Origin: Akkermansia muciniphila
Lineage (GTDB): Bacteria > Verrucomicrobiota > Verrucomicrobiia > Verrucomicrobiales > Akkermansiaceae
NCBI RefSeq assembly: GCF_040616545.1
Contig: NZ_CP156688.1
Coordinates: 2,356,001 to 2,420,000, forward strand
DNA: 64,000 nt
Reading direction: 5' to 3'
Part shown: positions 1 to 64,000 of the stretch, piece after piece
Layout of the letters: each line of letters begins with the position of its first letter
How positions within the stretch are numbered: the first letter of the stretch is position 1
Notes under the pieces: model-generated
The model's database searches: none
Told to the model about the DNA's origin: nothing
What the model saw: only the letters and a program-made list of their open reading frames with translations
Position numbers and translations under genes: made by a program

Positions 1-537
1 CAGAATCACTCCGATGACGACGCTGCCTGCAAGCGGAATTTTCCCTAGGACTTTTCCGGCCACCTCTTTTGCCTGCGTCAGCCGGAAAAATTTATAGCCC
101 CACCAGGTGACGTACCGTTTGGCAGGGTCAAAGCTGTTGCCCTCTTTCCGCGGCAGGAACGTTATCACCACGGGAAGTCCCAGGCCGATGAGCAGGTTGA
201 ACCCGGTATCGGGAGACAGATTGGCGCCTGCCGCCATAGCGTTCAGCACGGCCATGAAGACAAGGAATAGCTGCTCCTTCCGGCTGAGGTCCGTTCTCAG
301 GGCCAGAAAGGCCGCCGTGTATAGCAGCAGACCCAGCGCAGTACCGATGCCTAGGCCCTCCAATGTACCAAACATGAAATCCGCGGCAAAGCCGCTGGCA
401 ATCAGGGCAAGCAGGGGAATGTGCCCGTGCCTCCACCAGGAAGGGGAAAGTACCGGGCGCGGATCGCTGCGGATGACGCTGATGAAGGAAGACGGAAGGG
501 GCGGACGCTCCGGAAAGGAAGAGGAAGGTTCTGTCAT
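1..537 (-). CDS. Multi-pass membrane protein, 3' end cut by window edge
   Basis: The frame is open from an ATG at 535-537 on the minus strand for 179 codons to base 1, so the C-terminus lies outside the window. After a proline-rich cytosolic N-terminus (about 40 residues) there are several hydrophobic segments, around residues 41-62, 66-80, 92-103 and 114-126, and another begins at the cut end. It is divergent from coaD. I do not recognise the family. It resembles bacterial integral membrane proteins of the DUF4153/DUF4173 type in general composition only, so function is unassigned. Confidence 0.6.
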
Positions 538-721
538 GAGAGGAAAGTTGGATATTTGCGGAACAGCTGTCCGCATGTTGGGAGTGCGGCGCTGTGCGTT
601 CCTGTTTAGCTGTTATTGCAGGAGTGTCAAGAGGAGATGTCTTGAAAAGGGCGGGCGTGGACGGAAAGGGCGGGGGCGCCGCATGGAAAAGGATTGTATT
701 TTCTGCAGGAGGGCGTATAGC

Positions 722-1240
722 ATGGCACGAATGAAGCGCATCGCCGTGTATGCCGGTAGTTTCGACCCTCTGACCAATGGTCACTTATGGATGATCAAGC
801 AGGGGGCGAGGATGTTTGATGAGCTGATTGTGGCCATAGGCGACAATCCGGACAAGCACTACACGTTTTCCCATGAGGAACGCATGACCATGCTCCGGGT
901 GGCGCTTTCCGACATGCCGGACGTGCGCATTGCGGAGTTCCACAACCGCTTTCTGGTGGACTTTGCCAACGAGCACGGGGCCACGTTTATGCTGCGCGGC
1001 ATCCGTTCCACCCAGGATTATGAATATGAACGCGTGATGCGCCATATCAATGCGGACATGGCCCCCAAGGTGTGCACGGTGTTCCTGATGCCCCCGCGGG
1101 ATACGGCGGAATTGTCCTCCAGCATGATCAAGGGGCTGATCGGCCCGGAAGGCTGGGAAGGGCAGGTGAGCCGTTATGTTCCCCACAATGTCTTCTCCAT
1201 GCTGAAGGAGAAGTACCGGGAGATTTTCCCGCATTCCTAG
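722..1240 (+). CDS. coaD: Phosphopantetheine adenylyltransferase
   Basis: CoaD transfers AMP from ATP to 4'-phosphopantetheine, the penultimate step of coenzyme A synthesis, in the cytosol. The 172-residue product has the nucleotidyltransferase signature DPLTNGH (15-21), LRGIR (91-95) and the SSS-x-I motif (132-134). The frame stays open far upstream, but the ATG at 722 is chosen because AGGAGGG lies 8 bases before it (707-713) and the core fold begins at residue 5. It is slightly longer than the usual 160 residues. It is transcribed alone, divergent from the membrane gene and convergent with the release-factor-like gene. Confidence 0.93.
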
Positions 1241-1263
1241 GGGCGGTTGTGATTTAAAAAGTA

Positions 1264-1287
1264 TTCCTCCGTTTCACTTCGGAGGAA
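1264..1287. terminator. Hairpin between convergent genes
   Basis: TTCCTCCG and CGGAGGAA pair as an 8-bp stem around an 8-base loop, lying 24 bases after the coaD stop. Neither side has a strong U-tract, so it is at best a weak terminator shared by coaD and the convergent gene. Confidence 0.35.
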
Positions 1288-1411
1288 ATTCATTTGCGAA
1301 GGCCGGAGGCCTCCGCTCCCGGCTGGATGCTTTCGTCAAAGGCCGTGGGAAATGGTTCTTCCTCCGTTCGGCTGCCGCAAAGGCTTGCGGCGCTTCCTGA
1401 CGGTTTTCCAT

Positions 1412-1768
1412 TTATTCCGGAGAAGAGCTGGGAGGGCCGGACCGCCTGCGCCTTCTTCTGTCCTTTTGCCTGCGCATGCGCTGGATGACGCGCGCCCTGG
1501 CGGCGCACTGGCCCGTTTGTGCCTGCTCCACGGCATCGCACAGTTCCCGCCGCGCCAGAAAACGGTTGAGTTCCCGGGAGCGGTCCACATGGCATTTGAC
1601 GGCGATGCCCGTGGGGAGGTGCTTGAGATAAACGCAGTTGTTGGTTTTATTCACCTTCTGGCCCCCGTGCCCGCTGCCGCGGACAAAGCTTTCCTCCAGG
1701 TCCTGTTCACGGATGCCCAGGGCTTCCATCCGCTCCTTGAGAGCGGCCAGTTTTTCAGGCCTTACCAT
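1412..1768 (-). CDS. Peptide chain release factor-like (GGQ domain) protein
   Basis: This 118-residue protein has only the catalytic release-factor domain: GSGHGGQKVNKTNN at 31-44 contains the GGQ that enters the ribosomal peptidyl-transferase centre, followed by a basic, arginine-rich C-terminal tail. That layout matches stand-alone hydrolases of the ArfB/YaeJ or PrfH-like group that rescue stalled ribosomes, and no codon-recognition domain is present. The ATG at 1768 is preferred over an in-frame ATG at 1810 because the extra residues look non-homologous. It overlaps the preceding gene by 14 bp, so translation is probably coupled. The exact rescue subfamily is not certain. Confidence 0.8.
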   Translation of the reverse strand: MVRPEKLAALKERMEALGIREQDLEESFVRGSGHGGQKVNKTNNCVYLKHLPTGIAVKCHVDRSRELNRFLARRELCDAVEQAQTGQCAARARVIQRMRRQKDRRRRRRSGPPSSSPE

Positions 1769-2309
1769 GACCGGAGCATTGCAGGGCGTTGACGCGCTGC
1801 CGGACCGCATGGACCAGCAGGTTACGGCTGGCGGGGGTCATGGAGCGCAGACTGATGGAGACGGCGGCGCCGTCAGTCAAATGCAGATTCAGGCGTTTGC
1901 CCTTCTGGTCCACGGAATCCATTTGCTGCCAGAGGTACCACCGCATGGTGCGGCGGGGCCGCAGGAAAGGCAGGACCTCCACACCCAGCGGGGTAACGAG
2001 GACGGCAGCGTATTTCAGGCAGCGGCTCCCCAGATACAGGCAAAAAACGGCGGGGACGAGGGCTGCGGCCTGCATGGCCCACAGGGGGGCGGGAAGGTAC
2101 GGGGTGATGGTATCATACCCCGTGAGCTGGAGGAAGGCGGCAATGACGGCCAGCAGGAGTCCCGCCGCCACCAGGATGGCGCCTGCACGGTTGCGGGTGA
2201 AGCGCAGTTCCCTTTCCCGCACGGGAATGTGCCGTATATCCTCCACGCCCAGGCCGGGCAGAACCGGGCCGGGTATGGAGGCGGGGGAATGGAGGTCAGG
2301 CTCCGGCAT
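1755..2309 (-). CDS. Membrane protein with PH-like domain, unknown role
   Basis: The 184-residue product has a short soluble N-terminus, two adjacent hydrophobic helices (about residues 43-62 and 75-95), and a soluble C-terminal half with a basic patch (LRPRRTMRWYLWQQMDSVDQ) and short beta-strand-like segments. This resembles small bacterial PH-domain (YcxB/bPH-like) membrane proteins, but I do not recognise a specific family. It overlaps both neighbours by 14 bp, in an operon of UDP-glucose pyrophosphorylase, this gene and the GGQ protein. No function can be given. Confidence 0.6.
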   Translation of the reverse strand: MPEPDLHSPASIPGPVLPGLGVEDIRHIPVRERELRFTRNRAGAILVAAGLLLAVIAAFLQLTGYDTITPYLPAPLWAMQAAALVPAVFCLYLGSRCLKYAAVLVTPLGVEVLPFLRPRRTMRWYLWQQMDSVDQKGKRLNLHLTDGAAVSISLRSMTPASRNLLVHAVRQRVNALQCSGHGKA

Positions 2310-3681
2310 AGATGCCCGGGGAAATTTCCTTTGTTTCTTCGGAACCGTTTTCCATCAGCAATGTGCCTTGGAGAATGGCTCCATCCTGGAAGTGGAAGCG
2401 GCCGCGCAGGGTCAGTTTGTCCAGGCCGATCAGGGAAGGCAGGCCCAGTCCGTCCAGGGAGTCCACCAGCTTGTACCGCTTGGAGTCCAGGTCCACAATG
2501 GGAGTTTTTCCTTCCCGTTCCGGAGCCAGGGCTACCTTGCCGCTTTCATCCACGGCGATGGCGTCCGAACGCAGCAGGAACAGGTCGGACGTGGTCTTGA
2601 CCGGGAAGAAGCGGGAACGCGGGACGTTGACGGCCCGTGCGCCCGGGAAGCATTCCATGCCGGCGCCCATGGCCGTCTCCAGCTGGTACACGGGGGCTGA
2701 TTCCGGGTCGCGGGGATTGAGCGTCTTGCTGTTCCGGATCATGGGCAGCGGGAGTACGCCGCCGTTGGCGTCCAGGATTTCCTTCAGGGCGTCCAGGCGT
2801 ATCCAGAGGGTGTTGGTATTGAAGTAGCGGTGCTTGGAGATGTTCTGGAATTCGGGAATGTCCGCTTCCGGGCACTGGGCCACTTCCCGCAGGATCAACT
2901 GGCCGTCCTTCTTCCTGACGGCCAGGTGGCCGCCTTTCTTGTCCGCCTCCGTGCGGCGGGTGACTTCCATGACGAAGGGGGCGCCGCTTTCCGCAAACCA
3001 GCGCAGGAAGTTCATGTCAAGCTGCGCGCCCAGGTTGTCGGAGTTGGAGACAAAGGCGTATTTGACGCCGTCCGCCAGCAGGCGGTCCAGCCAGCCGGAG
3101 CCCAGCAGGGCCGGGTACAGGTCTCCATGGCCGGGCGGGCACCATTCCAGTTCCGGCTGTTCCGGATACGCGGCGGGGGTGAGGCCGTCCGCCAGGATTT
3201 TGGGCACGCGGTTCTGCATCAGCTCCACCTGGGAGGGGTCCGCAAAGCCGTCGTCCGCGTATTTTTCCAGGTAGGCCAGCGTGTCCGCGCTGGTGGAGAA
3301 GGAGTTCATCAGCAGAAGGCGCACGGGCGTGCCGGAGACGGAGCGCAGGTGTTTCACCTGCCTGACGATCAAGTCCAGGAACGTGTCCTTGCCCTTCACC
3401 TTCAACAGGCTTTTTGCCTTCTGGAGGCCCATGCTCGTACCAAGGCCGCCGTTGAGCTTGATGCAGACGCACTGGGAGATCAGGTCCTTGTCCGCCGCGG
3501 GGGTGGAGGCCGTGATTTCCTGCCAGTCAGCCACCTGGTCCGCGGGGAGGATATCCGTTTCCGGAATCATGCCGGAGTGGTTGGAGACGAGGGCTTCGTA
3601 ACAGCGGGAGAAAGCTTTGATGGCCGCGGCCGGAATGCCGGCGGACTCCATCTTTTCTTCAAAAGGAGTGAACGTACTCAT
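2296..3681 (-). CDS. UTP--glucose-1-phosphate uridylyltransferase (UDPGP family)
   Basis: The enzyme makes UDP-glucose (or a related UDP-sugar) from UTP and a sugar 1-phosphate. The 461-residue length and the motif NGGLGTSMG (77-85) place it in the eukaryote-like UDPGP family rather than the bacterial GalU type. SNSDNLGA near residue 212 binds the sugar nucleotide, and a KTTSDLFLLRSD stretch lies near residue 360. It is the first gene of a three-gene operon with 14-bp overlaps. A UDP-N-acetylhexosamine specificity cannot be excluded from sequence alone. Confidence 0.88.
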   Translation of the reverse strand: MSTFTPFEEKMESAGIPAAAIKAFSRCYEALVSNHSGMIPETDILPADQVADWQEITASTPAADKDLISQCVCIKLNGGLGTSMGLQKAKSLLKVKGKDTFLDLIVRQVKHLRSVSGTPVRLLLMNSFSTSADTLAYLEKYADDGFADPSQVELMQNRVPKILADGLTPAAYPEQPELEWCPPGHGDLYPALLGSGWLDRLLADGVKYAFVSNSDNLGAQLDMNFLRWFAESGAPFVMEVTRRTEADKKGGHLAVRKKDGQLILREVAQCPEADIPEFQNISKHRYFNTNTLWIRLDALKEILDANGGVLPLPMIRNSKTLNPRDPESAPVYQLETAMGAGMECFPGARAVNVPRSRFFPVKTTSDLFLLRSDAIAVDESGKVALAPEREGKTPIVDLDSKRYKLVDSLDGLGLPSLIGLDKLTLRGRFHFQDGAILQGTLLMENGSEETKEISPGIYAGA

Positions 3682-3732
3682 TGGCGGCTTTTGTACAAAA
3701 TGCCCGGTGGAGGCTCAAGCATTATATAAGCG

Positions 3733-3768
3733 GCCTCCCGCACGGACGGGAGCTCCCGTGCGGGAGGC
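3733..3768. terminator. Strong 13-bp hairpin
   Basis: GCCTCCCGCACGG (3733-3745) pairs perfectly with 3756-3768 around a 10-base loop. It lies 8 bp beyond the stop of the minus-strand methyltransferase and upstream of no plus-strand gene, so it most likely ends that transcript. The U-tract is poor. Confidence 0.5.
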
Positions 3769-3775
3769 GGCTGTT

Positions 3776-4522
3776 TCATTTGACGGCAGTCACCCTGATG
3801 CGGCGGTAGTCCGCCACCCATTGGGCGCCGTCCCACAGCTCATTCCGCAGGGCCGCTTCCATTTCCTCAAAAATCCGGATGCGCCTTTTTTCATGCAGGT
3901 CCTTCAAATCCGCCTGGAAAAACTGGCGCGCCCAGTTGCGCAAGCCGTCCGGGCCGTCTTTCAGCGGGGTGGGGCGGTCAAAGTCCAAGACCGTTTCCGG
4001 GTGCAGCCCCGCCTGTTCCAGCAGACAGCGGTATTCCTCCACAGTGGGGAAGTAAAAACGGGTTTTGACGGGAAGCTCCCTCTCCAGGAGGCTGGCCTGG
4101 AACGCCTCCCGGATGCGGAGGATGTTGCGGTGGGCTCCGAATTCACAGATCAGCCTGCCCTGCGGCTTCAGGACGCGGAAGACGGCTTTCAATAGGGCCC
4201 CCTGGTCCGGTATCCAGTGAAAGGCGGCGTTGGAAAAGACAATATCAAACCAGCCGTTCCAGGGCATGCGGCAGGCGTCCATCACGCGGAAGTCCATTCC
4301 GGGGTAAAGCTGCCGGGCCTTGGCGATCATTTCCGGGGAGGCGTCCATGCCTGTGACGAAGGGCGATTTTCCCAGCAGAGCATGCGTAAGGGTCCCGGTT
4401 CCGCAGCCCAGGTCCAGAATGGACAGGCCAGGGTTTTCCGGCACGTTGGAGAGCAGGTCCTTGCCGTATTCCGCAACAAAATCATGCTTGTTTTCGTATA
4501 GCTCAGCGTTCCAGTCCATCAC
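3776..4522 (-). CDS. Class I SAM-dependent methyltransferase, trans-aconitate methyltransferase-like
   Basis: The 248-residue protein has the Rossmann SAM-binding motif LDLGCGTGT (36-44), an acidic motif II (VTGMDAS) and FSNAAFHWIPD, the pattern typical of Tam-type methyltransferases that methylate trans-aconitate. The N-terminal MDWNAELYENKHDFV and the final RRI-containing tail also fit that family. It is a single gene with a hairpin after it. The start is the first of two adjacent ATGs (4522). Substrate assignment is by family resemblance only. Confidence 0.75.
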   Translation of the reverse strand: MMDWNAELYENKHDFVAEYGKDLLSNVPENPGLSILDLGCGTGTLTHALLGKSPFVTGMDASPEMIAKARQLYPGMDFRVMDACRMPWNGWFDIVFSNAAFHWIPDQGALLKAVFRVLKPQGRLICEFGAHRNILRIREAFQASLLERELPVKTRFYFPTVEEYRCLLEQAGLHPETVLDFDRPTPLKDGPDGLRNWARQFFQADLKDLHEKRRIRIFEEMEAALRNELWDGAQWVADYRRIRVTAVK

Positions 4523-4673
4523 CTCCCCATGATAGGGTAAAAGGTATCTTTTTCAAGAAGACCCTGTCTTTTTCAGTGGAATTTTTCCGGAATGCCCCGG
4601 AGGGCCGTTTCTCCCCGCCGCTCCGGGATTCTGCTTGCGTTCACGGGGATGAAATGATTAAGTTAAGCTCATT

Positions 4674-5522
4674 ATGAAAGCAACAGCCCTGTTCATGGCG
4701 GCCTCAGCCCTGGCCGCAGTTTCCGCCGGCGCCTATGACGGATACGGTTATGATCCCCGGCCCGCAAGTTCCTATAATGATACGCTCAGCGGAGCGGCCC
4801 ATATCGGTTATGATTCCCGGTATGCCTATAAGGACGTGGTGGCTTCCTCCCTGCTCAACCGCAGCGGCGTTTTCAACATCGGCGGTGAGCTGGACCTCAA
4901 CCTGGTCAAGGACTGGAAGCAGGAAATAGGCGCGGAATACATGGCCTTCTGCGACGGCCTGCTGAGCGACAAGGAGGCCTTTGACGCCAACTGGAAAGCC
5001 GTCAAGGAGCTGTTTCCCAACCTGTCTTTCCGGGGCGGTTATGAATTCAATTACGGCGGCCTGCCGGGTTATTTGAGCAAGCACATGGGAAAGGCCCCCC
5101 ATTCCGTGGCCCAGTCCGTAACCGCCGGCCTGGCGTATGACGATCCCGGCCACGGCTATTTCGGCTCCCTGGACGTGCAGTACGGTTTTTACGGCATGAT
5201 AGGCTGGCGCATTGACTTGAACGCGGGCAAGCGCTGGAGCGGCCTGATCCATGAAAAGGTGGATTTGGAATTGAGCGCCGGCACCAGCTATTCTTCCAGC
5301 TACTGGGGCGCGGGCGTTGACGGGTTTGACCAGTTCAACGTCAAGCTGGCGGCCCCCGTCCGCGTGACCGGGGTGGACGCCAGCCGCGGCTTCCGCATCA
5401 TTCCCTTCATCCAGCTTGACTGGGCCGGAAACACGCGCTCCGATATACGGCGCTATACCGGCATGAGCACGATTGAGGATTTCCGCATCCGCGTGGGTGT
5501 GGAAGCCGTCTATCACTTTTAA
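4674..5522 (+). CDS. Secreted, probably outer-membrane beta-barrel protein
   Basis: The 282-residue product begins with a signal peptide (MKATALFMAASALAAVSAGA, cleavage near residue 20). The mature part is rich in Tyr, Gly and alternating hydrophobic residues, with no long hydrophobic helix, and it ends in HF, the terminal aromatic typical of barrels inserted by the BAM machinery. Several segments such as GYFGSLDVQYGFYG look like amphipathic strands. The family is not recognised; it could be an outer-membrane structural or porin-like protein. Confidence 0.65.
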   Translation: MKATALFMAASALAAVSAGAYDGYGYDPRPASSYNDTLSGAAHIGYDSRYAYKDVVASSLLNRSGVFNIGGELDLNLVKDWKQEIGAEYMAFCDGLLSDKEAFDANWKAVKELFPNLSFRGGYEFNYGGLPGYLSKHMGKAPHSVAQSVTAGLAYDDPGHGYFGSLDVQYGFYGMIGWRIDLNAGKRWSGLIHEKVDLELSAGTSYSSSYWGAGVDGFDQFNVKLAAPVRVTGVDASRGFRIIPFIQLDWAGNTRSDIRRYTGMSTIEDFRIRVGVEAVYHF

Positions 5523-5621
5523 GCGGAAGCCTCCGCGGCTCTTTCCCCCGGGAGGGCCGCGGAGGAGTTCCCTCTTCTCCGGCGCTGTCCGGACTCTTTC
5601 TCCCCTTCTGGAAAAACCGCC

Positions 5622-6212
5622 ATGTTGAAAATGATCCTGCTGCTGGCGCGGCGCACGTTTATACGGCTGCTGCTGGCGATGCTGCCTCTGGGGCTCTTTG
5701 CCGTTCTGGCGCAGGCCCTTGACCTTTCCCCCCTCCAGTCCCTGGTCACGCTGATTCCGGTGATTGCTTTTGAAGTATGGCTGGTGGTCAAGTATGTGCT
5801 GCCCGTCATGGGGGATCTGGTGACCAAGACGCTGTATTCCTCCAACATCACCACGGATGAGGAAGTGCTGGTGGAGGCCTCCCGGCGCATGTTGAATTCC
5901 GGAGACGCGCAGGGAGCCCTGGAGTTGCTGGAACGCTACCGGAAGGAGAATCCGGGGCTGGTGCGGTCCTGGCTCATGGAATCCGGCTTGCTGAATGACA
6001 TGCGCAGGTATGCTGATTCCGTAAAAATCCTCCAGGAAGGCCTGGAATCCAGAAGATGGCGAAAGGAGGACCGGGCGCTGTTCCTGTACAAGATAGGGGT
6101 GATTTACGATTCCATGCTCAACAATCCGGACAAGGCCCGGAAGTACTGGGAGGAGGCCGCGGACAGGTATCCCAATACGGCTTACGGGCGCTCCGCCCTG
6201 GACAAGCTGTAA
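5622..6212 (+). CDS. Membrane-anchored TPR-like protein
   Basis: The 196-residue protein has two hydrophobic segments (about residues 14-32 and 36-60) followed by a soluble helical region with tetratricopeptide-like repeats: ALELLERYRKENPG, SVKILQEGLESRRW and KARKYWEEAADRYPNTAYG. TPR modules mediate protein contacts, so it may be an envelope assembly factor. It follows the barrel gene by 99 bp and may be co-transcribed. No specific function is recognised. Confidence 0.6.
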   Translation: MLKMILLLARRTFIRLLLAMLPLGLFAVLAQALDLSPLQSLVTLIPVIAFEVWLVVKYVLPVMGDLVTKTLYSSNITTDEEVLVEASRRMLNSGDAQGALELLERYRKENPGLVRSWLMESGLLNDMRRYADSVKILQEGLESRRWRKEDRALFLYKIGVIYDSMLNNPDKARKYWEEAADRYPNTAYGRSALDKL

Positions 6213-6266
6213 GGCTTGCTGACGCGCATGAAATATTCTGCTGGGATGGATTCCCTGAATGAAAGG

Positions 6267-6294
6267 CCCTTTCAAGCTTTTCCTTGAGAAAGGG
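6267..6294 (+). terminator. Hairpin after TPR gene
   Basis: CCCTTTC and GAAAGGG pair around a loop with extra AAG/CTT pairing, followed by a short T-containing run (ACTTTTCTCC). It is a plausible but imperfect terminator. Confidence 0.3.
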
Positions 6295-6430
6295 AAGGAC
6301 TTTTCTCCTGTGGCGGGAAAAGGAATAAACGTTGCATAGTTCGGGGGGTATATTATACTGCATTCTCTCCAAGGGAATAAGGCCGCCGCGGTTGCAGATG
6401 GTGTGAAGAATCTTTCAGAACGGATTGAAT

Positions 6431-7390
6431 ATGGAAAAATTAGACCATATAAAATATATGGTGCTCTGTAAGTTGCCTTATCGTGTGCGGAAAATGATCA
6501 ACTGGTTCGCGGGAAGGTTCAGGGAAGAGAAAGACCTGTCCCTTGTCGCAAGGTTGGAGGATATCCGCAACCTTCTTATTTACAACCATCCCGTTTCCCA
6601 GGTTCCTCCGGCCACGGGCAAGTTGAGACTGCTTCAGGATGGCAATACCGTTCTGCTGGCCCTTTTTGCGCGGAAATGCCGGGAAAACGGCCTAAGGTAC
6701 TGGCTGGATTACGGCACTCTGCTGGGCGCCGTGCGTCACCGGGGATTTATTCCGTGGGATGACGATCTGGACGCAAGCATGATGAGGCCGGAGTATGACC
6801 GCCTGTTGGAGTTGCTTCCCTCCCTGTTCCCCCGGGAGGAAGGGTTTACCTGGAAGCGGCATGCCTTTTTACAGATAGGGTATGAGGGTACTCCGCTCAA
6901 CATTGACGTGTATCCCTATCATTTTTATTCCGAGCCTCTTGTAAACGCTGAGCAGCACGACCGCCTGGACAGGCGGCTTTCCGGCTTCAAGAAGGACGTC
7001 GTCTTGGTCAAGGACAGGATGAATCTGACGGATGAGGAGGTGCAGCAGAAAATCCGCCGGGAGATTCTGGAGGGAAGGGAACCGGGAGAGGAGAAGGACT
7101 GCCCCGGAATTTTTCTGTCCCCCGCCATCACTTTTACGAAAAACACCCATCTTTCCTATGAAACGTTCTTCCCCCTGGGCTCCATGGATTTTGAGGGATT
7201 GAAGTTTTCCGTGCCCAACCACGCGCGCCAGTACCTGCAGTTTTTTTATGGCGACTACCTGTCCTATCCGGACCGTATCCAGTTTAAGCATCCTTCCGTG
7301 AAGCATATGATGGAACACGTTCCCTTTGAAGCGGCGGTCAACCGTTTCATAGACGTTTACGGAAAGCAGATTGACGCGTCCCAGCCATGA
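6431..7390 (+). CDS. LicD family phosphotransferase-like protein
   Basis: LicD proteins attach phosphodiester-linked groups such as phosphocholine or polyol phosphates to surface glycans, using CDP-activated donors. The 319-residue product has the family core YWLDYGTLLGAVRHRGFIPW (90-109) followed by an acidic DDDLD (110-114). No signal peptide is seen. The ATG at 6431 is used rather than the TTG two codons upstream. The stop overlaps the next start by 4 bp (ATGA), so the two genes are translationally coupled. That partner carries a cytidylyltransferase domain that could supply the CDP-activated donor. The acceptor is unknown. Confidence 0.8.
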   Translation: MEKLDHIKYMVLCKLPYRVRKMINWFAGRFREEKDLSLVARLEDIRNLLIYNHPVSQVPPATGKLRLLQDGNTVLLALFARKCRENGLRYWLDYGTLLGAVRHRGFIPWDDDLDASMMRPEYDRLLELLPSLFPREEGFTWKRHAFLQIGYEGTPLNIDVYPYHFYSEPLVNAEQHDRLDRRLSGFKKDVVLVKDRMNLTDEEVQQKIRREILEGREPGEEKDCPGIFLSPAITFTKNTHLSYETFFPLGSMDFEGLKFSVPNHARQYLQFFYGDYLSYPDRIQFKHPSVKHMMEHVPFEAAVNRFIDVYGKQIDASQP

Positions 7391-8742
7391 AAACGGTCAT
7401 TACCTACGGTACGTTTGACCTGCTTCATACGGGGCACGTCAATCTTCTCAGGAGAGCCAGGGCGCTGGGGGACCGCCTCATCGTCGGTGTGACCACGGCC
7501 AGCTATGACCAGAGCCGGGGCAAGTTGAATGTGATGGAAAGCCTGGCGGAGCGCGTGGAAAACGTCCGGAAGACCGGACTGGCGGACCTCATTATCACGG
7601 AGGAGCTGGAAGGGCAGAAGCTCCATGACATCCAGAAGTATGGGGCGGATATTTTCGTGATCGGTTCCGACTGGACGGGGAAGTTCGACTATCTCCGCGA
7701 ACACTGCGAGGTGGTTTACCTGGAGCGCACCAAGGGCGTTTCTTCAACGGACCTCCGTTCCGCCCGGAATTTCATTGTCCACATGGGGATAGCAGGCCAC
7801 GGACGCATAGCGGGCCGTTTTCTTCAGGAGTCCAAGTACGTCAGCGGCATTGAAGTAACGGCCGTTTACGGTCGCGACGAGGGAAAAGTGCGCCGGTTTG
7901 CGGAGTCGTATGAACTGCTGGAATATGATACGGAGTATGAACGGTTCCTGGACAAGGTGGACGCCGTTTACATCGCCGTGCCGCATCACCTGCATTATGA
8001 GCTCGCCAAAAGGGCCCTCCTGAAAGGAAGGCATGTGCTGTGCGAGAAGCCCCTGGCGCTTTCCCGGGAGGAGGTGGAAGAGCTGTTCCTGCTGGCCGCG
8101 GAAAAGGGCTGCGTTTTACTTGAAGCGTTGAAGACGGCGTTTTTCCCGGCTTTTCAGCAGTTGACAGGCGTGGCGGAAAGCGGGGTCATCGGTTCCATCA
8201 AGGCGGTGGACGCAGCGTTCACCAAATTGATTGAGGATGATTCCAGCAGGGAGTTTGATCCCGCGCAGGCGGGGGGAGCGTGGACGGAGCTGGGGGCCTA
8301 CCCCGTTTTCGTGATCGGGAAACTGCTGGGTACGGAAAGCCGGAGCCTGCGCTTCACGACTTGCAGGAAGCCGGAAACGGGGGTGGACCTTTTTACACGG
8401 GCGGATTTCCTTTATCCCAATGCGGCGGCCTCCGCCACAGTCGCCATCGGGGCCAAGAGGGAAGGGGACTTGTGCATTACGGGAACGCGCGGCTACATTT
8501 ATGTTCCCTCTCCGTGGTGGAAAACGGAGATGTTTGAAGTGCGTTTTGAAGACCCACGGAAGAACAGGAAATATTTTGTCAGGTTTGAGGGCGACGGCCT
8601 CCGCTATGAGCTCGCCGCGTTTCTGCGCCTGATTCACGGCTGCCGCCACGAGCTGAATCTCATGTCCCGGGATGATTCCCTGTTCATCGCTGACGTCACC
8701 CGGCAGTTCCTGGATGGGGAAAACGTGAATGAGATCGGGTAA
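7387..8742 (+). CDS. Fusion: glycerol-3-phosphate cytidylyltransferase-like domain + Gfo/Idh/MocA oxidoreductase
   Basis: Residues 1-130 form a TagD/GCT-type cytidylyltransferase: GTFDLLHTGH (8-17) with the HxGH nucleotide site, SRGKLN, and KGVSSTDLR (117-125). Residues 132-451 form a dinucleotide-dependent oxidoreductase: Rossmann motif GIAGHGRIA (135-143), CEKPLA (220-225) with the conserved EKP, then a C-terminal substrate domain. Together the two domains could reduce a sugar or keto precursor and activate a polyol phosphate with CTP, feeding the adjacent LicD protein. The join is in frame with no sign of error. Substrates are inferred, not shown. Confidence 0.85.
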   Translation: MKTVITYGTFDLLHTGHVNLLRRARALGDRLIVGVTTASYDQSRGKLNVMESLAERVENVRKTGLADLIITEELEGQKLHDIQKYGADIFVIGSDWTGKFDYLREHCEVVYLERTKGVSSTDLRSARNFIVHMGIAGHGRIAGRFLQESKYVSGIEVTAVYGRDEGKVRRFAESYELLEYDTEYERFLDKVDAVYIAVPHHLHYELAKRALLKGRHVLCEKPLALSREEVEELFLLAAEKGCVLLEALKTAFFPAFQQLTGVAESGVIGSIKAVDAAFTKLIEDDSSREFDPAQAGGAWTELGAYPVFVIGKLLGTESRSLRFTTCRKPETGVDLFTRADFLYPNAAASATVAIGAKREGDLCITGTRGYIYVPSPWWKTEMFEVRFEDPRKNRKYFVRFEGDGLRYELAAFLRLIHGCRHELNLMSRDDSLFIADVTRQFLDGENVNEIG

Positions 8743-8824
8743 GGAACTCCTCCTGTTTGGGGACGGTTGGGGATGATTGTCTTTCTCCTTGACCCTGCTG
8801 ATTGCGGCGGAGTATCATTGGATA

Positions 8825-10864
8825 ATGAGAAGACCCCCTATTCCCGGTTTGGTGATGGCGGACGGATGGTTGCAGCCTTATTCCCGCCAGATACGCGACC
8901 GCCAGCGCTTGTTTGACCTGAAGATGAAAAGGATCAACCAGCATGCGGGTTCTCTGGAGGGGTATGCGCAGGGTTACCGTTATTACGGCCTCAACCGTGA
9001 TCCGGAGACGAGCGCGTGGACGTACCGGGAATGGGCCCCTGCCGCCCGCGGCTTGTTCCTGACGGGGGATTTCAACGGCTGGGACCGGGAGAGCCACCCG
9101 CTGGTGCGGAATGAGCGCGGCGTGTGGGAGATTACACTGCCGCCTGATGCGCTGGCCCACGGGCAGAAGGTGAAGGTTCATGTGATCGGCGCGGACGGAA
9201 CGGGGAAGGACCGTATTCCCGCCTGGATTACCAGGGCCGTGCAGGACCCCTCCACTTATGATTTTGCCGGAGAGGTGTGGATGCCGGAACACCCCTATGA
9301 GTGGCGGAATAACGGTTTTGACCCTTCCCGGATAGAGGTGCCGTTCGTTTATGAGGCGCATGTGGGCATGGGCGGGGAAGAGGGGCGCGTGCATACGTAC
9401 CGTGAGTTTGCGGACGAGGTTCTCCCCCGCATCGCCGGCCTGGGTTATAATACCGTGCAGCTCATGGCCGTGCAGGAGCATCCCTATTACGGTTCCTTCG
9501 GTTACCATGTCTCCTCCTTCTTTGCTCCTTCCTCACGCTTCGGCACGCCGGAGGACCTGAAGTACCTGATTGACCAGGCGCACGGCCTGAACATCGCCGT
9601 GCTGCTGGACGTGGTGCATTCCCACGCCGTGAAGAATGAGGCGGAGGGGCTGAACAATTTTGACGGCTCCGGCGGCATGTATTTCCTGCCGGGAGAGCGC
9701 GGACATCATCCGGACTGGGATTCCTGCTGTTTTGACTATGGCCGGGACGAGGTGATCGAGTTCCTGCTGTCCAACGTCCGCTGGTGGCTGGAGGAGTTCC
9801 GCTTTGACGGCTTCCGCTTTGACGGCGTGACGTCCATGCTGTATTTCCACCGCGGGCATGAACCGTTCGGGGATTTGAGCGCGTACTTCGGGCCGTCCGT
9901 GGACCTGGACGCCGTGGCTTATTTGCAGCTGGCCTCCACGCTGATTCAGCGGGTGAGGCCGGGGGCGATCGCCATTGCGGAGGACATGTCCGGCATGCCG
10001 GGGCTGTGCCGCCCGGTGGATGAGGGGGGCCTGGGCTTTTCCCACAGGCTGGCCATGGGCATTCCCGATTACTGGATCAAGCTCCTCAAGGAGAAGAAGG
10101 ATGAGGAGTGGAGCATGGGGGACATGTGGTATACGCTGACCAACAGGCGCTACGGAGAACCCCACGTGGCTTACTGCGAGAGCCATGACCAGGCCCTGGT
10201 GGGGGACAAGACGCTGGCGTTCCGCCTGATGGACGCGGAAATGTACTGGAAGATGGCCGTGGACCAGCAGAGCGTGGTCGTTGACCGCGGCATGGCGCTG
10301 CACAAGATGATCCGCCTGGTAACCATGGCGACGGGCGGGGAAGGCTGGCTGAATTTCATGGGCAACGAGTTCGGCCATCCGGAGTGGATTGATTTTCCGC
10401 GTGAAGGCAACGGCTGGTCCTATGAGCACTGCCGCCGCCAATGGTCCCTGGTGGACAATCCCTCCCTCAGGTTCAAGTTACTGAATGCCTTTGACCAGGC
10501 GATGGTCCGCATGGCCCTGGATGCCCGCCTGCTGAATAATCCGCCGCCGTTCCCGCTGAATATTGATGAGGGGAACCAGGTCATGGCGTTCCACCGCGGA
10601 GGCCTGTTGTTTGTGTTCAACTGGTCGGGGGACCGCGCGATCATGGATTACGTGCTGCCCGCGCCCCAGAAGGGGGAATGGAGGGTGGTGCTGGATACGG
10701 ACAGCGCCCGCTTCGGCGGTTTTGGCCGGCAGGACGGCTCCATTCCGCATTTCACGGATGAAGACGGGAATCTTTCCCTGTACCTGCTGCCGCGCACGGC
10801 CCTGGTCCTGAAAAGAGTGGGCTCCGCCGTCATGACCCGGCACGCCGGGCAGGAGGAAGGGTAA
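8825..10864 (+). CDS. glgB: 1,4-alpha-glucan branching enzyme
   Basis: GlgB cuts an alpha-1,4 glucan chain and re-attaches it by an alpha-1,6 bond, branching glycogen. The 679-residue protein has an N-terminal CBM48-like region (REWAPAARGLFLTGDFNGW) and the GH13 barrel motifs DVVHSH, GFRFDGVTS (nucleophile Asp), AEDMSGMPG (acid Glu) and ESHDQ. Its architecture is closer to the plant/animal branching enzymes than to E. coli GlgB. The ATG at 8825 is chosen; an in-frame TTG at 8777 would add 16 poorly supported residues. No other glycogen genes are adjacent. Confidence 0.92.
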   Translation: MRRPPIPGLVMADGWLQPYSRQIRDRQRLFDLKMKRINQHAGSLEGYAQGYRYYGLNRDPETSAWTYREWAPAARGLFLTGDFNGWDRESHPLVRNERGVWEITLPPDALAHGQKVKVHVIGADGTGKDRIPAWITRAVQDPSTYDFAGEVWMPEHPYEWRNNGFDPSRIEVPFVYEAHVGMGGEEGRVHTYREFADEVLPRIAGLGYNTVQLMAVQEHPYYGSFGYHVSSFFAPSSRFGTPEDLKYLIDQAHGLNIAVLLDVVHSHAVKNEAEGLNNFDGSGGMYFLPGERGHHPDWDSCCFDYGRDEVIEFLLSNVRWWLEEFRFDGFRFDGVTSMLYFHRGHEPFGDLSAYFGPSVDLDAVAYLQLASTLIQRVRPGAIAIAEDMSGMPGLCRPVDEGGLGFSHRLAMGIPDYWIKLLKEKKDEEWSMGDMWYTLTNRRYGEPHVAYCESHDQALVGDKTLAFRLMDAEMYWKMAVDQQSVVVDRGMALHKMIRLVTMATGGEGWLNFMGNEFGHPEWIDFPREGNGWSYEHCRRQWSLVDNPSLRFKLLNAFDQAMVRMALDARLLNNPPPFPLNIDEGNQVMAFHRGGLLFVFNWSGDRAIMDYVLPAPQKGEWRVVLDTDSARFGGFGRQDGSIPHFTDEDGNLSLYLLPRTALVLKRVGSAVMTRHAGQEEG

Positions 10865-10964
10865 CAGGAGTTGCGGCGAACCAGCCTGCCAGATCCGGAG
10901 GATTTCCGGCGCATTAAGAAAAAAGCGGGACACGGTCGCGCGTGATGCGCGGGCGGGACAGCCG

Positions 10965-11345
10965 CTACCACTGCGCGGGCAGCTCCCGCAGGGGCGGAGC
11001 TCCGGATTCCGCTTTTTTCAGGCGGATGGTCAGGGTATCCGTCTTGAAGTCCTTGGACTTTTCGTTATTGCTCCCCCACAGAATGGCTCCCTGCGTGGTC
11101 ATCTCCGGATAAAACGTTTTTTCCGTGGAAAGGCAGCCGGGCTTGTCCGCCGCCACGTGAATGGGCTTGTGCCTGTTCAGGGAGAGGGTGACGGGGGCCT
11201 GCCCCACATAATCCCCGTTCACGCGCAGGCTGGCCCCGGAAGGGACGCTGCGGATGGTCATGTCCCTGGGGGCGCTGGTGCATGAGATGCACGCGCAGCA
11301 CGCCGCGGAAAGGAGGAAGAGGTGCGGGAGAAGGCCGTGGGTCAT
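10965..11345 (-). CDS. PEGA-domain lipoprotein
   Basis: The 126-residue protein has a lipoprotein-type signal (MTHGLLPHLFLLSAACCACI, with SC at about 21-22 as the probable lipidated Cys). It is followed by a PEGA domain: RSVPSGASLRVNGDYVGQAP then TLSLNRHKPIHV, a small beta-fold common in envelope proteins. It is probably anchored in the outer or inner membrane. It is the last gene of an argF-sufE operon, 11 bp after sufE, with no obvious functional link. Confidence 0.7.
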   Translation of the reverse strand: MTHGLLPHLFLLSAACCACISCTSAPRDMTIRSVPSGASLRVNGDYVGQAPVTLSLNRHKPIHVAADKPGCLSTEKTFYPEMTTQGAILWGSNNEKSKDFKTDTLTIRLKKAESGAPPLRELPAQW

Positions 11346-11356
11346 CGTGACGGGGA

Positions 11357-11776
11357 TCAGGGGTGTTCCACCATGTTCATGGCGGCCTGCTTGATCTGGG
11401 CGGCCATGGAGTTGAGGGCGTTCGCCCTGGTGGGCGCCAGGTGGTCCTTCAGTCCGGTCTTGTCCAGCTTGGACATGTCCGCCTTCAGGATTTCCTCCGG
11501 CGGCAGTCCGGAGAGGAGCCGGACGAATACGGCAATGAGCCCCTTGGTGATGAGGGAGTCACTGTCCGCGGAGAGTTTCAGCACGCCTTTGTCCGGCTGC
11601 GTATGCAGCCACACGCGGGACTGGCAGCCCTTGATGAGGGAGTCGTCCGTTTTCTGGGATTCATCCATCTTCGGCAGCTTCTTGCCCAGGCTGATGATGT
11701 ATTCATACCGTTCCGTCCAGTCCTGGAACAGGTCCAGTTCATCCAGCAGGTCTTGCAGGCGTTCTTCGTAGTTCAT
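11357..11776 (-). CDS. sufE: SufE family cysteine desulfurase sulfur acceptor
   Basis: SufE accepts persulfide sulfur from the SufS cysteine desulfurase and passes it to the Fe-S scaffold. The 139-residue length is typical, and the acceptor cysteine is in GCQSRVW (Cys at about residue 51), preceded by DDSLIKGC and followed by the family's ITKGLIAVFVRLLSGLPPEE segment. It lies 24 bp after argF and 11 bp before the PEGA lipoprotein. No sufS or sufBCD is in the window. Confidence 0.88.
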   Translation of the reverse strand: MNYEERLQDLLDELDLFQDWTERYEYIISLGKKLPKMDESQKTDDSLIKGCQSRVWLHTQPDKGVLKLSADSDSLITKGLIAVFVRLLSGLPPEEILKADMSKLDKTGLKDHLAPTRANALNSMAAQIKQAAMNMVEHP

Positions 11777-11800
11777 GGCTTGGGATGAGGGAAAGGCTGG

Positions 11801-12718
11801 TTATGCCCGGTTTGCTTCCGCCAGCGTGGCGAGAACGGCCTTCTGGGCGTGGACGCGGTTTTCCGCCTCCCGGAAGATGACGGGCGCGAAGTGCTCCAGC
11901 ACGTCTTCCGTGATTTCCTTGCCGCGGTAGGCGGGCAGGCAGTGGAAGGCGGAGTGGTTGGGCGCGGCATGCGCCAGAAGCTCCTTGTTCACCTGGTAGG
12001 GGTAGAAGTGCTTTTCCTTGGACAGGCCTTCCGCTTCCTGGCCCATGGAGAGCCACACGTCCGTGTTGATGACGGAAGCCCCCCTGACGGCTTCCACGGG
12101 GTCCGTGGTGAAGATGACGTTGTCGCAGTCCAGATGCCTGCGGAAGTCTTCCAGAGGCAGGTAGTTGGTCGGCGCGCCGATGGCGAGCGTGAAGCCCAGC
12201 CGCTTGGCCGCCCACATCCAGGAGCGGGACATGTTGTTGTCCCCGTCCCCCACGAAGGCGATCTTCATATCCTTCCAGGAACCGGGGCCGTAGATTTCCT
12301 CAATGGTGAGCAGGTCCGCCAGAATCTGGCAGGGGTGTTCCTCATCCGTCAGGGCGTTGATGGTGGGAATGCCGGAGAAGCTGGCGAATTCCTCCACTTC
12401 CTGCTGGCCATAGGTCCGGATGGCAGCACCGTGGATCATGCGGCCCAGCACGCGGGCCGTGTCCTTGATGGGTTCTCCGCGCCCCAGCTGGATGTCATGG
12501 ACGGAAAGGAACATGGGGCGTCCGCCCAGTTCGCTGATGCCCACTTCAAAGGAGACGCGGGTGCGGGTGGAGGATTTGGAGAAAATGAGCGCCCAGGTCT
12601 GGCCTTTCAGGGGCAGATGTTCGTGATGGCCGCGTTCCGCCTTGAGCTTGTGGCCCAGCGCGAGCAGGTCCTTGATTTCGTCTCCGGTAAGCTGTTCTAT
12701 GGAAAGAAGGTTCTTCAT
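11801..12718 (-). CDS. argF: Ornithine carbamoyltransferase
   Basis: It converts ornithine and carbamoyl phosphate to citrulline in arginine synthesis. The 305-residue protein has the carbamoyl-phosphate site STRTR (50-54), HPCQ for substrate positioning, DVWLSMGQE for ornithine, and the HCLPA loop with the catalytic Cys. Length and motifs match anabolic OTCases. It heads the argF-sufE-PEGA operon. Confidence 0.94.
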   Translation of the reverse strand: MKNLLSIEQLTGDEIKDLLALGHKLKAERGHHEHLPLKGQTWALIFSKSSTRTRVSFEVGISELGGRPMFLSVHDIQLGRGEPIKDTARVLGRMIHGAAIRTYGQQEVEEFASFSGIPTINALTDEEHPCQILADLLTIEEIYGPGSWKDMKIAFVGDGDNNMSRSWMWAAKRLGFTLAIGAPTNYLPLEDFRRHLDCDNVIFTTDPVEAVRGASVINTDVWLSMGQEAEGLSKEKHFYPYQVNKELLAHAAPNHSAFHCLPAYRGKEITEDVLEHFAPVIFREAENRVHAQKAVLATLAEANRA

Positions 12719-12738
12719 GGCGTTGTAAAGAGAATAGA

Positions 12739-12813
12739 GAAAAGGAATAAAAACAGGAAAGCCGCACCATACTCCCTGTTTCCTTAAAAGAAAAGGGAAT
12801 AATGCGGCTTTCC
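12739..12813 (-). terminator. Long hairpin terminator after sulfatase
   Basis: GGAAAGCCGCA (12756-12766) pairs perfectly with TGCGGCTTTCC (12803-12813). On the minus strand this hairpin lies 20 bp past the sulfatase stop and is followed by a T-rich tail (TGTTTTTATTCC), as expected of an intrinsic terminator. Confidence 0.65.
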
Positions 12814-12833
12814 GGGGAGGGGTGGAGATGCCT

Positions 12834-14522
12834 TTACAGCTTGGCTGCCGCCTGGTCCGGCCACGGCACGGGGGAGCCTTCCCGGGCTCCGGCGGGGTTG
12901 CCCTTCTTGTACGTAGGCATCTGGGCCTTGCGGTCCTTGAGCAGGGCGGTCATGGTCTTGGCCATGGCTTTCACGCGTTCCGGGTGCTGTTCTGCCAGAT
13001 TGTGCTCCTCGCTGATGTCTTCCTTGATGTTGAAGAGTTCAAACTTCTGGTTGGGATGCCAGTAGATCAGCTTCCAGTCCCCCTGGCGCATGGCCGTGCT
13101 TGGGGAGTAAAGGGAGTTGTTCCCGTTTCCTTCCCCCCACACGTTGGGCGTATGGAAGAGCAGGGGGCGGTTGGGGTTCATTTTGCCGCCTTTCAGCAGG
13201 GTGACGAAGCTTTTTCCGTCAATAGTCTGGGGGGCCTGTATCTTTTTGGCTCCCGCCATTTCCAGAATGGTGGGGAAGAAGTCTTCAATGATGACGGGAG
13301 TGGTGCAGACGGTTTCCGGCTTGGTGACGCCGGGCCAGTAAACGATCATCGGCTCCCGGATGCCGCCTTCCCGGTTGGAGCCCTTGCCGAAGCTCAGCGG
13401 GTAGTTGGATTCCTTGTTCCCCATGCGCCCGCTGATGGCCAGGCCGCCGTTGTCCGCCATGAAGATGATGACGGTGTTTTTATCCAGATTGTTCTTTTTC
13501 AGATATTCCCGGATGTCCCCCAGGCTCTTGTCCATCCCCTGGATCAGGGCGGAGTACCTCTTCTCGTTATCGGACCATTTGTGACCGTCATTCGGGTTGG
13601 AGTATTCTTCCGCAAAGCGCTTGTCATACCCGCGCGCGTCAAAGGGGGCGTGGATGGCGTAATGGGACATGTACAGGTAGAAGGGCTTGTCCGCCTCCTT
13701 GGGGTCCTTCCGGATGGCGTCCAGCCGTTTCAGCGCTTCCTGCGTCAGGGCCTCTGTCAGGAACACGTCGTTTTCATAATAATTGTTCTCGTCCAGACCG
13801 CGGACGTGGAAATTCCCCGTGCCGTATTTCTGGGAGCCCCGGTAGTCCGCCGGACCGCCTATTTCCGTGCCGGCGATGTTGTAGTCAAAGCCAAAGAGTT
13901 TGGGATTGGCCCCCGGGGTGTTTTTGGAGCCGAAGTGGGCCTTTCCGCAGTGGACGGTGGTGTATCCCTGTTTTTTGAGCAGTGCGGGCAGGCCCAGCAC
14001 CGGAGTGAAGGGCTTCTCCATCTTGTACTGGATTTTCTCTTCCGTCAGGGGAAGGCTGGTGGTGCCGGAGGCCTTGGTGCCCACCGGCTGGACGCCATTG
14101 ATGCTCCAGTCCGCAGGGGCCTTCAGCGCCTTGTGGCCGGCGTCCGTGGTCTGGTCCCGGAGGAGCGTCCAGTTGGTGACGCGGTGGCGGGCGGAGTTCA
14201 TGCCGGAGATGAGGCTGCACCGGCTGGGGGAACAGATAGGTTGCGCGTAGGCGTTAGTGAATACCATGCCCTGCTTGCCCAGGGCCTCCATGTTGGGCGT
14301 GCGGTAGCGCTTGTTCAGGAAAGTGGGCTTCGGGGTGCCGTCCGCTTCCCGCCAGAAGGGCAGGGAGGTATCCTGCCAGCCCATGTCGTCCACCAGGAAG
14401 AGGATGATGTTGGGGCGCTTCTGGGCTGCCGCGCGGGATGCAGGTGAGGGAGCTGCGGAAGCGAAGAAGGCGCTTCCCGAGAGGAACATGGCAAGAAAGA
14501 CGGCTGTTTTGGGAATATGCAT
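12834..14522 (-). CDS. Secreted S1 family sulfatase
   Basis: S1 sulfatases remove sulfate esters from glycans such as mucin O-glycans. From the ATG at 14522 the product is 562 residues with a signal peptide (MHIPKTAVFLAMFLSGSAFF). The metal site is NIILFLVDDMGW (38-49), and CSPSR at 97-101 is the motif in which Cys is converted to formylglycine. HCGKAHFG and MADNGG carry further active-site residues. The longer frame to 14657 has no signal peptide at its start and approaches ptsI, so it is rejected. A mucin-degrading role is inferred from organism type. Confidence 0.9.
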   Translation of the reverse strand: MHIPKTAVFLAMFLSGSAFFASAAPSPASRAAAQKRPNIILFLVDDMGWQDTSLPFWREADGTPKPTFLNKRYRTPNMEALGKQGMVFTNAYAQPICSPSRCSLISGMNSARHRVTNWTLLRDQTTDAGHKALKAPADWSINGVQPVGTKASGTTSLPLTEEKIQYKMEKPFTPVLGLPALLKKQGYTTVHCGKAHFGSKNTPGANPKLFGFDYNIAGTEIGGPADYRGSQKYGTGNFHVRGLDENNYYENDVFLTEALTQEALKRLDAIRKDPKEADKPFYLYMSHYAIHAPFDARGYDKRFAEEYSNPNDGHKWSDNEKRYSALIQGMDKSLGDIREYLKKNNLDKNTVIIFMADNGGLAISGRMGNKESNYPLSFGKGSNREGGIREPMIVYWPGVTKPETVCTTPVIIEDFFPTILEMAGAKKIQAPQTIDGKSFVTLLKGGKMNPNRPLLFHTPNVWGEGNGNNSLYSPSTAMRQGDWKLIYWHPNQKFELFNIKEDISEEHNLAEQHPERVKAMAKTMTALLKDRKAQMPTYKKGNPAGAREGSPVPWPDQAAAKL

Positions 14523-14649
14523 AACAGAAGGGTTAACGTTAATATAACGCACCAAATGCCGGATTCTGTCAAGGATTCGTATTCCGGCGGCAGTTTGCCG
14601 GGATGGAATCTTACGTTTTTCCTGTAGAGCCCCCCCGGAGGTGCGGCCC

Positions 14650-16428
14650 TTATTCAAACAGGGCCGGATAGGATTTCCTGGCGAGGGCCGTGCTCAGGTC
14701 CACGATGGTTCTGCTGTTGGGGGCGTTCAGGGCCTGCCGGGCCATTTCCCGGCATTTCCCGTAGTCCAGATTGCGGATGGCGTACCGGATGATGGGGACC
14801 AGGTGGACGCCCACGGAGATGGAAGTGGCTCCCAGCCCTATCAGCAGGGGCAGCAGGGTGATGTCCCCCGCCATTTCCCCGCAGATGGCCGTGGGGACGC
14901 CGGCTTTTTCCCCGGCGGTGATCGTCATGCCGATGATGCGCACCACGGCGGGGTGCGTGGGGCGGAACATGTTGGCTACGCGGTTGTTCACCCTGTCCAC
15001 GGCAATGGTGTACTGCGTCAGGTCATTGGTGCCCACGGAGAAGAAGTCCACTTCCCTGGCTAGCACGTCCGTCATGATGGCCGCGCTGGGCACTTCAATC
15101 ATGATGCCCACTTTCAGGTCCCGCGCATAGGGGATATTTTGCTCTTCCAGTTCCTCCCGGCATTCCTGAAGGAGATGCTTGGCCGTGATCACCTCGGTAT
15201 AACCGGAGATCATCGGGAACATGATGCCGCAGCCGGGCGTGTCCGCGCAGGCGCGGAGGATGGCGCGGAGCTGCTGCTTGAAGAGTTCCGGGCGGCTGAG
15301 GGAGACGCGGATGCCGCGCCAGCCCAGGAAAGGATTCGGTTCCGGCGTGCGGAGCCGCTCGCACGGCAGTTTGTCCCCTCCGGCGTCCAGCGTGCGGAAG
15401 ATCACGCCGTGGGGGGCGCAGCCTTCCGCCAGTTTTTTGTAATAGCGCGTCTGTTCCTCTTCATCCGGCATGTCCGCGGGGTTTCCCAGCAGGAAGAATT
15501 CCGTGCGGAACAGGCCCACGCCTTCCGCCCCCACTTCCTTGATGCCGGAGTATTCATGCGGGAATTCCACATTGACGGAAAGGCGGATGTTGCGGCCGTC
15601 CCTGGTGATGGTGGGGAGATCCCGCAGGGCTTCCAGCGCCTTGTAGGCCTTTTCCTTTTCCACCTGGAGGCGGTTGTAGTATTCCACCGTCTCCTGCGTG
15701 GGCTTCAGGATGAGCACGCCCTTGTACCCGTCCAGGATGGCGGGGGCGTGGCTTTCCACCTTCAGAAGGGCCTGGTCCAGCCCCACCACGGCGGGAATGC
15801 CCATGGAGCGGGCGAGAATAGCGGTGTGGGAGACGGAGGAGCCTATTTCCGTGGCGAACCCGTGGATCAGGCTGGCATCCATCGCCGCCGTGTCGGACGG
15901 GGTCAGGTCGTAGGCCACCAGCACCTGGGCCTCTTCCTCCTCTTCCTCGTCTTCCAGGGGTTCCGTGCTGCGGAGGTTGTTGATGACCCGCTGCATGACG
16001 TCCTCCATGTCCGCGGTCTTGGCGCGCAGATAGGGATCGTCCACGCGGCGCAGCACTTCCATGTAGTTCTGCATGACCACATAAAAGATGTGCTCCACGT
16101 TCTGGTGGCGCCGGAGCAGCTCCGTCTGGACCTGCTGGAGAATGACCTTGTCCTGAAGAAGAAGGATATGGGCGTCAAAGATGGAGGCGTCCTTTTCCCC
16201 CGAGATTTGAATCATGCGCTCGCGCAGGGCCCGGATCTGCTCCGCAGTGGCCTGCAGAGCCTGGTGGAAGCGCACCAGCTCGGCATCCACCTCCTCCGGG
16301 GAAATTTCATAAGCCACGGGTTCCTTGGAACCGCTGATCTGAATTTTGATCTTGCCCAGGGCGATGCCGGGGGAAACGGGAATGCCCTGAAGCCAGGTTT
16401 CTTCCGTGGAAATGGGTTCCTGAATCAT
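14650..16428 (-). CDS. ptsI: Phosphoenolpyruvate--protein phosphotransferase (enzyme I)
   Basis: Enzyme I takes phosphate from PEP and passes it to HPr. The 592-residue product has the phosphorylated His201 in GSSVSHTAILARSMG (197-211), the PEP-binding LFRTEFFL motif and the catalytic Cys in AICGEMAGD. An unusually acidic run of Glu/Asp (about 159-167) sits before the active-site region. It ends the hprK-ptsH-ptsI operon. No sugar-specific membrane EIIB/EIIC is encoded nearby, suggesting a regulatory phosphorelay. Confidence 0.93.
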   Translation of the reverse strand: MIQEPISTEETWLQGIPVSPGIALGKIKIQISGSKEPVAYEISPEEVDAELVRFHQALQATAEQIRALRERMIQISGEKDASIFDAHILLLQDKVILQQVQTELLRRHQNVEHIFYVVMQNYMEVLRRVDDPYLRAKTADMEDVMQRVINNLRSTEPLEDEEEEEEAQVLVAYDLTPSDTAAMDASLIHGFATEIGSSVSHTAILARSMGIPAVVGLDQALLKVESHAPAILDGYKGVLILKPTQETVEYYNRLQVEKEKAYKALEALRDLPTITRDGRNIRLSVNVEFPHEYSGIKEVGAEGVGLFRTEFFLLGNPADMPDEEEQTRYYKKLAEGCAPHGVIFRTLDAGGDKLPCERLRTPEPNPFLGWRGIRVSLSRPELFKQQLRAILRACADTPGCGIMFPMISGYTEVITAKHLLQECREELEEQNIPYARDLKVGIMIEVPSAAIMTDVLAREVDFFSVGTNDLTQYTIAVDRVNNRVANMFRPTHPAVVRIIGMTITAGEKAGVPTAICGEMAGDITLLPLLIGLGATSISVGVHLVPIIRYAIRNLDYGKCREMARQALNAPNSRTIVDLSTALARKSYPALFE

Positions 16429-16474
16429 CTGCGGGCTAATGGCCCGGTCTCATATGGCTGTGAGCCGGAGCTGT

Positions 16475-16741
16475 TCAATCTTCTTCAAACTTGCGGGAAA
16501 TCAGGTCTTCCAGCGCGTTCAACGCTTCCTGTTCATCTTTCCCTTCCGCCGTGATGGTGACCTTGGAGCCATGGCCCACCGCCAGCATCATCAGTCCCAG
16601 AATACTCTTTCCATCAACTTCTTCGCCATCCTTCTCCACGACAATGTCTGCATCAAATTTACTGGCCAGTTTGACGAATTGAGCAGCCGGACGTGCGTGA
16701 ATGCCGAGTTTGTTGATGATAGTGAGTTCCTTGGTAACCAT
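16475..16741 (-). CDS. ptsH: Phosphocarrier protein HPr
   Basis: HPr relays phosphate from enzyme I to EIIA proteins. The 88-residue protein has the active His15 in GIHARPAA (13-20) and the regulatory Ser46 in VDGKSILGLMMLA (42-54), the residue modified by HPr kinase. Both sites are intact, so dual control is possible. It lies between hprK and ptsI in a minus-strand operon. Confidence 0.95.
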   Translation of the reverse strand: MVTKELTIINKLGIHARPAAQFVKLASKFDADIVVEKDGEEVDGKSILGLMMLAVGHGSKVTITAEGKDEQEALNALEDLISRKFEED

Positions 16742-16819
16742 GGAATTTGAAGTAAGGGGTGATAACGGTTGCTACAACCGTAAGTACACTAATTGAAGCT
16801 TTTTTCCAAGAGTTTTTTG

Positions 16820-17788
16820 TCAGTCCTGGTTTTCAGGAGGCTGGAAGTTTGACATGAGGCGCCGGTTGAACTCCCCGGCCATGTCAATGCCCATGTCCTT
16901 GAGATGGTAGTCCATGGCGGCCACTTCCACCAGGCGGGCAATGTCCCTGCCGGGGGCCACGGAGAGCTGCACGTGGAGCACTTTTTCCCCCAGGACGTCC
17001 AGGCCCTCCCGCTCCAGCCCCAGCCTGTCCAGGGCCTCCTGGTCCTTGGCGGGAATGAGGGTGACGATGAGGTCCAGCCGCTTGTTGTGGCGGATGGATT
17101 TGAGGCCGAAGAGGGTGGTGATGTTGACGATGCCCAGGCCGCGCACCTCCATGAAGCCGCGGCTCATTTCCGGGGCGCTGGCCACCAGCTCCCCGCCTAC
17201 GTTGCGCACGTACACCATGTCGTCCGCCACCAGGGCCGCGCCGCGTTCAATCAGGCCCAGGGCCGTTTCACTTTTTCCCACCCCGCTTTTCCCGCGGATG
17301 AGGACGCCCACGCCGCGGACGTCCACCATGCAGCCGTGCAGAGTAAGGCTTTCCGCGAATTCGTTTTCCAGAATGATGGTGGCGGAGTTGACGAACTTCA
17401 TGGTGACCAGGCTGGTGCGGAAGACGCAGACCCCGGCCTCGTCCGCCAGCTCCACGATTTCCTGGGGCGGGTCCTGGTCACGGGAGAAGACGATGCCCGG
17501 CACCTCGCACCGGAACATGCGCTGGATGCGGGATTTGCGCATGCCTTCCGGCAGTTTCTGGAGGTAGGCCAGCTCCGCGGAGCCGAAGACCTGGATGCGC
17601 TTGTTGGCAAAGTAGGAGTAGAAGCCGGCAATCGCCAGGCCGGGGCGGTTGAGGGCCGGCTCGCAAATGTGGCGGCTGAGTCCGGCCGGGCTGTTGATCA
17701 GCTCCAGTTGGAGGGCTTCCTTGTATTTGCCGTAAAATTTGGACAGGGTGACGAAATCCACTTTCTTCACTTTGGATTTGCTGAACAT
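16820..17788 (-). CDS. hprK: HPr(Ser) kinase/phosphorylase
   Basis: HprK phosphorylates and dephosphorylates Ser46 of HPr in response to metabolic state. The 322-residue protein has an N-terminal alpha/beta domain, then the Walker A loop GKSGVGKS (166-173), LVADDMVYV, and the HprK signature MEVRGLGIVN. It is the first gene of the hprK-ptsH-ptsI operon, 78 bp before ptsH. Such operons occur in several Gram-negative phyla that lack most sugar permeases. Confidence 0.94.
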   Translation of the reverse strand: MFSKSKVKKVDFVTLSKFYGKYKEALQLELINSPAGLSRHICEPALNRPGLAIAGFYSYFANKRIQVFGSAELAYLQKLPEGMRKSRIQRMFRCEVPGIVFSRDQDPPQEIVELADEAGVCVFRTSLVTMKFVNSATIILENEFAESLTLHGCMVDVRGVGVLIRGKSGVGKSETALGLIERGAALVADDMVYVRNVGGELVASAPEMSRGFMEVRGLGIVNITTLFGLKSIRHNKRLDLIVTLIPAKDQEALDRLGLEREGLDVLGEKVLHVQLSVAPGRDIARLVEVAAMDYHLKDMGIDMAGEFNRRLMSNFQPPENQD

Positions 17789-17944
17789 AATCCTATATAA
17801 AGAAACAAATCCCGCTTGAGAGCAATCAAATATTGTTCCCGAATCCGTACCGGAGCCTCATTTTTTTGAAAAAAGGCCCGTTCCGGCACGGAATGCCACA
17901 CTTTACCGATTGATTTGAGGCCGCAGGCATGGTCTGATGGTGCC

Positions 17945-19285
17945 ATGAACAGACTGGATCAATTGGCCACCTTGTTGAGATTTCCCAGCATTTCCGCCCA
18001 GAAGGAACACGCCCAGGACGTGAGCGACTGCGCGGACTGGCTGGTGGACAAGCTGTCCGGCATGGGGCTGGAGGCCGCGGCCCACAAGACGCACCTCCAC
18101 CCCATTGTGACGGCGCGCAGCCCGCGGGAGGAAGGCAAGCCGACCGTGCTGATTTACGGCCACTATGACGTGCAGCCCGTGGACCCGATTGAGCTGTGGG
18201 AATCCGACCCCTTTGAACCGGAGGTGCGGGACGGGAAGATTTACGCCCGCGGCGCTACGGACAACAAGGGCCAGTTGTTCGCCCATATCTTGGGTGTGGA
18301 GGAACTGCTCCGCCAGAACGGCGGGCACCTTCCCGTGAACGTGATCTTCCTGCTGGAAGGGGAGGAGGAGGTGGGCAGCGGCAGCCTTTCCCAATTCATC
18401 AAGGACCACAGGGAAGAACTGGCCTGTGACGTGATTGTGGTTTCCGATACCGGCATGGCCGCTCCGGACGCCCCCACGTTTTCCTATGGCCTGCGCGGCC
18501 TGGCCGGGGCGGAAATTATCGTGAAGGGCCCTTCTGCGGACCTTCATTCCGGCGTCTTCGGCGGCGCGGTGGCCAACCCCATCACGGCCCTTGCGGAGAT
18601 CATCGCCTCCTTCCATGACGAGGACGGCCGCGTGGCCGTGAGAGGTTTTTACGACGGCGTGGAACCCATCGCCACCTGGGAACGCAGCATGTGGGCCACG
18701 GTGCCCGGCATGAGCAATGTGGAACTGGCGGCGCTGACGGGCGTGGAAACCGTGGTGACGGAGTCCGGATTCACCGGAGCGGAGTGCATCTTCGCCCGTC
18801 CTACGCTGGAACTGAACGGCATTGGCGGCGGCTACCAGGGAGAGGGCAGCAAAACCATCATCCCCAGCCACGCCTTCGCCAAGATTTCCTGCCGCCTGGT
18901 ACCGGGCCAGCATCCGGATAAAATTGAAACCCTGCTGGAAGAGCATGTGAAGAGCCATGCCCCCAAGGGCGTCACGGTGGAATTCAAGCGCGGCCACGGC
19001 GGGAACGCCTACGTGTGCGACCCGAATTCCGAGTACGGCCTGGCCGCCCAGCAGGCGCTGGAAGAGGCCTTCGGCAGCAAGCCCGTGCTGGTGAGGGAAG
19101 GCGGAAGCATCCCGATTATTGAGGAAATGAAACGCGTGCTGGGGGCGGACGCCCTGATGCTGGGCATGTGCCTGCCGGATGCGCGCATCCACTCACCCAA
19201 TGAAAACTTCCCGGTGGACCTCTTCTCCAAGGGAATAGACATGAGCCAGATTCTTCTGCGCCGCCTGGGGCAGATCAAGCATTGA
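17945..19285 (+). CDS. M20 family dipeptidase
   Basis: A zinc peptidase of the M20/M25/M40 clan, likely cytosolic, cleaving dipeptides. From the ATG at 17945 it is 446 residues. Metal and catalytic residues are seen in GHYDVQP (His73, Asp75), RGATDNKGQ (Asp106), LEGEEEVGS (Glu140/141) and SDTGM. A lid (dimerisation) domain follows (about 190-330). An in-frame TTG at 17915 is less convincing. It lies 10 bp before the ABC ATPase gene and may be co-transcribed. Confidence 0.88.
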   Translation: MNRLDQLATLLRFPSISAQKEHAQDVSDCADWLVDKLSGMGLEAAAHKTHLHPIVTARSPREEGKPTVLIYGHYDVQPVDPIELWESDPFEPEVRDGKIYARGATDNKGQLFAHILGVEELLRQNGGHLPVNVIFLLEGEEEVGSGSLSQFIKDHREELACDVIVVSDTGMAAPDAPTFSYGLRGLAGAEIIVKGPSADLHSGVFGGAVANPITALAEIIASFHDEDGRVAVRGFYDGVEPIATWERSMWATVPGMSNVELAALTGVETVVTESGFTGAECIFARPTLELNGIGGGYQGEGSKTIIPSHAFAKISCRLVPGQHPDKIETLLEEHVKSHAPKGVTVEFKRGHGGNAYVCDPNSEYGLAAQQALEEAFGSKPVLVREGGSIPIIEEMKRVLGADALMLGMCLPDARIHSPNENFPVDLFSKGIDMSQILLRRLGQIKH

Positions 19286-19295
19286 CCGAGTTCTT

Positions 19296-20171
19296 ATGGA
19301 CCAGCCCGCCGCCGCAGAAATAGTCAACCTGCACAAGACCTTCAAGACGGGTCTTGGCAAGCCCGTGGTGCATGCCGTGCGGGGGATAGACATGAGCATC
19401 CGGCAGGGCGAGGTGTACGGCCTCATTGGCCCGAACGGCTCCGGCAAGTCCACCCTGATGAAGGCGCTGCTGGGGCTGGTGAGGCCTACGGAGGGGTTTT
19501 GCACCATCTTCGGCAAGTCCAGCCTGTCCCCGGACAGCAAGGAGGAGGTGGGCTTTCTGCCGGAAAACCCCTACTTTTACAAGTTCCTGACCGGGGCGGA
19601 AACCGTCTCCTTTTACGGGAAGCTCTGCGGCCTCAGCGGAAAATCCCTGAAGGAGAAAGTCCGGGAACTGCTGGACCTGGTGGGGCTGGCGGATGCGGCT
19701 GACAGGAGGCTGGGCGGGTATTCCAAGGGAATGCTCCAGCGCATCGGCATGGCGCAGGCCCTGGTCCAGTCCCCCCGCCTGCTGGTGCTGGATGAACCGA
19801 CCGCAGGCGTGGACCCCCTGGGTTCCCGGGACATCCGGAACATCATAGAAAATCTGAAGGGGCGCGGCATGACCGTTTTCCTGTGCTCCCATCTGCTGGA
19901 ACAGGTTCAGGAGGTGTGCGACCGGGTGGGCGTCATCTTCAAGGGGCTGCTTATTGCGGAAGGTTCCATGAACGAGCTGACGCGCGATTCCGACAAGCAG
20001 GAAATCCTGCTGGAACACGCCTCTCCGGAACTGCTGGAACGGCTGAAGAAGACCGTGGAGGAGGACGGTGCCGCATGGCTGGAATCCGGACACCCGCGCA
20101 ATTCCTTGGAAAGCGTATTTTTAAAGAGCCTGCTGGAATGGAAGGAAAAACACCCCAACCCGGAACCGTAG
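19296..20171 (+). CDS. ABC transporter ATP-binding protein, no permease adjacent
   Basis: The 291-residue ATPase has Walker A GPNGSGKST (45-53), the signature LGGYSKGMLQR, Walker B LLVLDEPTAGVDP and the H-loop CSHLLEQ. The divergent C-terminal extension (about 60 residues) is typical of exporter ATPases of the ABC-2 (CcmA-like) group. No membrane permease gene is next to it, so its partner must lie elsewhere. The 3' end overlaps the cyclo-ligase start by 34 bp. Confidence 0.88.
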   Translation: MDQPAAAEIVNLHKTFKTGLGKPVVHAVRGIDMSIRQGEVYGLIGPNGSGKSTLMKALLGLVRPTEGFCTIFGKSSLSPDSKEEVGFLPENPYFYKFLTGAETVSFYGKLCGLSGKSLKEKVRELLDLVGLADAADRRLGGYSKGMLQRIGMAQALVQSPRLLVLDEPTAGVDPLGSRDIRNIIENLKGRGMTVFLCSHLLEQVQEVCDRVGVIFKGLLIAEGSMNELTRDSDKQEILLEHASPELLERLKKTVEEDGAAWLESGHPRNSLESVFLKSLLEWKEKHPNPEP

Positions 20172-20728
20172 GCGGCCACGCGGCAGCCAAGCGGGAAGTG
20201 CGCCGCATGATGCGCGCCAGAATAGGCGCGCTGGACGCCGCTTCCCTGGAAGCCATGTCCCGTTCCATCTGCCGGAGGGTAGCGTCCCTGGCGCGGGAGA
20301 GGGATTTTTACCGCATCGCCATTTTTGCCGCCAGGCCGGGGGAGGTGGACCTGCTGCCCCTGCTGGACATGCTGCCGGACCGGGAATGGTATTTCCCGCT
20401 GGTGCATGAGGGCAGGATGCTGAGTTTTCACCGCGTGTGCCACCACGGGGAGTTTGTGACGGGGTGCTGGGACATTCGCGAGCCGGGCCCGGCGTGTCCG
20501 GAACTGCATCCCGGGGAAATGGATTTAATCGTGCTGCCGGGAGCCGCCTTCACGCGGAACGGCAAGCGGCTGGGGTACGGCGGAGGATTTTATGATACCC
20601 TGCTGGCCGGTCCGGCCGCGGGAGTGCCGCTGGCGGGAGTTTGCTTCCCGTGCCAGCTTCTGGACGACCTGCCCATGGAAGCCCATGACAGGCATGTGGA
20701 CATGGTGATCACGCCGGATGCGGAATGA
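20138..20728 (+). CDS. 5-formyltetrahydrofolate cyclo-ligase
   Basis: The enzyme converts 5-formyl-THF to 5,10-methenyl-THF using ATP. The 196-residue protein has the N-terminal KREVRRMMRARIGALD helix and the diagnostic GYGGGFYDTLL loop near residue 149, with IVLPGAAFTRNGKRL before it. The ATG at 20138 keeps the complete KREVRR helix; an ATG at 20207 would remove it. The gene overlaps the ABC ATPase in another frame, so translation is probably coupled. Confidence 0.88.
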   Translation: MEGKTPQPGTVGGHAAAKREVRRMMRARIGALDAASLEAMSRSICRRVASLARERDFYRIAIFAARPGEVDLLPLLDMLPDREWYFPLVHEGRMLSFHRVCHHGEFVTGCWDIREPGPACPELHPGEMDLIVLPGAAFTRNGKRLGYGGGFYDTLLAGPAAGVPLAGVCFPCQLLDDLPMEAHDRHVDMVITPDAE

Positions 20729-20761
20729 TTGTGAACCCGCCTTCCCGCAGGAGGAAAAGGA

Positions 20762-22429
20762 TTAAATGCGGAACCGGTGCTTCTGGACCGTCAGCTTGTA
20801 GAACAAATCGTAGCGGGCGTTCAGCAGGGGCTGGAGATGTTCCACGCCGCCGGCCACCTGCCCGCGGATGTCCGCGTACAGCTTGCGGTAGTCGGAAAGG
20901 CCGCTGATCATGGCTTCATACAGGGGCGTGCGTAGCCCGCATTCCACGGCAACGTGCATTTCCGCCGCCGCGGCCACGATCTGGCGTGACAGGCGGAACT
21001 GCATCCAGGCCAGCCCCACGTTTCCGCCCACCCAGACAGCCAGGGCCGCGGCCAGGCAGGCGAACCCAGCCGCGTGCTCGCCGAAGCAGCCCAGCAGGGC
21101 CCCCAGAATCACCATGATGAGCATCAGCTTGAGTTCCGTTCTCATCACATCCTCCTGGTCCAGAAACAGCTTGCTGAGGCAAGGCTTGATGCCGAAATCC
21201 TTCAGGGGCATGTAAATGGAGCGGCCCAGGCGCTCCTTGTATACCTCCAGGTCCGCCTGGAGCCTGACAGCGGGGAAATCGCCTATGTCGCAGTCCCACT
21301 GCTCCTTCACGCGGGGGCGCACATGGTTCCAGTGCGTCTGGCAGATGTTGAGGAATTCCTTGTTGTAATACGCGTGCCGTTCCTCAATGCCGCCCTTGAC
21401 CAGCTCATAAAACCATTCGTCAATAACGGGAGGGAGCTTGTGCAGGATCATCGTGCGCCGGATGGACAGGAAGCGGCCCATCTGCCGGGCCGACTTTTTC
21501 CCCAGCCGCGGCACGCAGTCCTGCACGTACTGGGCGTATGCCTTGAGCCTGGCAGGCATTTCATCCTCCATCTGGAGCTGGATGCGGTCAATCTCCCGGT
21601 CAATGGCGGTCAGGAAGCCGGAATCCATCTTGGAAAGGCGGTGCAATTCATTGAGCACCTTCCCCTGTTCTTCCAGAAGGCTGTCCGTGGCCAGCAGGAG
21701 GCGCTCCACGCGCTTGTCCGTCAGCGGGCTGCGTTTCAGGACCTCCTGCACGCAGGTTCTCAGCGCTTCCACGCCTTCCCCCGCCCGGTCTCCGGCGGTG
21801 GTGACGGGGTACAGGGGAAGCTGCACGCCCAGGCGCTCGCGGGAGGTGGCGCGCAGCTCCTCCTTCAGGGACTGGAGCTGGTCAAAGGAGAGCAGTTCCG
21901 CATGCGTGATGACGAGGACCATGCGGGAACGGAGCCGTTCCTCCAGCGTCCGGAGATAGTCCCACAGGACGTCCTGGCTGCCCACCCTGGCGGAAATGAC
22001 CACGAGGATGGCGTCTGATTTGGGGACGATGTGCTTCAGCTTCCGGGGGGCGTCCTCCTGCTCCAGGCCGATGGTGTCCCAGAACTCAAGGTTCAGCAGG
22101 GCGTCCGACGGGTAAAAAAGGTCCAGCACCCATTCATGGGTGTGCGGGGCCGGGTGGGGCCTGTACTGCCAGCGCACCAGCGTTGCCTCACTGGAAACGC
22201 GGGAGCAGAAGCGTTCCCCGGCCAGGGCATCCAGCGTGGAGGATTTGCCGGAACCCGTCATGCCGATGACGGTGACGTTCTGCGGAGAGCAGCATTCCGC
22301 CAGGGCCTCCTCCACGGCTTCCTGGGAATCAAAATGGCGGTCCGGGCCAATGCGGGCGGAAAATGCCGCGGCGGCATCCGCTACATCCCGCACCGCATGC
22401 GGAATCACATTTTTTCCTCCTGTCAGCAT
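20762..22429 (-). CDS. Dynamin-like / membrane-associated GTPase
   Basis: The 555-residue protein has a P-loop GMTGSGKSS (56-64), a switch-II-like DTIG, and a G4-like THAE instead of the usual NKxD. A long helical middle region (about 230-400) follows, then two close hydrophobic segments (about 425-462) and a helical tail. This resembles bacterial dynamin-like proteins that remodel membranes, or GTPases of the YcjX/HSR1 type with a membrane paddle. No second DLP partner is adjacent. Function is inferred from architecture only. Confidence 0.7.
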   Translation of the reverse strand: MLTGGKNVIPHAVRDVADAAAAFSARIGPDRHFDSQEAVEEALAECCSPQNVTVIGMTGSGKSSTLDALAGERFCSRVSSEATLVRWQYRPHPAPHTHEWVLDLFYPSDALLNLEFWDTIGLEQEDAPRKLKHIVPKSDAILVVISARVGSQDVLWDYLRTLEERLRSRMVLVITHAELLSFDQLQSLKEELRATSRERLGVQLPLYPVTTAGDRAGEGVEALRTCVQEVLKRSPLTDKRVERLLLATDSLLEEQGKVLNELHRLSKMDSGFLTAIDREIDRIQLQMEDEMPARLKAYAQYVQDCVPRLGKKSARQMGRFLSIRRTMILHKLPPVIDEWFYELVKGGIEERHAYYNKEFLNICQTHWNHVRPRVKEQWDCDIGDFPAVRLQADLEVYKERLGRSIYMPLKDFGIKPCLSKLFLDQEDVMRTELKLMLIMVILGALLGCFGEHAAGFACLAAALAVWVGGNVGLAWMQFRLSRQIVAAAAEMHVAVECGLRTPLYEAMISGLSDYRKLYADIRGQVAGGVEHLQPLLNARYDLFYKLTVQKHRFRI

Positions 22430-22514
22430 GGGTTGATGAGATCAGTAAACCGTCCGGGCCCTCCCGTTCTTCCGGAACAAACCTACACGCCGCCTTTCCT
22501 TCTGTCCAACTAAA

Positions 22515-23210
22515 TCACGGGACCGGAGCATAGGACCGCCCGCCGAAGATGGCGGTGCCCACGCGGACGAGAGTGGCGCCCTCTTCCACGGCCGTTTCAA
22601 AGTCATGGCTCATGCCCATGGAAAGCTCCGTCAGCGGGGCTCCCCCCTTGCTGGAAAGCGTCTCCCTAAGTTCCCGCAGGCAGCGGAAATAAGGGCGCGC
22701 GTCCTCCGGATTTTCCACCGGGGGAGGGATGCACATGAGGCCTGCGATTTCAAGATGGTCCAGGGCGGCCAGCTCCGGCCATTCCCGTTCCAGGGCCTCC
22801 GGGGAAAAGCCGAATTTGCTGTTTTCATCCCCTACGTTCACCTCCAGCAGGATGCGTGGGCGCTTGCCCGTCTCCTGTGCCACGGTGTCCATGAACTGCG
22901 CCAGGCGCAGGGAATCCACGGCGTGGATCAGCGTGAAATGCTCCATGGCCTTGCGCACCTTGTTGCGCTGCAGGGGGCCGATGAGATGCCATTCCGTATC
23001 CGGGGGAAGGGCGGGGATTTTTCCCAGGGCCTCCTGGACCCTGTTTTCCCCAAAAACGCGCTGGCCCGCATCATGGCAGGCCCTGACGTCCCCGGCGGGA
23101 AATGTCTTGCTGACGGCGACCAGGCGTGCGGACCCTTCCGGACGCCCGGCGCGGCGTTCCGCGGCGCGGATGCGGGAGAGAATGTGTTCCAGATTCTGTT
23201 GGATGCTCAT
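22515..23210 (-). CDS. YggS/PLPBP family pyridoxal phosphate homeostasis protein
   Basis: These single-domain PLP-binding proteins buffer vitamin B6 and affect amino-acid pools, with no known catalysis. The 231-residue product has the PLP lysine Lys35 in LVAVSKTFP, then FGENRVQEA, WHLIGPLQRNK and the C-terminal LSMGMSHDFETAVEEGATLVR phosphate-binding loop (about 195-215). It lies 10 bp after the YqgE gene in one operon. Confidence 0.92.
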   Translation of the reverse strand: MSIQQNLEHILSRIRAAERRAGRPEGSARLVAVSKTFPAGDVRACHDAGQRVFGENRVQEALGKIPALPPDTEWHLIGPLQRNKVRKAMEHFTLIHAVDSLRLAQFMDTVAQETGKRPRILLEVNVGDENSKFGFSPEALEREWPELAALDHLEIAGLMCIPPPVENPEDARPYFRCLRELRETLSSKGGAPLTELSMGMSHDFETAVEEGATLVRVGTAIFGGRSYAPVP

Positions 23211-23220
23211 GATGGATGGT

Positions 23221-23784
23221 TCAATTCAGGGAGGGCTGTGCGGGGGCGTGGCTCATGATGTGGTGCAGCGGGGAAAGGCGCCGCATGGCCATGGCCCAGA
23301 CCTTGGAGGAATCCGGCTCCAGGCAGATGTCCGGCACCATGGGGGATACGTACCAGGCCCGGTCATTCAGTTCCCGGCGCAGCTGGGACGGCGTCCATCC
23401 GCTGTGGCCCACGTACGCGCGCAGGGTCACATGGGGATCCCCGGCGTATTCCAGGGCCTGTTCTTCCTGAAGATGGAACTGGACGCGCAGTTTATCCTCC
23501 GTACGGGCAAAGGCGGCGAAAATGAGCTGGTTGCGTTCCACGGGCCCCCCCTTGAAAATGGGAACGGTGTAAAGGGATTCCGGAATGTCCGTATGGCGCG
23601 CCACTTCCCCCACGTTCATGCCGGCGGGATGGTTCAGGATGTGGCCGATGACGAATTCCTCCTCCACCCGGCTCAGAAAGATTACGGAGTGGTAAAAACC
23701 GCCGCCTTCCAGGTAGGGGGCGGAGACCAGGAGGTGGCCCGCCAGGTTTTCATTGCTGATATCTTCATGTTCCATCATCGCCAT
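23221..23784 (-). CDS. YqgE/AlgH family protein (UPF0301)
   Basis: The 187-residue protein has the family pattern GHLLVSAPYL, FYHSVIFLSRVEEE, GHILNHPAG and a C-terminal GWTPSQLRREL segment. Members are widespread and of uncertain biochemical role; one Pseudomonas member was named as an alginate regulator. Here it lies upstream of the YggS gene and downstream of the envelope genes, possibly in one transcript. Confidence 0.85.
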   Translation of the reverse strand: MAMMEHEDISNENLAGHLLVSAPYLEGGGFYHSVIFLSRVEEEFVIGHILNHPAGMNVGEVARHTDIPESLYTVPIFKGGPVERNQLIFAAFARTEDKLRVQFHLQEEQALEYAGDPHVTLRAYVGHSGWTPSQLRRELNDRAWYVSPMVPDICLEPDSSKVWAMAMRRLSPLHHIMSHAPAQPSLN

Positions 23785-23890
23785 AAGTGTACGTTAACAA
23801 ATGTGACGGATGCAGGCAACCATGCGTTCAAACAGCCATGTCAGGAGGCGCCGGAACGGGAAAGCCGGAAGAACGGCAGGGAAGGAAGGT

Positions 23891-24742
23891 TCAACCGAGG
23901 GTGTAACGGGCCCCCCTGGCGGAACGGGCCGCGGCTTTGGGACTCTTCGCCGTTTTGCGGACCGTTGTCCGCCGGGCGGAGGCAACCTTTTTCCCGGCGG
24001 AGGCCGGGTGTTTGCGGGAGAGCGCTACGGCAGGCGGACGGGACGCGCGGCGGCGGTGGGAAATGACGGAAGCCGTGTTGATTTCTTCTACGGGAGCCGG
24101 GGCCATGACCAGCAGGGAGGAATCCTGCGTTTTTTCAGACTGGGCCAGGGCTTTCAGGGAGGCGTCAATGGAGCAGCGTTCAATCACGACGGGGTCCCCG
24201 GTCCGGAGCAGGTTGAAAGCCTCGTATACGTCATTACTCTTCATCCGTACGCAGCCGTAGGAGGCGGGCGTGCCGATGGTGCGTTCCTCCGCCGTGCCAT
24301 GGATGTAAATCAGGCGGGAGTGGGCGTTACGGTTCCGGGCTTCCATACCCGCCAGCCACATGATGCGGGTGACGATGGGATCGCGCCCCGGGGAATTGGG
24401 CGCCACGCATTCCCCGGTGGGCTTGCGGCTTTTAAACACCATGCCCTTGGGTTGCCCGGTGCCGATCTTGGATGCGATGCGGTGGGCGCCCAGCGGGGTG
24501 CGGCAGCTTCCCTTCTTATCTCCCAGACCGAATTTGGAGGTGCTGATGGGGTAGGTTTTTACAACGCGGCCGTTACGCATGACGGCCATTTTCTGGTCCC
24601 TGACGCTAACGACCGCGCCATCCTTGACGATGGCGGTGGGCTGGTAGTCCGGCCGTGAGCAGGATACCAGGGCGCCGAACACCGCTAAGGCGGCGCCGGC
24701 GAGTTGAATCAGGCGTGCTGCTTGCGAGAGAGGCGCAGGCAT
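23891..24742 (-). CDS. L,D-transpeptidase (YkuD) lipoprotein
   Basis: L,D-transpeptidases form 3-3 peptidoglycan cross-links or attach proteins to the wall. The 283-residue product has a signal with a lipobox ending in Cys28 (ALVSC). The YkuD core ends in IHGTAEERTIGTPASYGCVRM, spread over 147-167, with His148 and the nucleophile Cys164. A basic, low-complexity Arg/Ala/Lys/Ser tail (about 228-283) extends past the domain and could bind anionic wall polymers. It follows the GT2 gene by 10 bp. Confidence 0.88.
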   Translation of the reverse strand: MPAPLSQAARLIQLAGAALAVFGALVSCSRPDYQPTAIVKDGAVVSVRDQKMAVMRNGRVVKTYPISTSKFGLGDKKGSCRTPLGAHRIASKIGTGQPKGMVFKSRKPTGECVAPNSPGRDPIVTRIMWLAGMEARNRNAHSRLIYIHGTAEERTIGTPASYGCVRMKSNDVYEAFNLLRTGDPVVIERCSIDASLKALAQSEKTQDSSLLVMAPAPVEEINTASVISHRRRASRPPAVALSRKHPASAGKKVASARRTTVRKTAKSPKAAARSARGARYTLG

Positions 24743-24752
24743 GGGGAAGGTG

Positions 24753-26270
24753 TCAGTTTTTGGCTTTGGCAGTTTGTCTGGCGGGCAGCAGGTTGGAGAT
24801 CATGCGGCCCAGGGAACAGAATCCCGTGTAGTAGAAGCCCAGGAAGGGAATCATCAGGATGGGGGAAAGGTAATGGCCCTGGCTGATCATGATGATGATC
24901 AGGTTCAGGAAGAAGGTGCCGCAGGCGATTTCCAGCACGGGAATGACGACGGACTTGATGGCTTTATAGCCGTTGCGCTTGAGCTGGGAGACGTGCTGCC
25001 TGTCTTCCTTCCGGTCCACGCCGTACTTGGGCGTGCGGACAAAGGCGGATTGATGGCCGAAAATGGCTTCCAGAACGGCCTTGGCGTTGTTCACGGCCAT
25101 GCCCACGCTCAGCGTCAGAAGGAGCGGCAGGTACGGAAGTTCCTTCCACCAGGATTTGGGACGCACCACGATCTGGGCGCTCATGTAGAAGATGCAGACG
25201 GCCACGCTGGTCATGAAGAACAGAGCCACGTTCACGAACCACATGAACACCGTTTCATTTTCCGGGATACGCTGCGTGCAGATGGGATATACCAGGAAGC
25301 AGAGCAGGGCGAGAAGGAGGTAGGAGTAATTGCAGGTGAGGTGCGTGGTGGCTTCCACCTTGGCCTTGAGAGGGGCCTTGGAGCGCCAGATGTCCAGCAG
25401 GATTTTCTGGCAGACCTGGATGGAACCCTTGGTCCAGCGGTGCTGCTGGGACTTGAAGCCGTCCATGTCCACGGGAAGTTCCGCCGGGGTAACGACGTCG
25501 TTCAGGTAGATGAAACGCCAGCCTTTGAGCTGGACGCGGTAGGAAAGGTCCATGTCCTCCGTCAGGGTGTCATGGGACCAGCCGCCTGCGTCTCCGATGA
25601 CGCATTTGCGCCACATGCCGGCGGTGCCGTTGAAGGTGAAGAAACGGCCGGAGCGGTTGCGCGCCGTCTGTTCCATGGCGAAATGGCCGTCCAGGTACAT
25701 GCCCTGGACGCGGGTGAGGAGGTTGTATTCCCGGTTGATGTGGCCCCAGCGGGTCTGGACGAGGCCCACGCCTTCATCCGTAAAGAAGTGGATGGTCTTC
25801 TGCAGGAGGTCCGGTTCCGGAACGAAGTCGGCGTCCAGAATCAGCAAGAACTCCCCTTTGGCCACCTTGGTGGCCGCTTCCAGCGCGCCGGCCTTGAAGC
25901 CCGTGCGGTCCGTGCGGTGGATGCATACGGCGTCAAAGCCGCGGGCCTTCAGTTCCTCCACCTTGCGGTAGCACTGCTCCGTGGTGTCATCCGTGGAATC
26001 GTCCAGAATCTGGATTTCCAGCTTGTCCTGCGGATAATCCAGGGCCGCTACCGATTCCAGAAGGCGGTCCACGACGAATTTTTCATTGAACATGGGAAGC
26101 TGGACCGTAACGACGGGCAGTTCCTGGAAATGGGACTTGGGCTGGGGCTTGTTGTTGCGGTTCTTCCAGTACAGGTAAACGATGCTTAAGCGGTGGAAGC
26201 CGTATCCGGCCAGACCGACAAGGACCAGAAGATAGCACAAGAGCCAGATAAAATTGTAATTTAAGGACAT
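24753..26270 (-). CDS. Membrane glycosyltransferase family 2, cellulose synthase/CslA-like
   Basis: A processive-type beta-glycosyltransferase of 505 residues. It has one N-terminal membrane helix (about 8-26), a cytosolic GT2 domain with LDDSTDDTTE, LDADF, TEDMDL and the product-binding QQHRW, then several C-terminal membrane helices. This arrangement fits synthases of beta-linked polysaccharides (cellulose, glucomannan) or related lipid-linked glucosyltransferases. It heads a probable operon with the L,D-transpeptidase. No PilZ domain or BcsB-like partner is nearby. The polymer made is unknown. Confidence 0.85.
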   Translation of the reverse strand: MSLNYNFIWLLCYLLVLVGLAGYGFHRLSIVYLYWKNRNNKPQPKSHFQELPVVTVQLPMFNEKFVVDRLLESVAALDYPQDKLEIQILDDSTDDTTEQCYRKVEELKARGFDAVCIHRTDRTGFKAGALEAATKVAKGEFLLILDADFVPEPDLLQKTIHFFTDEGVGLVQTRWGHINREYNLLTRVQGMYLDGHFAMEQTARNRSGRFFTFNGTAGMWRKCVIGDAGGWSHDTLTEDMDLSYRVQLKGWRFIYLNDVVTPAELPVDMDGFKSQQHRWTKGSIQVCQKILLDIWRSKAPLKAKVEATTHLTCNYSYLLLALLCFLVYPICTQRIPENETVFMWFVNVALFFMTSVAVCIFYMSAQIVVRPKSWWKELPYLPLLLTLSVGMAVNNAKAVLEAIFGHQSAFVRTPKYGVDRKEDRQHVSQLKRNGYKAIKSVVIPVLEIACGTFFLNLIIIMISQGHYLSPILMIPFLGFYYTGFCSLGRMISNLLPARQTAKAKN

Positions 26271-26405
26271 GCTGGGGCGTACAAGGGTGTTTGGTATCTT
26301 TCTGCGTCAGGGGCTGGGGATTTCCTTGACGTGACGCCCGTATAAGACACCATAGGGCGAGAGTCAAGACATATTCCGTTTTGCTTAACCTTTTTGAGTG
26401 TTGTT

Positions 26406-27296
26406 ATGAAGAGATTGTATCTGATGGCCGCAGCCGTATCCGTCACGGGAGGAATGGCATTTGCCGTTCCGGAGCAGGAAGCCCCGGAGAAGGCGGATGC
26501 CGTGCTGGACGTTCAGGCGCCGCCGTCCGGCAAGGAGTGCCAACCGGCCATTCCGGAACGCCTGCTGGATGATTCCCACATGAACGAGGAACTGGGCATC
26601 AATGAATTTACCGCGCCTTCCATCCGCAAGATTTTTGAGGACCTGGAAGGCCTTCCGGAGATTCCGGAAAATGTGGCGTTGCGCGCCCGCCCGGAACGGC
26701 CGCCCATGGACCGCTGCTCCCTGGCCCTTCAGTTGGGCGGCATGATGGCGGACGGCTTCGTGATTGTGCAGTGCGGCAAGATGAACGAAGTAAAGCCCAT
26801 TGCGCTGGACCTGTCCAGCTACGCGAAGGCGATCGGCGCCGGGGAGCGGGTGAACCGCCACGCCGCCAGCCTGCTGAAAAACGCGGAGGACGGGGATTTG
26901 AGCAGTTTCAAGAATAACCTGGCCCTCATCCAGTCCGACGTGGAACAGGAGCTTGCCTCCCTGCGGGATTCCGACATGGCGAACCTGATTGGCCTGGGCG
27001 GGTGGATTCGCGCGCTGGACGCCGCCACCGCCGCGCTGGACAACAAGTTTGCGGAGGACAAGGCGAAGGTCATTTTCCAGCCGGACGTGCCGGAATATTT
27101 CCATTACATTCTGGACGGAGTGGAACCGGAAATGAAGGAGCGCCGGGACATTGCGAAAATCATGGACCTGCTCACAACCTTGCAGGAACAGATGACGCTG
27201 GCCCCGGATGCCAAGCCTACCCGGGCGGGCGTGGAAGCCATCCGCAAGACAACGCTGGAGCTGATGAAGGCGGCTCTGGCTCCCGTGGAATCATAA
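26406..27296 (+). CDS. Secreted protein of unknown function
   Basis: A 296-residue product with a signal peptide (MKRLYLMAAAVSVTGGMAFA, cleaved near residue 20), then a mostly helical, soluble periplasmic or secreted protein with no recognised motif. Two cysteines at about 45 and 99 and another near 122 could form disulphides. The ATG at 26406 follows TTTTTGAGTGTTGTT; an in-frame TTG upstream is not needed. It is divergent from GT2 and is followed after 13 bp by the ApaG-like gene. Confidence 0.6.
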   Translation: MKRLYLMAAAVSVTGGMAFAVPEQEAPEKADAVLDVQAPPSGKECQPAIPERLLDDSHMNEELGINEFTAPSIRKIFEDLEGLPEIPENVALRARPERPPMDRCSLALQLGGMMADGFVIVQCGKMNEVKPIALDLSSYAKAIGAGERVNRHAASLLKNAEDGDLSSFKNNLALIQSDVEQELASLRDSDMANLIGLGGWIRALDAATAALDNKFAEDKAKVIFQPDVPEYFHYILDGVEPEMKERRDIAKIMDLLTTLQEQMTLAPDAKPTRAGVEAIRKTTLELMKAALAPVES

Positions 27297-27309
27297 TATC
27301 CGTGTTCCG

Positions 27310-27687
27310 ATGGTTCTTCCCCTCCTGACCAGTCTGGAAGTGCGTCTTACGCCGCGCAGCCTGTATGCGCGGGATGAAAAGCTGGAGCGGATGGTGAGGG
27401 AGGACGGGCGCATTCCCGTGCCCTATAACGTGAGCATCCGCAACACGGGGGACGGCGCCGTGCGCATCATCGGCAAGAAGTGGACTGTCCGTTCCCATGA
27501 AGACGGCACGCAGGTGATTGAAGGGGACGAATTGTTCGGTTCCCGTCCGCTGCTGTGCCAGGGACAGATTTTTGCGTTTAACGGCCTCCAGATGCTGCGC
27601 CTGCCGGCGCGCATCCAGTTGACCCTCCTTGTACGGGACGAGGCCGGGATTCTCTACCATACGGACCCCGTCAGCCTTAAATGGTGA
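27310..27687 (+). CDS. ApaG domain-containing protein
   Basis: A 125-residue single ApaG/DUF525 domain, a fibronectin-like beta fold also found in eukaryotic F-box proteins. The pattern YNVSIRNTGDGAVRIIGKKW, followed by EGDELFGSRPLLCQGQIF, matches the family core, though the usual RHW is KKW here. Role is unknown. It follows the secreted-protein gene by 13 bp and is ended by a strong terminator. Confidence 0.78.
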   Translation: MVLPLLTSLEVRLTPRSLYARDEKLERMVREDGRIPVPYNVSIRNTGDGAVRIIGKKWTVRSHEDGTQVIEGDELFGSRPLLCQGQIFAFNGLQMLRLPARIQLTLLVRDEAGILYHTDPVSLKW

Positions 27688-27690
27688 AAT

Positions 27691-27724
27691 AAAAAAGCCC
27701 CGCAACTGATTGCGGGGCTTTTTT
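27691..27724 (+). terminator. Rho-independent terminator
   Basis: GCCCCGCAA (27697-27705) and TTGCGGGGC (27710-27718) form a 9-bp stem with loop CTGA, flanked by A6 and T6. It works in both orientations and ends the ApaG-like transcript. Confidence 0.92.
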
Positions 27725-27733
27725 ATAGTGTTT

Positions 27734-27825
27734 AATGATTAGAGATAAGAGAGTAGGGAAAGAATGAGCGGACCAATGTCCGGAAGTTGAAATAACTATT
27801 CTCTACTCGATACTCTCCAATCACT
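27734..27825. repeat. Long imperfect inverted repeat
   Basis: An outer imperfect stem (27734-27759 with 27800-27825) encloses an inner perfect CGGAC-CAAT-GTCCG hairpin (27769-27782). It lies just after the ApaG terminator and just before the SNF2 stop codon (27835). It looks like a REP or small non-autonomous element, or an extended terminator for SNF2. Confidence 0.4.
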
Positions 27826-27834
27826 GCCGCCGGC

Positions 27835-30800
27835 CTAGCCTTCTTCGTCGTCCCCGTGGTTGAGGATGAAGTTGAGGTCGTCAATGCCCAGGCTGGAGGT
27901 GAAGCCTTCGTCACCCAGCACGTTGGCGACGAGCTGGTTTTTCTGGTGCTGGAGGATGCGGATTTTTTCTTCCACGGAATCCTTCGTCAGCAGGCGGTAG
28001 GCGATCACCTTGTTCTTCTGGCCGATGCGGTGCGTACGGTCAATGGCCTGGCTTTCCACGGCCGGGTTCCACCACGGGTCGTAAAGGACCACGTAGGAGG
28101 CGGAGGTAAGGTTGAGGCCGGCGCCGCCCGCTTTCAGGGAGAGCAGGAAGACGGACGGGTCCTTGGTGGTCTGGAATTTTTCAATTTCCCCGCGGCGGTC
28201 CTTCGTCTGCCCGGTGAGGTAGTTAAGCGGCCTGTTTTCCGCTTCCAGCCGGTTCTTGATGATCTCCAGCATGGAGACGAACTGGGAGAAGACGAGCACC
28301 TTGTGCCCTTCTTCCCGGAGCTGGTCCAGCAGGTAGAACAGGGCGGTCATCTTGGCGCTGTCTTCCTTGGCGTATTTGGGGTCCACCAAGCCGGGGTGGC
28401 AGCAGATCTGGCGCAGGCGCATGAGCCCTTGCAGAATGGCGAAGCTGTTCTTCTTGACGGATTCATCAGAGTCCAGGCCAAGGAGGGCCTGCTGGATGCG
28501 GCGGAGTTCCGCCTTGTACAGCTGGCTCTGGATGCCTTCCATCTTGGCGTACACTTCTTCTTCCGTCCTGGGGGGCAGGTCCTTGGCCACCTGGGATTTG
28601 GTACGGCGCAGCAGGAAGGGCTTCAGGCGCGCGGCCAGGCGGTTCTGGCTCTGCGGGTCCTTGCGCTTGTCAAAGCGTTTCTTGAAGTAGGAGCGGGAAC
28701 CGAGGACACCGGGCATGGAGAAGGCCATGAGGGACCACATGTCCAGCAGACGGTTTTCAATGGGCGTGCCAGAAAGGACGAGGCGGTTGTAGGAAACGAT
28801 TTCACGCGCGGCTTTGGCGGCCTTGGAATCCGGGTTCTTGATCTGCTGGCCTTCGTCCAGGATGACCGTGAGCCACTTGATCTGGTTCAGGGTTTCACCG
28901 CAGACGCGGAGCTGGGCGTAGTTGACCACGACCATGTCGTAATTCTTCCGGATGTCGTCCAGATTGGCCTGGTCCTTGCTGCGGATGACGAGCACGCGCA
29001 CGCCGGGAGCGAACTTCTCCGTTTCCCCGGCCCAGACATCCAGCACGGACTTGGGGCAGACGATGAGCACCGGAGGAACGGCGACCTTCTTCTTGGATTT
29101 GTTTTTGCGAGCGAATTCCTCACGCAGCCAGAGGACGTACGTAATGGACTGGATGGTTTTGCCCAAACCCATGTCGTCCGCCAGAATGCCGCCGAAGCCG
29201 TTCGTAGCCAGATAAGCCAGGAAGTGGAAGCCGTCCACCTGGTACGGGCGCAGGGTGGCCTGAAGCTGGGAGGGGACGTCCGGCTTGACGTCGATTTTGA
29301 TTTCCGCAGTACGGTCCTTGATGCGTTTCCAGGCCTTCGGGTCGAACACTTCTGCGGCCTTCGGGTCCGCCAGCTGCATGGCGTGCATGCGGTGGGTTTC
29401 CCCGGAGAGGTCGAAGGGGTCCAGGCCCAGGCGGGTGACGGCGTCGCGCTGGTCGTTGTCCAGCTTGATTTCCAGGCGCATCCAGCCTCCGTCGTCCATG
29501 CGGACGTAGCCGCCTCTGGCGGCCACCAGGGCGCGGATTTGTTCCTTGGAAAGCTGCACGCCTTCCACGTCAATGACAATGCGGAGGTCAAACCAGTCAA
29601 TTTCCTGGTTGACCACTTCAAACCGAACGGCGGCGGCTACCGGGTCCGCCAGCAATGTCTTGAGCTTCTCGTCCATGTTGACGGTCAGCTCTTCCGGGAG
29701 CTGCTTGGCCCATTCCGCAAATTTTTCAGGGAACTGCCGGGTAACGCGGGCCTTGAAGGCGCCTACCTGGGGGTCATAGGAGAAGCCCATTTCCTCCAGC
29801 AGGCCGGGAATGGGATAAAGATGTTCACGGATGAAGCGTAGCAGGGCCTTGTTCTTCATGGGCTCCTGGTGGGCCACGTCCCAGCCGTCCTTGCCGAGCT
29901 TTTCCGTGCGGTAGCCGGAAGCGTCCCTGGCGCTTACTTCACACAGGACGTGCTCCGTTTCCGCGGAGGTGAGGCCGCGGACGATCTTCATGTCAAAGGT
30001 GCCGCGAAGGTCGATGTCCACCACGCGGTCTTCCATGCTGGGGGGAAGGGAAGCGCCGATCTTGCGCAGGAATTCCACCCCTTCAAGGCTGTCGATGACC
30101 TGTTTGGGAATGGAATAGCGGGGTTCCACTTCCGTGCTCTCCAGCCAGCGGGGAGGGCCGGGGAACACGGTTTCATCAGACTGGTAAAGTTCCTGCTGGC
30201 CCGGAAGCTGGCGGACGGAGTGGGAGACGTTGATGCCGGTGGACGTGGCGAGCTGGAGGGCGTAGCAATCCGGCTCAATGGGGTCGTCCTGGCAAATCCA
30301 CTTGAGCGGTTCGTCCACCACCTTGAAGTAATTTTCATCCAGGTTCACCAGGTAGCCTTTCAGGGCGGGCTGGTGGAAAAGCTTGTTCATCAGGGCGCAC
30401 GCGGCTTCCTGGTCCAGGTCCAGCGTCAGCGCGTCTTCCGCACGGGCGTAGTCGGACAGGGCCACGAGGAGGATTTCCGTCTGGGCGTCCATGCGCACGG
30501 CGGCGCGTTCATGCAGGTTTTCCAGATGGTCCAGGTCCTGTTTTTCCCGGACGGGAATCCAGTCCTGCTTCAGGGAATGGCGGTATTCAAAGTGGCCCTC
30601 GTTAATGGTGGAGACGAGCCTCATGAACAGCTCTCCGCGGGGCGGCTGCGGAGGGCGTTCATTCACGGACTGGATGCGGTCATACCAGGTGCCCACTTCA
30701 CGGGAACGCTCCCATTCATGAATCTTGCGCTGGATTTTTTCCAGGTCCGTGATGGACTCCATGAATTCCGGGTAGGGCAGGCGCCTCTTGTTAAAGGCGT

Positions 30801-31350
30801 ACGCGATGTAGTTCCAGAACTCCAGGATGTTGGTGGGGGGCACGGGCCACAGCTCCAGCGGGTCATAGCTGACGATCTCCCACCGGGGATTCAGGCGCAC
30901 CATGTCATGGTCATGGATTTCCTGCTCAATGGCGAAGCGGCGGTAGCGCTTTTCCAGCTTGCTGACGTAATCAGCCTCCTTGTCGTCCAGTTCACGGCCC
31001 AGCTTCTCTTCCAGAATATCCAGCAGGGGGACGTCGTTCAGTTCATTGGGTGATTCCGGCAGGTCCTGGCCGCGGTACATGCGTTCCAGCATGGCGGCGT
31101 ACATGGCCGCCCCGGCCAGATCCTCGTCCTCCGTGGAGCATGCCCCGAACCACCTGTTGCCCTGGAGGCGCAGATTCACGCGGTGCACGCCGTGGGCGTC
31201 TTCCACACGGCCCTGAATATACAAATGATTGCCAAAGATCTGTGTAACCGCTCCATCCTTTTGGAGCTTCTCGCCGCGCAGACGGATTTCTTCCGGAAAG
31301 GCGTTGAGAAAGTTCAGGGTAGCCCTATCCGGGTTAAGTGCCATGCTCAT
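27835..31350 (-). CDS. SNF2-family DEAD/DEAH helicase
   Basis: A 1171-residue Swi2/Snf2 ATPase. The C-terminal half carries the motor: DDMGLGKTIQ (motif I), VILDEGQ (motif II, DEGQ rather than DEAH), LSGTPIENRLLDMWSLMAF (motif III region), FSQFVSMLEIIK and the motif VI IDRTHRIGQ. The N-terminal 600 residues contain a degenerate SWIM-like start (FGNHLYIQGRVED) and an otherwise unassigned region. Such bacterial SNF2 proteins translocate on DNA or RNA and resemble RapA/HepA-type transcription recyclers. It is a single gene, divergent from the Lrp regulator. Confidence 0.9.
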   Translation of the reverse strand: MSMALNPDRATLNFLNAFPEEIRLRGEKLQKDGAVTQIFGNHLYIQGRVEDAHGVHRVNLRLQGNRWFGACSTEDEDLAGAAMYAAMLERMYRGQDLPESPNELNDVPLLDILEEKLGRELDDKEADYVSKLEKRYRRFAIEQEIHDHDMVRLNPRWEIVSYDPLELWPVPPTNILEFWNYIAYAFNKRRLPYPEFMESITDLEKIQRKIHEWERSREVGTWYDRIQSVNERPPQPPRGELFMRLVSTINEGHFEYRHSLKQDWIPVREKQDLDHLENLHERAAVRMDAQTEILLVALSDYARAEDALTLDLDQEAACALMNKLFHQPALKGYLVNLDENYFKVVDEPLKWICQDDPIEPDCYALQLATSTGINVSHSVRQLPGQQELYQSDETVFPGPPRWLESTEVEPRYSIPKQVIDSLEGVEFLRKIGASLPPSMEDRVVDIDLRGTFDMKIVRGLTSAETEHVLCEVSARDASGYRTEKLGKDGWDVAHQEPMKNKALLRFIREHLYPIPGLLEEMGFSYDPQVGAFKARVTRQFPEKFAEWAKQLPEELTVNMDEKLKTLLADPVAAAVRFEVVNQEIDWFDLRIVIDVEGVQLSKEQIRALVAARGGYVRMDDGGWMRLEIKLDNDQRDAVTRLGLDPFDLSGETHRMHAMQLADPKAAEVFDPKAWKRIKDRTAEIKIDVKPDVPSQLQATLRPYQVDGFHFLAYLATNGFGGILADDMGLGKTIQSITYVLWLREEFARKNKSKKKVAVPPVLIVCPKSVLDVWAGETEKFAPGVRVLVIRSKDQANLDDIRKNYDMVVVNYAQLRVCGETLNQIKWLTVILDEGQQIKNPDSKAAKAAREIVSYNRLVLSGTPIENRLLDMWSLMAFSMPGVLGSRSYFKKRFDKRKDPQSQNRLAARLKPFLLRRTKSQVAKDLPPRTEEEVYAKMEGIQSQLYKAELRRIQQALLGLDSDESVKKNSFAILQGLMRLRQICCHPGLVDPKYAKEDSAKMTALFYLLDQLREEGHKVLVFSQFVSMLEIIKNRLEAENRPLNYLTGQTKDRRGEIEKFQTTKDPSVFLLSLKAGGAGLNLTSASYVVLYDPWWNPAVESQAIDRTHRIGQKNKVIAYRLLTKDSVEEKIRILQHQKNQLVANVLGDEGFTSSLGIDDLNFILNHGDDEEG

Positions 31351-31654
31351 AATATCAGACTGTCATATAAAAATTGGAAACAAGCGTTCCTTGAGAAAAG
31401 GACGCTACAGGTCTATGCACTTTACTATGGCACAAAGGGCGGATTAGAGCAACTATTCTCTGAAAATAATTCCAACGAATGTTTGAAATAATACTTAAAT
31501 TTATGAATTTAATCATGTTATGTTTTCGTGCCGGAGGTTGTTTTTTGAAGAAAAAGAGCATATTTTATCATGCTGGAAAGAATGAATGTCAGCCTTGCGT
31601 AACATGTGTTCTTGACACGTCCGCTATAAAAGGGTCTTTTATGCCTGAAATTTT
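31351..31654. other. AT-rich intergenic region between SNF2 and Lrp genes
   Basis: About 300 bp, clearly more AT-rich than the flanks, between two divergent genes. I see no convincing ORF or RNA. Both promoters must lie here. TTGACA at about 31612 and TATAAA at about 31625 are too close (7 bp) for a standard sigma-70 pair. Confidence 0.4.
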
Positions 31655-32140
31655 ATGTCCTCCGCAACACTTCTACAGTTACTGGCGACTCAAGCCCGCT
31701 TGAGCGATGGCGAATTGGCCGAACGTCTTGACATGACTGAAGAAGCCGTGCGAGCCCAGCGGGAGCAATGGGAAAAGGAAGGCGTGATCCTGGGCTACCA
31801 GGCGGTGGTGAATGAAGAATACGAACACGACAGCCGTGTGGCGGCCTTCATTGAGGTGAAGATGACGCCGGAACGTGACGGCGGCTTTGACCGCCTGGCG
31901 ATGCGTATCTCCCGTTTTGACGAAGTCTCCTCCTGCTATCTGGCGAGCGGCGGCTTTGACCTGCTGGTGCTGGTGGAGGGGAAAAGCATGCGGGACATCG
32001 CCCGGTTTGTGGCGGAAAAACTGTCCACGCTGGAAGGGGTTCTGTCTACTTCCACGCACTTCCATCTGAAAACCTACAAGAAAAACGGCTGCGTGTTTGA
32101 GGCCCCCGTGCAGGCCGAACGCCTGGTTGTCGCTCCGTAA
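31655..32140 (+). CDS. Lrp/AsnC family transcriptional regulator
   Basis: A 161-residue regulator with an N-terminal winged-helix (LSDGELAERLDMTEEAVRAQ) and a C-terminal RAM (ligand-sensing) domain including SCYLASGGFDLLVLVEG. Lrp proteins bind amino acids and form octamers. It lies 28 bp upstream of an aminotransferase, a common pairing in which the regulator senses the substrate amino acid. Confidence 0.88.
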   Translation: MSSATLLQLLATQARLSDGELAERLDMTEEAVRAQREQWEKEGVILGYQAVVNEEYEHDSRVAAFIEVKMTPERDGGFDRLAMRISRFDEVSSCYLASGGFDLLVLVEGKSMRDIARFVAEKLSTLEGVLSTSTHFHLKTYKKNGCVFEAPVQAERLVVAP

Positions 32141-32167
32141 TCCCCTGCCGTCAGAAAGGAACCATTA

Positions 32168-33337
32168 ATGAACTGGCAGAACAAAATAGCGGAGCAGGTA
32201 GACTCCATTCCCCGTTCCGGCATCCGGGAATTCTTTGACCTGGTCACAGGCCGGACGGACATCATCTCCCTGGGCGTGGGGGAACCGGACTTCGTCACGC
32301 CGTGGAACATCCGTGAGGCAGCCATTTACTCCCTGGAAAAAGGGCATACCTCCTACACCTCCAACTACGGGCTGGAATCCCTGCGCCGTTCCATCGCCAA
32401 ATATGTGGAAGGCTTCTTCCATGTAAAATACGACCCCCTGCATGAAGTGCTGGTGACGGTGGGCGTAAGCGAAGCCATTGACCTGGCTCTGCGCGCCGTG
32501 CTGAACCCGGGGGACGAGGTTCTTTACCATGAACCTTGCTACGTTTCCTACGCTCCCAGCGTGAAAATGGCCTATGGCGTGGCTACCGCCGTGCCTACGA
32601 GCAAGCAGGACCTGTTTGCCCTGAATCCGGCCGTGCTGGAAGCCGCCATCACGCCCCGGACCAAGGTGCTGATGCTCAACTTCCCCACCAATCCGACCGG
32701 AGCGGTGGCTCCTGTGGAAACGCTCAAGGAAATTGCCCGCATCTGCATCAAGCACGACCTGATTGTACTGACGGATGAAATTTACAGCGAGCTGCGTTAC
32801 GACGGCAAGCCGCATGTCTCCATCGCCTCCCTGCCGGGAATGAAGGAACGCACGCTGCTGCTGCACGGTTTTTCCAAGGCGTTTGCCATGACGGGCTTCC
32901 GCCTGGGTTATGCCTGCGGGCCGGAACCGCTCATCTCCGCCATGATGAAAATTCACCAGTACTCCATGCTCTGCGCGCCTATCACCTCCCAGGAGGCGGC
33001 CATTGAAGCACTGGAAAACGGAACCTCCGCCATGCTGAAAATGCGGGAAAGCTACCGCCAGCGCCGGGACTTCCTGGTGAAGCGGTTCAATGAAATCGGC
33101 ATAGACTGCCATTTGCCCGGCGGCGCATTCTACGCCTTCCCGGACATCTCCAAATTCGGCCTTTCCAGCAAGGAATTCGCCACGCGCCTGCTGATGGAAG
33201 AGCAGGTGGCCGCCGTGCCCGGTACCGCTTTTGGTGCAAGCGGGGAAGGCTACCTGCGCTGCTGCTATGCGACCGCCTTTGACCAGATCAAGGAAGCCTG
33301 CAACCGCTTGGAGCGTTTCGTGAAAACCCTCTCCTGA
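32168..33337 (+). CDS. PLP-dependent class I/II aminotransferase
   Basis: A 389-residue fold-type I enzyme. Lys237 in HGFSKAFAMTG binds PLP. NFPTNPTGA (171-179), DEIYSEL (203-209) and the C-terminal Arg in the LRCCYAT region bind cofactor and substrate. It is closest in pattern to the AspC/PatA aromatic or aspartate aminotransferases. It is co-transcribed with the Lrp-type regulator. Substrate is uncertain. Confidence 0.88.
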   Translation: MNWQNKIAEQVDSIPRSGIREFFDLVTGRTDIISLGVGEPDFVTPWNIREAAIYSLEKGHTSYTSNYGLESLRRSIAKYVEGFFHVKYDPLHEVLVTVGVSEAIDLALRAVLNPGDEVLYHEPCYVSYAPSVKMAYGVATAVPTSKQDLFALNPAVLEAAITPRTKVLMLNFPTNPTGAVAPVETLKEIARICIKHDLIVLTDEIYSELRYDGKPHVSIASLPGMKERTLLLHGFSKAFAMTGFRLGYACGPEPLISAMMKIHQYSMLCAPITSQEAAIEALENGTSAMLKMRESYRQRRDFLVKRFNEIGIDCHLPGGAFYAFPDISKFGLSSKEFATRLLMEEQVAAVPGTAFGASGEGYLRCCYATAFDQIKEACNRLERFVKTLS

Positions 33338-33350
33338 CCTCTCCGCGTCC

Positions 33351-34130
33351 ATGAACTCCGTCCCGGAGGCCCTGAAAACAAGGGCGTACGTAGCGCCGTT
33401 TGCGGTGTTCATGGGCTTTACCCTGCTGTGGCAGTTTGGCGGCCCGTTCCTGGAATGGGACCATCCCGCCGCCTCCTGGTGGAGAAGGGCGCCGGAGCAA
33501 TGGCTGTACCCCGTGCAGGCCATCGTCTGCTTTGCCCTGGTCATCTGGTGGAGAAAGGCCGTTAACTGGGACTGGAAATGGAAACCTGCCGTGTGGGGCG
33601 TCCTCTTCGGCGTGCTGGGCATCCTGTGCTGGCTGGCTCCTGCGATGGTGGCGGACCGTCTGCCGGGCGGACCGGACGCGTGGTTCGGCCACCCCTCCTG
33701 GCCATGGTACCGGTACCTGCTGGGAATTGACGCGCGCCCGGAAGGATTTGATCCCGGCATTGTCTTTGCCCCGGGCTCCTGGAGCTGGCTGGCGGCGCTG
33801 GCCCTGCGCTTCTTCCGGGCCGTGGTAGTAGTGGCTCTGGTGGAAGAACTCTTCTGGCGCGGGTACCTGATGCGCCTGATGGTGAACCTGGACCACCCGT
33901 GGAAAGTGCCCTTCGGCACGAACACCTGGAAAGCGTACTGGGTAACCACCCTGTGCTTCATGGCCGTGCACCAGCCGGTGGACTACTGCGGCGCCTTCAT
34001 CTACGGCTCTCTGGCGTACCTCCTTGCCGTGTGGCAGAAAAACCTGTGCGCCGTCATCATCATGCACGCGGTGGCGAATGCGCTGCTAGGATGGGCCGCC
34101 CTGGAATGGGGCAAATACGGCCTGTGGTGA
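33351..34130 (+). CDS. CPBP family intramembrane metalloprotease
   Basis: The 259-residue protein has about seven hydrophobic segments and the CPBP/Abi motifs VEELFWRGYLMR (EExxxR) and FMAVHQP, with a late histidine in IIMHAVANA. These proteases act on membrane substrates such as prenylated peptides or sorting tails. The family includes exosortase-associated CAAX-like proteases. Because the window encodes a PEP-CTERM-like protein, a role in that sorting system is possible but unproven. Confidence 0.8.
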   Translation: MNSVPEALKTRAYVAPFAVFMGFTLLWQFGGPFLEWDHPAASWWRRAPEQWLYPVQAIVCFALVIWWRKAVNWDWKWKPAVWGVLFGVLGILCWLAPAMVADRLPGGPDAWFGHPSWPWYRYLLGIDARPEGFDPGIVFAPGSWSWLAALALRFFRAVVVVALVEELFWRGYLMRLMVNLDHPWKVPFGTNTWKAYWVTTLCFMAVHQPVDYCGAFIYGSLAYLLAVWQKNLCAVIIMHAVANALLGWAALEWGKYGLW

Positions 34131-34173
34131 ATCCGGCGTTTACAGGGAGGGGCTTCTTAAGTACATAAGGCTG

Positions 34174-34836
34174 ATGACTCCGGAAGAAGCGATAGAAATT
34201 TTATGGGACTACCACCATGTGAAGCAGGAACTGCACCCGGCGGACCTCATCTTCATCCTTGGCAGCAATGACGTGCGGGTGGCGGAATATGCGGCGGAAC
34301 TTTATGCGCTGAAGCTGGCGCCCCTGCTCCTGTTTTCCGGCGGGGTCGGGCGGTTCACCGGGGAATGGGCTGTGACGGAGGCGGAACTCTTTGCGGCGGC
34401 GGCCATGAAGGCGGGAGTGCCGGAAGACAGGATACTCATTGAAAATAAATCCGCCAACACCGGGGAAAACGTCCGTTTTTCCCGGGAAATCCTGAAACAG
34501 GCCGGCATTCCGGAGCCCGTCAGCCTCATAGCCCTGCAAAAACCGTATATGGAACGGCGTACCCTGGCTACGCTCCAGGCCCAGTGGCCGGAACCCGGAG
34601 TAACGGTCAGTTCCCCTCCCGTAAGCTTCCGGGAATACTTGACTCCGGAACTGCCGCAGGAGCTGGTCGTCTCCGCCATGGTGGGGGACTTTCAACGGAT
34701 ACTGGAATACCCCCGGCAGGGATTCTCCACGGAACAGCCCGTAACTCCGGAGGCGATGGAAGCCTTCCGCACGCTGGTGGAAGCCGGGTATGACTCCCAG
34801 TTGCTCAAGGGGGTGGCTCTCCCCTGGAATTCTTGA
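34174..34836 (+). CDS. YdcF/DUF218 family protein
   Basis: A 220-residue soluble DUF218 protein: DLIFILGSNDVRVAEYA, LLFSGGVG, ENKSANTGENVRFS and IALQKPYMERRT are the conserved elements. The fold is Rossmann-like. Some members (SanA, ElyC) affect envelope integrity, but no signal or membrane helix is seen here. The reaction is unknown. Confidence 0.82.
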   Translation: MTPEEAIEILWDYHHVKQELHPADLIFILGSNDVRVAEYAAELYALKLAPLLLFSGGVGRFTGEWAVTEAELFAAAAMKAGVPEDRILIENKSANTGENVRFSREILKQAGIPEPVSLIALQKPYMERRTLATLQAQWPEPGVTVSSPPVSFREYLTPELPQELVVSAMVGDFQRILEYPRQGFSTEQPVTPEAMEAFRTLVEAGYDSQLLKGVALPWNS

Positions 34837-34920
34837 GAAGACACGCTTTTTGCTTTCACTGGCCGCTGATTGCGGTCATCAATACAACCCGCATAGCCAA
34901 CCCAATCTATATATCTTATC

Positions 34921-36498
34921 ATGGCAGACAGAACCAATACAGATCCCGTCCGAATGGAGAAAATCGTGAGCCTCTGCAAAAGGCGGGGTTTCATCTTCCA
35001 GGCAGCTGAAATCTATGGCGGGCTGAATGGTTGCTGGGACTACGGTCCCATGGGTGTGGAACTCAAGCGCAACCTCAAGGAATACTGGTGGCGCAAAAAC
35101 GTGCAGGAACGCGACGACATGGTGGGCATGGACGGCTCCATCCTGACGCATAACTCCGTGCTGGTGGCCTCCGGCCACGTGGGCGGCTTTTCCGACCCGA
35201 TGTGCGACTGCTTGCTGACCAAGGAACGCCTGCGCGCGGACCAGATCCCGGCACAGAGCGGCATGGGCTTCTTCTACACCGGAGCCGCCAGGAAAGACGG
35301 TTCCTGGAGCGTGGAAAAGGAATACTCCGTGCTGGTGGACTCTGAAAAACAGGCGGACAAGGCCCGCAAGACGGCAGCCCAGTACTATGCCCAGCTGGCC
35401 GGCAAGGACGTCTCCCACAAGGAAATGGAGCTTCAAGGAGAACGCATGGAACCCATCACGGACTCCACCATGTACAACCCCGCCAACGGTTCCCTGGTGA
35501 CGGAAGCCCGCGAATTCAACCTCATGTTCAAGACGACCATTGGGGCCACCTCTGATGAAAACGATCCCAATGCCACCGGCTGGCTGCGTCCGGAAACGGC
35601 CCAGTCCATCTTCTGCCAGTACAAGAACATTCTGGACAGCTCCCGCGTAAAGCTCCCCTTCGGGATTGCCCAGATCGGCAAATCCTTCCGCAACGAAATC
35701 AACCCGCGCAACTTCACCTTCCGTTCCCGCGAATTCGAACAAATGGAAATCGAATACTTCTGCCGTCCGGAAGACGGCCTGCGCCTGGTGGATGAATGGC
35801 TGGAACACCGCCTCAGCTTCTATGATGAAGTGGGCGTGCCGCGCGAACACATTCATCTGCTGGATGTGCCGGATGGTGAACGCGCCTTCTACTCCAAGAA
35901 AACCTACGACCTGGAATATGAATTCCCGTTCGGCATCCAGGAACTGGAAGGCATTGCCTACCGCACGGACTATGACTTGAGCTGCCACCAGAAAGGCTCC
36001 GGCCGTCCGCTGGAATACTTTGACGAAGAAACGCGGGAGAAATTCATTCCCCATGTGGTGGAACCCTCCGCCGGGTGTGACCGCACCATTCTGGCCATCA
36101 TCTGTGAAGCCTTTGATGAAGAAGAGCTGGTGGATGACAAGGGCAAGAAAGACATACGTACCGTGCTTCGCTTTGTCCCCCGGATGGCTCCCATCAAGGC
36201 CGCCATCTTCCCGCTGCTCAAGAAAAACGAGGAACAGGTGCGCATCGCCCGTGAAATTGAAAAAACGCTCCAGCCATGGATGCCCGTCTTCTATGATGAA
36301 ACGGGAGCCGTTGGCCGCCGCTACCGCCGCCAGGATGAAGTGGGCACCCCCTTCTGCATCACGGTGGACTTTGAAACCCTCGGAGAAAACGATGCCTCCC
36401 TCAAGGACACGGTGACCATCCGTCACCGCGACTCCATGGAACAGGAACGCGTTGCCATCAAGGACCTGCTTCACTGGCTCATTGCCCGCGTGCGTTAA
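34921..36498 (+). CDS. glyQS: Glycyl-tRNA synthetase (single-chain alpha2 type)
   Basis: A class II aminoacyl-tRNA synthetase that charges tRNA-Gly. The 525-residue length and the motif 2 SFRNEINPRNFTFRSREFEQ identify the alpha2 type rather than the separate alpha/beta chains of many bacteria. The C-terminal part is the anticodon-binding domain (about 400-525). A strong terminator follows. Confidence 0.95.
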   Translation: MADRTNTDPVRMEKIVSLCKRRGFIFQAAEIYGGLNGCWDYGPMGVELKRNLKEYWWRKNVQERDDMVGMDGSILTHNSVLVASGHVGGFSDPMCDCLLTKERLRADQIPAQSGMGFFYTGAARKDGSWSVEKEYSVLVDSEKQADKARKTAAQYYAQLAGKDVSHKEMELQGERMEPITDSTMYNPANGSLVTEAREFNLMFKTTIGATSDENDPNATGWLRPETAQSIFCQYKNILDSSRVKLPFGIAQIGKSFRNEINPRNFTFRSREFEQMEIEYFCRPEDGLRLVDEWLEHRLSFYDEVGVPREHIHLLDVPDGERAFYSKKTYDLEYEFPFGIQELEGIAYRTDYDLSCHQKGSGRPLEYFDEETREKFIPHVVEPSAGCDRTILAIICEAFDEEELVDDKGKKDIRTVLRFVPRMAPIKAAIFPLLKKNEEQVRIAREIEKTLQPWMPVFYDETGAVGRRYRRQDEVGTPFCITVDFETLGENDASLKDTVTIRHRDSMEQERVAIKDLLHWLIARVR

Positions 36499-36538
36499 TG
36501 GCGCCTTTGACGGCCGCTGATGCCGCAAAACACTTCAG

Positions 36539-36574
36539 GGTCGCTCCGTGTTGAATGGAGCGGCCTTTTGTTTT
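36539..36574 (+). terminator. Terminator after glycyl-tRNA synthetase
   Basis: GGTCGCTCC (36539-36547) pairs with GGAGCGGCC (36557-36565) around a 9-base loop, followed by TTTTGTTTT. Confidence 0.85.
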
Positions 36575-36699
36575 CGGAATGACTGTGATGGAAAAAAGTT
36601 GCTGGACGATAGGCCACGGACCATCTAGCATCAAAAACAGGTTGGTTAACCAGAGGTGAATCAGCGATTCCAACATGAATTGCTGAACCGATGATCTGC

Positions 36700-36880
36700 T
36701 TGCGCCAACCTCAAGCTCACAGGAATTTCCCGGAAGATCGGCGATTCCTGTAAGTCATTGAAACCAGCAGATTGACATTCCCTTCAATAAGATAGAAGGC
36801 GTAAGGATTATGTATCTTGAAAGAGGTTGGCGCAAAGAGCCGTTTGTACCACTAACTTTCAACGCATATTCCCTTCCGCC
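36700..36880 (+). promoter_or_regulatory. Leader of CRISPR array 1, with inverted-repeat module
   Basis: TTGCGCCAACC (36700-36710) and its reverse complement GGTTGGCGCAA (36825-36835) bound a 137-bp module (36700-36836). Exactly 44 bp then separate it from the first repeat. The first ~80 bp closely match the leader of array 2, and the end-to-end length is identical. A TTGACA occurs inside. It probably carries the array promoter and the site for spacer integration. Confidence 0.8.
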
Positions 36881-37302
36881 GTCGCACCCTCACGGGTGCG
36901 TGGATTGAAACACGCCGTTCTCTTCCCATTTAACACTGAAAGAGAGTCGCACCCTCACGGGTGCGTGGATTGAAACTGCAAGGGAGGCCAATCTATCTTC
37001 ATCTTCAGGGGTCGCACCCTCACGGGTGCGTGGATTGAAACAAAACCCTGCTGCCTGTCGGTGCAAGCGGAATATCGTCGCACCCTCACGGGTGCGTGGA
37101 TTGAAACTTTTGCTGGTGAGAGCCATACAAACTCCCTCCTAGTCGCACCCTCACGGGTGCGTGGATTGAAACAAAGGCTTGAATCCTTCGCCGCCTTCGT
37201 TGTACTGTCGCACCCTCACGGGTGCGTGGATTGAAACCGCATCGGCATCCGTATAAGAATTGCCCGTTACTGTCGCACCCTCACGGGTGCGTGGATTGAA
37301 CC
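36881..37302 (+). CRISPR. CRISPR array 1, type I-C-like, 7 repeats / 6 spacers
   Basis: Repeats are 31 bp, starting GTCGCACCC and ending GTGGATTGAAAC, with stem GCACCC / GGGTGC around TCAC. Units start at 36881, 36946, 37011, 37077, 37142, 37207 and 37272, and spacers are 34-35 bp. The last repeat is altered at its 3' end (GAACC for GAAAC), as expected for the leader-distal end. The GATTGAAAC end gives the crRNA 5' handle, so transcription is on the plus strand. Confidence 0.97.
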
Positions 37303-37562
37303 CAAAATGGGTGAATGGACTTTGTCCAAATTGGAACAAGCGTTGGACAGGAATTGCTGCTCTTACAAGGGTATAGTGCTCTGTTTTTTATTCGATCAGC
37401 TATTACTATCAGGAAGGATGGAATTAATTCTGATTAACAAGTAGTTAATCAAGAAAGGGTATTGAAATCCCATCCAAAGAGGGCGTTTGTTGAACAATGG
37501 TATTGGATATTTTAATAGACTGGTATGTGGTTAAACATTAAGCTTCCAGAAAATTAAGGCGC
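37303..37562. other. AT-rich intergenic stretch
   Basis: About 260 bp between array 1 and the acetyltransferase, clearly AT-rich. It contains no convincing ORF, repeat or RNA that I can identify. Confidence 0.5.
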
Positions 37563-37591
37563 TTGATATACTAAATTAGTAATTATATTTT
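37563..37591 (+). promoter_or_regulatory. Possible sigma-70 promoter of the acetyltransferase
   Basis: TTGATA (37563-37568) and TATTTT (37586-37591) are 17 bp apart, 40 bp before the ATG at 37632. Confidence 0.35.
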
Positions 37592-37631
37592 AGAATGTTA
37601 CGTATTAATTACATTGAAGAGAGTTGATAGA

Positions 37632-38126
37632 ATGATCAGGAAGTGTTTGGAATCAGAATTGGAGACGATTTATGAAATTATCAATGATTCTTCCATAGCT
37701 TATAAGGACAGGATTCCTGCTGACAGGTGGAAAGAGCCTTATATGAGCATGGACGAATTGCAGGAACAGATTAACGATGGGGTCATATTTTATTGTTTGG
37801 AAGATGACCTGAATATTCTTGGTGTCATGGGTATTCAGGACCGGAAAGATGTTAACCTGATACGCCATGCGTATGTGAGAACGGATGCACGGAGAGAAGG
37901 GGTGGGAGGCCAACTCCTGCGGTATTTACAGAAAGACCAGGAAAAGCCTATTTTAATAGGTACATGGGCAGATGCTGTATGGGCCATAGAATTCTACCAG
38001 AAGCACGGTTTCCATGTAGTGGAGCGAGAAGAACAAAAACGACTGTTAAAGAAATACTGGGCCATTCCGGCAAGACAGGTGGAGACTTCTGTCGTTCTGG
38101 CAGATGGAAAATATGATGGGAAGTAG
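37632..38126 (+). CDS. GNAT family N-acetyltransferase
   Basis: A 164-residue GNAT protein. RHAYVRTDARREGVGGQLL (about 84-102) is the acetyl-CoA pyrophosphate loop and IEFYQKHGF is the motif B end. The ATG at 37632 is used; an in-frame TTG at 37614 is rejected. Its base composition is more AT-rich than the host genes and resembles the neighbouring cas region, so it probably came with the island. It sits between array 1 and the cas operon but is not a known Cas protein. Confidence 0.82.
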   Translation: MIRKCLESELETIYEIINDSSIAYKDRIPADRWKEPYMSMDELQEQINDGVIFYCLEDDLNILGVMGIQDRKDVNLIRHAYVRTDARREGVGGQLLRYLQKDQEKPILIGTWADAVWAIEFYQKHGFHVVEREEQKRLLKKYWAIPARQVETSVVLADGKYDGK

Positions 38127-38285
38127 CCTATGGCCCGGAAACAGTGTTCCCTGTGTGATATTCTAAAAAGATAGTATGATGGTTTTTTTGTTTTGAGTCC
38201 TAGGGTGTGTTTGTATTTAAAATCAGTTATTGAATTTGTGTGTGAATTGTAGCTTGTGGATACATCCAGTGGTATAGATTTGTAC

Positions 38286-38322
38286 AAAAAACACCCTTCA
38301 CTAATAAAAGTGAAGGGTGTTT
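38286..38322 (-). terminator. Terminator after cas7
   Basis: AAACACCCTTCAC (38289-38301) pairs with GTGAAGGGTGTTT (38310-38322) around an 8-base loop. On the minus strand it is followed by T6, fitting the end of the interference operon 20 bp past cas7. Confidence 0.85.
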
Positions 38323-38343
38323 GCATTCTTGATGGGAAAAGTT

Positions 38344-39168
38344 TTAGAAACCTTCTATGATTTCAGGCTTCAAACCGGGAAGATCATATTTTTCTGCAAT
38401 GGTTCCATCCAGGGTGATTTCTATGGAGTGGTGAACCTTGGCGGAGGAGTATTGACCGCTTTTACAGTTATGTTCCCACCAGATGACTTTCTGGACGGAC
38501 ATGCTGCCTTCCGGGCGGGCAGAGGAGGCGTCTCCTTCAAACATCTGCGGGAGAACTTGCTTCAGGAGGGATGCGTCTTTATCAGAGAAGCCTGTCAGCT
38601 CGGCCAGTTGCGGATTGATTGCTCCAAAGAAGACATAGGTTCCCTTGTCTATTCTGTATTTCATTCCCATGGTGTCGGAAGTTTTTTTGCTGCCGTCTCC
38701 ATCATTGCTGACGCTTTTGGTGATTTGGGTGCTGGTGACGTTGACTGTATCCGTACTGAAAGCAGGTTGAATGCTCACCGGGCCACGGATGCCGATGGAG
38801 ACTCCTGTTCCTTTTTCTGCCCCTTTATCTTTTAGGGCAAAGACTTGTCCGAAGGCACGCACATCATACCATTCCTGGCAGGCTTTTTGCGCTAGTTCGG
38901 CAGATGTTCCTTTTTGCTTCAGAATGGGGGTGGCGCGCTCTTTCAGTGTTTTACAATCGTCTACACGCTTATCATCTGATTGGACAAAAATTTTCTGTCC
39001 CATGTCCAGCAGCTTGTTGCGGATTTTTCTCTTGAGACAGACGTCGGAGATTTCTCCCAGGCCTTCCAATGTCGTCCGGGGACGGTTGCCGTTAAGCGGA
39101 TCTCCGTTTGGATTGGCATTCGTAACGGTGAAGATGACGGCAAAGTCAATTTTATGATTAAGGCTCAT
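38344..39168 (-). CDS. cas7c: Type I-C CRISPR-associated protein Cas7 (Csd2)
   Basis: Cas7 forms the backbone of the I-C Cascade along the crRNA. The 274-residue protein has the family N-terminus IDFAVIFTVTNANPNGDPLNGNRP (residues 7-30), RNKLLD and VSIGIRGPVSIQPAFS. It is the last gene of the leftward cas3-cas5-cas8c-cas7 operon, 41 bp after cas8c. Confidence 0.95.
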   Translation of the reverse strand: MSLNHKIDFAVIFTVTNANPNGDPLNGNRPRTTLEGLGEISDVCLKRKIRNKLLDMGQKIFVQSDDKRVDDCKTLKERATPILKQKGTSAELAQKACQEWYDVRAFGQVFALKDKGAEKGTGVSIGIRGPVSIQPAFSTDTVNVTSTQITKSVSNDGDGSKKTSDTMGMKYRIDKGTYVFFGAINPQLAELTGFSDKDASLLKQVLPQMFEGDASSARPEGSMSVQKVIWWEHNCKSGQYSSAKVHHSIEITLDGTIAEKYDLPGLKPEIIEGF

Positions 39169-39209
39169 GATGTTGTTCTATGGTATGAGTTGATAATTGG
39201 TTGTAAGAA

Positions 39210-39608
39210 TTATTCTGCTGATTGAGCGTTTTTTTCTTCCTTAGTTTTATAAATGAATGCTCTTTGACAATGGTAGCCAAGCAGGTAAGCTCCTGTTAAC
39301 GGTGCATTGTCCAGAAGTTGTTCTAGAAGAAAGGTATCCATAATATTGTCTAGGTATTCGTCATATTTTTTCAAATAAGGAATAGTTTTCCCGTTTCTAT
39401 GCAGAATGTTCCTATAAGGCTGAATACTTTTTTCCAGCATGGGCCAGGTTTCAGCTGGACGCTGTTGGAAACGTTGCATGAATTTTTCCGCGTTGGTAGG
39501 GCGGGAGGTATCCGTGACCTTTAATGCTAATGCTTCAATAGCTTCCGCAACGGCTAAAAGACGGCCGAAGAGGTAACTGCGGTCTGTGATGGATGAATCA
39601 AGGCTCAT
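39210..39608 (-). CDS. cas11c: Possible Cas11c from an internal start in cas8c
   Basis: In characterised type I-C systems the small subunit Cas11c is translated from an internal start within cas8c. Here an in-frame ATG at 39608 (codon 532) would give a 132-residue helical protein starting MSLDSSITDRSYLFGRLLA, about the right size. No clear Shine-Dalgarno precedes it. This is inference from the known family arrangement. Confidence 0.5.
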   Translation of the reverse strand: MSLDSSITDRSYLFGRLLAVAEAIEALALKVTDTSRPTNAEKFMQRFQQRPAETWPMLEKSIQPYRNILHRNGKTIPYLKKYDEYLDNIMDTFLLEQLLDNAPLTGAYLLGYHCQRAFIYKTKEEKNAQSAE

Positions 39609-41201
39609 AATGTCTGAGGATGAAGTGTGTGTTTGAGGGTGATTATAAAGATAGATGGAGCAGGATACGCCCAGGGTCATTTCCCATTCCCACCATTCCA
39701 TGGAATGCCGTTTGGAGGCCTGGAGGATGCATTGTTTTTCCAAGTCCGGGGGGATGGGAAGGTTTTGAAGAACGCAGGGAAGCAGCCTAGAAAGGGCATG
39801 TTTTCTTAGCTTGTCATCCACTTTGCTTCCATAGGCCGCTTTGACAATCATGGAAATGGATGGTGCCCCGATATAGGAGCGGTCGTTCCCTTCCTTGTCT
39901 TTGGGGAGATGCTGCTTCCAGCTGGCCCTGGAATGCCAGGCAAGCAGGTTGTTAAGATAGTCAGAGACAGAGAATTCCTGAAAACTGGAAAGGGACATGC
40001 GTCCCGGAGATGCTGAGTTCAAACTTAGAACCAGAACCCGGTTGTCCATATCATTTTCATTCAGAGAAGTTTGCAGACGTTCTTTTCCGCCTCCCGATAG
40101 TTCTTTTTTGAATTGTTTAACCAGTTGGATCACCTGATCATTCGGAGTTGGTTGGTCAGGCGCGTAGTGTTGCCATTCTTGTACATTGCCGCAGGGGGAG
40201 GGTACATTGAGCAAGCCTGGAGACCATGCAAGAACGACAAGATCTCCATCATACCAGCCCTGGCGGGAGATAAGCCAGCGAAGCGCGCTGTGGGCCTTTT
40301 GAGTGACTTCCGTACTTACTCCGCAAGCTTCATCCGCTTCAATGAATTTTCCCCGGTAAGTGTAACCGGAACTGTCATTGGAGGAAATGAGTTTAGCTTT
40401 GTCTCCGGCGTTTCTGATCCGTGCCGGATGGTTGGCTGCCAGCGGTGCGGTTTGTCCCAGAATGTAGCACATTCCCCGCTTGGTAGATTTGGATTCCGTA
40501 TAGCGCCTCCAGGATTCGTACATGGAGGGGTCATGGTATACTTCCACAGGGCTTCCGTCCCTGCTGTTGACTTTCCACCGTATGAACGCATTTTCCTGGG
40601 TGGAGGCGCCAAGGATTTCAAAGATGGAAGGCATCTCCTGTTTGTCCCCTTTCCACGTAGGAATCAGGGTGTTGGTGGAATTTCCTACATGCAGGATTCC
40701 CTCTTTAACCAAGTCGGCGATTAGGGATTTTTTACGGATATAGGCCAGAATGGCTTTCAGTTTTATATTGTCGGGATCAAAGGCCGCCCATTCCGACAGT
40801 TGTTGTTCATATTGCTCATAAGATTCAAGCAGAATTTTAAGCTGCTTGGTCCGTTTGGCCGGGGTTTCAGCCGGAGGGAAGTAGTCCGTATTGTCTCCTG
40901 CCACATATTGGAGCTTGTCGCACAGAGGGTGGGGACACGCCCCGCTGGTGCGGCCTCCGGAAGCTTCCGTAACGGGAATGATGGTGGGCTGTGTGTTTGG
41001 ATTGTTGAGAGAGGCATTGACAAGCTCTCCCTGTTTGTTCAGGGTGATGGTGATGTGGGCATTCTGCATGCTATGATACAGCGGCAGAAGAGGTGTGATA
41101 AGGCGCTCCTTTCGGTTGCCTTGGGCCGGTTCTTTGTCAATGCGTCCTATGTAATCACGGTTTTGTTCGTAGGTAGCATATAAGGCGTGCATCCAGTTCA
41201 T
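39210..41201 (-). CDS. cas8c: Type I-C CRISPR-associated protein Cas8c (Csd1)
   Basis: The large subunit of I-C Cascade, thought to read the PAM. The 663-residue protein matches the Csd1 pattern: MNWMHALYATYEQNRDYIG at the start, ISRQGWYDGDLVVLAWSPGL in the middle, and RSYLFGRLLAVAEAIE in the C-terminal helical part. In characterised I-C systems the C-terminal part is also made separately as Cas11c, and an internal ATG at the right place exists here. It lies 16 bp after cas5. Confidence 0.95.
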   Translation of the reverse strand: MNWMHALYATYEQNRDYIGRIDKEPAQGNRKERLITPLLPLYHSMQNAHITITLNKQGELVNASLNNPNTQPTIIPVTEASGGRTSGACPHPLCDKLQYVAGDNTDYFPPAETPAKRTKQLKILLESYEQYEQQLSEWAAFDPDNIKLKAILAYIRKKSLIADLVKEGILHVGNSTNTLIPTWKGDKQEMPSIFEILGASTQENAFIRWKVNSRDGSPVEVYHDPSMYESWRRYTESKSTKRGMCYILGQTAPLAANHPARIRNAGDKAKLISSNDSSGYTYRGKFIEADEACGVSTEVTQKAHSALRWLISRQGWYDGDLVVLAWSPGLLNVPSPCGNVQEWQHYAPDQPTPNDQVIQLVKQFKKELSGGGKERLQTSLNENDMDNRVLVLSLNSASPGRMSLSSFQEFSVSDYLNNLLAWHSRASWKQHLPKDKEGNDRSYIGAPSISMIVKAAYGSKVDDKLRKHALSRLLPCVLQNLPIPPDLEKQCILQASKRHSMEWWEWEMTLGVSCSIYLYNHPQTHTSSSDIMSLDSSITDRSYLFGRLLAVAEAIEALALKVTDTSRPTNAEKFMQRFQQRPAETWPMLEKSIQPYRNILHRNGKTIPYLKKYDEYLDNIMDTFLLEQLLDNAPLTGAYLLGYHCQRAFIYKTKEEKNAQSAE

Positions 41202-41217
41202 CGCTTTTTTTCTCCTT

Positions 41218-41913
41218 TCATTTTTCCAGGCTCAGATCATCCAGTCCGCTGGATTTTGGCGGGCATGCCGCCATGGGACGCACATGTTTGACGATTTGGC
41301 ATTCCTCAGGACGAATGAAACGGACGATTCCATTTTCCATGACAGGACGCCAGAAACGTATGGAAAGCTCGTCTTTTCCCGTCTCGTCCGGATAGTTGAA
41401 TCCATGGAACATCAGGCCAAAGGAGGTTTCTCCGTAATTGTCATAGAAACTTTTACCTTCTCCAAAACGGCATGGCTCCACGTAAGCTTGGCATTCCCGG
41501 GTGCCCAGGGAGATATCCCGGCGGCCACCGCGTTCAATCATGCGCCGGGCGATTTCATAGTGTTTGCCATCTATCCGGTCCCTGCTCATATCTGGACGGT
41601 GCATGTTCCATTCAAAGTGCGCCTTAACCTGGTATTCCACATCCTGCAGGTAGGTATATACGGACAAATCCACGCCTGCCTCATGGTATTTAATCAATTT
41701 CATGTTTTTGGGGACCAGGCGGATGGGGGCTATTACCCTCACTTCATCAATTATCCAGATCAGAGTAGGTTTCCAGTAGATTGCTTTTATAATTCCCTTC
41801 AGGGCTTCATAAGTGGGGATTTGGTAGGAACATTTTTCTCCGCCTATCCGGGTGAGGGGGTCGGAGAAAAGAGCATATTTACCGTAAACCTTAAATTCGA
41901 CTTGATTGAGCAT
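41218..41913 (-). CDS. cas5c: Type I-C CRISPR-associated protein Cas5
   Basis: In type I-C, Cas5 replaces Cas6 as the endonuclease that cuts the repeat hairpin and then caps the crRNA 5' handle. The product has the core VYGKYALFSDPLTRIGGEK with SYQIPTYEALKGI, and the C-terminal HGFNYPDE region. The start at 41913 (231 residues) fits the family; a longer frame to 41967 would overlap cas3 by 31 bp and add residues unlike the family. It must recognise two repeat variants. Confidence 0.93.
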   Translation of the reverse strand: MLNQVEFKVYGKYALFSDPLTRIGGEKCSYQIPTYEALKGIIKAIYWKPTLIWIIDEVRVIAPIRLVPKNMKLIKYHEAGVDLSVYTYLQDVEYQVKAHFEWNMHRPDMSRDRIDGKHYEIARRMIERGGRRDISLGTRECQAYVEPCRFGEGKSFYDNYGETSFGLMFHGFNYPDETGKDELSIRFWRPVMENGIVRFIRPEECQIVKHVRPMAACPPKSSGLDDLSLEK

Positions 41914-41936
41914 GAATGTGAAGTTGTTGAAGATTC

Positions 41937-44408
41937 CTATGGCTGGGAGAGGGTTAGAGCGCCGCAAGTGTCACCCGGATGTGCGAGAAAGCCCAGGAAT
42001 GGATCATATTTATCTGCATTAACAGTATAAATATCCATTCTCTCCTGTATACGCATAATCTCTCCCGCATTCAAGTATTTTTCCAGATTTTGGTTGGAAA
42101 TGGGGACGGAATAGGCTCTGGATTTTTGAAGGCAGTCATTCCATTGTTTCCATTCCTCCTCCGTGTGGGGATTCATGTTCCAAAGTATTTTCTGGTATTT
42201 TTTGCCTTCTCCATATGAGGTAAGAACGGCCATTGTGTTTTCTTGTATGGGATGGTATTGATACGCTGCCGAGGCAAAGGCCTGGAAAAGGCGTAGAGAA
42301 CCGTATTTAGGCTGTTGGCGTAGAACTGGCATCAGTTTGAAATTCAGGGATAAAGCATCTTCCATGTTGGTGGAGAGGCCGGAACATGGGAACGGGTAAG
42401 ACAGGTGGTCATGATTGTGTGTTTGGGTGAGCTTGCCGTGAAATTCCTTAAAATAAAGGGCAACGGATTTATTGCCTAAGATTTCCTCCTCTTCAGGATC
42501 ACGAATCAGGTCCATTGCGATTTCCTTTCCGATTTCAAGTTCCGGTAAAGATCCCAGTTTTTCCAGTTTGTTTGCAGGATTGATAAGGATGATTTTTCCT
42601 CCTGGGCGCGAGGCGTCTCTGTTGCAGCGGCCTGCCGCCTGCGTGCAGGAGTCCAGACCGGCTACGCTCCGGATGATGACGTCAAAGTCCACATCCACTC
42701 CGGCTTCAATCAGGCCGGTGCTGATGCAGACTACGGTTTTCCCCATGGTCCTGGCTTTTTGCAGGGATACCTTGTCAATTTGGTTTGTAATGATTTCCTT
42801 CCTGTGGGCGGGGCACATGTTGGTGCTGAGGTGGAGGATGTGAGCCTCGGCATACAGGTTCCGGCAATCGGAGGCCAGTTTAGCTGCCAAGCTTTTGGTG
42901 TTGACGATTACCAGGGTAGGACCGTTTGCGGAAGCCTGCTCCATGATGAAATTTCTCATTCTTTCCACAGTCCAGTAATTGGAGGGTTTTATTTCACTGT
43001 AGACCTTGCATTGGCGGAATTGGTTAAATTGATCGAAGAAGGCTTGACTGTCCGGAATAATAGGTGTTTCAACAAGGTGATCATGCGCGTCTGTTTCTGT
43101 TGGCGCTTCCGGAGGGGTTGCGGTGCAGCGGATAGTGCTGCTGTGGCAAATGCCGGAGAGGAAGTCCAGAGAATGTTCAAAAAGCCGCAGGGAGGTGAGG
43201 GGGATGGCCTGTACTTCGTCAAAAATCACCACGGCATTCGCCAGGGAATGCATGCGGCGCATATGCTGCTTGCCGAATGCGTATAGTGCATTCAGGTATT
43301 GCACGGCTGTAGTGAGTATGATGGGTACATTCCATGTTTGAGTAGCTTCCATGTACCATGTTTTTTTTTCCGGCGTCCAGGGTTCCTCTTCTCCTGTTTT
43401 ATTGAGGGTCTCCTGCACCAGATTGGAATGGTGTTCCAGAATACATTCCTTGTATTCGTCTCCGAGCGCTTCTTTAATTGAATTTGCCGTCTGGTCAAGA
43501 ATGGAAGTATAGGGAATGACGTAAATGATGCGGGACAAATGATGCCGCCGCGCATGTTCCAAGGCGAATCTGAGACTTGAAAGGGTTTTTCCTGCACCGG
43601 TAGGCAGCGTAAGGCTCCATTTGCCAACGCGGCCTCCCGCGGCCTGAAAACATTCCTGCGACATGGCAGCCCTACTTTGGTTCATGGGTGTTTCAGTTTT
43701 GAAGGAACCAAGGTGTTTGTTCAGGTTGTTTTGCATTCCTTCCCAATCCGGTTTAGGAATGCTGTCGTGGCTTCCTCTGCCGGACGCACTTGTGTAATCC
43801 GCTTCAATCAGACTGCTCAGACAGAACCGTGCGATCAAACCATAATGGAATGAAACTTTTTTTTGGGAATGGCCGAACAGAGAGAGAATGCGTGTATGGA
43901 TATTCTTGAGTTCCCTCCCCAATTCCGGGTTTTCCAGAAGGGAATAATAGTGTTTTTTTTCCGAAGATGTTAGTTTTGATAAGATTTCATCAAGATGAGT
44001 TTTCTCTCTGGATTTTTCCATACGCTGTGCGAATACGGCATCGCCGGACATCGTTCCCCGGAAGCAGTCTATCAGAGAAGGATGATGGTGAGAGGCAATG
44101 CATAAAGCAATGATTTGCCTGAAAACAAAAAATTCTTCCGCTTCCGGTACCACGGGGAAATAGTTCCAGACAAATTGGGCACCAGCCGTGGAGTGATCTA
44201 TACCTCCTTTTTGGATTGGAGGAGTGAGGTTTTGCGAGAGGAAATCCATGTATTCCTGAAACTCCGCGCTCATTTTGCCGAAGTCATGCATGCCGCCAAT
44301 CAAGGCCCCCAGCTGTGGTAACCCTATGAAGGCAAGTAGGGTAGACATAGTACGAGTGCACTCCTGTTCATGGGTGGAAAGGAGTTGATGGGGACGGGCC
44401 TGGTACAT
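41937..44408 (-). CDS. cas3: CRISPR-associated helicase/nuclease Cas3 (HD + DExH)
   Basis: Cas3 is recruited by Cascade to unwind and degrade target DNA. The 823-residue protein has an N-terminal HD nuclease (His13, HD at 41-42 in GGMHDFGK, His72 in GIDHSTAG) and a superfamily 2 helicase: LPTGAGKTLSS (motif I), VIFDEVQAIP (motif II), and the motif VI region AAGRCNR. Motifs are intact, so interference could be functional. It is the first gene of the leftward operon, 96 bp from the diverging cas4 start. Confidence 0.95.
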   Translation of the reverse strand: MYQARPHQLLSTHEQECTRTMSTLLAFIGLPQLGALIGGMHDFGKMSAEFQEYMDFLSQNLTPPIQKGGIDHSTAGAQFVWNYFPVVPEAEEFFVFRQIIALCIASHHHPSLIDCFRGTMSGDAVFAQRMEKSREKTHLDEILSKLTSSEKKHYYSLLENPELGRELKNIHTRILSLFGHSQKKVSFHYGLIARFCLSSLIEADYTSASGRGSHDSIPKPDWEGMQNNLNKHLGSFKTETPMNQSRAAMSQECFQAAGGRVGKWSLTLPTGAGKTLSSLRFALEHARRHHLSRIIYVIPYTSILDQTANSIKEALGDEYKECILEHHSNLVQETLNKTGEEEPWTPEKKTWYMEATQTWNVPIILTTAVQYLNALYAFGKQHMRRMHSLANAVVIFDEVQAIPLTSLRLFEHSLDFLSGICHSSTIRCTATPPEAPTETDAHDHLVETPIIPDSQAFFDQFNQFRQCKVYSEIKPSNYWTVERMRNFIMEQASANGPTLVIVNTKSLAAKLASDCRNLYAEAHILHLSTNMCPAHRKEIITNQIDKVSLQKARTMGKTVVCISTGLIEAGVDVDFDVIIRSVAGLDSCTQAAGRCNRDASRPGGKIILINPANKLEKLGSLPELEIGKEIAMDLIRDPEEEEILGNKSVALYFKEFHGKLTQTHNHDHLSYPFPCSGLSTNMEDALSLNFKLMPVLRQQPKYGSLRLFQAFASAAYQYHPIQENTMAVLTSYGEGKKYQKILWNMNPHTEEEWKQWNDCLQKSRAYSVPISNQNLEKYLNAGEIMRIQERMDIYTVNADKYDPFLGFLAHPGDTCGALTLSQP

Positions 44409-44504
44409 GATGAACCATGATAGATGCCATGTATTTGTTTACAAGATATGAATTGATTTTTTTAACATTTTATTTAGGGTTCCATCCTGAACAGAATTTC
44501 CAAG
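44409..44504. promoter_or_regulatory. Divergent cas promoter region
   Basis: An AT-rich 96-bp gap between the cas3 start (leftward) and the cas4 start (rightward). It must hold promoters for both operons and is the natural place for joint regulation. No repeat unit or operator is evident. Confidence 0.4.
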
Positions 44505-45173
44505 ATGTCTTCAACTCTCTTCTCCATACCCTTGGCGGCATTGCAGCATTATCTGTACTGTCCCAGGTAGTGCGCTTTGATTCATCTGGAATGCGCATGG
44601 GAGGAGAACCAGTTCACGGCAGAGGGAAATGTATTTCATGAACGGGCTGATTCCGGGATGACGGAAACCCGCGGATTGAAAAAAGTGCTGCGCTCCCTTC
44701 ATGTTTCTTCCGCACAGTGGGGTATTCACGGGATTGCGGATGTGGTGGAAGCCGTTTATGCTGAAAAGGGCGGTGAGGCAGTGTCCATGACACCCGTGGA
44801 ATACAAGGTGGGGAAACCCAAGCCGCATCGTGCGGATGAAGTGCAGGTGTGCGCCCAGGCACTATGTCTGGAGGAAATGTTCAAGGTGGAAATTCCTTCC
44901 GGTTTTTTATTTTACGGAAAGACCCAGAGAAGGCTTGAAGTGGTATTTGACCAGGAATTGCGTTCCCTGACAGCCCAGGTTATCTGTAGTGCCAGGGAAG
45001 TGCTGACGGGCATTGTTACGCCATTGCCCCATTATTCCAAGGGCTGCAAGTCCTGTTCCCTGGTCAATGATTGCCTGCCTTCCGTGTGCCGGGAGCACAG
45101 GCAGGCCCTGAAAGCCCGGGTGGATGATGTGTTTGAGGACAGCCTTGGCGCAAGTGAAGCTGATGATTTATGA
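44505..45173 (+). pseudogene. cas4: cas4 with in-frame amber codon (TAG at 44568-44570)
   Basis: Cas4 is a RecB-like, Fe-S nuclease that trims and selects PAM-bearing prespacers. Reading from ATG 44505 gives MSSTLFSIPLAALQHYLYCPR, then TAG, then CALIHLECAWEENQFTAEG. The TAG replaces what is normally a glutamine (CAG, one base away) in the YCPRQ motif, right after the first cluster cysteine. The rest of the 222-codon frame is intact: GIHGIADVVEA, VEYKVGK, QVCAQALC and the C-terminal cluster CKSCSLVNDC. Restart at TTG 44577 or ATG 44658 would lose the first cysteine. It overlaps cas1 by 4 bp. It is a nonsense allele, a readthrough gene or a base error. Confidence 0.85.
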
Positions 45174-46189
45174 AGAAGCATTTAAATACCTTGTTTGTTA
45201 CACTGGAGGGATGCTGGCTGTCCAAGGACGGCGATACCGTGAAAGTGAATTCTGATGGGGCCTGCCTGCTCCGGGTACCCCTTCATAATCTGGAGGGCAT
45301 CGTAACGCTGGGGTGGGACATAGGAGTTTCCCCGCATTTGATGGGAGCCTGCGCTGAACGCGGCGTCACGCTTTCCTTTTGTAACCCTTATGGAAAGTTC
45401 CTGGCCGGCGTGCAGGGCTTTATGAAGGGAAATATCCTGCTGCGCCGGGAGCAGTACCGCTGGGCTGATGATGAGACAAGGTGGGTGGGCGTGGCACGGG
45501 AAATGATTGCGGCCAAGATTGCGAACGGCCGCAGCCTGCTTTTAAGGGCGCAGAGAACGTACGGGAAGGATTTATCAGAGGCGGTAGACCGTCTGGCGGC
45601 CTTTTGCCGCATGGCCCGCGGCTGTGAATCCGGCGATATCCTGCGGGGGATTGAAGGCTCTGCGGCAGAAACATATTTTTCCTGCCTCTCCCATTGCCAG
45701 AGGACGGAAGATCCGGAACTGGTGTTTGAAGGCCGCAACAGGCGGCCTCCCAGGGATTGTTTTAATGCCCTGCTGTCTTTTCTGTACAGTTTGTTGTGCC
45801 ATGATGCCCGGTCCGCTCTTGAAAGCTCCGGCATTGATGCCGCCGCCGGCTTTTTGCACCGTGACCGTCCGGGGCGTCCCGGTATGGCCCTTGATTTGAT
45901 GGAAGAATTCCGGGCACCCCTGGCCGATCGACTGGCCCTTACGCTGATTAACCGCAGGCAGATCACCGCAGATGATTTTGACAAGGAAGAGTCCGGTGCC
46001 TTTTTCCTGAAGGAAGACTCCCGTAAGAAAGTGTTGAACGCCTGGCAGGAACGGAAGAAGACCGTTCTGGTGCATCCTTTCCTTCAGGAAAAGACCACAC
46101 TGGGATTGCTGGTTCATATTCAAGCTCTTTTAATGGCGCGCCACCTGCGTGGTGATTTGGATTGTTATCCTCCCTTTATCAGTAAGTAA
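45170..46189 (+). CDS. cas1: CRISPR-associated endonuclease Cas1
   Basis: Cas1 integrates spacers with Cas2. The 339-residue protein belongs to the I-C group. Catalytic candidates are Glu167 in IEGSAAETYF, His230 in GFLHRDRPGRPGM, and Glu245 of LDLMEEFR by alignment with E. coli Asp221. All are present. Its start overlaps cas4 by 4 bp (ATGA), so the amber codon in cas4 could reduce its coupled translation. Confidence 0.95.
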   Translation: MKKHLNTLFVTLEGCWLSKDGDTVKVNSDGACLLRVPLHNLEGIVTLGWDIGVSPHLMGACAERGVTLSFCNPYGKFLAGVQGFMKGNILLRREQYRWADDETRWVGVAREMIAAKIANGRSLLLRAQRTYGKDLSEAVDRLAAFCRMARGCESGDILRGIEGSAAETYFSCLSHCQRTEDPELVFEGRNRRPPRDCFNALLSFLYSLLCHDARSALESSGIDAAAGFLHRDRPGRPGMALDLMEEFRAPLADRLALTLINRRQITADDFDKEESGAFFLKEDSRKKVLNAWQERKKTVLVHPFLQEKTTLGLLVHIQALLMARHLRGDLDCYPPFISK

Positions 46190-46191
46190 CC

Positions 46192-46482
46192 ATGTACATT
46201 CTCATTACTTATGATGTCTCCACGGAGGATAAGGCAGGGCAGCGCCGCTTGCGCCAGGTTGCCCGCGCCTGTGAAAATATCGGACAGAGGGTGCAGAATT
46301 CCGTGTTTGAATGTGAGCTGTCTCCGGCCCAATTGGTTGACATCAGGAGCAAGCTGCTTAAAATTATTGATGACGAAAGCGACAGCCTGAGGATTTATCA
46401 CATGGGTTCCAATTGGCATCATAAGATAGAACAATTGGGAAAGGAAAAAAGCTATGACATTTCCGGCCCCCTGATTATTTAA
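46192..46482 (+). CDS. cas2: CRISPR-associated endoribonuclease Cas2
   Basis: A 96-residue Cas2 ferredoxin-fold protein with MYILITYDVS (Asp8) and the RRLRQVARACENIGQRVQNS segment (residues 18-37). It forms the dimer core of the Cas1-Cas2 integrase. It starts 2 bp after the cas1 stop and its transcript runs directly toward the leader of array 2, 19 bp away. Confidence 0.95.
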   Translation: MYILITYDVSTEDKAGQRRLRQVARACENIGQRVQNSVFECELSPAQLVDIRSKLLKIIDDESDSLRIYHMGSNWHHKIEQLGKEKSYDISGPLII

Positions 46483-46500
46483 AGACTGTTGAACACGGCC

Positions 46501-46682
46501 TTTGCGCCAACCCCAAGCTCACACAAATTCCCCGGGAGGTCGGCGATAGATGTAATGCATTGGGAATTGAAGATTGACAGATGATCACCCCGAGAGGAGG
46601 CCGTGCAATGACGGTCTTCTCCGGGAGGTTGGCGCAAAGTATCATATGCACTGTTGAATAACAGTGCATATGATCATACGCG
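46501..46682 (+). promoter_or_regulatory. Leader of CRISPR array 2, with inverted-repeat module
   Basis: TTTGCGCCAACC (46501-46512) and its perfect reverse complement (46627-46638) bound a module of the same 137-bp length as in leader 1, measured from the shared TTGCGCC, again ending 44 bp before the first repeat. The first ~80 bp match leader 1, including CAAGCTCACA, TCGGCGAT and GATTGACA. The last 44 bp are different but include a palindromic CATATGCACTGTTGAATAAC region. Confidence 0.8.
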
Positions 46683-47378
46683 GTCGCACTCCACACGGAG
46701 TGCGTGGATTGAAACCACAAGCCCGCCCAACTGCCCTTAGCGAGCAATAGTCGCACTCCACACGGAGTGCGTGGATTGAAACAAGCCGGATACGGTGATC
46801 GTGCTGGACAAGCGCGGTCGCACTCCACACGGAGTGCGTGGATTGAAACATAGGCTAGTAGCAAAAGCCTTTGTAAGAATACCGTCGCACTCCACACGGA
46901 GTGCGTGGATTGAAACTTCTCATACATTTTTGCCCCACCATCCTTATAATGTCGCACTCCACACGGAGTGCGTGGATTGAAACGTCGTTACGTCCTTTTC
47001 GGTGATTCGCAACTCGGCGGTCGCACTCCACACGGAGTGCGTGGATTGAAACAGATGGTTGGTCATGTCTACTTCACCTTCGAACAGTCGCACTCCACAC
47101 GGAGTGCGTGGATTGAAACCGGCACCCGGAATATGTGCTGGAAGGGGAGGCCCGTCGCACTCCACACGGAGTGCGTGGATTGAAACAACAAATTCCACCC
47201 TCCCAGAGTCGAGGTCAAACGGTCGCACTCCACACGGAGTGCGTGGATTGAAACCGTAGTTCGGCCGCACATTCTCGCACTACGGCCGGTCGCACTCCAC
47301 ACGGAGTGCGTGGATTGAAACTGGATTCAACCAGGCGAACAACCTGAAACGGGAAGGTCGCACTCCATACGGAGTGCG
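46683..47378 (+). CRISPR. CRISPR array 2, type I-C-like, 11 repeats / 10 spacers
   Basis: Repeats are 33 bp, starting GTCGCACTCC and ending GTGGATTGAAAC, with stem GCACTCC / GGAGTGC around ACAC. Units start at 46683, 46750, 46817, 46884, 46951, 47020, 47087, 47154, 47222, 47289 and 47357, and spacers are 34-36 bp. The last unit has a C-to-T change in the loop (CATAC) and lacks the GATTGAAAC end, marking the old end of the array. It is co-directional with cas4-cas1-cas2. Confidence 0.97.
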
Positions 47379-47397
47379 ACTCTGCTGCCTGACAATG

Positions 47398-47437
47398 AAA
47401 AAGCTCTCCAGGCTTGTTTGGTCTGGAGAGCTTTTTT
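47398..47437 (+). terminator. Terminator after array 2
   Basis: GCTCTCCAG (47403-47411) pairs with CTGGAGAGC (47423-47431), extended by A/T pairs, followed by T6. It ends the cas4-cas1-cas2/array 2 transcription unit. Confidence 0.88.
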
Positions 47438-47459
47438 GTAGTGACGTATCATTAAAACT

Positions 47460-47717
47460 TCAGGAAGGAGTATGATTGTCCAGATTGAGTTCTGCGGGCG
47501 GGATAGCCTGGAGCAGGGCCAGAATGGGGTCCTGCGTTCCGGCTCCCGTTTCCTGCCGGCGTTTGAATTCCTCTTCTTCCTGCTGGAGGGCGGCCAGTTT
47601 GGTGTCTTCCACCAGGGCCTTGAATTTGTCCGCCTGGGAGTATTCGCCGTCCTTATCCCGGAAGACCCGGGCGAGCCAGCGGCGTTTTTCTTCCGTACTG
47701 AGCAGGGAGTCCTTCAT
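47460..47717 (-). CDS. Small phage-like protein, perhaps terminase small-subunit-like
   Basis: An 85-residue, charged, helical product. STEEKRRWLARVFRDKDGEYSQADKFKALVEDTKLA (residues 7-42) resembles the N-terminal helix-turn-helix of phage small terminases (adaptors that bind the packaging site), but it is short and the match is only by pattern. It overlaps the winged-helix gene by 4 bp. The phage-like neighbours support a phage origin. Confidence 0.45.
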   Translation of the reverse strand: MKDSLLSTEEKRRWLARVFRDKDGEYSQADKFKALVEDTKLAALQQEEEEFKRRQETGAGTQDPILALLQAIPPAELNLDNHTPS

Positions 47718-48007
47718 GTGCCGGGGAGGGTATTTTTGTCCAGCAGGTTTCCGGCCAGCTGCTTGCCTTCCTCCGTGGGGCGGTACACGTAAGGGCGGCA
47801 GTCTCCGAAGCGGTTGACGTATCCCTGTGCAATGAGGTCCTGCAGGATGTTGGTGACGGTATTGGGGTGCAGGCGGGTGGCTTCCGTGATGGTGCTGTGG
47901 CGCCTGTATCCGGCAATAATGGCCAGAATGACCTGAGCGCTGCTGAGGCGGAAGTCCATCCTGCGGACGTTGGTGGCGAATATCTGTATGAAGTCCAGTG
48001 CTTTCAT
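47714..48007 (-). CDS. Winged-helix DNA-binding protein
   Basis: A 97-residue single-domain winged helix: FRLSSAQVILAII, HSTITEATRLHPNTVTNILQ (recognition helix) and GYVNRFGDCRPYVYRPTEEG (wing) are the parts of a MarR/PadR-like fold. It probably regulates the adjoining phage-like cluster. It overlaps the next minus-strand gene by 4 bp. Confidence 0.6.
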   Translation of the reverse strand: MKALDFIQIFATNVRRMDFRLSSAQVILAIIAGYRRHSTITEATRLHPNTVTNILQDLIAQGYVNRFGDCRPYVYRPTEEGKQLAGNLLDKNTLPGT

Positions 48008-48057
48008 CAGCGTGTATTCACAAGTTATCGTTATGTTGTTCCCGTGTTATTCTCCTG

Positions 48058-48678
48058 TTATTCACATTCCTCCGGGCAGGTGGGAGATTTGATTTTCCTC
48101 AGCAGGTCCAGCAGGGGGTGGGAGTCGTTGGAAAAGGATTGCACGGCGTTGACGGTGGCTGCCTGCGGAAGAATGATTTTATGGAATTCCTGGTGAAGGT
48201 TCTGGCGCAGGCTCTGGTTTCCCGTCATGGGCATAGCCAGTTTCTCCGCCAGGCGCGTAGCCAGGGCGTCCATGAAGAGGGGATCAAATTGGTTTGCGTC
48301 TTCAATGTCCGCAATGTAGCTCATGGGCAGTGGAGCGCGTGAGGCATGGATGCGGCGCCCTTGCATTTTCCATTCCGTACATTCCACATCCAGGACGCGC
48401 AGGCAGTCCGCAGGCAGCGTGAACTGGTAGGGGGTCAGGGAGTTGGGAGCCTGGGCGGAGACGGAGTCCAGCATGGTTTGCGTGGTGGCGAAGGTCCAGC
48501 GCGCCATGCAGAGGGTTTCCCTCCGGGCCGGGTGGTAGTGAAGAACGCAGAGACGGGATGCCGTGGATTCATTGGCAATCAGCGCATCCAGCGGCGCTTC
48601 CCCGATCTTGGAGAGCGCGGCGTTGCAAATATCCAGCGCGGAGGGGGTATCCGGCTGAAGTAAGGATTCATGAGTCAT
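48058..48678 (-). CDS. T7 gp11-like tail tubular / head-tail protein
   Basis: A 206-residue protein from ATG 48678. ALDICNAALSKIGEAPLDAL, then SRLCVLHYHPARRETLC and ARWTFAT, are typical of podovirus tail tubular protein A (T7 gp11) and similar head-completion proteins. The longer frame to 48816 adds an unrelated stretch. It is on the minus strand, pointing away from the portal gene, the opposite of usual phage order. I read it as a rearranged or domesticated phage gene. Confidence 0.6.
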   Translation of the reverse strand: MTHESLLQPDTPSALDICNAALSKIGEAPLDALIANESTASRLCVLHYHPARRETLCMARWTFATTQTMLDSVSAQAPNSLTPYQFTLPADCLRVLDVECTEWKMQGRRIHASRAPLPMSYIADIEDANQFDPLFMDALATRLAEKLAMPMTGNQSLRQNLHQEFHKIILPQAATVNAVQSFSNDSHPLLDLLRKIKSPTCPEECE

Positions 48679-48993
48679 AACGCCACATGTTTGCCGGATT
48701 TGGCCGGGTAATGCATCTTGTTTGGGAACTCCCTCTTTTATGCCACCGGTGGCATGTATGCGGACGTTTTTTCCCCAGGTGCATTTTCCGGCAATTGGTC
48801 TATTTGATAGACGCATGCACCGGTCCGGGAGTTTCCGGGCAGGTGAAGAGCGTGCCCTTTTCCTTTACGGTGAGAAGGCGCCTGAACCGCATGGCTTATC
48901 CGTGCGGCAGGCGTCCGGACCTCCACGGAGCCATTTATTCCGGCAAACGGAACGGGCCATCAATAAAACCATACATAGAAAGAAAAAGAGATT
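48679..48993. other. Intergenic region of phage-like block, with 16-bp palindrome
   Basis: About 315 bp between two divergent phage-like genes. The palindrome ATGCCACCGGTGGCAT (48740-48755) is the only clear element and could be an operator for the neighbouring winged-helix protein. No gene is recognised. Confidence 0.4.
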
Positions 48994-49209
48994 ATGGGAT
49001 TCATGAAACCATCCGCACCGCCCACTCCCGCGCCGGAGCAGACCATTCCAGTGAAGGCGGAGAGCGTGGGTGAGGAAACAGGAGAGGATTACCAGGCACG
49101 GGAGCGCCAGAGGCAGGGGATGATTTCCACCATTCTGGCACGCCGCCATTCTTCCGCCGGGCAGGAGGAGGCCAATCCCCGCACCCTGCTTAGGAAAACC
49201 CTGGGATAG
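48994..49209 (+). CDS. Small phage structural-type protein
   Basis: A 71-residue protein rich in Pro, Ala and Gln with a C-terminal NPRTLLRKTLG. Short proteins of this kind with a TLL-type tail often sit beside portal genes in T7-like phages. It lies 8 bp before the portal gene. Function is unknown. Confidence 0.5.
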   Translation: MGFMKPSAPPTPAPEQTIPVKAESVGEETGEDYQARERQRQGMISTILARRHSSAGQEEANPRTLLRKTLG

Positions 49210-49217
49210 CCGCCGCC

Positions 49218-50852
49218 ATGGAAGAGAGAGTTGCGGAGTTGAATTCCGTGTACAAGTCCCTGGCCGCCCAGCGCGCTCCCTGGGAGACGTGGTGGGACCG
49301 TTTGAGGGATTACGTGCTGCCGCGGCGCCTGAACCGGGAAGGGGATGTTTCCCAGCCCAGCAGGGACGCCATGGACCGCATGACGGATACCACCGCCGTG
49401 GAGGCTTGCCAGAAGCTGGCAAGCGGCCATATGTCCTACATCACGCCCAGCCATGACGTGTGGTTCAAGTGGTCCGCTCCGGATGACCGGGGCGGGGATG
49501 AAGCGGAGGCTTGGTATAACCAGTGTTCGGAGATTGCCTTGAAGGAGCTGTCCGTTTCCAATTTCTATACGGAGATCCATGAGTGTTTTCTGGACCGGGT
49601 GGCTTTGGGAACGGGTAGCCTGTTTACCGGGAATTCGTCAGACGGCAGGCTGCTGTTCACGAATATTCCGTGCGGGCAGTTCGCCTGCGCGGAGAATGCG
49701 GAAGGCCGGGTGGATACCTACGTGCGGGAGTTTACCTATACCGCCCACCAGGCACGTTCCATGTTCGGCCTGAAGGCGCTGGGCCCCCGTGCGCGGGAGG
49801 CGCTGGAACGCGGAGGCAATCCATACGCCACGTCCTTGAGGTTCCTGCATGTAGTTCGTCCGCGCGCCCGGCGCAGCCGCCGCAGGGAACAGGCCTCCCA
49901 CATGCCGTTTGAGAGCGTGTACCTGTCCCTGGATGACCAGGTGATCGTGGAGGAAGGGGGATACATGGAGTTTCCGTACCTGGTGACCCGGTTTTTGAAG
50001 TGGGGCAGCGGCCCGTACGGCCTTGCGCCCGGCAGGCTGGTGTTTCCCGCCATCCAGCAGGTGCAGTTCCTGAACCGTATTCTGGACACCCTGGGTGAGG
50101 TTGCCGCCTTCCCCCGCATTCTGGAGCTGGCCAACCAGATCGGGGAGGTGGACCTGCGGGCCGGCGGCAGAACCGTCATCACGCCGGAGGCCGCTTCCCT
50201 GCACCTTCCGCGGGAGTGGGCCACGCAGGGCAGGTACGACGTAGGGATGGACCGCCTGGCGCAGAAGCAGGACGCTATCCGGCGCGCCTATTACCTGCCC
50301 ATGCTGGAGCTCTGGAGCGGCCACCGCGGCAGCATGACCGCCACGGAGGTGATGGCCCGGGAGAACGAACGCGTGCTGATGTTTTCCCCGTCTTTCACGC
50401 TGTTTGTGAGTGACTTGTATTCCACCATGACGCGCATTTTCTCCCTGCTGTTCCGCATGGGCAAGTTCCCCAGGCCTCCCCGCGCCGTTCTGCGGGAGGG
50501 GAGGGACGGGGCCATTGCCGTTGGAGAACCCAGGGTGGTGTACCAGTCAAAGATTGCTCTGGTGCTCAGGCGCTTGCAGAGCGAGGGAATGGACCGCAGC
50601 CTTCAGCGCCTGAATATGATGATGCAGGCTGCGCCGGACCTGGCGGACCATGTGGACTGGGATCATTGTTTCCGCCTGTCCACCCGTGTGGACGGCGCCC
50701 CGGAGAGCATGCTGAGGCCATGGGCTGACGTCCAGGCCATGCGGAAGGAGCGTGCGGACCGCCAGCAGGAGGCCGCGCAGGCTCCGGCGGAAGAGGACCC
50801 GTACGCTTCCCTCAATCCTTTGCTTGACCAGTTAACAGCAATTCAGGAATGA
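49218..50852 (+). CDS. Phage portal (head-tail connector) protein, T7-like
   Basis: The portal forms the dodecameric ring through which DNA enters the capsid. The 544-residue product matches the podovirus Head-tail_con family: WWDRLRDYVLPRR, ACQKLASGHMSYITPSHDVWF, GTGSLFTGN, an Ala/Gly-rich loop, and a C-terminal segment with MTATEVMARENERVL. It is full length with no frameshift. It is followed with a 4-bp overlap by the Bbp19-like gene. No large terminase or capsid gene is in the cassette. Confidence 0.85.
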   Translation: MEERVAELNSVYKSLAAQRAPWETWWDRLRDYVLPRRLNREGDVSQPSRDAMDRMTDTTAVEACQKLASGHMSYITPSHDVWFKWSAPDDRGGDEAEAWYNQCSEIALKELSVSNFYTEIHECFLDRVALGTGSLFTGNSSDGRLLFTNIPCGQFACAENAEGRVDTYVREFTYTAHQARSMFGLKALGPRAREALERGGNPYATSLRFLHVVRPRARRSRRREQASHMPFESVYLSLDDQVIVEEGGYMEFPYLVTRFLKWGSGPYGLAPGRLVFPAIQQVQFLNRILDTLGEVAAFPRILELANQIGEVDLRAGGRTVITPEAASLHLPREWATQGRYDVGMDRLAQKQDAIRRAYYLPMLELWSGHRGSMTATEVMARENERVLMFSPSFTLFVSDLYSTMTRIFSLLFRMGKFPRPPRAVLREGRDGAIAVGEPRVVYQSKIALVLRRLQSEGMDRSLQRLNMMMQAAPDLADHVDWDHCFRLSTRVDGAPESMLRPWADVQAMRKERADRQQEAAQAPAEEDPYASLNPLLDQLTAIQE

Positions 50853-51130
50853 ACCAGGATACGACATTGCAGCAGGAGGCTTCCCTCAGGGAGGCCCGTC
50901 TTAGAAGGCGCCAGCTTCTCCGGGTGTTTGACACCCCGGACGGGCGGGAGGCGCTGACCTTTCTGGAGGCCCGCTTCCAGACTGATTTGCCCGTTTTTCA
51001 AGGCAGTCCCGGGAGCTACGACCCCCTGGACGCCATGAGGCGGGATGCCTACAGGGAGATATTCCTGTACATTCGCCGCCAGCTTCAACTAGCCATTAAA
51101 GAATCCACAGCAGAAGAAAAAAATGATTGA
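50849..51130 (+). CDS. Bbp19-like phage protein
   Basis: A 93-residue protein with FDTPDGREALTFLEARFQTD (27-46) and an MRRDAYREIFLYI segment, resembling the small Bbp19 family found between portal and scaffold genes of podoviruses. It overlaps both neighbours by a few bases, so the three genes are translationally coupled. Confidence 0.6.
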   Translation: MNQDTTLQQEASLREARLRRRQLLRVFDTPDGREALTFLEARFQTDLPVFQGSPGSYDPLDAMRRDAYREIFLYIRRQLQLAIKESTAEEKND

Positions 51131-52004
51131 TTCCATTGATAACCATACGGCCGCCCCCTCCGGGGAGGCGGATTTTTCCGGGGGAGTTTCTCCGGAGGCG
51201 GAAATTTTAACCGGGGCTCCCGCGCCGTCCGAACCTCTTCCCGGTCTTCTGGGGGAGGACGGAGGTTTTGTTCCGGACTGGTACGCCCGTTTTGATGAGC
51301 TGAAGGGGATGGAGAAGTCCCTTTCCAAGTTTAAGACGCCGGAGGCCCTGGCGAAGAGTTACGCGGAGCTGGAGCGCATGCGGCATTATCCCGGTGTGGA
51401 GAATGAGGAGCAGATGGAGCGGTTCCGGCGGATGGCCGGGCTTCCGGAGTCAGAGGAGGAGTACCGCCTGGAGCGTCCGGAATCCATGCCGGAAAGCGAG
51501 TGGAACGCCGGACTGGCGGAACGCATGGCCCGCACGGCCTACCGTTACGGCGTGCCTCCGGAAGCCATGAACGCTCTTCAGGAGACAATGTCCCAGGCGT
51601 ATCAGGAAGCCAGGGAACAGATGGCGGATTCCCGGCTGGAGATGGAAACCCGGGCGGAAGAGTCCCTGCAGCAGGAATGGGGCGCCAATTATGAGCGCAA
51701 CATGGGCCGTGCTACCGCCGCTCTCCAGCGGCTTGCGTCAGAGACGGGCGTGGATGCGGACGCCCTGCTTGATCATCCGGAGCTCGGTTCCAATCCGGAC
51801 GTGATCCGGCTGCTGTTCCAGGCCTCTCGCCTGCTGGATGAAGCGCCCCTTCATCATTCGGGGAACGGTACGCCTTCTCCTGCGGAGGAGGCCATGCGCA
51901 TGGAGTCAGACCCTTCCCACCCGCTTTATGATGCGTATATGAACGTGAACCATCCCAACCACAGATATGCCAATGAATTGTATGACCGCCTGACGTCCCG
52001 GTAA
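51123..52004 (+). CDS. Phage capsid scaffold-like protein
   Basis: A 293-residue acidic, Glu-rich, mostly helical protein with an N-terminal disordered stretch. WYARFDELKGMEKSLSKFKTPEALAKSYAELERM (residues 55-88) and the coiled-coil-like middle are typical of podovirus scaffolding proteins, which guide capsid assembly. The capsid gene that should follow is absent; the cassette ends with a terminator. Confidence 0.6.
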   Translation: MIDSIDNHTAAPSGEADFSGGVSPEAEILTGAPAPSEPLPGLLGEDGGFVPDWYARFDELKGMEKSLSKFKTPEALAKSYAELERMRHYPGVENEEQMERFRRMAGLPESEEEYRLERPESMPESEWNAGLAERMARTAYRYGVPPEAMNALQETMSQAYQEAREQMADSRLEMETRAEESLQQEWGANYERNMGRATAALQRLASETGVDADALLDHPELGSNPDVIRLLFQASRLLDEAPLHHSGNGTPSPAEEAMRMESDPSHPLYDAYMNVNHPNHRYANELYDRLTSR

Positions 52005-52038
52005 ACCGTGGATTATCTGGCGGCCCTGGCCAACAGCA

Positions 52039-52069
52039 AGCCCGGCGGAGGGATTTCCTCCGCCGGGCT
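52039..52069 (+). terminator. Terminator after phage-like cassette
   Basis: AGCCCGGCGGAGG (52039-52051) pairs perfectly with 52057-52069 around GATTT: a 13-bp stem with only a weak T-tail. Confidence 0.65.
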
Positions 52070-52341
52070 CTTAATGGTCATTATTTCATCAGGGAAGGAG
52101 GGTCAAGGGCTGCGGCCTTCATCTGCCTTCACACTATTAGCGTCCTGAGGGTGGGGTTGTGTTCAAAAAAAGATGGGAAAAGATTTTTGCCTTTCCTGCC
52201 GCAGACGCTGCAAATGCCATGTTTCCCGGCTTCTTTTTCTCTATCCGGGTGTGCGGAGCACCCTCCGCAAACAGGCTTTTTCTTCCAGGCCGTGCCGACG
52301 GAGATGCAGGAGAAAAGTTGGAAGCCCCAGGGTGCCGGAAT
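52070..52341. other. Intergenic region between phage-like cassette and tRNA-Val
   Basis: About 270 bp with no convincing coding frame, RNA or repeat. No second copy of the tRNA-Val 3' end is seen here, so no attachment site is supported. Confidence 0.4.
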
Positions 52342-52373
52342 AAAAAATCCCGTCCGGGAAGGGACGGGATTTT
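52342..52373 (-). terminator. Terminator of tRNA-Val
   Basis: AAAATCCCGTCC (52344-52355) pairs with GGACGGGATTTT (52362-52373). On the minus strand it is followed by T6, 8 bp past the tRNA 3' end. Confidence 0.85.
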
Positions 52374-52380
52374 AAAAAAG

Positions 52381-52455
52381 TGGTACGCGGTATAGGATTT
52401 GAACCTACGACCTCCACCATGTCAAGGTGTTGCTCTACCACTGAGCTAACCGCGC
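52381..52455 (-). tRNA. tRNA-Val (anticodon GAC)
   Basis: On the minus strand: acceptor GCGCGGT with ACCGCGT, D-arm GCTC/GAGC, anticodon loop TTGACAT with anticodon GAC, T-loop TTCAAAT, discriminator A, and an encoded CCA. The anticodon reads GUC and GUU valine codons. The first anticodon-stem pair is A-G, a mismatch. It has its own promoter and terminator. Confidence 0.95.
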
Positions 52456-52474
52456 GTTTGGAAGTGCGGGCGGA

Positions 52475-52503
52475 TTATTACCCGATTGGGGTGGAAAGAG
52501 CAA
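52475..52503 (-). promoter_or_regulatory. tRNA-Val promoter
   Basis: On the minus strand, TTGCTC and TAATAA are separated by 17 bp, with TAATAA 19 bp before the tRNA 5' end. Confidence 0.55.
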
Positions 52504-52626
52504 TACTTTTTTTAGGAGAGCGTCCATTTCGGGAGGAAATCCGTCCTCTCCGTATGGGAAAGACGCTGATTTGTCTTCCTATGCTGCCATTTCCTGTTAA
52601 TTTGCAGGGAACCATTCCCAAATCTA

Positions 52627-53127
52627 ATGAACAGACATTCAATTTTTGCATTATGCGCCGTGCTCGGATTCAGCGTTTCCGGAGTTTCCATGGCCCAGGG
52701 TCTTCCGCCTGACAAGGAAGCCGCCGCAAAAGCGGCCAAGGCCGCCAAGGTGAAGTTCAAGTGGGGCAAGAGCATGAAAAGCGCCCAGAAGCAGTCGGAG
52801 GAGACGGGCCTTCCCATTGTTCTTCTTTTCACGGGAACGTCCTGGTGCGGTTACTGCATTAAGCTGGAGAAGGAAATTCTTTCCAAGAAGGAGTTCAAGC
52901 AAGGCATGGATGGCGTAGCCATCGGCGTCAAGTTTGAGTTCGGCAGTCCAGATTTCAGCAAATCTAAGGAAGCGAAGGAGTACGGCATTCGCGGCGTTCC
53001 CGCCATGGTGGTGGTAGACGCCCAAGGGAAGGAGCTGGGCCGCACGGGTTATGTTCCCGGCCGGTCTCCTGTCCAATACGTTGAGTTTTTCAAGAAGTAC
53101 GCTCCCAAGCCGGCGGAGGCCAGGTAG
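52627..53127 (+). CDS. Secreted thioredoxin-fold protein
   Basis: A 166-residue protein with a signal peptide (ending SMAQ, about residue 24) and a thioredoxin-like domain. WCGYC at 73-77 is the active CxxC and GVPAMVVVD contains the cis-Pro. This fits periplasmic disulphide reductases or thiol-disulphide enzymes of the Thioredoxin_7 group. It stands alone between tRNA-Val and the ferritin-like genes. Confidence 0.8.
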   Translation: MNRHSIFALCAVLGFSVSGVSMAQGLPPDKEAAAKAAKAAKVKFKWGKSMKSAQKQSEETGLPIVLLFTGTSWCGYCIKLEKEILSKKEFKQGMDGVAIGVKFEFGSPDFSKSKEAKEYGIRGVPAMVVVDAQGKELGRTGYVPGRSPVQYVEFFKKYAPKPAEAR

Positions 53128-53315
53128 GGCGCTTGCTCCCAACCGGGATTCTGGCAGGAGCTGTGGTGTTAAAGCCTCAGCTCCTGCCGTATTTTAGAGG
53201 AAAGGAGGGAAATTTTCATGAAACTCTTTTTCATCATGAAAGCTTGAAAAAATCCGTAGGAAAATTATGACAAAAGCATATTGAATAAAGAATTTGTTTA
53301 TCCGGTCCTACTGGT

Positions 53316-53660
53316 ATGCCTGAATTTACAAATGCATTTAGCGGATTGAAGGAAGACCGGATGCTCACCCATGACGAATTGGTGAGGGCCATCCGTTTCA
53401 TGATCGCAGCGGAATATGAATCCATCCAGCTTTATACCCAGCTTGCCGCCTCCATTGACCATAAACTGGCCCAGGAAGTTCTTTGGGATATTTCCGATGA
53501 AGAGAAGGAACACGCGGGAGAATTCCTCCGTCTTCTCCAAGTTCTGGCCCCGGACGAACAGGGCTTTTACGACGAAGGAATGGGTGAAACCAATGAAAAA
53601 ATTGACAAGCTGAAAGCGTCCTGCCCGGACGGCAAATGCAGCAGTTCCTCTGCCCATTGA
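53316..53660 (+). CDS. Ferritin-like protein (rubrerythrin/encapsulated-ferritin-like), copy 1
   Basis: A 114-residue two-helix-type protein. LVRAIRFMIAAEYESIQLY and ISDEEKEHAGEFLRLLQVLAPDE carry the Glu and ExxH residues of a di-iron site. Such short proteins pack as dimers and some are cargo of encapsulin nanocompartments, storing iron. No encapsulin gene is in the window. The C-terminal tail CPDGKCSSSS carries a CxxxxC. It is nearly identical at its 5' end to the copy 300 bp downstream. Confidence 0.75.
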   Translation: MPEFTNAFSGLKEDRMLTHDELVRAIRFMIAAEYESIQLYTQLAASIDHKLAQEVLWDISDEEKEHAGEFLRLLQVLAPDEQGFYDEGMGETNEKIDKLKASCPDGKCSSSSAH

Positions 53661-53951
53661 CGGATTTCCCAGCCGCCGCTGTCAAACGCCCGCTTTTTCC
53701 TTCAGGGAGAAGTCGGGCGTTTTCTCTTGCCGTATGGGGCGCCCGTTTTGTCTCTCTCATTTCACATCCGTAGTGGAAGGCACGCCGGAGAGGGGGGCGG
53801 AAAATTGTTGTTTCCCCCGCCTCAAAACATGACGGGAAGCGGCATCGCCGCTATTAGACCATTTTCTATGGAAAAAGTTCAAAGAATGTCGCAAAAAAAT
53901 GTATGACAAAAACATTTTGAATACATTAGTGGTGATTTGAGTCATACCTGC

Positions 53952-54287
53952 ATGCCTGAATTTACAAATGCATTTAGCGGACTGAAGGAAGACCGGATGC
54001 TCACCCATGACGAATTGGTGAGGGCCATCCGGTTTATGATCGCAGCGGAGTATGAGGCCATCCAGCTCTATACCCAGCTTGCCGAATCCATCGACAACAA
54101 ACTGGCTCAGGAAGTTCTTTTGGATATTTCCAATGAAGAAAAGGAACACGCGGGAGAATTTCTCCGTCTCCTTCAGGTACTGGCCCCGGATGAACAGGGC
54201 TTTTACGACGAAGGAATGGGTGAAACCAATGAAAAAATTGACAAGCTGAAAGCGTCCTGCAAGGACGGTTCATGCAGTTCCCATTGA
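53952..54287 (+). CDS. Ferritin-like protein, copy 2 (tandem duplicate)
   Basis: A 111-residue paralogue of the preceding gene. The first 70 codons are almost identical (MPEFTNAFSGLKEDRMLTHD onward) and the tail CKDGSCSSH keeps two cysteines. The ATG at 53952 aligns with the copy-1 start; an upstream in-frame TTG is rejected. The di-iron residues are kept. The close match points to recent duplication. Both copies are separately promoted by ~290-bp gaps. Confidence 0.75.
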   Translation: MPEFTNAFSGLKEDRMLTHDELVRAIRFMIAAEYEAIQLYTQLAESIDNKLAQEVLLDISNEEKEHAGEFLRLLQVLAPDEQGFYDEGMGETNEKIDKLKASCKDGSCSSH

Positions 54288-54344
54288 CGGAACTTTCCGT
54301 CTGCTTGAAATGCCCGGTTTTCCTGCGTGGGGAGACCGGGCATT

Positions 54345-54818
54345 TCAATGCTGCGCCTTTGCTTCCAGAGCGGCCGCCTGCCGGGCGCAGAAGGCAATGC
54401 AGCGTTCGCAGGGGCGTGAGGCGTAATAGGCCGCGGTCCGTTCGCCGGGGCGCGCCGTTTCCGCGGCCAGCCGTTCCGGAGACAGGCCCAGCAGCTCCCG
54501 GCAGTAAAGCGTGCCGAATTCCTGTTTGAAGGAGGCCGCCAGGGATTGCACCAGGGAAAAGATTTTTTCCTTTTCTCCAGTCTCCGGAGAACTGTTTCCG
54601 TACAGGCTTCCCGCCAGCATGCTCAGTCCGCAAAAAGCTCCGCATACCTCCCGCATGCGGCCTATGCCAGCTCCAAGCGGGGAGGAAAGCTTCAGGGCCG
54701 TTTCTTCCGTCAGGCCGCAGACATCCGCAAAGGCGGCAAAGACGGACTGGGAACAGTTGTACCCCTGGTGAAAATAGTCCAGCGCCCGGGCTTCCCGGGC
54801 TTCCTTGGAAGCGCTCAT
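54345..54818 (-). CDS. C_GCAxxG_C_C family redox protein
   Basis: A 157-residue protein with NCSQSVFAAF, REVCGAFCGLSMLAG (a variant of the CGAxxG motif) and C-terminal CERCIAFC. The conserved cysteines suggest redox or metal binding; the reaction is unknown. It lies 14 bp after the DedA gene on the same strand. Confidence 0.8.
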   Translation of the reverse strand: MSASKEAREARALDYFHQGYNCSQSVFAAFADVCGLTEETALKLSSPLGAGIGRMREVCGAFCGLSMLAGSLYGNSSPETGEKEKIFSLVQSLAASFKQEFGTLYCRELLGLSPERLAAETARPGERTAAYYASRPCERCIAFCARQAAALEAKAQH

Positions 54819-54832
54819 GGAAAAAGTATGAG

Positions 54833-55525
54833 TTACTGCTCCTCTTCACGGGTGGCCTGTGCGGAGGCATCCTGCGGCTTCTTGCGGTCCGTCAGCCGCA
54901 GCATGATGATGTAGCAGACGGCCAGCACCAGCACGGCCAGAATGAGGGGAAGGCTTTCGCTCTTGACGGTGAGGATCAGTTCATCCGGGGATTTGAGCAG
55001 TTCCGGATGCCGTTCACCGATGCGGTGGCCGTACCAGGCGAGCACCGTGCACCAGACAAATGCGCCGAGCACCGTGACCAGGGAGAAGACGCCGAATCCC
55101 ATGCGGACAATCCCCGCGGGAATGGAGATCAGGTGGCGGATGACGGGCAGCAGGCGGGCGAAGAAAACGCCGGAGACCTCGTAACGCTGAAGGAAGACTT
55201 CCGCCTTTTCCACCTTTTGGGGGGGCATGAAAAAGAACTTGCCCCAGCGCATGATAACCGGACGCCCCACGATGCGGGCGACCGCGTACGTAATGGCGGA
55301 CCCCAGCCAGGAGCCGAACGTCCCTGCAATCACCACCCCCCAGAAGCTCATGCTCGCCCCGTCCTGGGCGGAAAGGATGGCCGCGGGCGGAATGACTACC
55401 TCACTGGGGACGGGAAAGATGGAGCTTTCCATGGCCATCAGGACAATGACGCCCACGTAACCCCAGTCCTGCACCCAGGACATCCAAAGCGAGACCAATT
55501 CATGCATACGGCGCGTATCTTGCAT
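54833..55525 (-). CDS. DedA family membrane protein
   Basis: A 230-residue inner-membrane protein with the DedA core: ESSIFPVPSEVVIPPA, GSWLGSAITYAVARIVGR, FFARLLPVIRHLISIPAGI and a charged C-terminus. DedA proteins help move lipids such as C55 carriers or phosphatidylethanolamine across the membrane. An AAGGA lies 5 bp before the ATG at 55525. It is divergent from lpxB. Confidence 0.88.
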   Translation of the reverse strand: MQDTRRMHELVSLWMSWVQDWGYVGVIVLMAMESSIFPVPSEVVIPPAAILSAQDGASMSFWGVVIAGTFGSWLGSAITYAVARIVGRPVIMRWGKFFFMPPQKVEKAEVFLQRYEVSGVFFARLLPVIRHLISIPAGIVRMGFGVFSLVTVLGAFVWCTVLAWYGHRIGERHPELLKSPDELILTVKSESLPLILAVLVLAVCYIIMLRLTDRKKPQDASAQATREEEQ

Positions 55526-55616
55526 TAAAATCCTTGAAAGGAAAGTCTTTTATTGCGCCGCTGAAACGGGGCTGGTAAGGTAAAAAGGCATACGGCGCGC
55601 GCCGTAGCGGAGAGTG

Positions 55617-56735
55617 ATGAAGCTTTATATTATAGCAGGAGAGAAGAGCGGGGATATTCACGGAGCCCTGCTGTTGAAGAATCTGCTGCGCCTGATGCCC
55701 GGAATGGACGTTCAGGGGCTGGGCGGCCGCGGCATGCATGCGCTGTGCCCCGGCGTGGAGGACTGGGCGGATGAAGCCGCCGTCATCGGCGTGGTGGAGG
55801 TGCTCAAGAAGTACGGATGGTTCAGGAGGCGTTTTCTCTCCATTCTCGAGCGTATACGGCAGGACCAGCCGGACTGCCTCATCCTGATTGACTACCCGGG
55901 ATTCAACCTGCGCCTGGCGGAAAAAGTCCGCAAGTGCTGCCCCCGTACCAAAATCGTTTACTTTATCTCCCCGCAGGTGTGGGCCTGGCACCGCGGGCGC
56001 ATTCCCAAGATGGTGCACATGCTGGACCTGATGATGTGCATTTTCCCCTTTGAGGCCCCCTTGTTCCAGGAAGCCGGACTGAGAACGGAGTTCGTGGGGC
56101 ATCCCCTGGTGGATGAAATTGCCTCCATCCGTAAGGAGGGCGTCCGGCAGCCGTCCCTGATCGGGCTCTTTCCCGGCAGCCGGAACAGGGAGATTGACAG
56201 GCATTTTCCGGTGTTCATAGAGGTAGTGCGCCGTCTTTCCCGGGAACGGCCGGAGCTGTCCTTTGAAACCGCCGCCTCCACGGAGGTGCTTGCAGAAAGA
56301 ATGCGCGGCATGGCGCAAAACGCCGGCATGCGGCCGGAACTCTTCCACATTACGGTGGGCGGCTATCATGAACTGATGGACCGCGCCGCCGTGGGCGTGG
56401 TGGCTTCCGGCACCGCCACGATGGAGGCCGCCTTGCACCGTCTTCCGTACATGCTGGTGTACAAGGTTCCGCTGCTCACGTACTGGATGGCCCGCATGCT
56501 CATTAAAATACGCTTTATCGGCATGGTGAACATTCTGGCGCAGAAGCCCGTGGTAAAGGAGCTGGTCCAGTTTGACTTTACGCCGGAGAAGGTGATTCAG
56601 GAAATAGAACGCCTGCTGGTTCCGGAAAACAGGGACGCCCTGCTGGCGGAAATGAAAGACGCCTCTGACAAGCTGGGGCAGGGGGGCGCTGCGGAACATG
56701 CGGCGCAGGCCGTGTGCCATCTGTTGGAGGAATAA
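55617..56735 (+). CDS. lpxB: Lipid-A-disaccharide synthase
   Basis: LpxB joins UDP-diacylglucosamine and lipid X to make the lipid A disaccharide, so the cell has an LPS-type outer membrane. The 372-residue GT19 protein has IAGEKSGDIHGA, IDYPGFNLRLA, SPQVWAWHRGRI, FVGHPLVDE and ASGTATMEAAL. A GGAG precedes the ATG at 55617; the GTG one codon earlier is less likely. Confidence 0.95.
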   Translation: MKLYIIAGEKSGDIHGALLLKNLLRLMPGMDVQGLGGRGMHALCPGVEDWADEAAVIGVVEVLKKYGWFRRRFLSILERIRQDQPDCLILIDYPGFNLRLAEKVRKCCPRTKIVYFISPQVWAWHRGRIPKMVHMLDLMMCIFPFEAPLFQEAGLRTEFVGHPLVDEIASIRKEGVRQPSLIGLFPGSRNREIDRHFPVFIEVVRRLSRERPELSFETAASTEVLAERMRGMAQNAGMRPELFHITVGGYHELMDRAAVGVVASGTATMEAALHRLPYMLVYKVPLLTYWMARMLIKIRFIGMVNILAQKPVVKELVQFDFTPEKVIQEIERLLVPENRDALLAEMKDASDKLGQGGAAEHAAQAVCHLLEE

Positions 56736-56862
56736 GCGGCAAGGCTTTTTCCCCGGATATTGGTTCCGGGAGAACCGGGAGTGCCTGTTTGATTGGGCGC
56801 GGTTTCTGTGCTTCTGCCTTGGCCGGGGTGTTTCCCGGAGAATCAAGGCCTCCGGAAGAATG

Positions 56863-56889
56863 AAAAAGCGCCGGGCGAACCCGGCGCTT
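56863..56889 (-). terminator. Terminator after gdhA
   Basis: AAGCGCCGGG (56866-56875) pairs with CCCGGCGCTT (56880-56889), loop CGAA. On the minus strand it is followed by TTTTTC, 32 bp after the gdhA stop. Confidence 0.85.
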
Positions 56890-56921
56890 CATGGTGTGTT
56901 TTACGTTGAAAGCAGGCAGGC

Positions 56922-58736
<1,815 letters not shown>

Positions 58737-59462
58737 ATGAAGAAAACATTATTCCTGCTTATTGCCGGAGGGGCTTTTTCCATTGCCCAGGCGGCTTCTG
58801 TTTTTGTGGATGTGTACAGGGATGGGGAAGGAAGGGACGGCATGAACCAATACATTTCCAACGCTGCGGCTGTTCTCCCCTTGGTGGACGCCTCCGGCAG
58901 CGAGACTCCCTATACTCTTAAAATCGTTAAAAGCGCCGGAAATTTCTTCAACACGACGCTTGCCACCATGGCTCCCGGGGAGGATGACCCTGCCTATTAC
59001 GCTTATTACCAGAACAAGGCGGCGATGACGGACCTAGTTAATACCCTCGGTTCTTTTGATTACAGCGCGCTGGCCTCCTACATGGCTCCCGGGGCCGGAG
59101 GTTCCACCACATCCTCCATTCAATTGGGAGGGCTGACCGTGGGAGACACGGTAACGCTGTATATGTTCATTTCCAGTACTGCCTCTGCTCCGGGGGCTAC
59201 TGCCGTGACCGGGGGTACCGGCTCCTTCGAATACGCCGCGGCGGACGGGAGCGGATTTTCATCCACTCCTTCCTTCGCCAACGGCAAGCTCACCCTGGTC
59301 AAGTGGACGGGAGAGGCCACGGCGGATACCCTGGATTTCCGCATCGGAGGACAGAAGGCCGGGGTTGCGGCCATGGCGTTTTCAGTCGTTCCGGAACCGG
59401 CTGCGGCCTCCATGGGACTGCTTGGACTGGCCGTTATGATGGTGCGCCGCCGCAGGGCGTAA
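58737..59462 (+). CDS. PEP-CTERM-like surface protein
   Basis: A 241-residue protein with a signal peptide (MKKTLFLLIAGGAFSIAQA), a Gly/Ser/Thr/Ala-rich passenger, and a C-terminal VPEPAAASMGLLGLAVMMV followed by RRRR. That tail (PEP motif, one helix, basic end) is the PEP-CTERM sorting signal that exosortases cleave. The passenger has no recognised domain. No exosortase is in the window, but a CPBP protease at 33.4 kb could belong to the pathway. Confidence 0.75.
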   Translation: MKKTLFLLIAGGAFSIAQAASVFVDVYRDGEGRDGMNQYISNAAAVLPLVDASGSETPYTLKIVKSAGNFFNTTLATMAPGEDDPAYYAYYQNKAAMTDLVNTLGSFDYSALASYMAPGAGGSTTSSIQLGGLTVGDTVTLYMFISSTASAPGATAVTGGTGSFEYAAADGSGFSSTPSFANGKLTLVKWTGEATADTLDFRIGGQKAGVAAMAFSVVPEPAAASMGLLGLAVMMVRRRRA

Positions 59463-59591
59463 TCCCGTTCACCCCGGCGTTCTTTTCCTTGTTACTGGGC
59501 CATCCCCGGAGACGGCATGATCCCCGCTCTCCGGGTTTTTCCGCGTGACGGGCGGGGAAAAGCTTCTTTCGGGCGCTCCCGCAGGGAAAAA

Positions 59592-60602
59592 TCAGGCGGT
59601 CAGGCGTTCGATCCATGCCCGCGTTTTCAAATCCCCCTCCGCCATCTTCTTGGCCCGGTGGAGCAGGGTTCCCATGGATTTGGGGATGCCCATGTGCAGG
59701 CGGTTGCTGATCCAGGCGTACGGAACCAGCGTGCTTTGCCGGACGGCCAGGGCAATAATGAGCTTGGACGGGTGGCTGTAGGGCGTGACAAGCAAATCCT
59801 CCTCTGACAGGCCGAACGCCTTCAGGCCGTTTTTCACGATGATTTCTGCCTGGTATTCCCCTATTTCCGAGGCGCGCGCCCCCGTAGTGACGGGCTTCCT
59901 GCGCGCCAGCCGGGGCAGTTCCCCCACCAGTCTGGCGCGGAAGGCGCTGGAGCCGTAGCACCAGCCCCGCTGCACGGTGCCGGGGCCCACGTGCCCCGCG
60001 GGGAGCAGGGAGCGTTCATCCATGCGTTCCGCCTCAAAGCGGCCCATCAGATGGTTGAGGTACTTCTGGCGCCCGTCATCCGTATCGTCACAGCCAAAGC
60101 ACACCAGGCCGCGTTCCGGGTGAATCCACTTGGGCCTTTTCGCGGGGGCTGCCAGCCATGCCGGGAGGCTGGTCCACTTGCAGCCGGAAAGGAACGTGTG
60201 GCGGCGCGCCAGGCCGGACCGCGCCGGATTCAGGTGAATATAGTCAATGATGGTGGAAAAATAATGGGCGTTCTCCGCTTCCACCACCATGGCGTGGTAC
60301 CTGCCCGCAAACAGGTGGCCGCGCATGCGGTGGCGCGCGTTGAAGCGCTGCGTGTAGGCGGTCTGGAGCCATTTCATGCCGTCCACCAGATTGGCGCGGG
60401 CCGTCTGGAAAAGAATATGGTAGTGATTGGCCATCAGAGCATAGGCGTACACGGTCCAGCCGCTTCTGCGGGCCGCCTCATGAAAAGTGCGCAGAAAGAT
60501 TTCCCGGTCCTCGTCATCCAGATAAATGGCGTCTCCGCGGTTGCCTTCGCTCTGCACGTGATAGACCGCTCCGGGGTACTCTATTCTCAACGTACGGCTC
60601 AT
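59592..60602 (-). CDS. REP-associated tyrosine transposase (RAYT), IS200-like Y1 family
   Basis: A 336-residue HUH single-strand transposase. EYPGAVYHVQSEGNRGDAIY (8-27) is the N-terminal strand, MANHYHIL has HxH at 60/62, and IIDYIHLNPARSG carries the likely nucleophile Tyr121. The C-terminal third resembles the DnaA-like helix-turn-helix tail of larger RAYTs. Such enzymes act on REP hairpins. GGGGTCAG-type motifs lie just upstream at 60659-60667 and near 58.4 kb. No flanking duplication is evident. Confidence 0.88.
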   Translation of the reverse strand: MSRTLRIEYPGAVYHVQSEGNRGDAIYLDDEDREIFLRTFHEAARRSGWTVYAYALMANHYHILFQTARANLVDGMKWLQTAYTQRFNARHRMRGHLFAGRYHAMVVEAENAHYFSTIIDYIHLNPARSGLARRHTFLSGCKWTSLPAWLAAPAKRPKWIHPERGLVCFGCDDTDDGRQKYLNHLMGRFEAERMDERSLLPAGHVGPGTVQRGWCYGSSAFRARLVGELPRLARRKPVTTGARASEIGEYQAEIIVKNGLKAFGLSEEDLLVTPYSHPSKLIIALAVRQSTLVPYAWISNRLHMGIPKSMGTLLHRAKKMAEGDLKTRAWIERLTA

Positions 60603-60831
60603 AATGCCGGAAGCGTACCGGATGGGGGTAAAAATGCAAGTTTGTTGTTATTTTTAACCTGACCCCTATCGTGAAAAAAGAGGATGGAAAAATTGCGTTT
60701 TTAAGCTGCTCCGTGTTTCCGGGAAGGGAGCCCTGCCTCCGCCGGGTGCCGGACGGGATACCGCCGGAGAGGCGTACAGTGCTCCCCGCAAGTTTTCCGG
60801 AACGGGGACGTGGCCTGGAAAAACGCCGTTC
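60603..60831. other. Intergenic region upstream of transposase with REP-like motif
   Basis: About 230 bp. CTGACCCCT (60659-60667), on the minus strand AGGGGTCAG, lies 56 bp before the transposase start and precedes an A/T-rich run; it resembles 58390-58447. No gene is supported here. Confidence 0.45.
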
Positions 60832-62622
60832 CTATTGCAGTTTCTCCCGCCGCATGATCTCGGAGAGCACCAGGTAAAGGTCCGTCTTGTTGACGACGCC
60901 CAGCAGCAGGTCGTTGTTCGGGTTGACCAGCGCCAGGGATTCCGCGCAGTGGGGGCGCGAGAAGATGCCCAGGGCTTCCGGAAGGTGCATGTCCGCGGGC
61001 AGGGTGGGCATGTCGCTGCGCAGCACGTCCATGGCCAGGACGGCCTGGGCCAGCTCCTTGTTGCGGGCGAAGGCCGCCACGTCCTCCGCCACTACGCTGC
61101 CCAGGTACTTGCCCGCGGGGGAGGTGACAAAGATGGGCTGGGCCGGGTTCTTGATGAGCATGGAAGCGATGGTGCCGAATTTGTCCAGGGGGTGGACCAC
61201 GGGCGGGTCCTTGCGGGCCACGTCCTGAAGCTGCACCTGGGCCAGGGGCTTGTCAAAGGTGCTTCTGGGGCCGAAAGCCAGGGAGTCATGGTACATGGAC
61301 TGGGCCTTCGTCAGCCGCGCCATGCCGTAGGAGACCAGAACGCCGATGATCAGGGGGAACATCATGTGCCCGGCCATGGTGAATTCCACCACCAGCACCA
61401 GGGAGGTGATGGGGGCGTTGGCCGCCGTGGTGAAGAAGGCGGCCATGCCCACCAGGGAATAGGCGATGGCATGGTCCCCCGGCACGCCGAGCTGGGTGAG
61501 CGCCGTACTGAACAGGAAGCCGCACACGCTGCCGATGGTGAGGCTGGGCGTCAGCGCGCCCCCCACCGTACCTACGCCAAAGACGATGGCGACGGTGAAT
61601 ATTTTCAGGAACAGCAGGATGCCCGCCCGCGTGGCGTCAAATTCATAATGAATGAGGGAGGTGATGATGTTTTTGCCGTTGCCCACAATTTCCGGGTAGA
61701 AAATGGCGATGACGCCCACCAGCATGCCTGCGGCCATCAGGCGCACGGGCAGCCACTGGCGTTTCCCGTTCAGGTACTGGCGGGATTTTTTAAGGATCAG
61801 GAGCCAGAAACTGGCTACCAGGGAGGCCAGCGCGCCCAGCAGGACGCACCAGAGCACATGCTGGTTGCCCGTCAGGGAAACCTCCTGCTGGAGCTGGTAG
61901 ATGGGGGCCGGTTCATGGAACAGGCCCATCGTAAAATATCCCGCGCAGCTCGCCACCAGCAGGGGGGCCAGAAAGTCAATGGTCAGCGCGCCCAGCACGA
62001 TTTCACTGATGAACAGGCCGCCGGCCAGGGGCGTATGGAAGGCGGAGGACATGCCGGAGGCCGCGGCGCAGGCTACAACCAGGCGCAGGCGCGGCGCGGA
62101 GAGGTGGAAGAAGCGCCCCAGGGCGGACCCCACTACGGCGGCGGCCTGCACCAGCGGGCCTTCACGGCCTATGGAGGCGCCGGAGCCTACGGAGAAAACG
62201 GCGGACAGGGAGCGCAGCAGGCTGGGCTTGGGGGGGACGTAGCCATTGCCCAGGGCCACGGCTTCCATGTATTCCGTGGCCTTGGCCGGGACAAAGCGGT
62301 GCGTGAAGAGAAGGGTAAGGCCGGCCAGCAGGCCGCCCGCCGCCGGGACGAAGATGCACCACGCCCAGTCCTCACGGGCCATTTCCTGAAAGACCTGGAT
62401 CTGCTTGTAGCTGGTGCGGCCCGTCAGGAGGTCCTGCACCAGCTCCACTCCCCATTCAAAGACAAGGGCCGTCAGCGCGCCTAGCGCGCCTACGACGACG
62501 GCCCAGATGAAGATGACCTGCTTGTCCCCCAGCTTGACTTTTTCACGCAGGCTCAGCGCCATGCGGAGCCATGACCAGGAGATGTGCGTTTTTGCCGCAG
62601 GCTCGTTCTTCTTGTCCGTCAT
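60832..62622 (-). CDS. ClC-type chloride channel/antiporter with CBS domains
   Basis: The 596-residue membrane protein has the ClC selectivity motifs GSGASIGREGP, the GVGTVGGALTP region (a variant of GxFxP) and about 10-12 hydrophobic segments, then a C-terminal pair of CBS-like domains (about 475-590) that often bind nucleotides to control the channel. ClC proteins exchange or conduct chloride. The start overlaps the EIIA stop by 4 bp, so the two are co-translated. Confidence 0.92.
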   Translation of the reverse strand: MTDKKNEPAAKTHISWSWLRMALSLREKVKLGDKQVIFIWAVVVGALGALTALVFEWGVELVQDLLTGRTSYKQIQVFQEMAREDWAWCIFVPAAGGLLAGLTLLFTHRFVPAKATEYMEAVALGNGYVPPKPSLLRSLSAVFSVGSGASIGREGPLVQAAAVVGSALGRFFHLSAPRLRLVVACAAASGMSSAFHTPLAGGLFISEIVLGALTIDFLAPLLVASCAGYFTMGLFHEPAPIYQLQQEVSLTGNQHVLWCVLLGALASLVASFWLLILKKSRQYLNGKRQWLPVRLMAAGMLVGVIAIFYPEIVGNGKNIITSLIHYEFDATRAGILLFLKIFTVAIVFGVGTVGGALTPSLTIGSVCGFLFSTALTQLGVPGDHAIAYSLVGMAAFFTTAANAPITSLVLVVEFTMAGHMMFPLIIGVLVSYGMARLTKAQSMYHDSLAFGPRSTFDKPLAQVQLQDVARKDPPVVHPLDKFGTIASMLIKNPAQPIFVTSPAGKYLGSVVAEDVAAFARNKELAQAVLAMDVLRSDMPTLPADMHLPEALGIFSRPHCAESLALVNPNNDLLLGVVNKTDLYLVLSEIMRREKLQ

Positions 62623-63062
62623 TGCAGGGCGTGTTGAAGGGACGCCAGCAGGCTGGCTTCATCTCCCGTCCATTCCCCGTTGGGGCCCAGAGGAGCGTTT
62701 TTATGCCACCGCAGCAGCTTCTGCATGGTGGTCAGGTAGCCGGTCACCATGGCGGTGGGAACGCCCAGCATGACGATGAGATGGGCATGGCGGCCGTCGT
62801 CCGGCCAGAGGATTCCTTCCGGGCTGAGGCCCACGGTAACCTGCATGGAATCCAGGGCGCTGGTGCGTCCGTGGGGGACGGCCAGCCCGTGGTCCAGGTA
62901 GGTGGTTTGCGTTTCCTCGCGCAGGAGGACGGCATTCTTGATATGCCTTAGCTGGCGTTCGTCAAGGACTTCCGCCATGGAATCCGTCAAGGTTTCCAGA
63001 GCCTGTTCCTGAGTGGTTGAGGGCTGGAACGTGCGTACGTGAATTTGAAGATTGTCTGCCAC
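62619..63062 (-). CDS. PTS EIIA (fructose/Ntr-type) domain protein
   Basis: A single EIIA domain, 147 residues from GTG 63062. YLDHGLAVPHGRTSALD holds the phosphorylated His64. It is close to PtsN/EIIA-Fru. A longer frame to a TTG at 63227 adds non-conserved residues. It overlaps ClC by 4 bp. With HPr and enzyme I in the same window and no sugar permease, it may regulate ion transport by its phosphorylation state. The start is uncertain. Confidence 0.85.
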   Translation of the reverse strand: MADNLQIHVRTFQPSTTQEQALETLTDSMAEVLDERQLRHIKNAVLLREETQTTYLDHGLAVPHGRTSALDSMQVTVGLSPEGILWPDDGRHAHLIVMLGVPTAMVTGYLTTMQKLLRWHKNAPLGPNGEWTGDEASLLASLQHALQ

Positions 63063-63278
63063 CGGATCTGCTAAAGGCTTTTGACTTTTAATTCTATGAA
63101 GGGAACCCTGATTATCAAGGAAATTCTGGTCTGCGGACGGGGAAGGGCGCTTTCCCGGAGAATTGGGGGCGGGGAAAATGGGGGAGGCCCTTTCAGGCGT
63201 GGCCGTTTTGCCCCAAGCGTGGCGCAACGGCCTGTTTTTAGGCTTTCTCTTCCGCGGGAATGAAGCTACCCTGCCGCC

Positions 63279-63818
63279 ATGATGCAGGATTCAGAGGTCA
63301 TCAAACTCGTCAAACCCGTTCCGTCCGACCGCCTGGCCACCCAGGTGCTGGTGATGTGGTATAATACGGTGCGCCCCAGGTGGAAGAAGCCCCTGGACTT
63401 ATCCATTACCGCCTTCTTTGTGCTGATGACGCTGTACTCCTTTTCCCTGCGTCCGCTGCCCATCTTTGCATGGCTCTCCCTTGCCGGGGCGCTGATGGCG
63501 ATCATCCTGTCCTGGTTCTACGTTCCCTTCCTGGCGAAGGCCGCTCTGGCCGCCAACAAGAAGGTGCCCATGTACCACCAGGAGAAGGATTACGTTTTTC
63601 ATGAGGATTACCTGACCTTTTCCAGCAAGGGCGTTGAGCCCATGAACATTCCCTACGACCGCTTCACCACCCTGTGCAGGACGCGCCACGCCCTGCTGTT
63701 CCTGTTTGGAAAAAAGCTGGTGCTGTGGCTGCCGATTCAGCTCATGAGCAAGGAAGAGCTGGCAAGCATCCTGAGCAGGTTCCGGAACCACGGCGTGGAA
63801 GTGCGGGATATTTCCTGA
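63279..63818 (+). CDS. YcxB-like membrane protein
   Basis: A 179-residue protein with two hydrophobic helices (about 42-60 and 64-84) and a C-terminal soluble domain (YVFHEDYLTFSSKGVEPMNIPYDRF, from about residue 106) with the YcxB/PH-like pattern. Function is unknown. It is divergent from the EIIA-ClC operon. Two adjacent ATGs (63279, 63282) are possible starts. Confidence 0.65.
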   Translation: MMQDSEVIKLVKPVPSDRLATQVLVMWYNTVRPRWKKPLDLSITAFFVLMTLYSFSLRPLPIFAWLSLAGALMAIILSWFYVPFLAKAALAANKKVPMYHQEKDYVFHEDYLTFSSKGVEPMNIPYDRFTTLCRTRHALLFLFGKKLVLWLPIQLMSKEELASILSRFRNHGVEVRDIS

Positions 63819-63916
63819 GGCGGCAAGCCGTTCATGGCTGTTCCGGAACAGTCGCAAATTTGCCGTTTCCGCGCCTTTTTTATTGAGCGCGGGGTCAAAA
63901 CGGGTAGGGTATTTCC

Positions 63917-64000
63917 ATGTCACGTTACCATGGAGAACAGGTTCTGGTGGTGCCCCGCGCCGCCTTTGAGGAGGCGGGGTATTTCCAGGGCCACCGGGAA
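63917..64000 (+). CDS. Start of an unidentified gene, cut by window edge
   Basis: ATG at 63917 begins a frame of 28 codons (MSRYHGEQVLVVPRAAFEEA...) open to the edge. Too little is present to name a family. Confidence 0.5.
   Translation, partial: MSRYHGEQVLVVPRAAFEEAGYFQGHRE

Follow-up and report, generated by a model that had tools for sequence, protein, structure and literature searches.

The cas4 gene of the type I-C CRISPR-Cas locus described here is interrupted by an in-frame amber codon. This is probably a recent, strain-level nonsense mutation in a locus of a known, divergent kind, which would impair accurate spacer acquisition. The nonsense allele itself is probably real and recent; its likely consequence is that Cas4 is lost, although a translational restart is possible. 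As a genome feature, the cas4 amber is ordinary. All positions refer to the window, i.e., the whole stretch of 64,000 nucleotides that was analysed (Table 1).

The cas4 frame and its locus

Translation from ATG 44505 gave MSSTLFSIPLAALQHYLYCPR, followed by TAG at 44568-44570 (codon 22) and then by CALIHLE and the remainder of the protein. The frame was closed by TGA 45171-45173, with 200 sense codons between the two stops. The first-pass annotation had described this YCPR-TAG-CALIHLE arrangement and a rest of the gene without other lesion; both descriptions were confirmed by translation. The window was identical to the corresponding genome locus (L001) at all 3,594 bases, and the TAG was also present in the source assembly, a single contig of 3,055,113 bp.

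When read through, the frame scored 135.7 bits against the NCBIfam profile TIGR00372 (cut-off 65), as a member of the Cas4 family does. Against PF01930 of Pfam, the frame reached 74.1 bits (cut-off 22.7) with one TAG inside, and the part after the stop reached 51.8 bits alone. The host has no uninterrupted Cas4 frame, as codon 22 is TAG. A PF01930 search of the whole genome returned a single match, the broken cas4, and a second cas4 complementing in trans was therefore rejected. According to the available text of PMC4176176, the Fe-S cluster of Cas4 is held by one N-terminal and three C-terminal cysteines. All four are encoded in the window, in YCPR 5' of the stop and CKSCSLVNDC 3' of it, and no product of ordinary translation contains all four. 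The Cas4 of PDB entries 8d3l, 8d3m, 8d3p and 8d3q, which we take to be that of Bacillus halodurans, matched residues 9-197 of the read-through frame (E 6.7e-37), and its N-terminal and three C-terminal cysteines aligned with those of the frame. Unlike this Cas4, the window frame stops two residues past the N-terminal cysteine.

In the locus (38344-46482), cas7, cas8c, cas5c and cas3 lie on the minus strand and cas4, cas1 and cas2 on the plus strand; an array flanks the locus at either end. The type I-C gene set was found in full, with TIGR01863, TIGR01876, TIGR02589 and TIGR03640 over cut-off; the cas3 core and HD, cas2 and, when read through, cas4 were over cut-off as well. The frames of cas1, cas2 and the interference genes are open in the window. 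The best cas5c frames of the relatives encode 231 residues in six genomes and 237 in G008. The presumed leader of array 1 spans 46483-46682, and the stretch before array 2 resembles it by eye.

Karcher et al. (2021, PMC8278651) reported a divergent type I-C system in Akkermansia; the available text gives a divergent gene order, two arrays and a TTC PAM. The window locus resembles that system in having cas3-cas5-cas8c-cas7 opposite cas4-cas1-cas2, in its flanking arrays, which most of the reported loci share, and in the TTC PAM. It differs in the amber of cas4, a broken cas4 being unmentioned in that text.

Table 1. Positions of the cas4 lesion, the neighbouring cas genes and the CRISPR arrays in the window
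Feature	Position	Strand	Basis
cas4 frame, type I-C locus, broken at codon 22	44505..45173	+	translation; PF01930 with one TAG inside; TIGR00372 if read through
in-frame amber TAG; CAG/CAA in seven close relatives	44568..44570	+	sequence, translation, relatives' alignment
AGGT, candidate ribosome-binding sequence of a restart; ends in the amber substitution	44565..44568	+	anti-SD pairing
possible restart frame, TTG, 198 aa, without residues 1-24 and the N-terminal cysteine	44577..45173	+	sequence; PF01930
cas1 (type I-C Cas1c); ATG overlaps cas4 stop (ATGA 45170-45173)	45170..46189	+	sequence, profile match
cas2	46192..46482	+	profile match
cas3 (HD nuclease and helicase)	41937..44408	-	profile match
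cas5c, longest frame 249 aa; true start may be internal	41218..41967	-	profile match
cas8c/csd1	39210..41201	-	profile match
cas7/csd2	38344..39168	-	profile match
CRISPR array 1: 33-nt repeat, 11 repeats (last degenerate), 10 spacers	46683..47389	+	
CRISPR array 2: 31-nt repeat variant, 7 repeats, 6 spacers	36881..37302	+	

Across eight genomes, we also observed three alternative forms of the interference cassette (38344-44408 in the window), each next to a cas4-cas1-cas2 unit that is conserved. The window form had 81% DNA identity to those of G004, G007 and G010, which were 97% identical among themselves. The form of the same-species strain CSUN-56 (G009, "AmIII") had 81% identity to those of G044 and G012 (97% to each other), and the G008 form 52-54% to all others. 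Between the window and CSUN-56, the cassettes were 58% identical, even though the two belong to one species and their Cas1 proteins are 98.8% identical. The three forms are unmentioned in the available texts of PMC8278651, PMC9241678 and PMC11683593, and the literature searches on them listed nothing on point. Between the CRISPR array and tRNA-Val (52381-52455) lies a short phage-like block (48058-52004) with Pfam matches to Head-tail_con (49218-50852) and to a Bbp19-like gene (50849-51130), and with no Pfam match for the frames at 48058 and 51123; the frames of the block are intact in CSUN-56. Two tandem, similar small genes at 53316-53660 and 53937-54287 both scored over the Rubrerythrin cut-off.

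Codon 22 in relatives and the age of the stop

The first-pass annotation had proposed the codon in sister strains as a check. The same-species comparison comprised one other genome, CSUN-56, in which codon 22 is CAG and cas4 is unbroken. CAG or CAA occupied this codon in all seven close relatives (CSUN-56 and six others). The post-stop part of cas4 found matches in 31 of 76 genomes of the genus, its own included. Codon 22 was examined in 29 loci other than its own, 23 of which, with stand-alone Cas4 frames, were counted; six long-frame loci (about 560-580 codons) and three more long-frame matches were left out. The residue was glutamine in 21 of the 23 loci, arginine in two and a stop in none. 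Because the frame is open apart from the amber and shows homology over its whole length, and because the stop stands where these loci encode glutamine or arginine, the amber frame can be taken as more than a product of chance. In the phylum (383 genomes), at least two of the 150 Cas4 matches listed contained an internal stop, namely the window cas4 (TAG) and that of G320 (TGA). Judging by titles and abstract openings, the literature searches listed no report of a naturally occurring nonsense allele of cas4 in Akkermansia.

The cas4 differences that separate the window from CSUN-56 were placed on either lineage by G008 for synonymous changes and by the majority of six relatives for the others. 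The cas4 of the window lineage had accumulated six synonymous, no missense and one nonsense change, and that of the CSUN-56 lineage three synonymous and three missense changes; two synonymous changes were unplaced. Since the window lineage shows no missense change besides the stop, the amber looks young, with no sign of long decay. We must also note that the absence of missense changes is likewise expected of a cas4 still in use, and that the numbers are small. Four cas4 bases of the window were seen in none of the seven relatives compared, at 44513 (where the CSUN-56 base is equally private), 44568 (the amber), 44577 and 44792. In cas1, two missense changes, at 45254 (E to D, codon 29) and 45527 (C to G, codon 120), were likewise seen in none of the seven.

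The identity between the window and CSUN-56 was 68% over 44420-44479 and 95-97% over 44480-44599, with few differences within 44505-44577. Given this profile and the scarcity of differences, the alignment would favour neither side of the question whether the amber was brought in by a recombination tract from the adjoining swapped interference cassette.

Other readings of the amber codon

Translation might restart at TTG 44577 and yield a Cas4 of 198 residues that keeps the RecB nuclease core and leaves cas1-cas2 still coupled, which we consider unlikely. This TTG is the first in-frame ATG, GTG or TTG after the amber, and the next in-frame start, ATG 44658, would drop the His of GNVFHER. TTG 44577 is itself a private C-to-T change (CTG leucine to TTG) six bases past the stop, and two of the four window-private bases of cas4 are those that create the stop and the restart codon. 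However, silent changes from CTG to TTG are common, this one was spotted after the fact, and some more distant relatives (e.g. L009, L011 and L012) have TTG at the same codon without the stop. The AGGT located 8 nt 5' of TTG 44577 gave a predicted anti-SD pairing of -6.3 kcal/mol, compared with 0.2 kcal/mol for the cas4 ATG and -5.0 kcal/mol for the CSUN-56 sequence. This score is weak evidence for a restart, since several internal codons had better upstream pairing, down to -11.4 kcal/mol. The cas4 frame free of missense changes on the window lineage also agrees with a restart. The effect of losing the cluster varies among proteins in the available text of PMC4176176, where Cys-to-Ala mutants of Pcal_0546 and SSO1391 lacked the cluster and kept nuclease activity, whereas cluster loss abolished the activity of SSO0001. 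The restart product matched PF01930 from profile position 20, as opposed to position 4 for the whole frame.

The amber restarts of lacI are examples of translation restarting after early nonsense codons. As in lacI, a start-type codon soon after an early stop could give a shortened protein; unlike the lacI restarts, the one proposed for the window is a prediction from sequence signals. A literature search on translational restart after early nonsense codons found nothing on point. The truncated Cas4 lacking one cluster ligand, which had been suggested in the first-pass annotation, could arise by way of the restart at TTG 44577 instead of by readthrough. It is highly doubtful that the amber and the CTG-to-TTG change nine bases further form a matched pair, by which a Cas4 of 198 residues without one cluster ligand would be made and would still choose TTC prespacers together with Cas1-Cas2, type I-C adaptation then having no need of the N-terminal cysteine.

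An assembly error, with T in place of C at 44568 and an intact cas4 in the strain, is quite improbable. The change is a single substitution, and CSUN-56, the one further genome of the species, reads CAG at this codon. On the other hand, the assembly is one contig, and a comparison of 22 other window frames with CSUN-56 revealed no stop on either side, in a test that leans, as the frames were chosen for being open in the window. Of these frames, 21 aligned over their full length and one was cut by the end of the CSUN-56 stretch compared; 17 scored over cut-off against a Pfam profile. When the 34 longest non-overlapping CSUN-56 frames were in turn compared with the window, 16 were of equal length there. 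The remaining 18 comprised cas4, five frames that belong to the swapped cassette or adjoin it, four that lie inside the array, and eight others. Two of these eight were examined closely: in CSUN-56, one starts earlier in the same frame, and the second, of unassigned function, is ten codons longer at its end. Some long reads are prone to errors at CCWGG sites. Substitutions near CCWGG were not enriched, since 31 of 486 is about the number expected from 365 sites in 64 kb, and a systematic sequencing error at this motif was rejected for want of any excess.

Near-cognate or suppressor decoding of TAG that tunes the dose of Cas4, as the first-pass annotation had also offered, is barely credible: beyond the TAG, the frame is intact and has acquired no missense change, but the suppressor tRNA to be looked for was absent, as none of the 52 tRNAs detected (ARAGORN, all tRNA matches of the genome) has the anticodon CUA, and the genome has two genes of the RF1/RF2 family. 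One tRNA-Leu has the anticodon UAG, which reads CUA codons. TAG had been taken for an ordinary stop here, and indeed it ends four of the 28 listed window frames (cas3 and those at 27835-31350, 37614-38126 and 52627-53127). Moreover, the absence of a stop at codon 22 from the 23 stand-alone loci of the genus argues against conserved recoding. On these grounds, a suppressor tRNA or recoding was rejected.

Spacers and consequences for adaptation

The first 24 bases of eight spacers (1, 2, 3, 4, 5, 7 and 8 of array 1 and spacer 1 of array 2) were searched for in viral contigs. Two of them, the leader-proximal spacers 1 and 2 of array 1, had a match, with 0 and 1 mismatches over 34; both protospacers were preceded by 5'-TTC, the PAM of type I-C. 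The other six had no match in the viral contigs. The TTC of spacers 1 and 2 fits a stop younger than these spacers, or a Cas4 still working; TTC is also expected from selection for working spacers.

None of 15 window spacers (first 24 bases, the tenth spacer of array 1, before the degenerate repeat, being left out) was found among the 56 distinct spacer starts of CSUN-56, and none occurred in the six other relatives. On the spacers compared, the arrays therefore differ wholly within the species, via new acquisition or replacement. In CSUN-56, two arrays with different repeats (L032 and L033) have the same first spacer (first 28 bases compared), which suggests that both are supplied by a single adaptation machinery. 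Self-targeting as a reason for the loss was rejected, as three spacers compared with the genus and the others compared with the window had no match beyond their own array copies. Spacers 1 and 3 of array 1 and spacer 1 of array 2 had no match outside their own arrays in 73 genomes of the genus, the host genome included, at up to 3 mismatches. The others, compared with the window only (up to 6 substitutions, matches inside 46000-47500 skipped), found their own array copies alone.

If the amber is a recent strain-level nonsense mutation, as we prefer to read it, translation of cas4 would stop after 21 residues, and the nuclease responsible for prespacer trimming and for the PAM check would be absent or scarce. 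Translation of cas1-cas2 may drop as well, since the start of cas1 lies within the stop of cas4 (ATGA). The strain would keep interference from its existing spacers, and new spacers would be rare or acquired with poor PAM fidelity. The mutation would then be later than the newest matched spacers, or without effect on their PAM choice. The first-pass annotation had spoken of a fresh knock-out of adaptation. Of its four readings, a fresh loss has the best support, from the intact sister allele, the lack of missense drift and the TTC PAM of the newest matched spacers. Knock-out of adaptation is too strong, because cas1 and cas2 are open and, according to the available text of PMC6519985, a small amount of integration took place in vitro without Cas4.

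Should a short Cas4 be made and work, the full set of Fe-S ligands would be unneeded for PAM-faithful acquisition. In the case of plain loss, the strain would be a natural cas4-negative one beside the cas4-intact CSUN-56 of the same species. Provided that the difference between the two strains in their interference cassette is taken into account, the pair could show the part of Cas4 in type I-C adaptation outside model systems.
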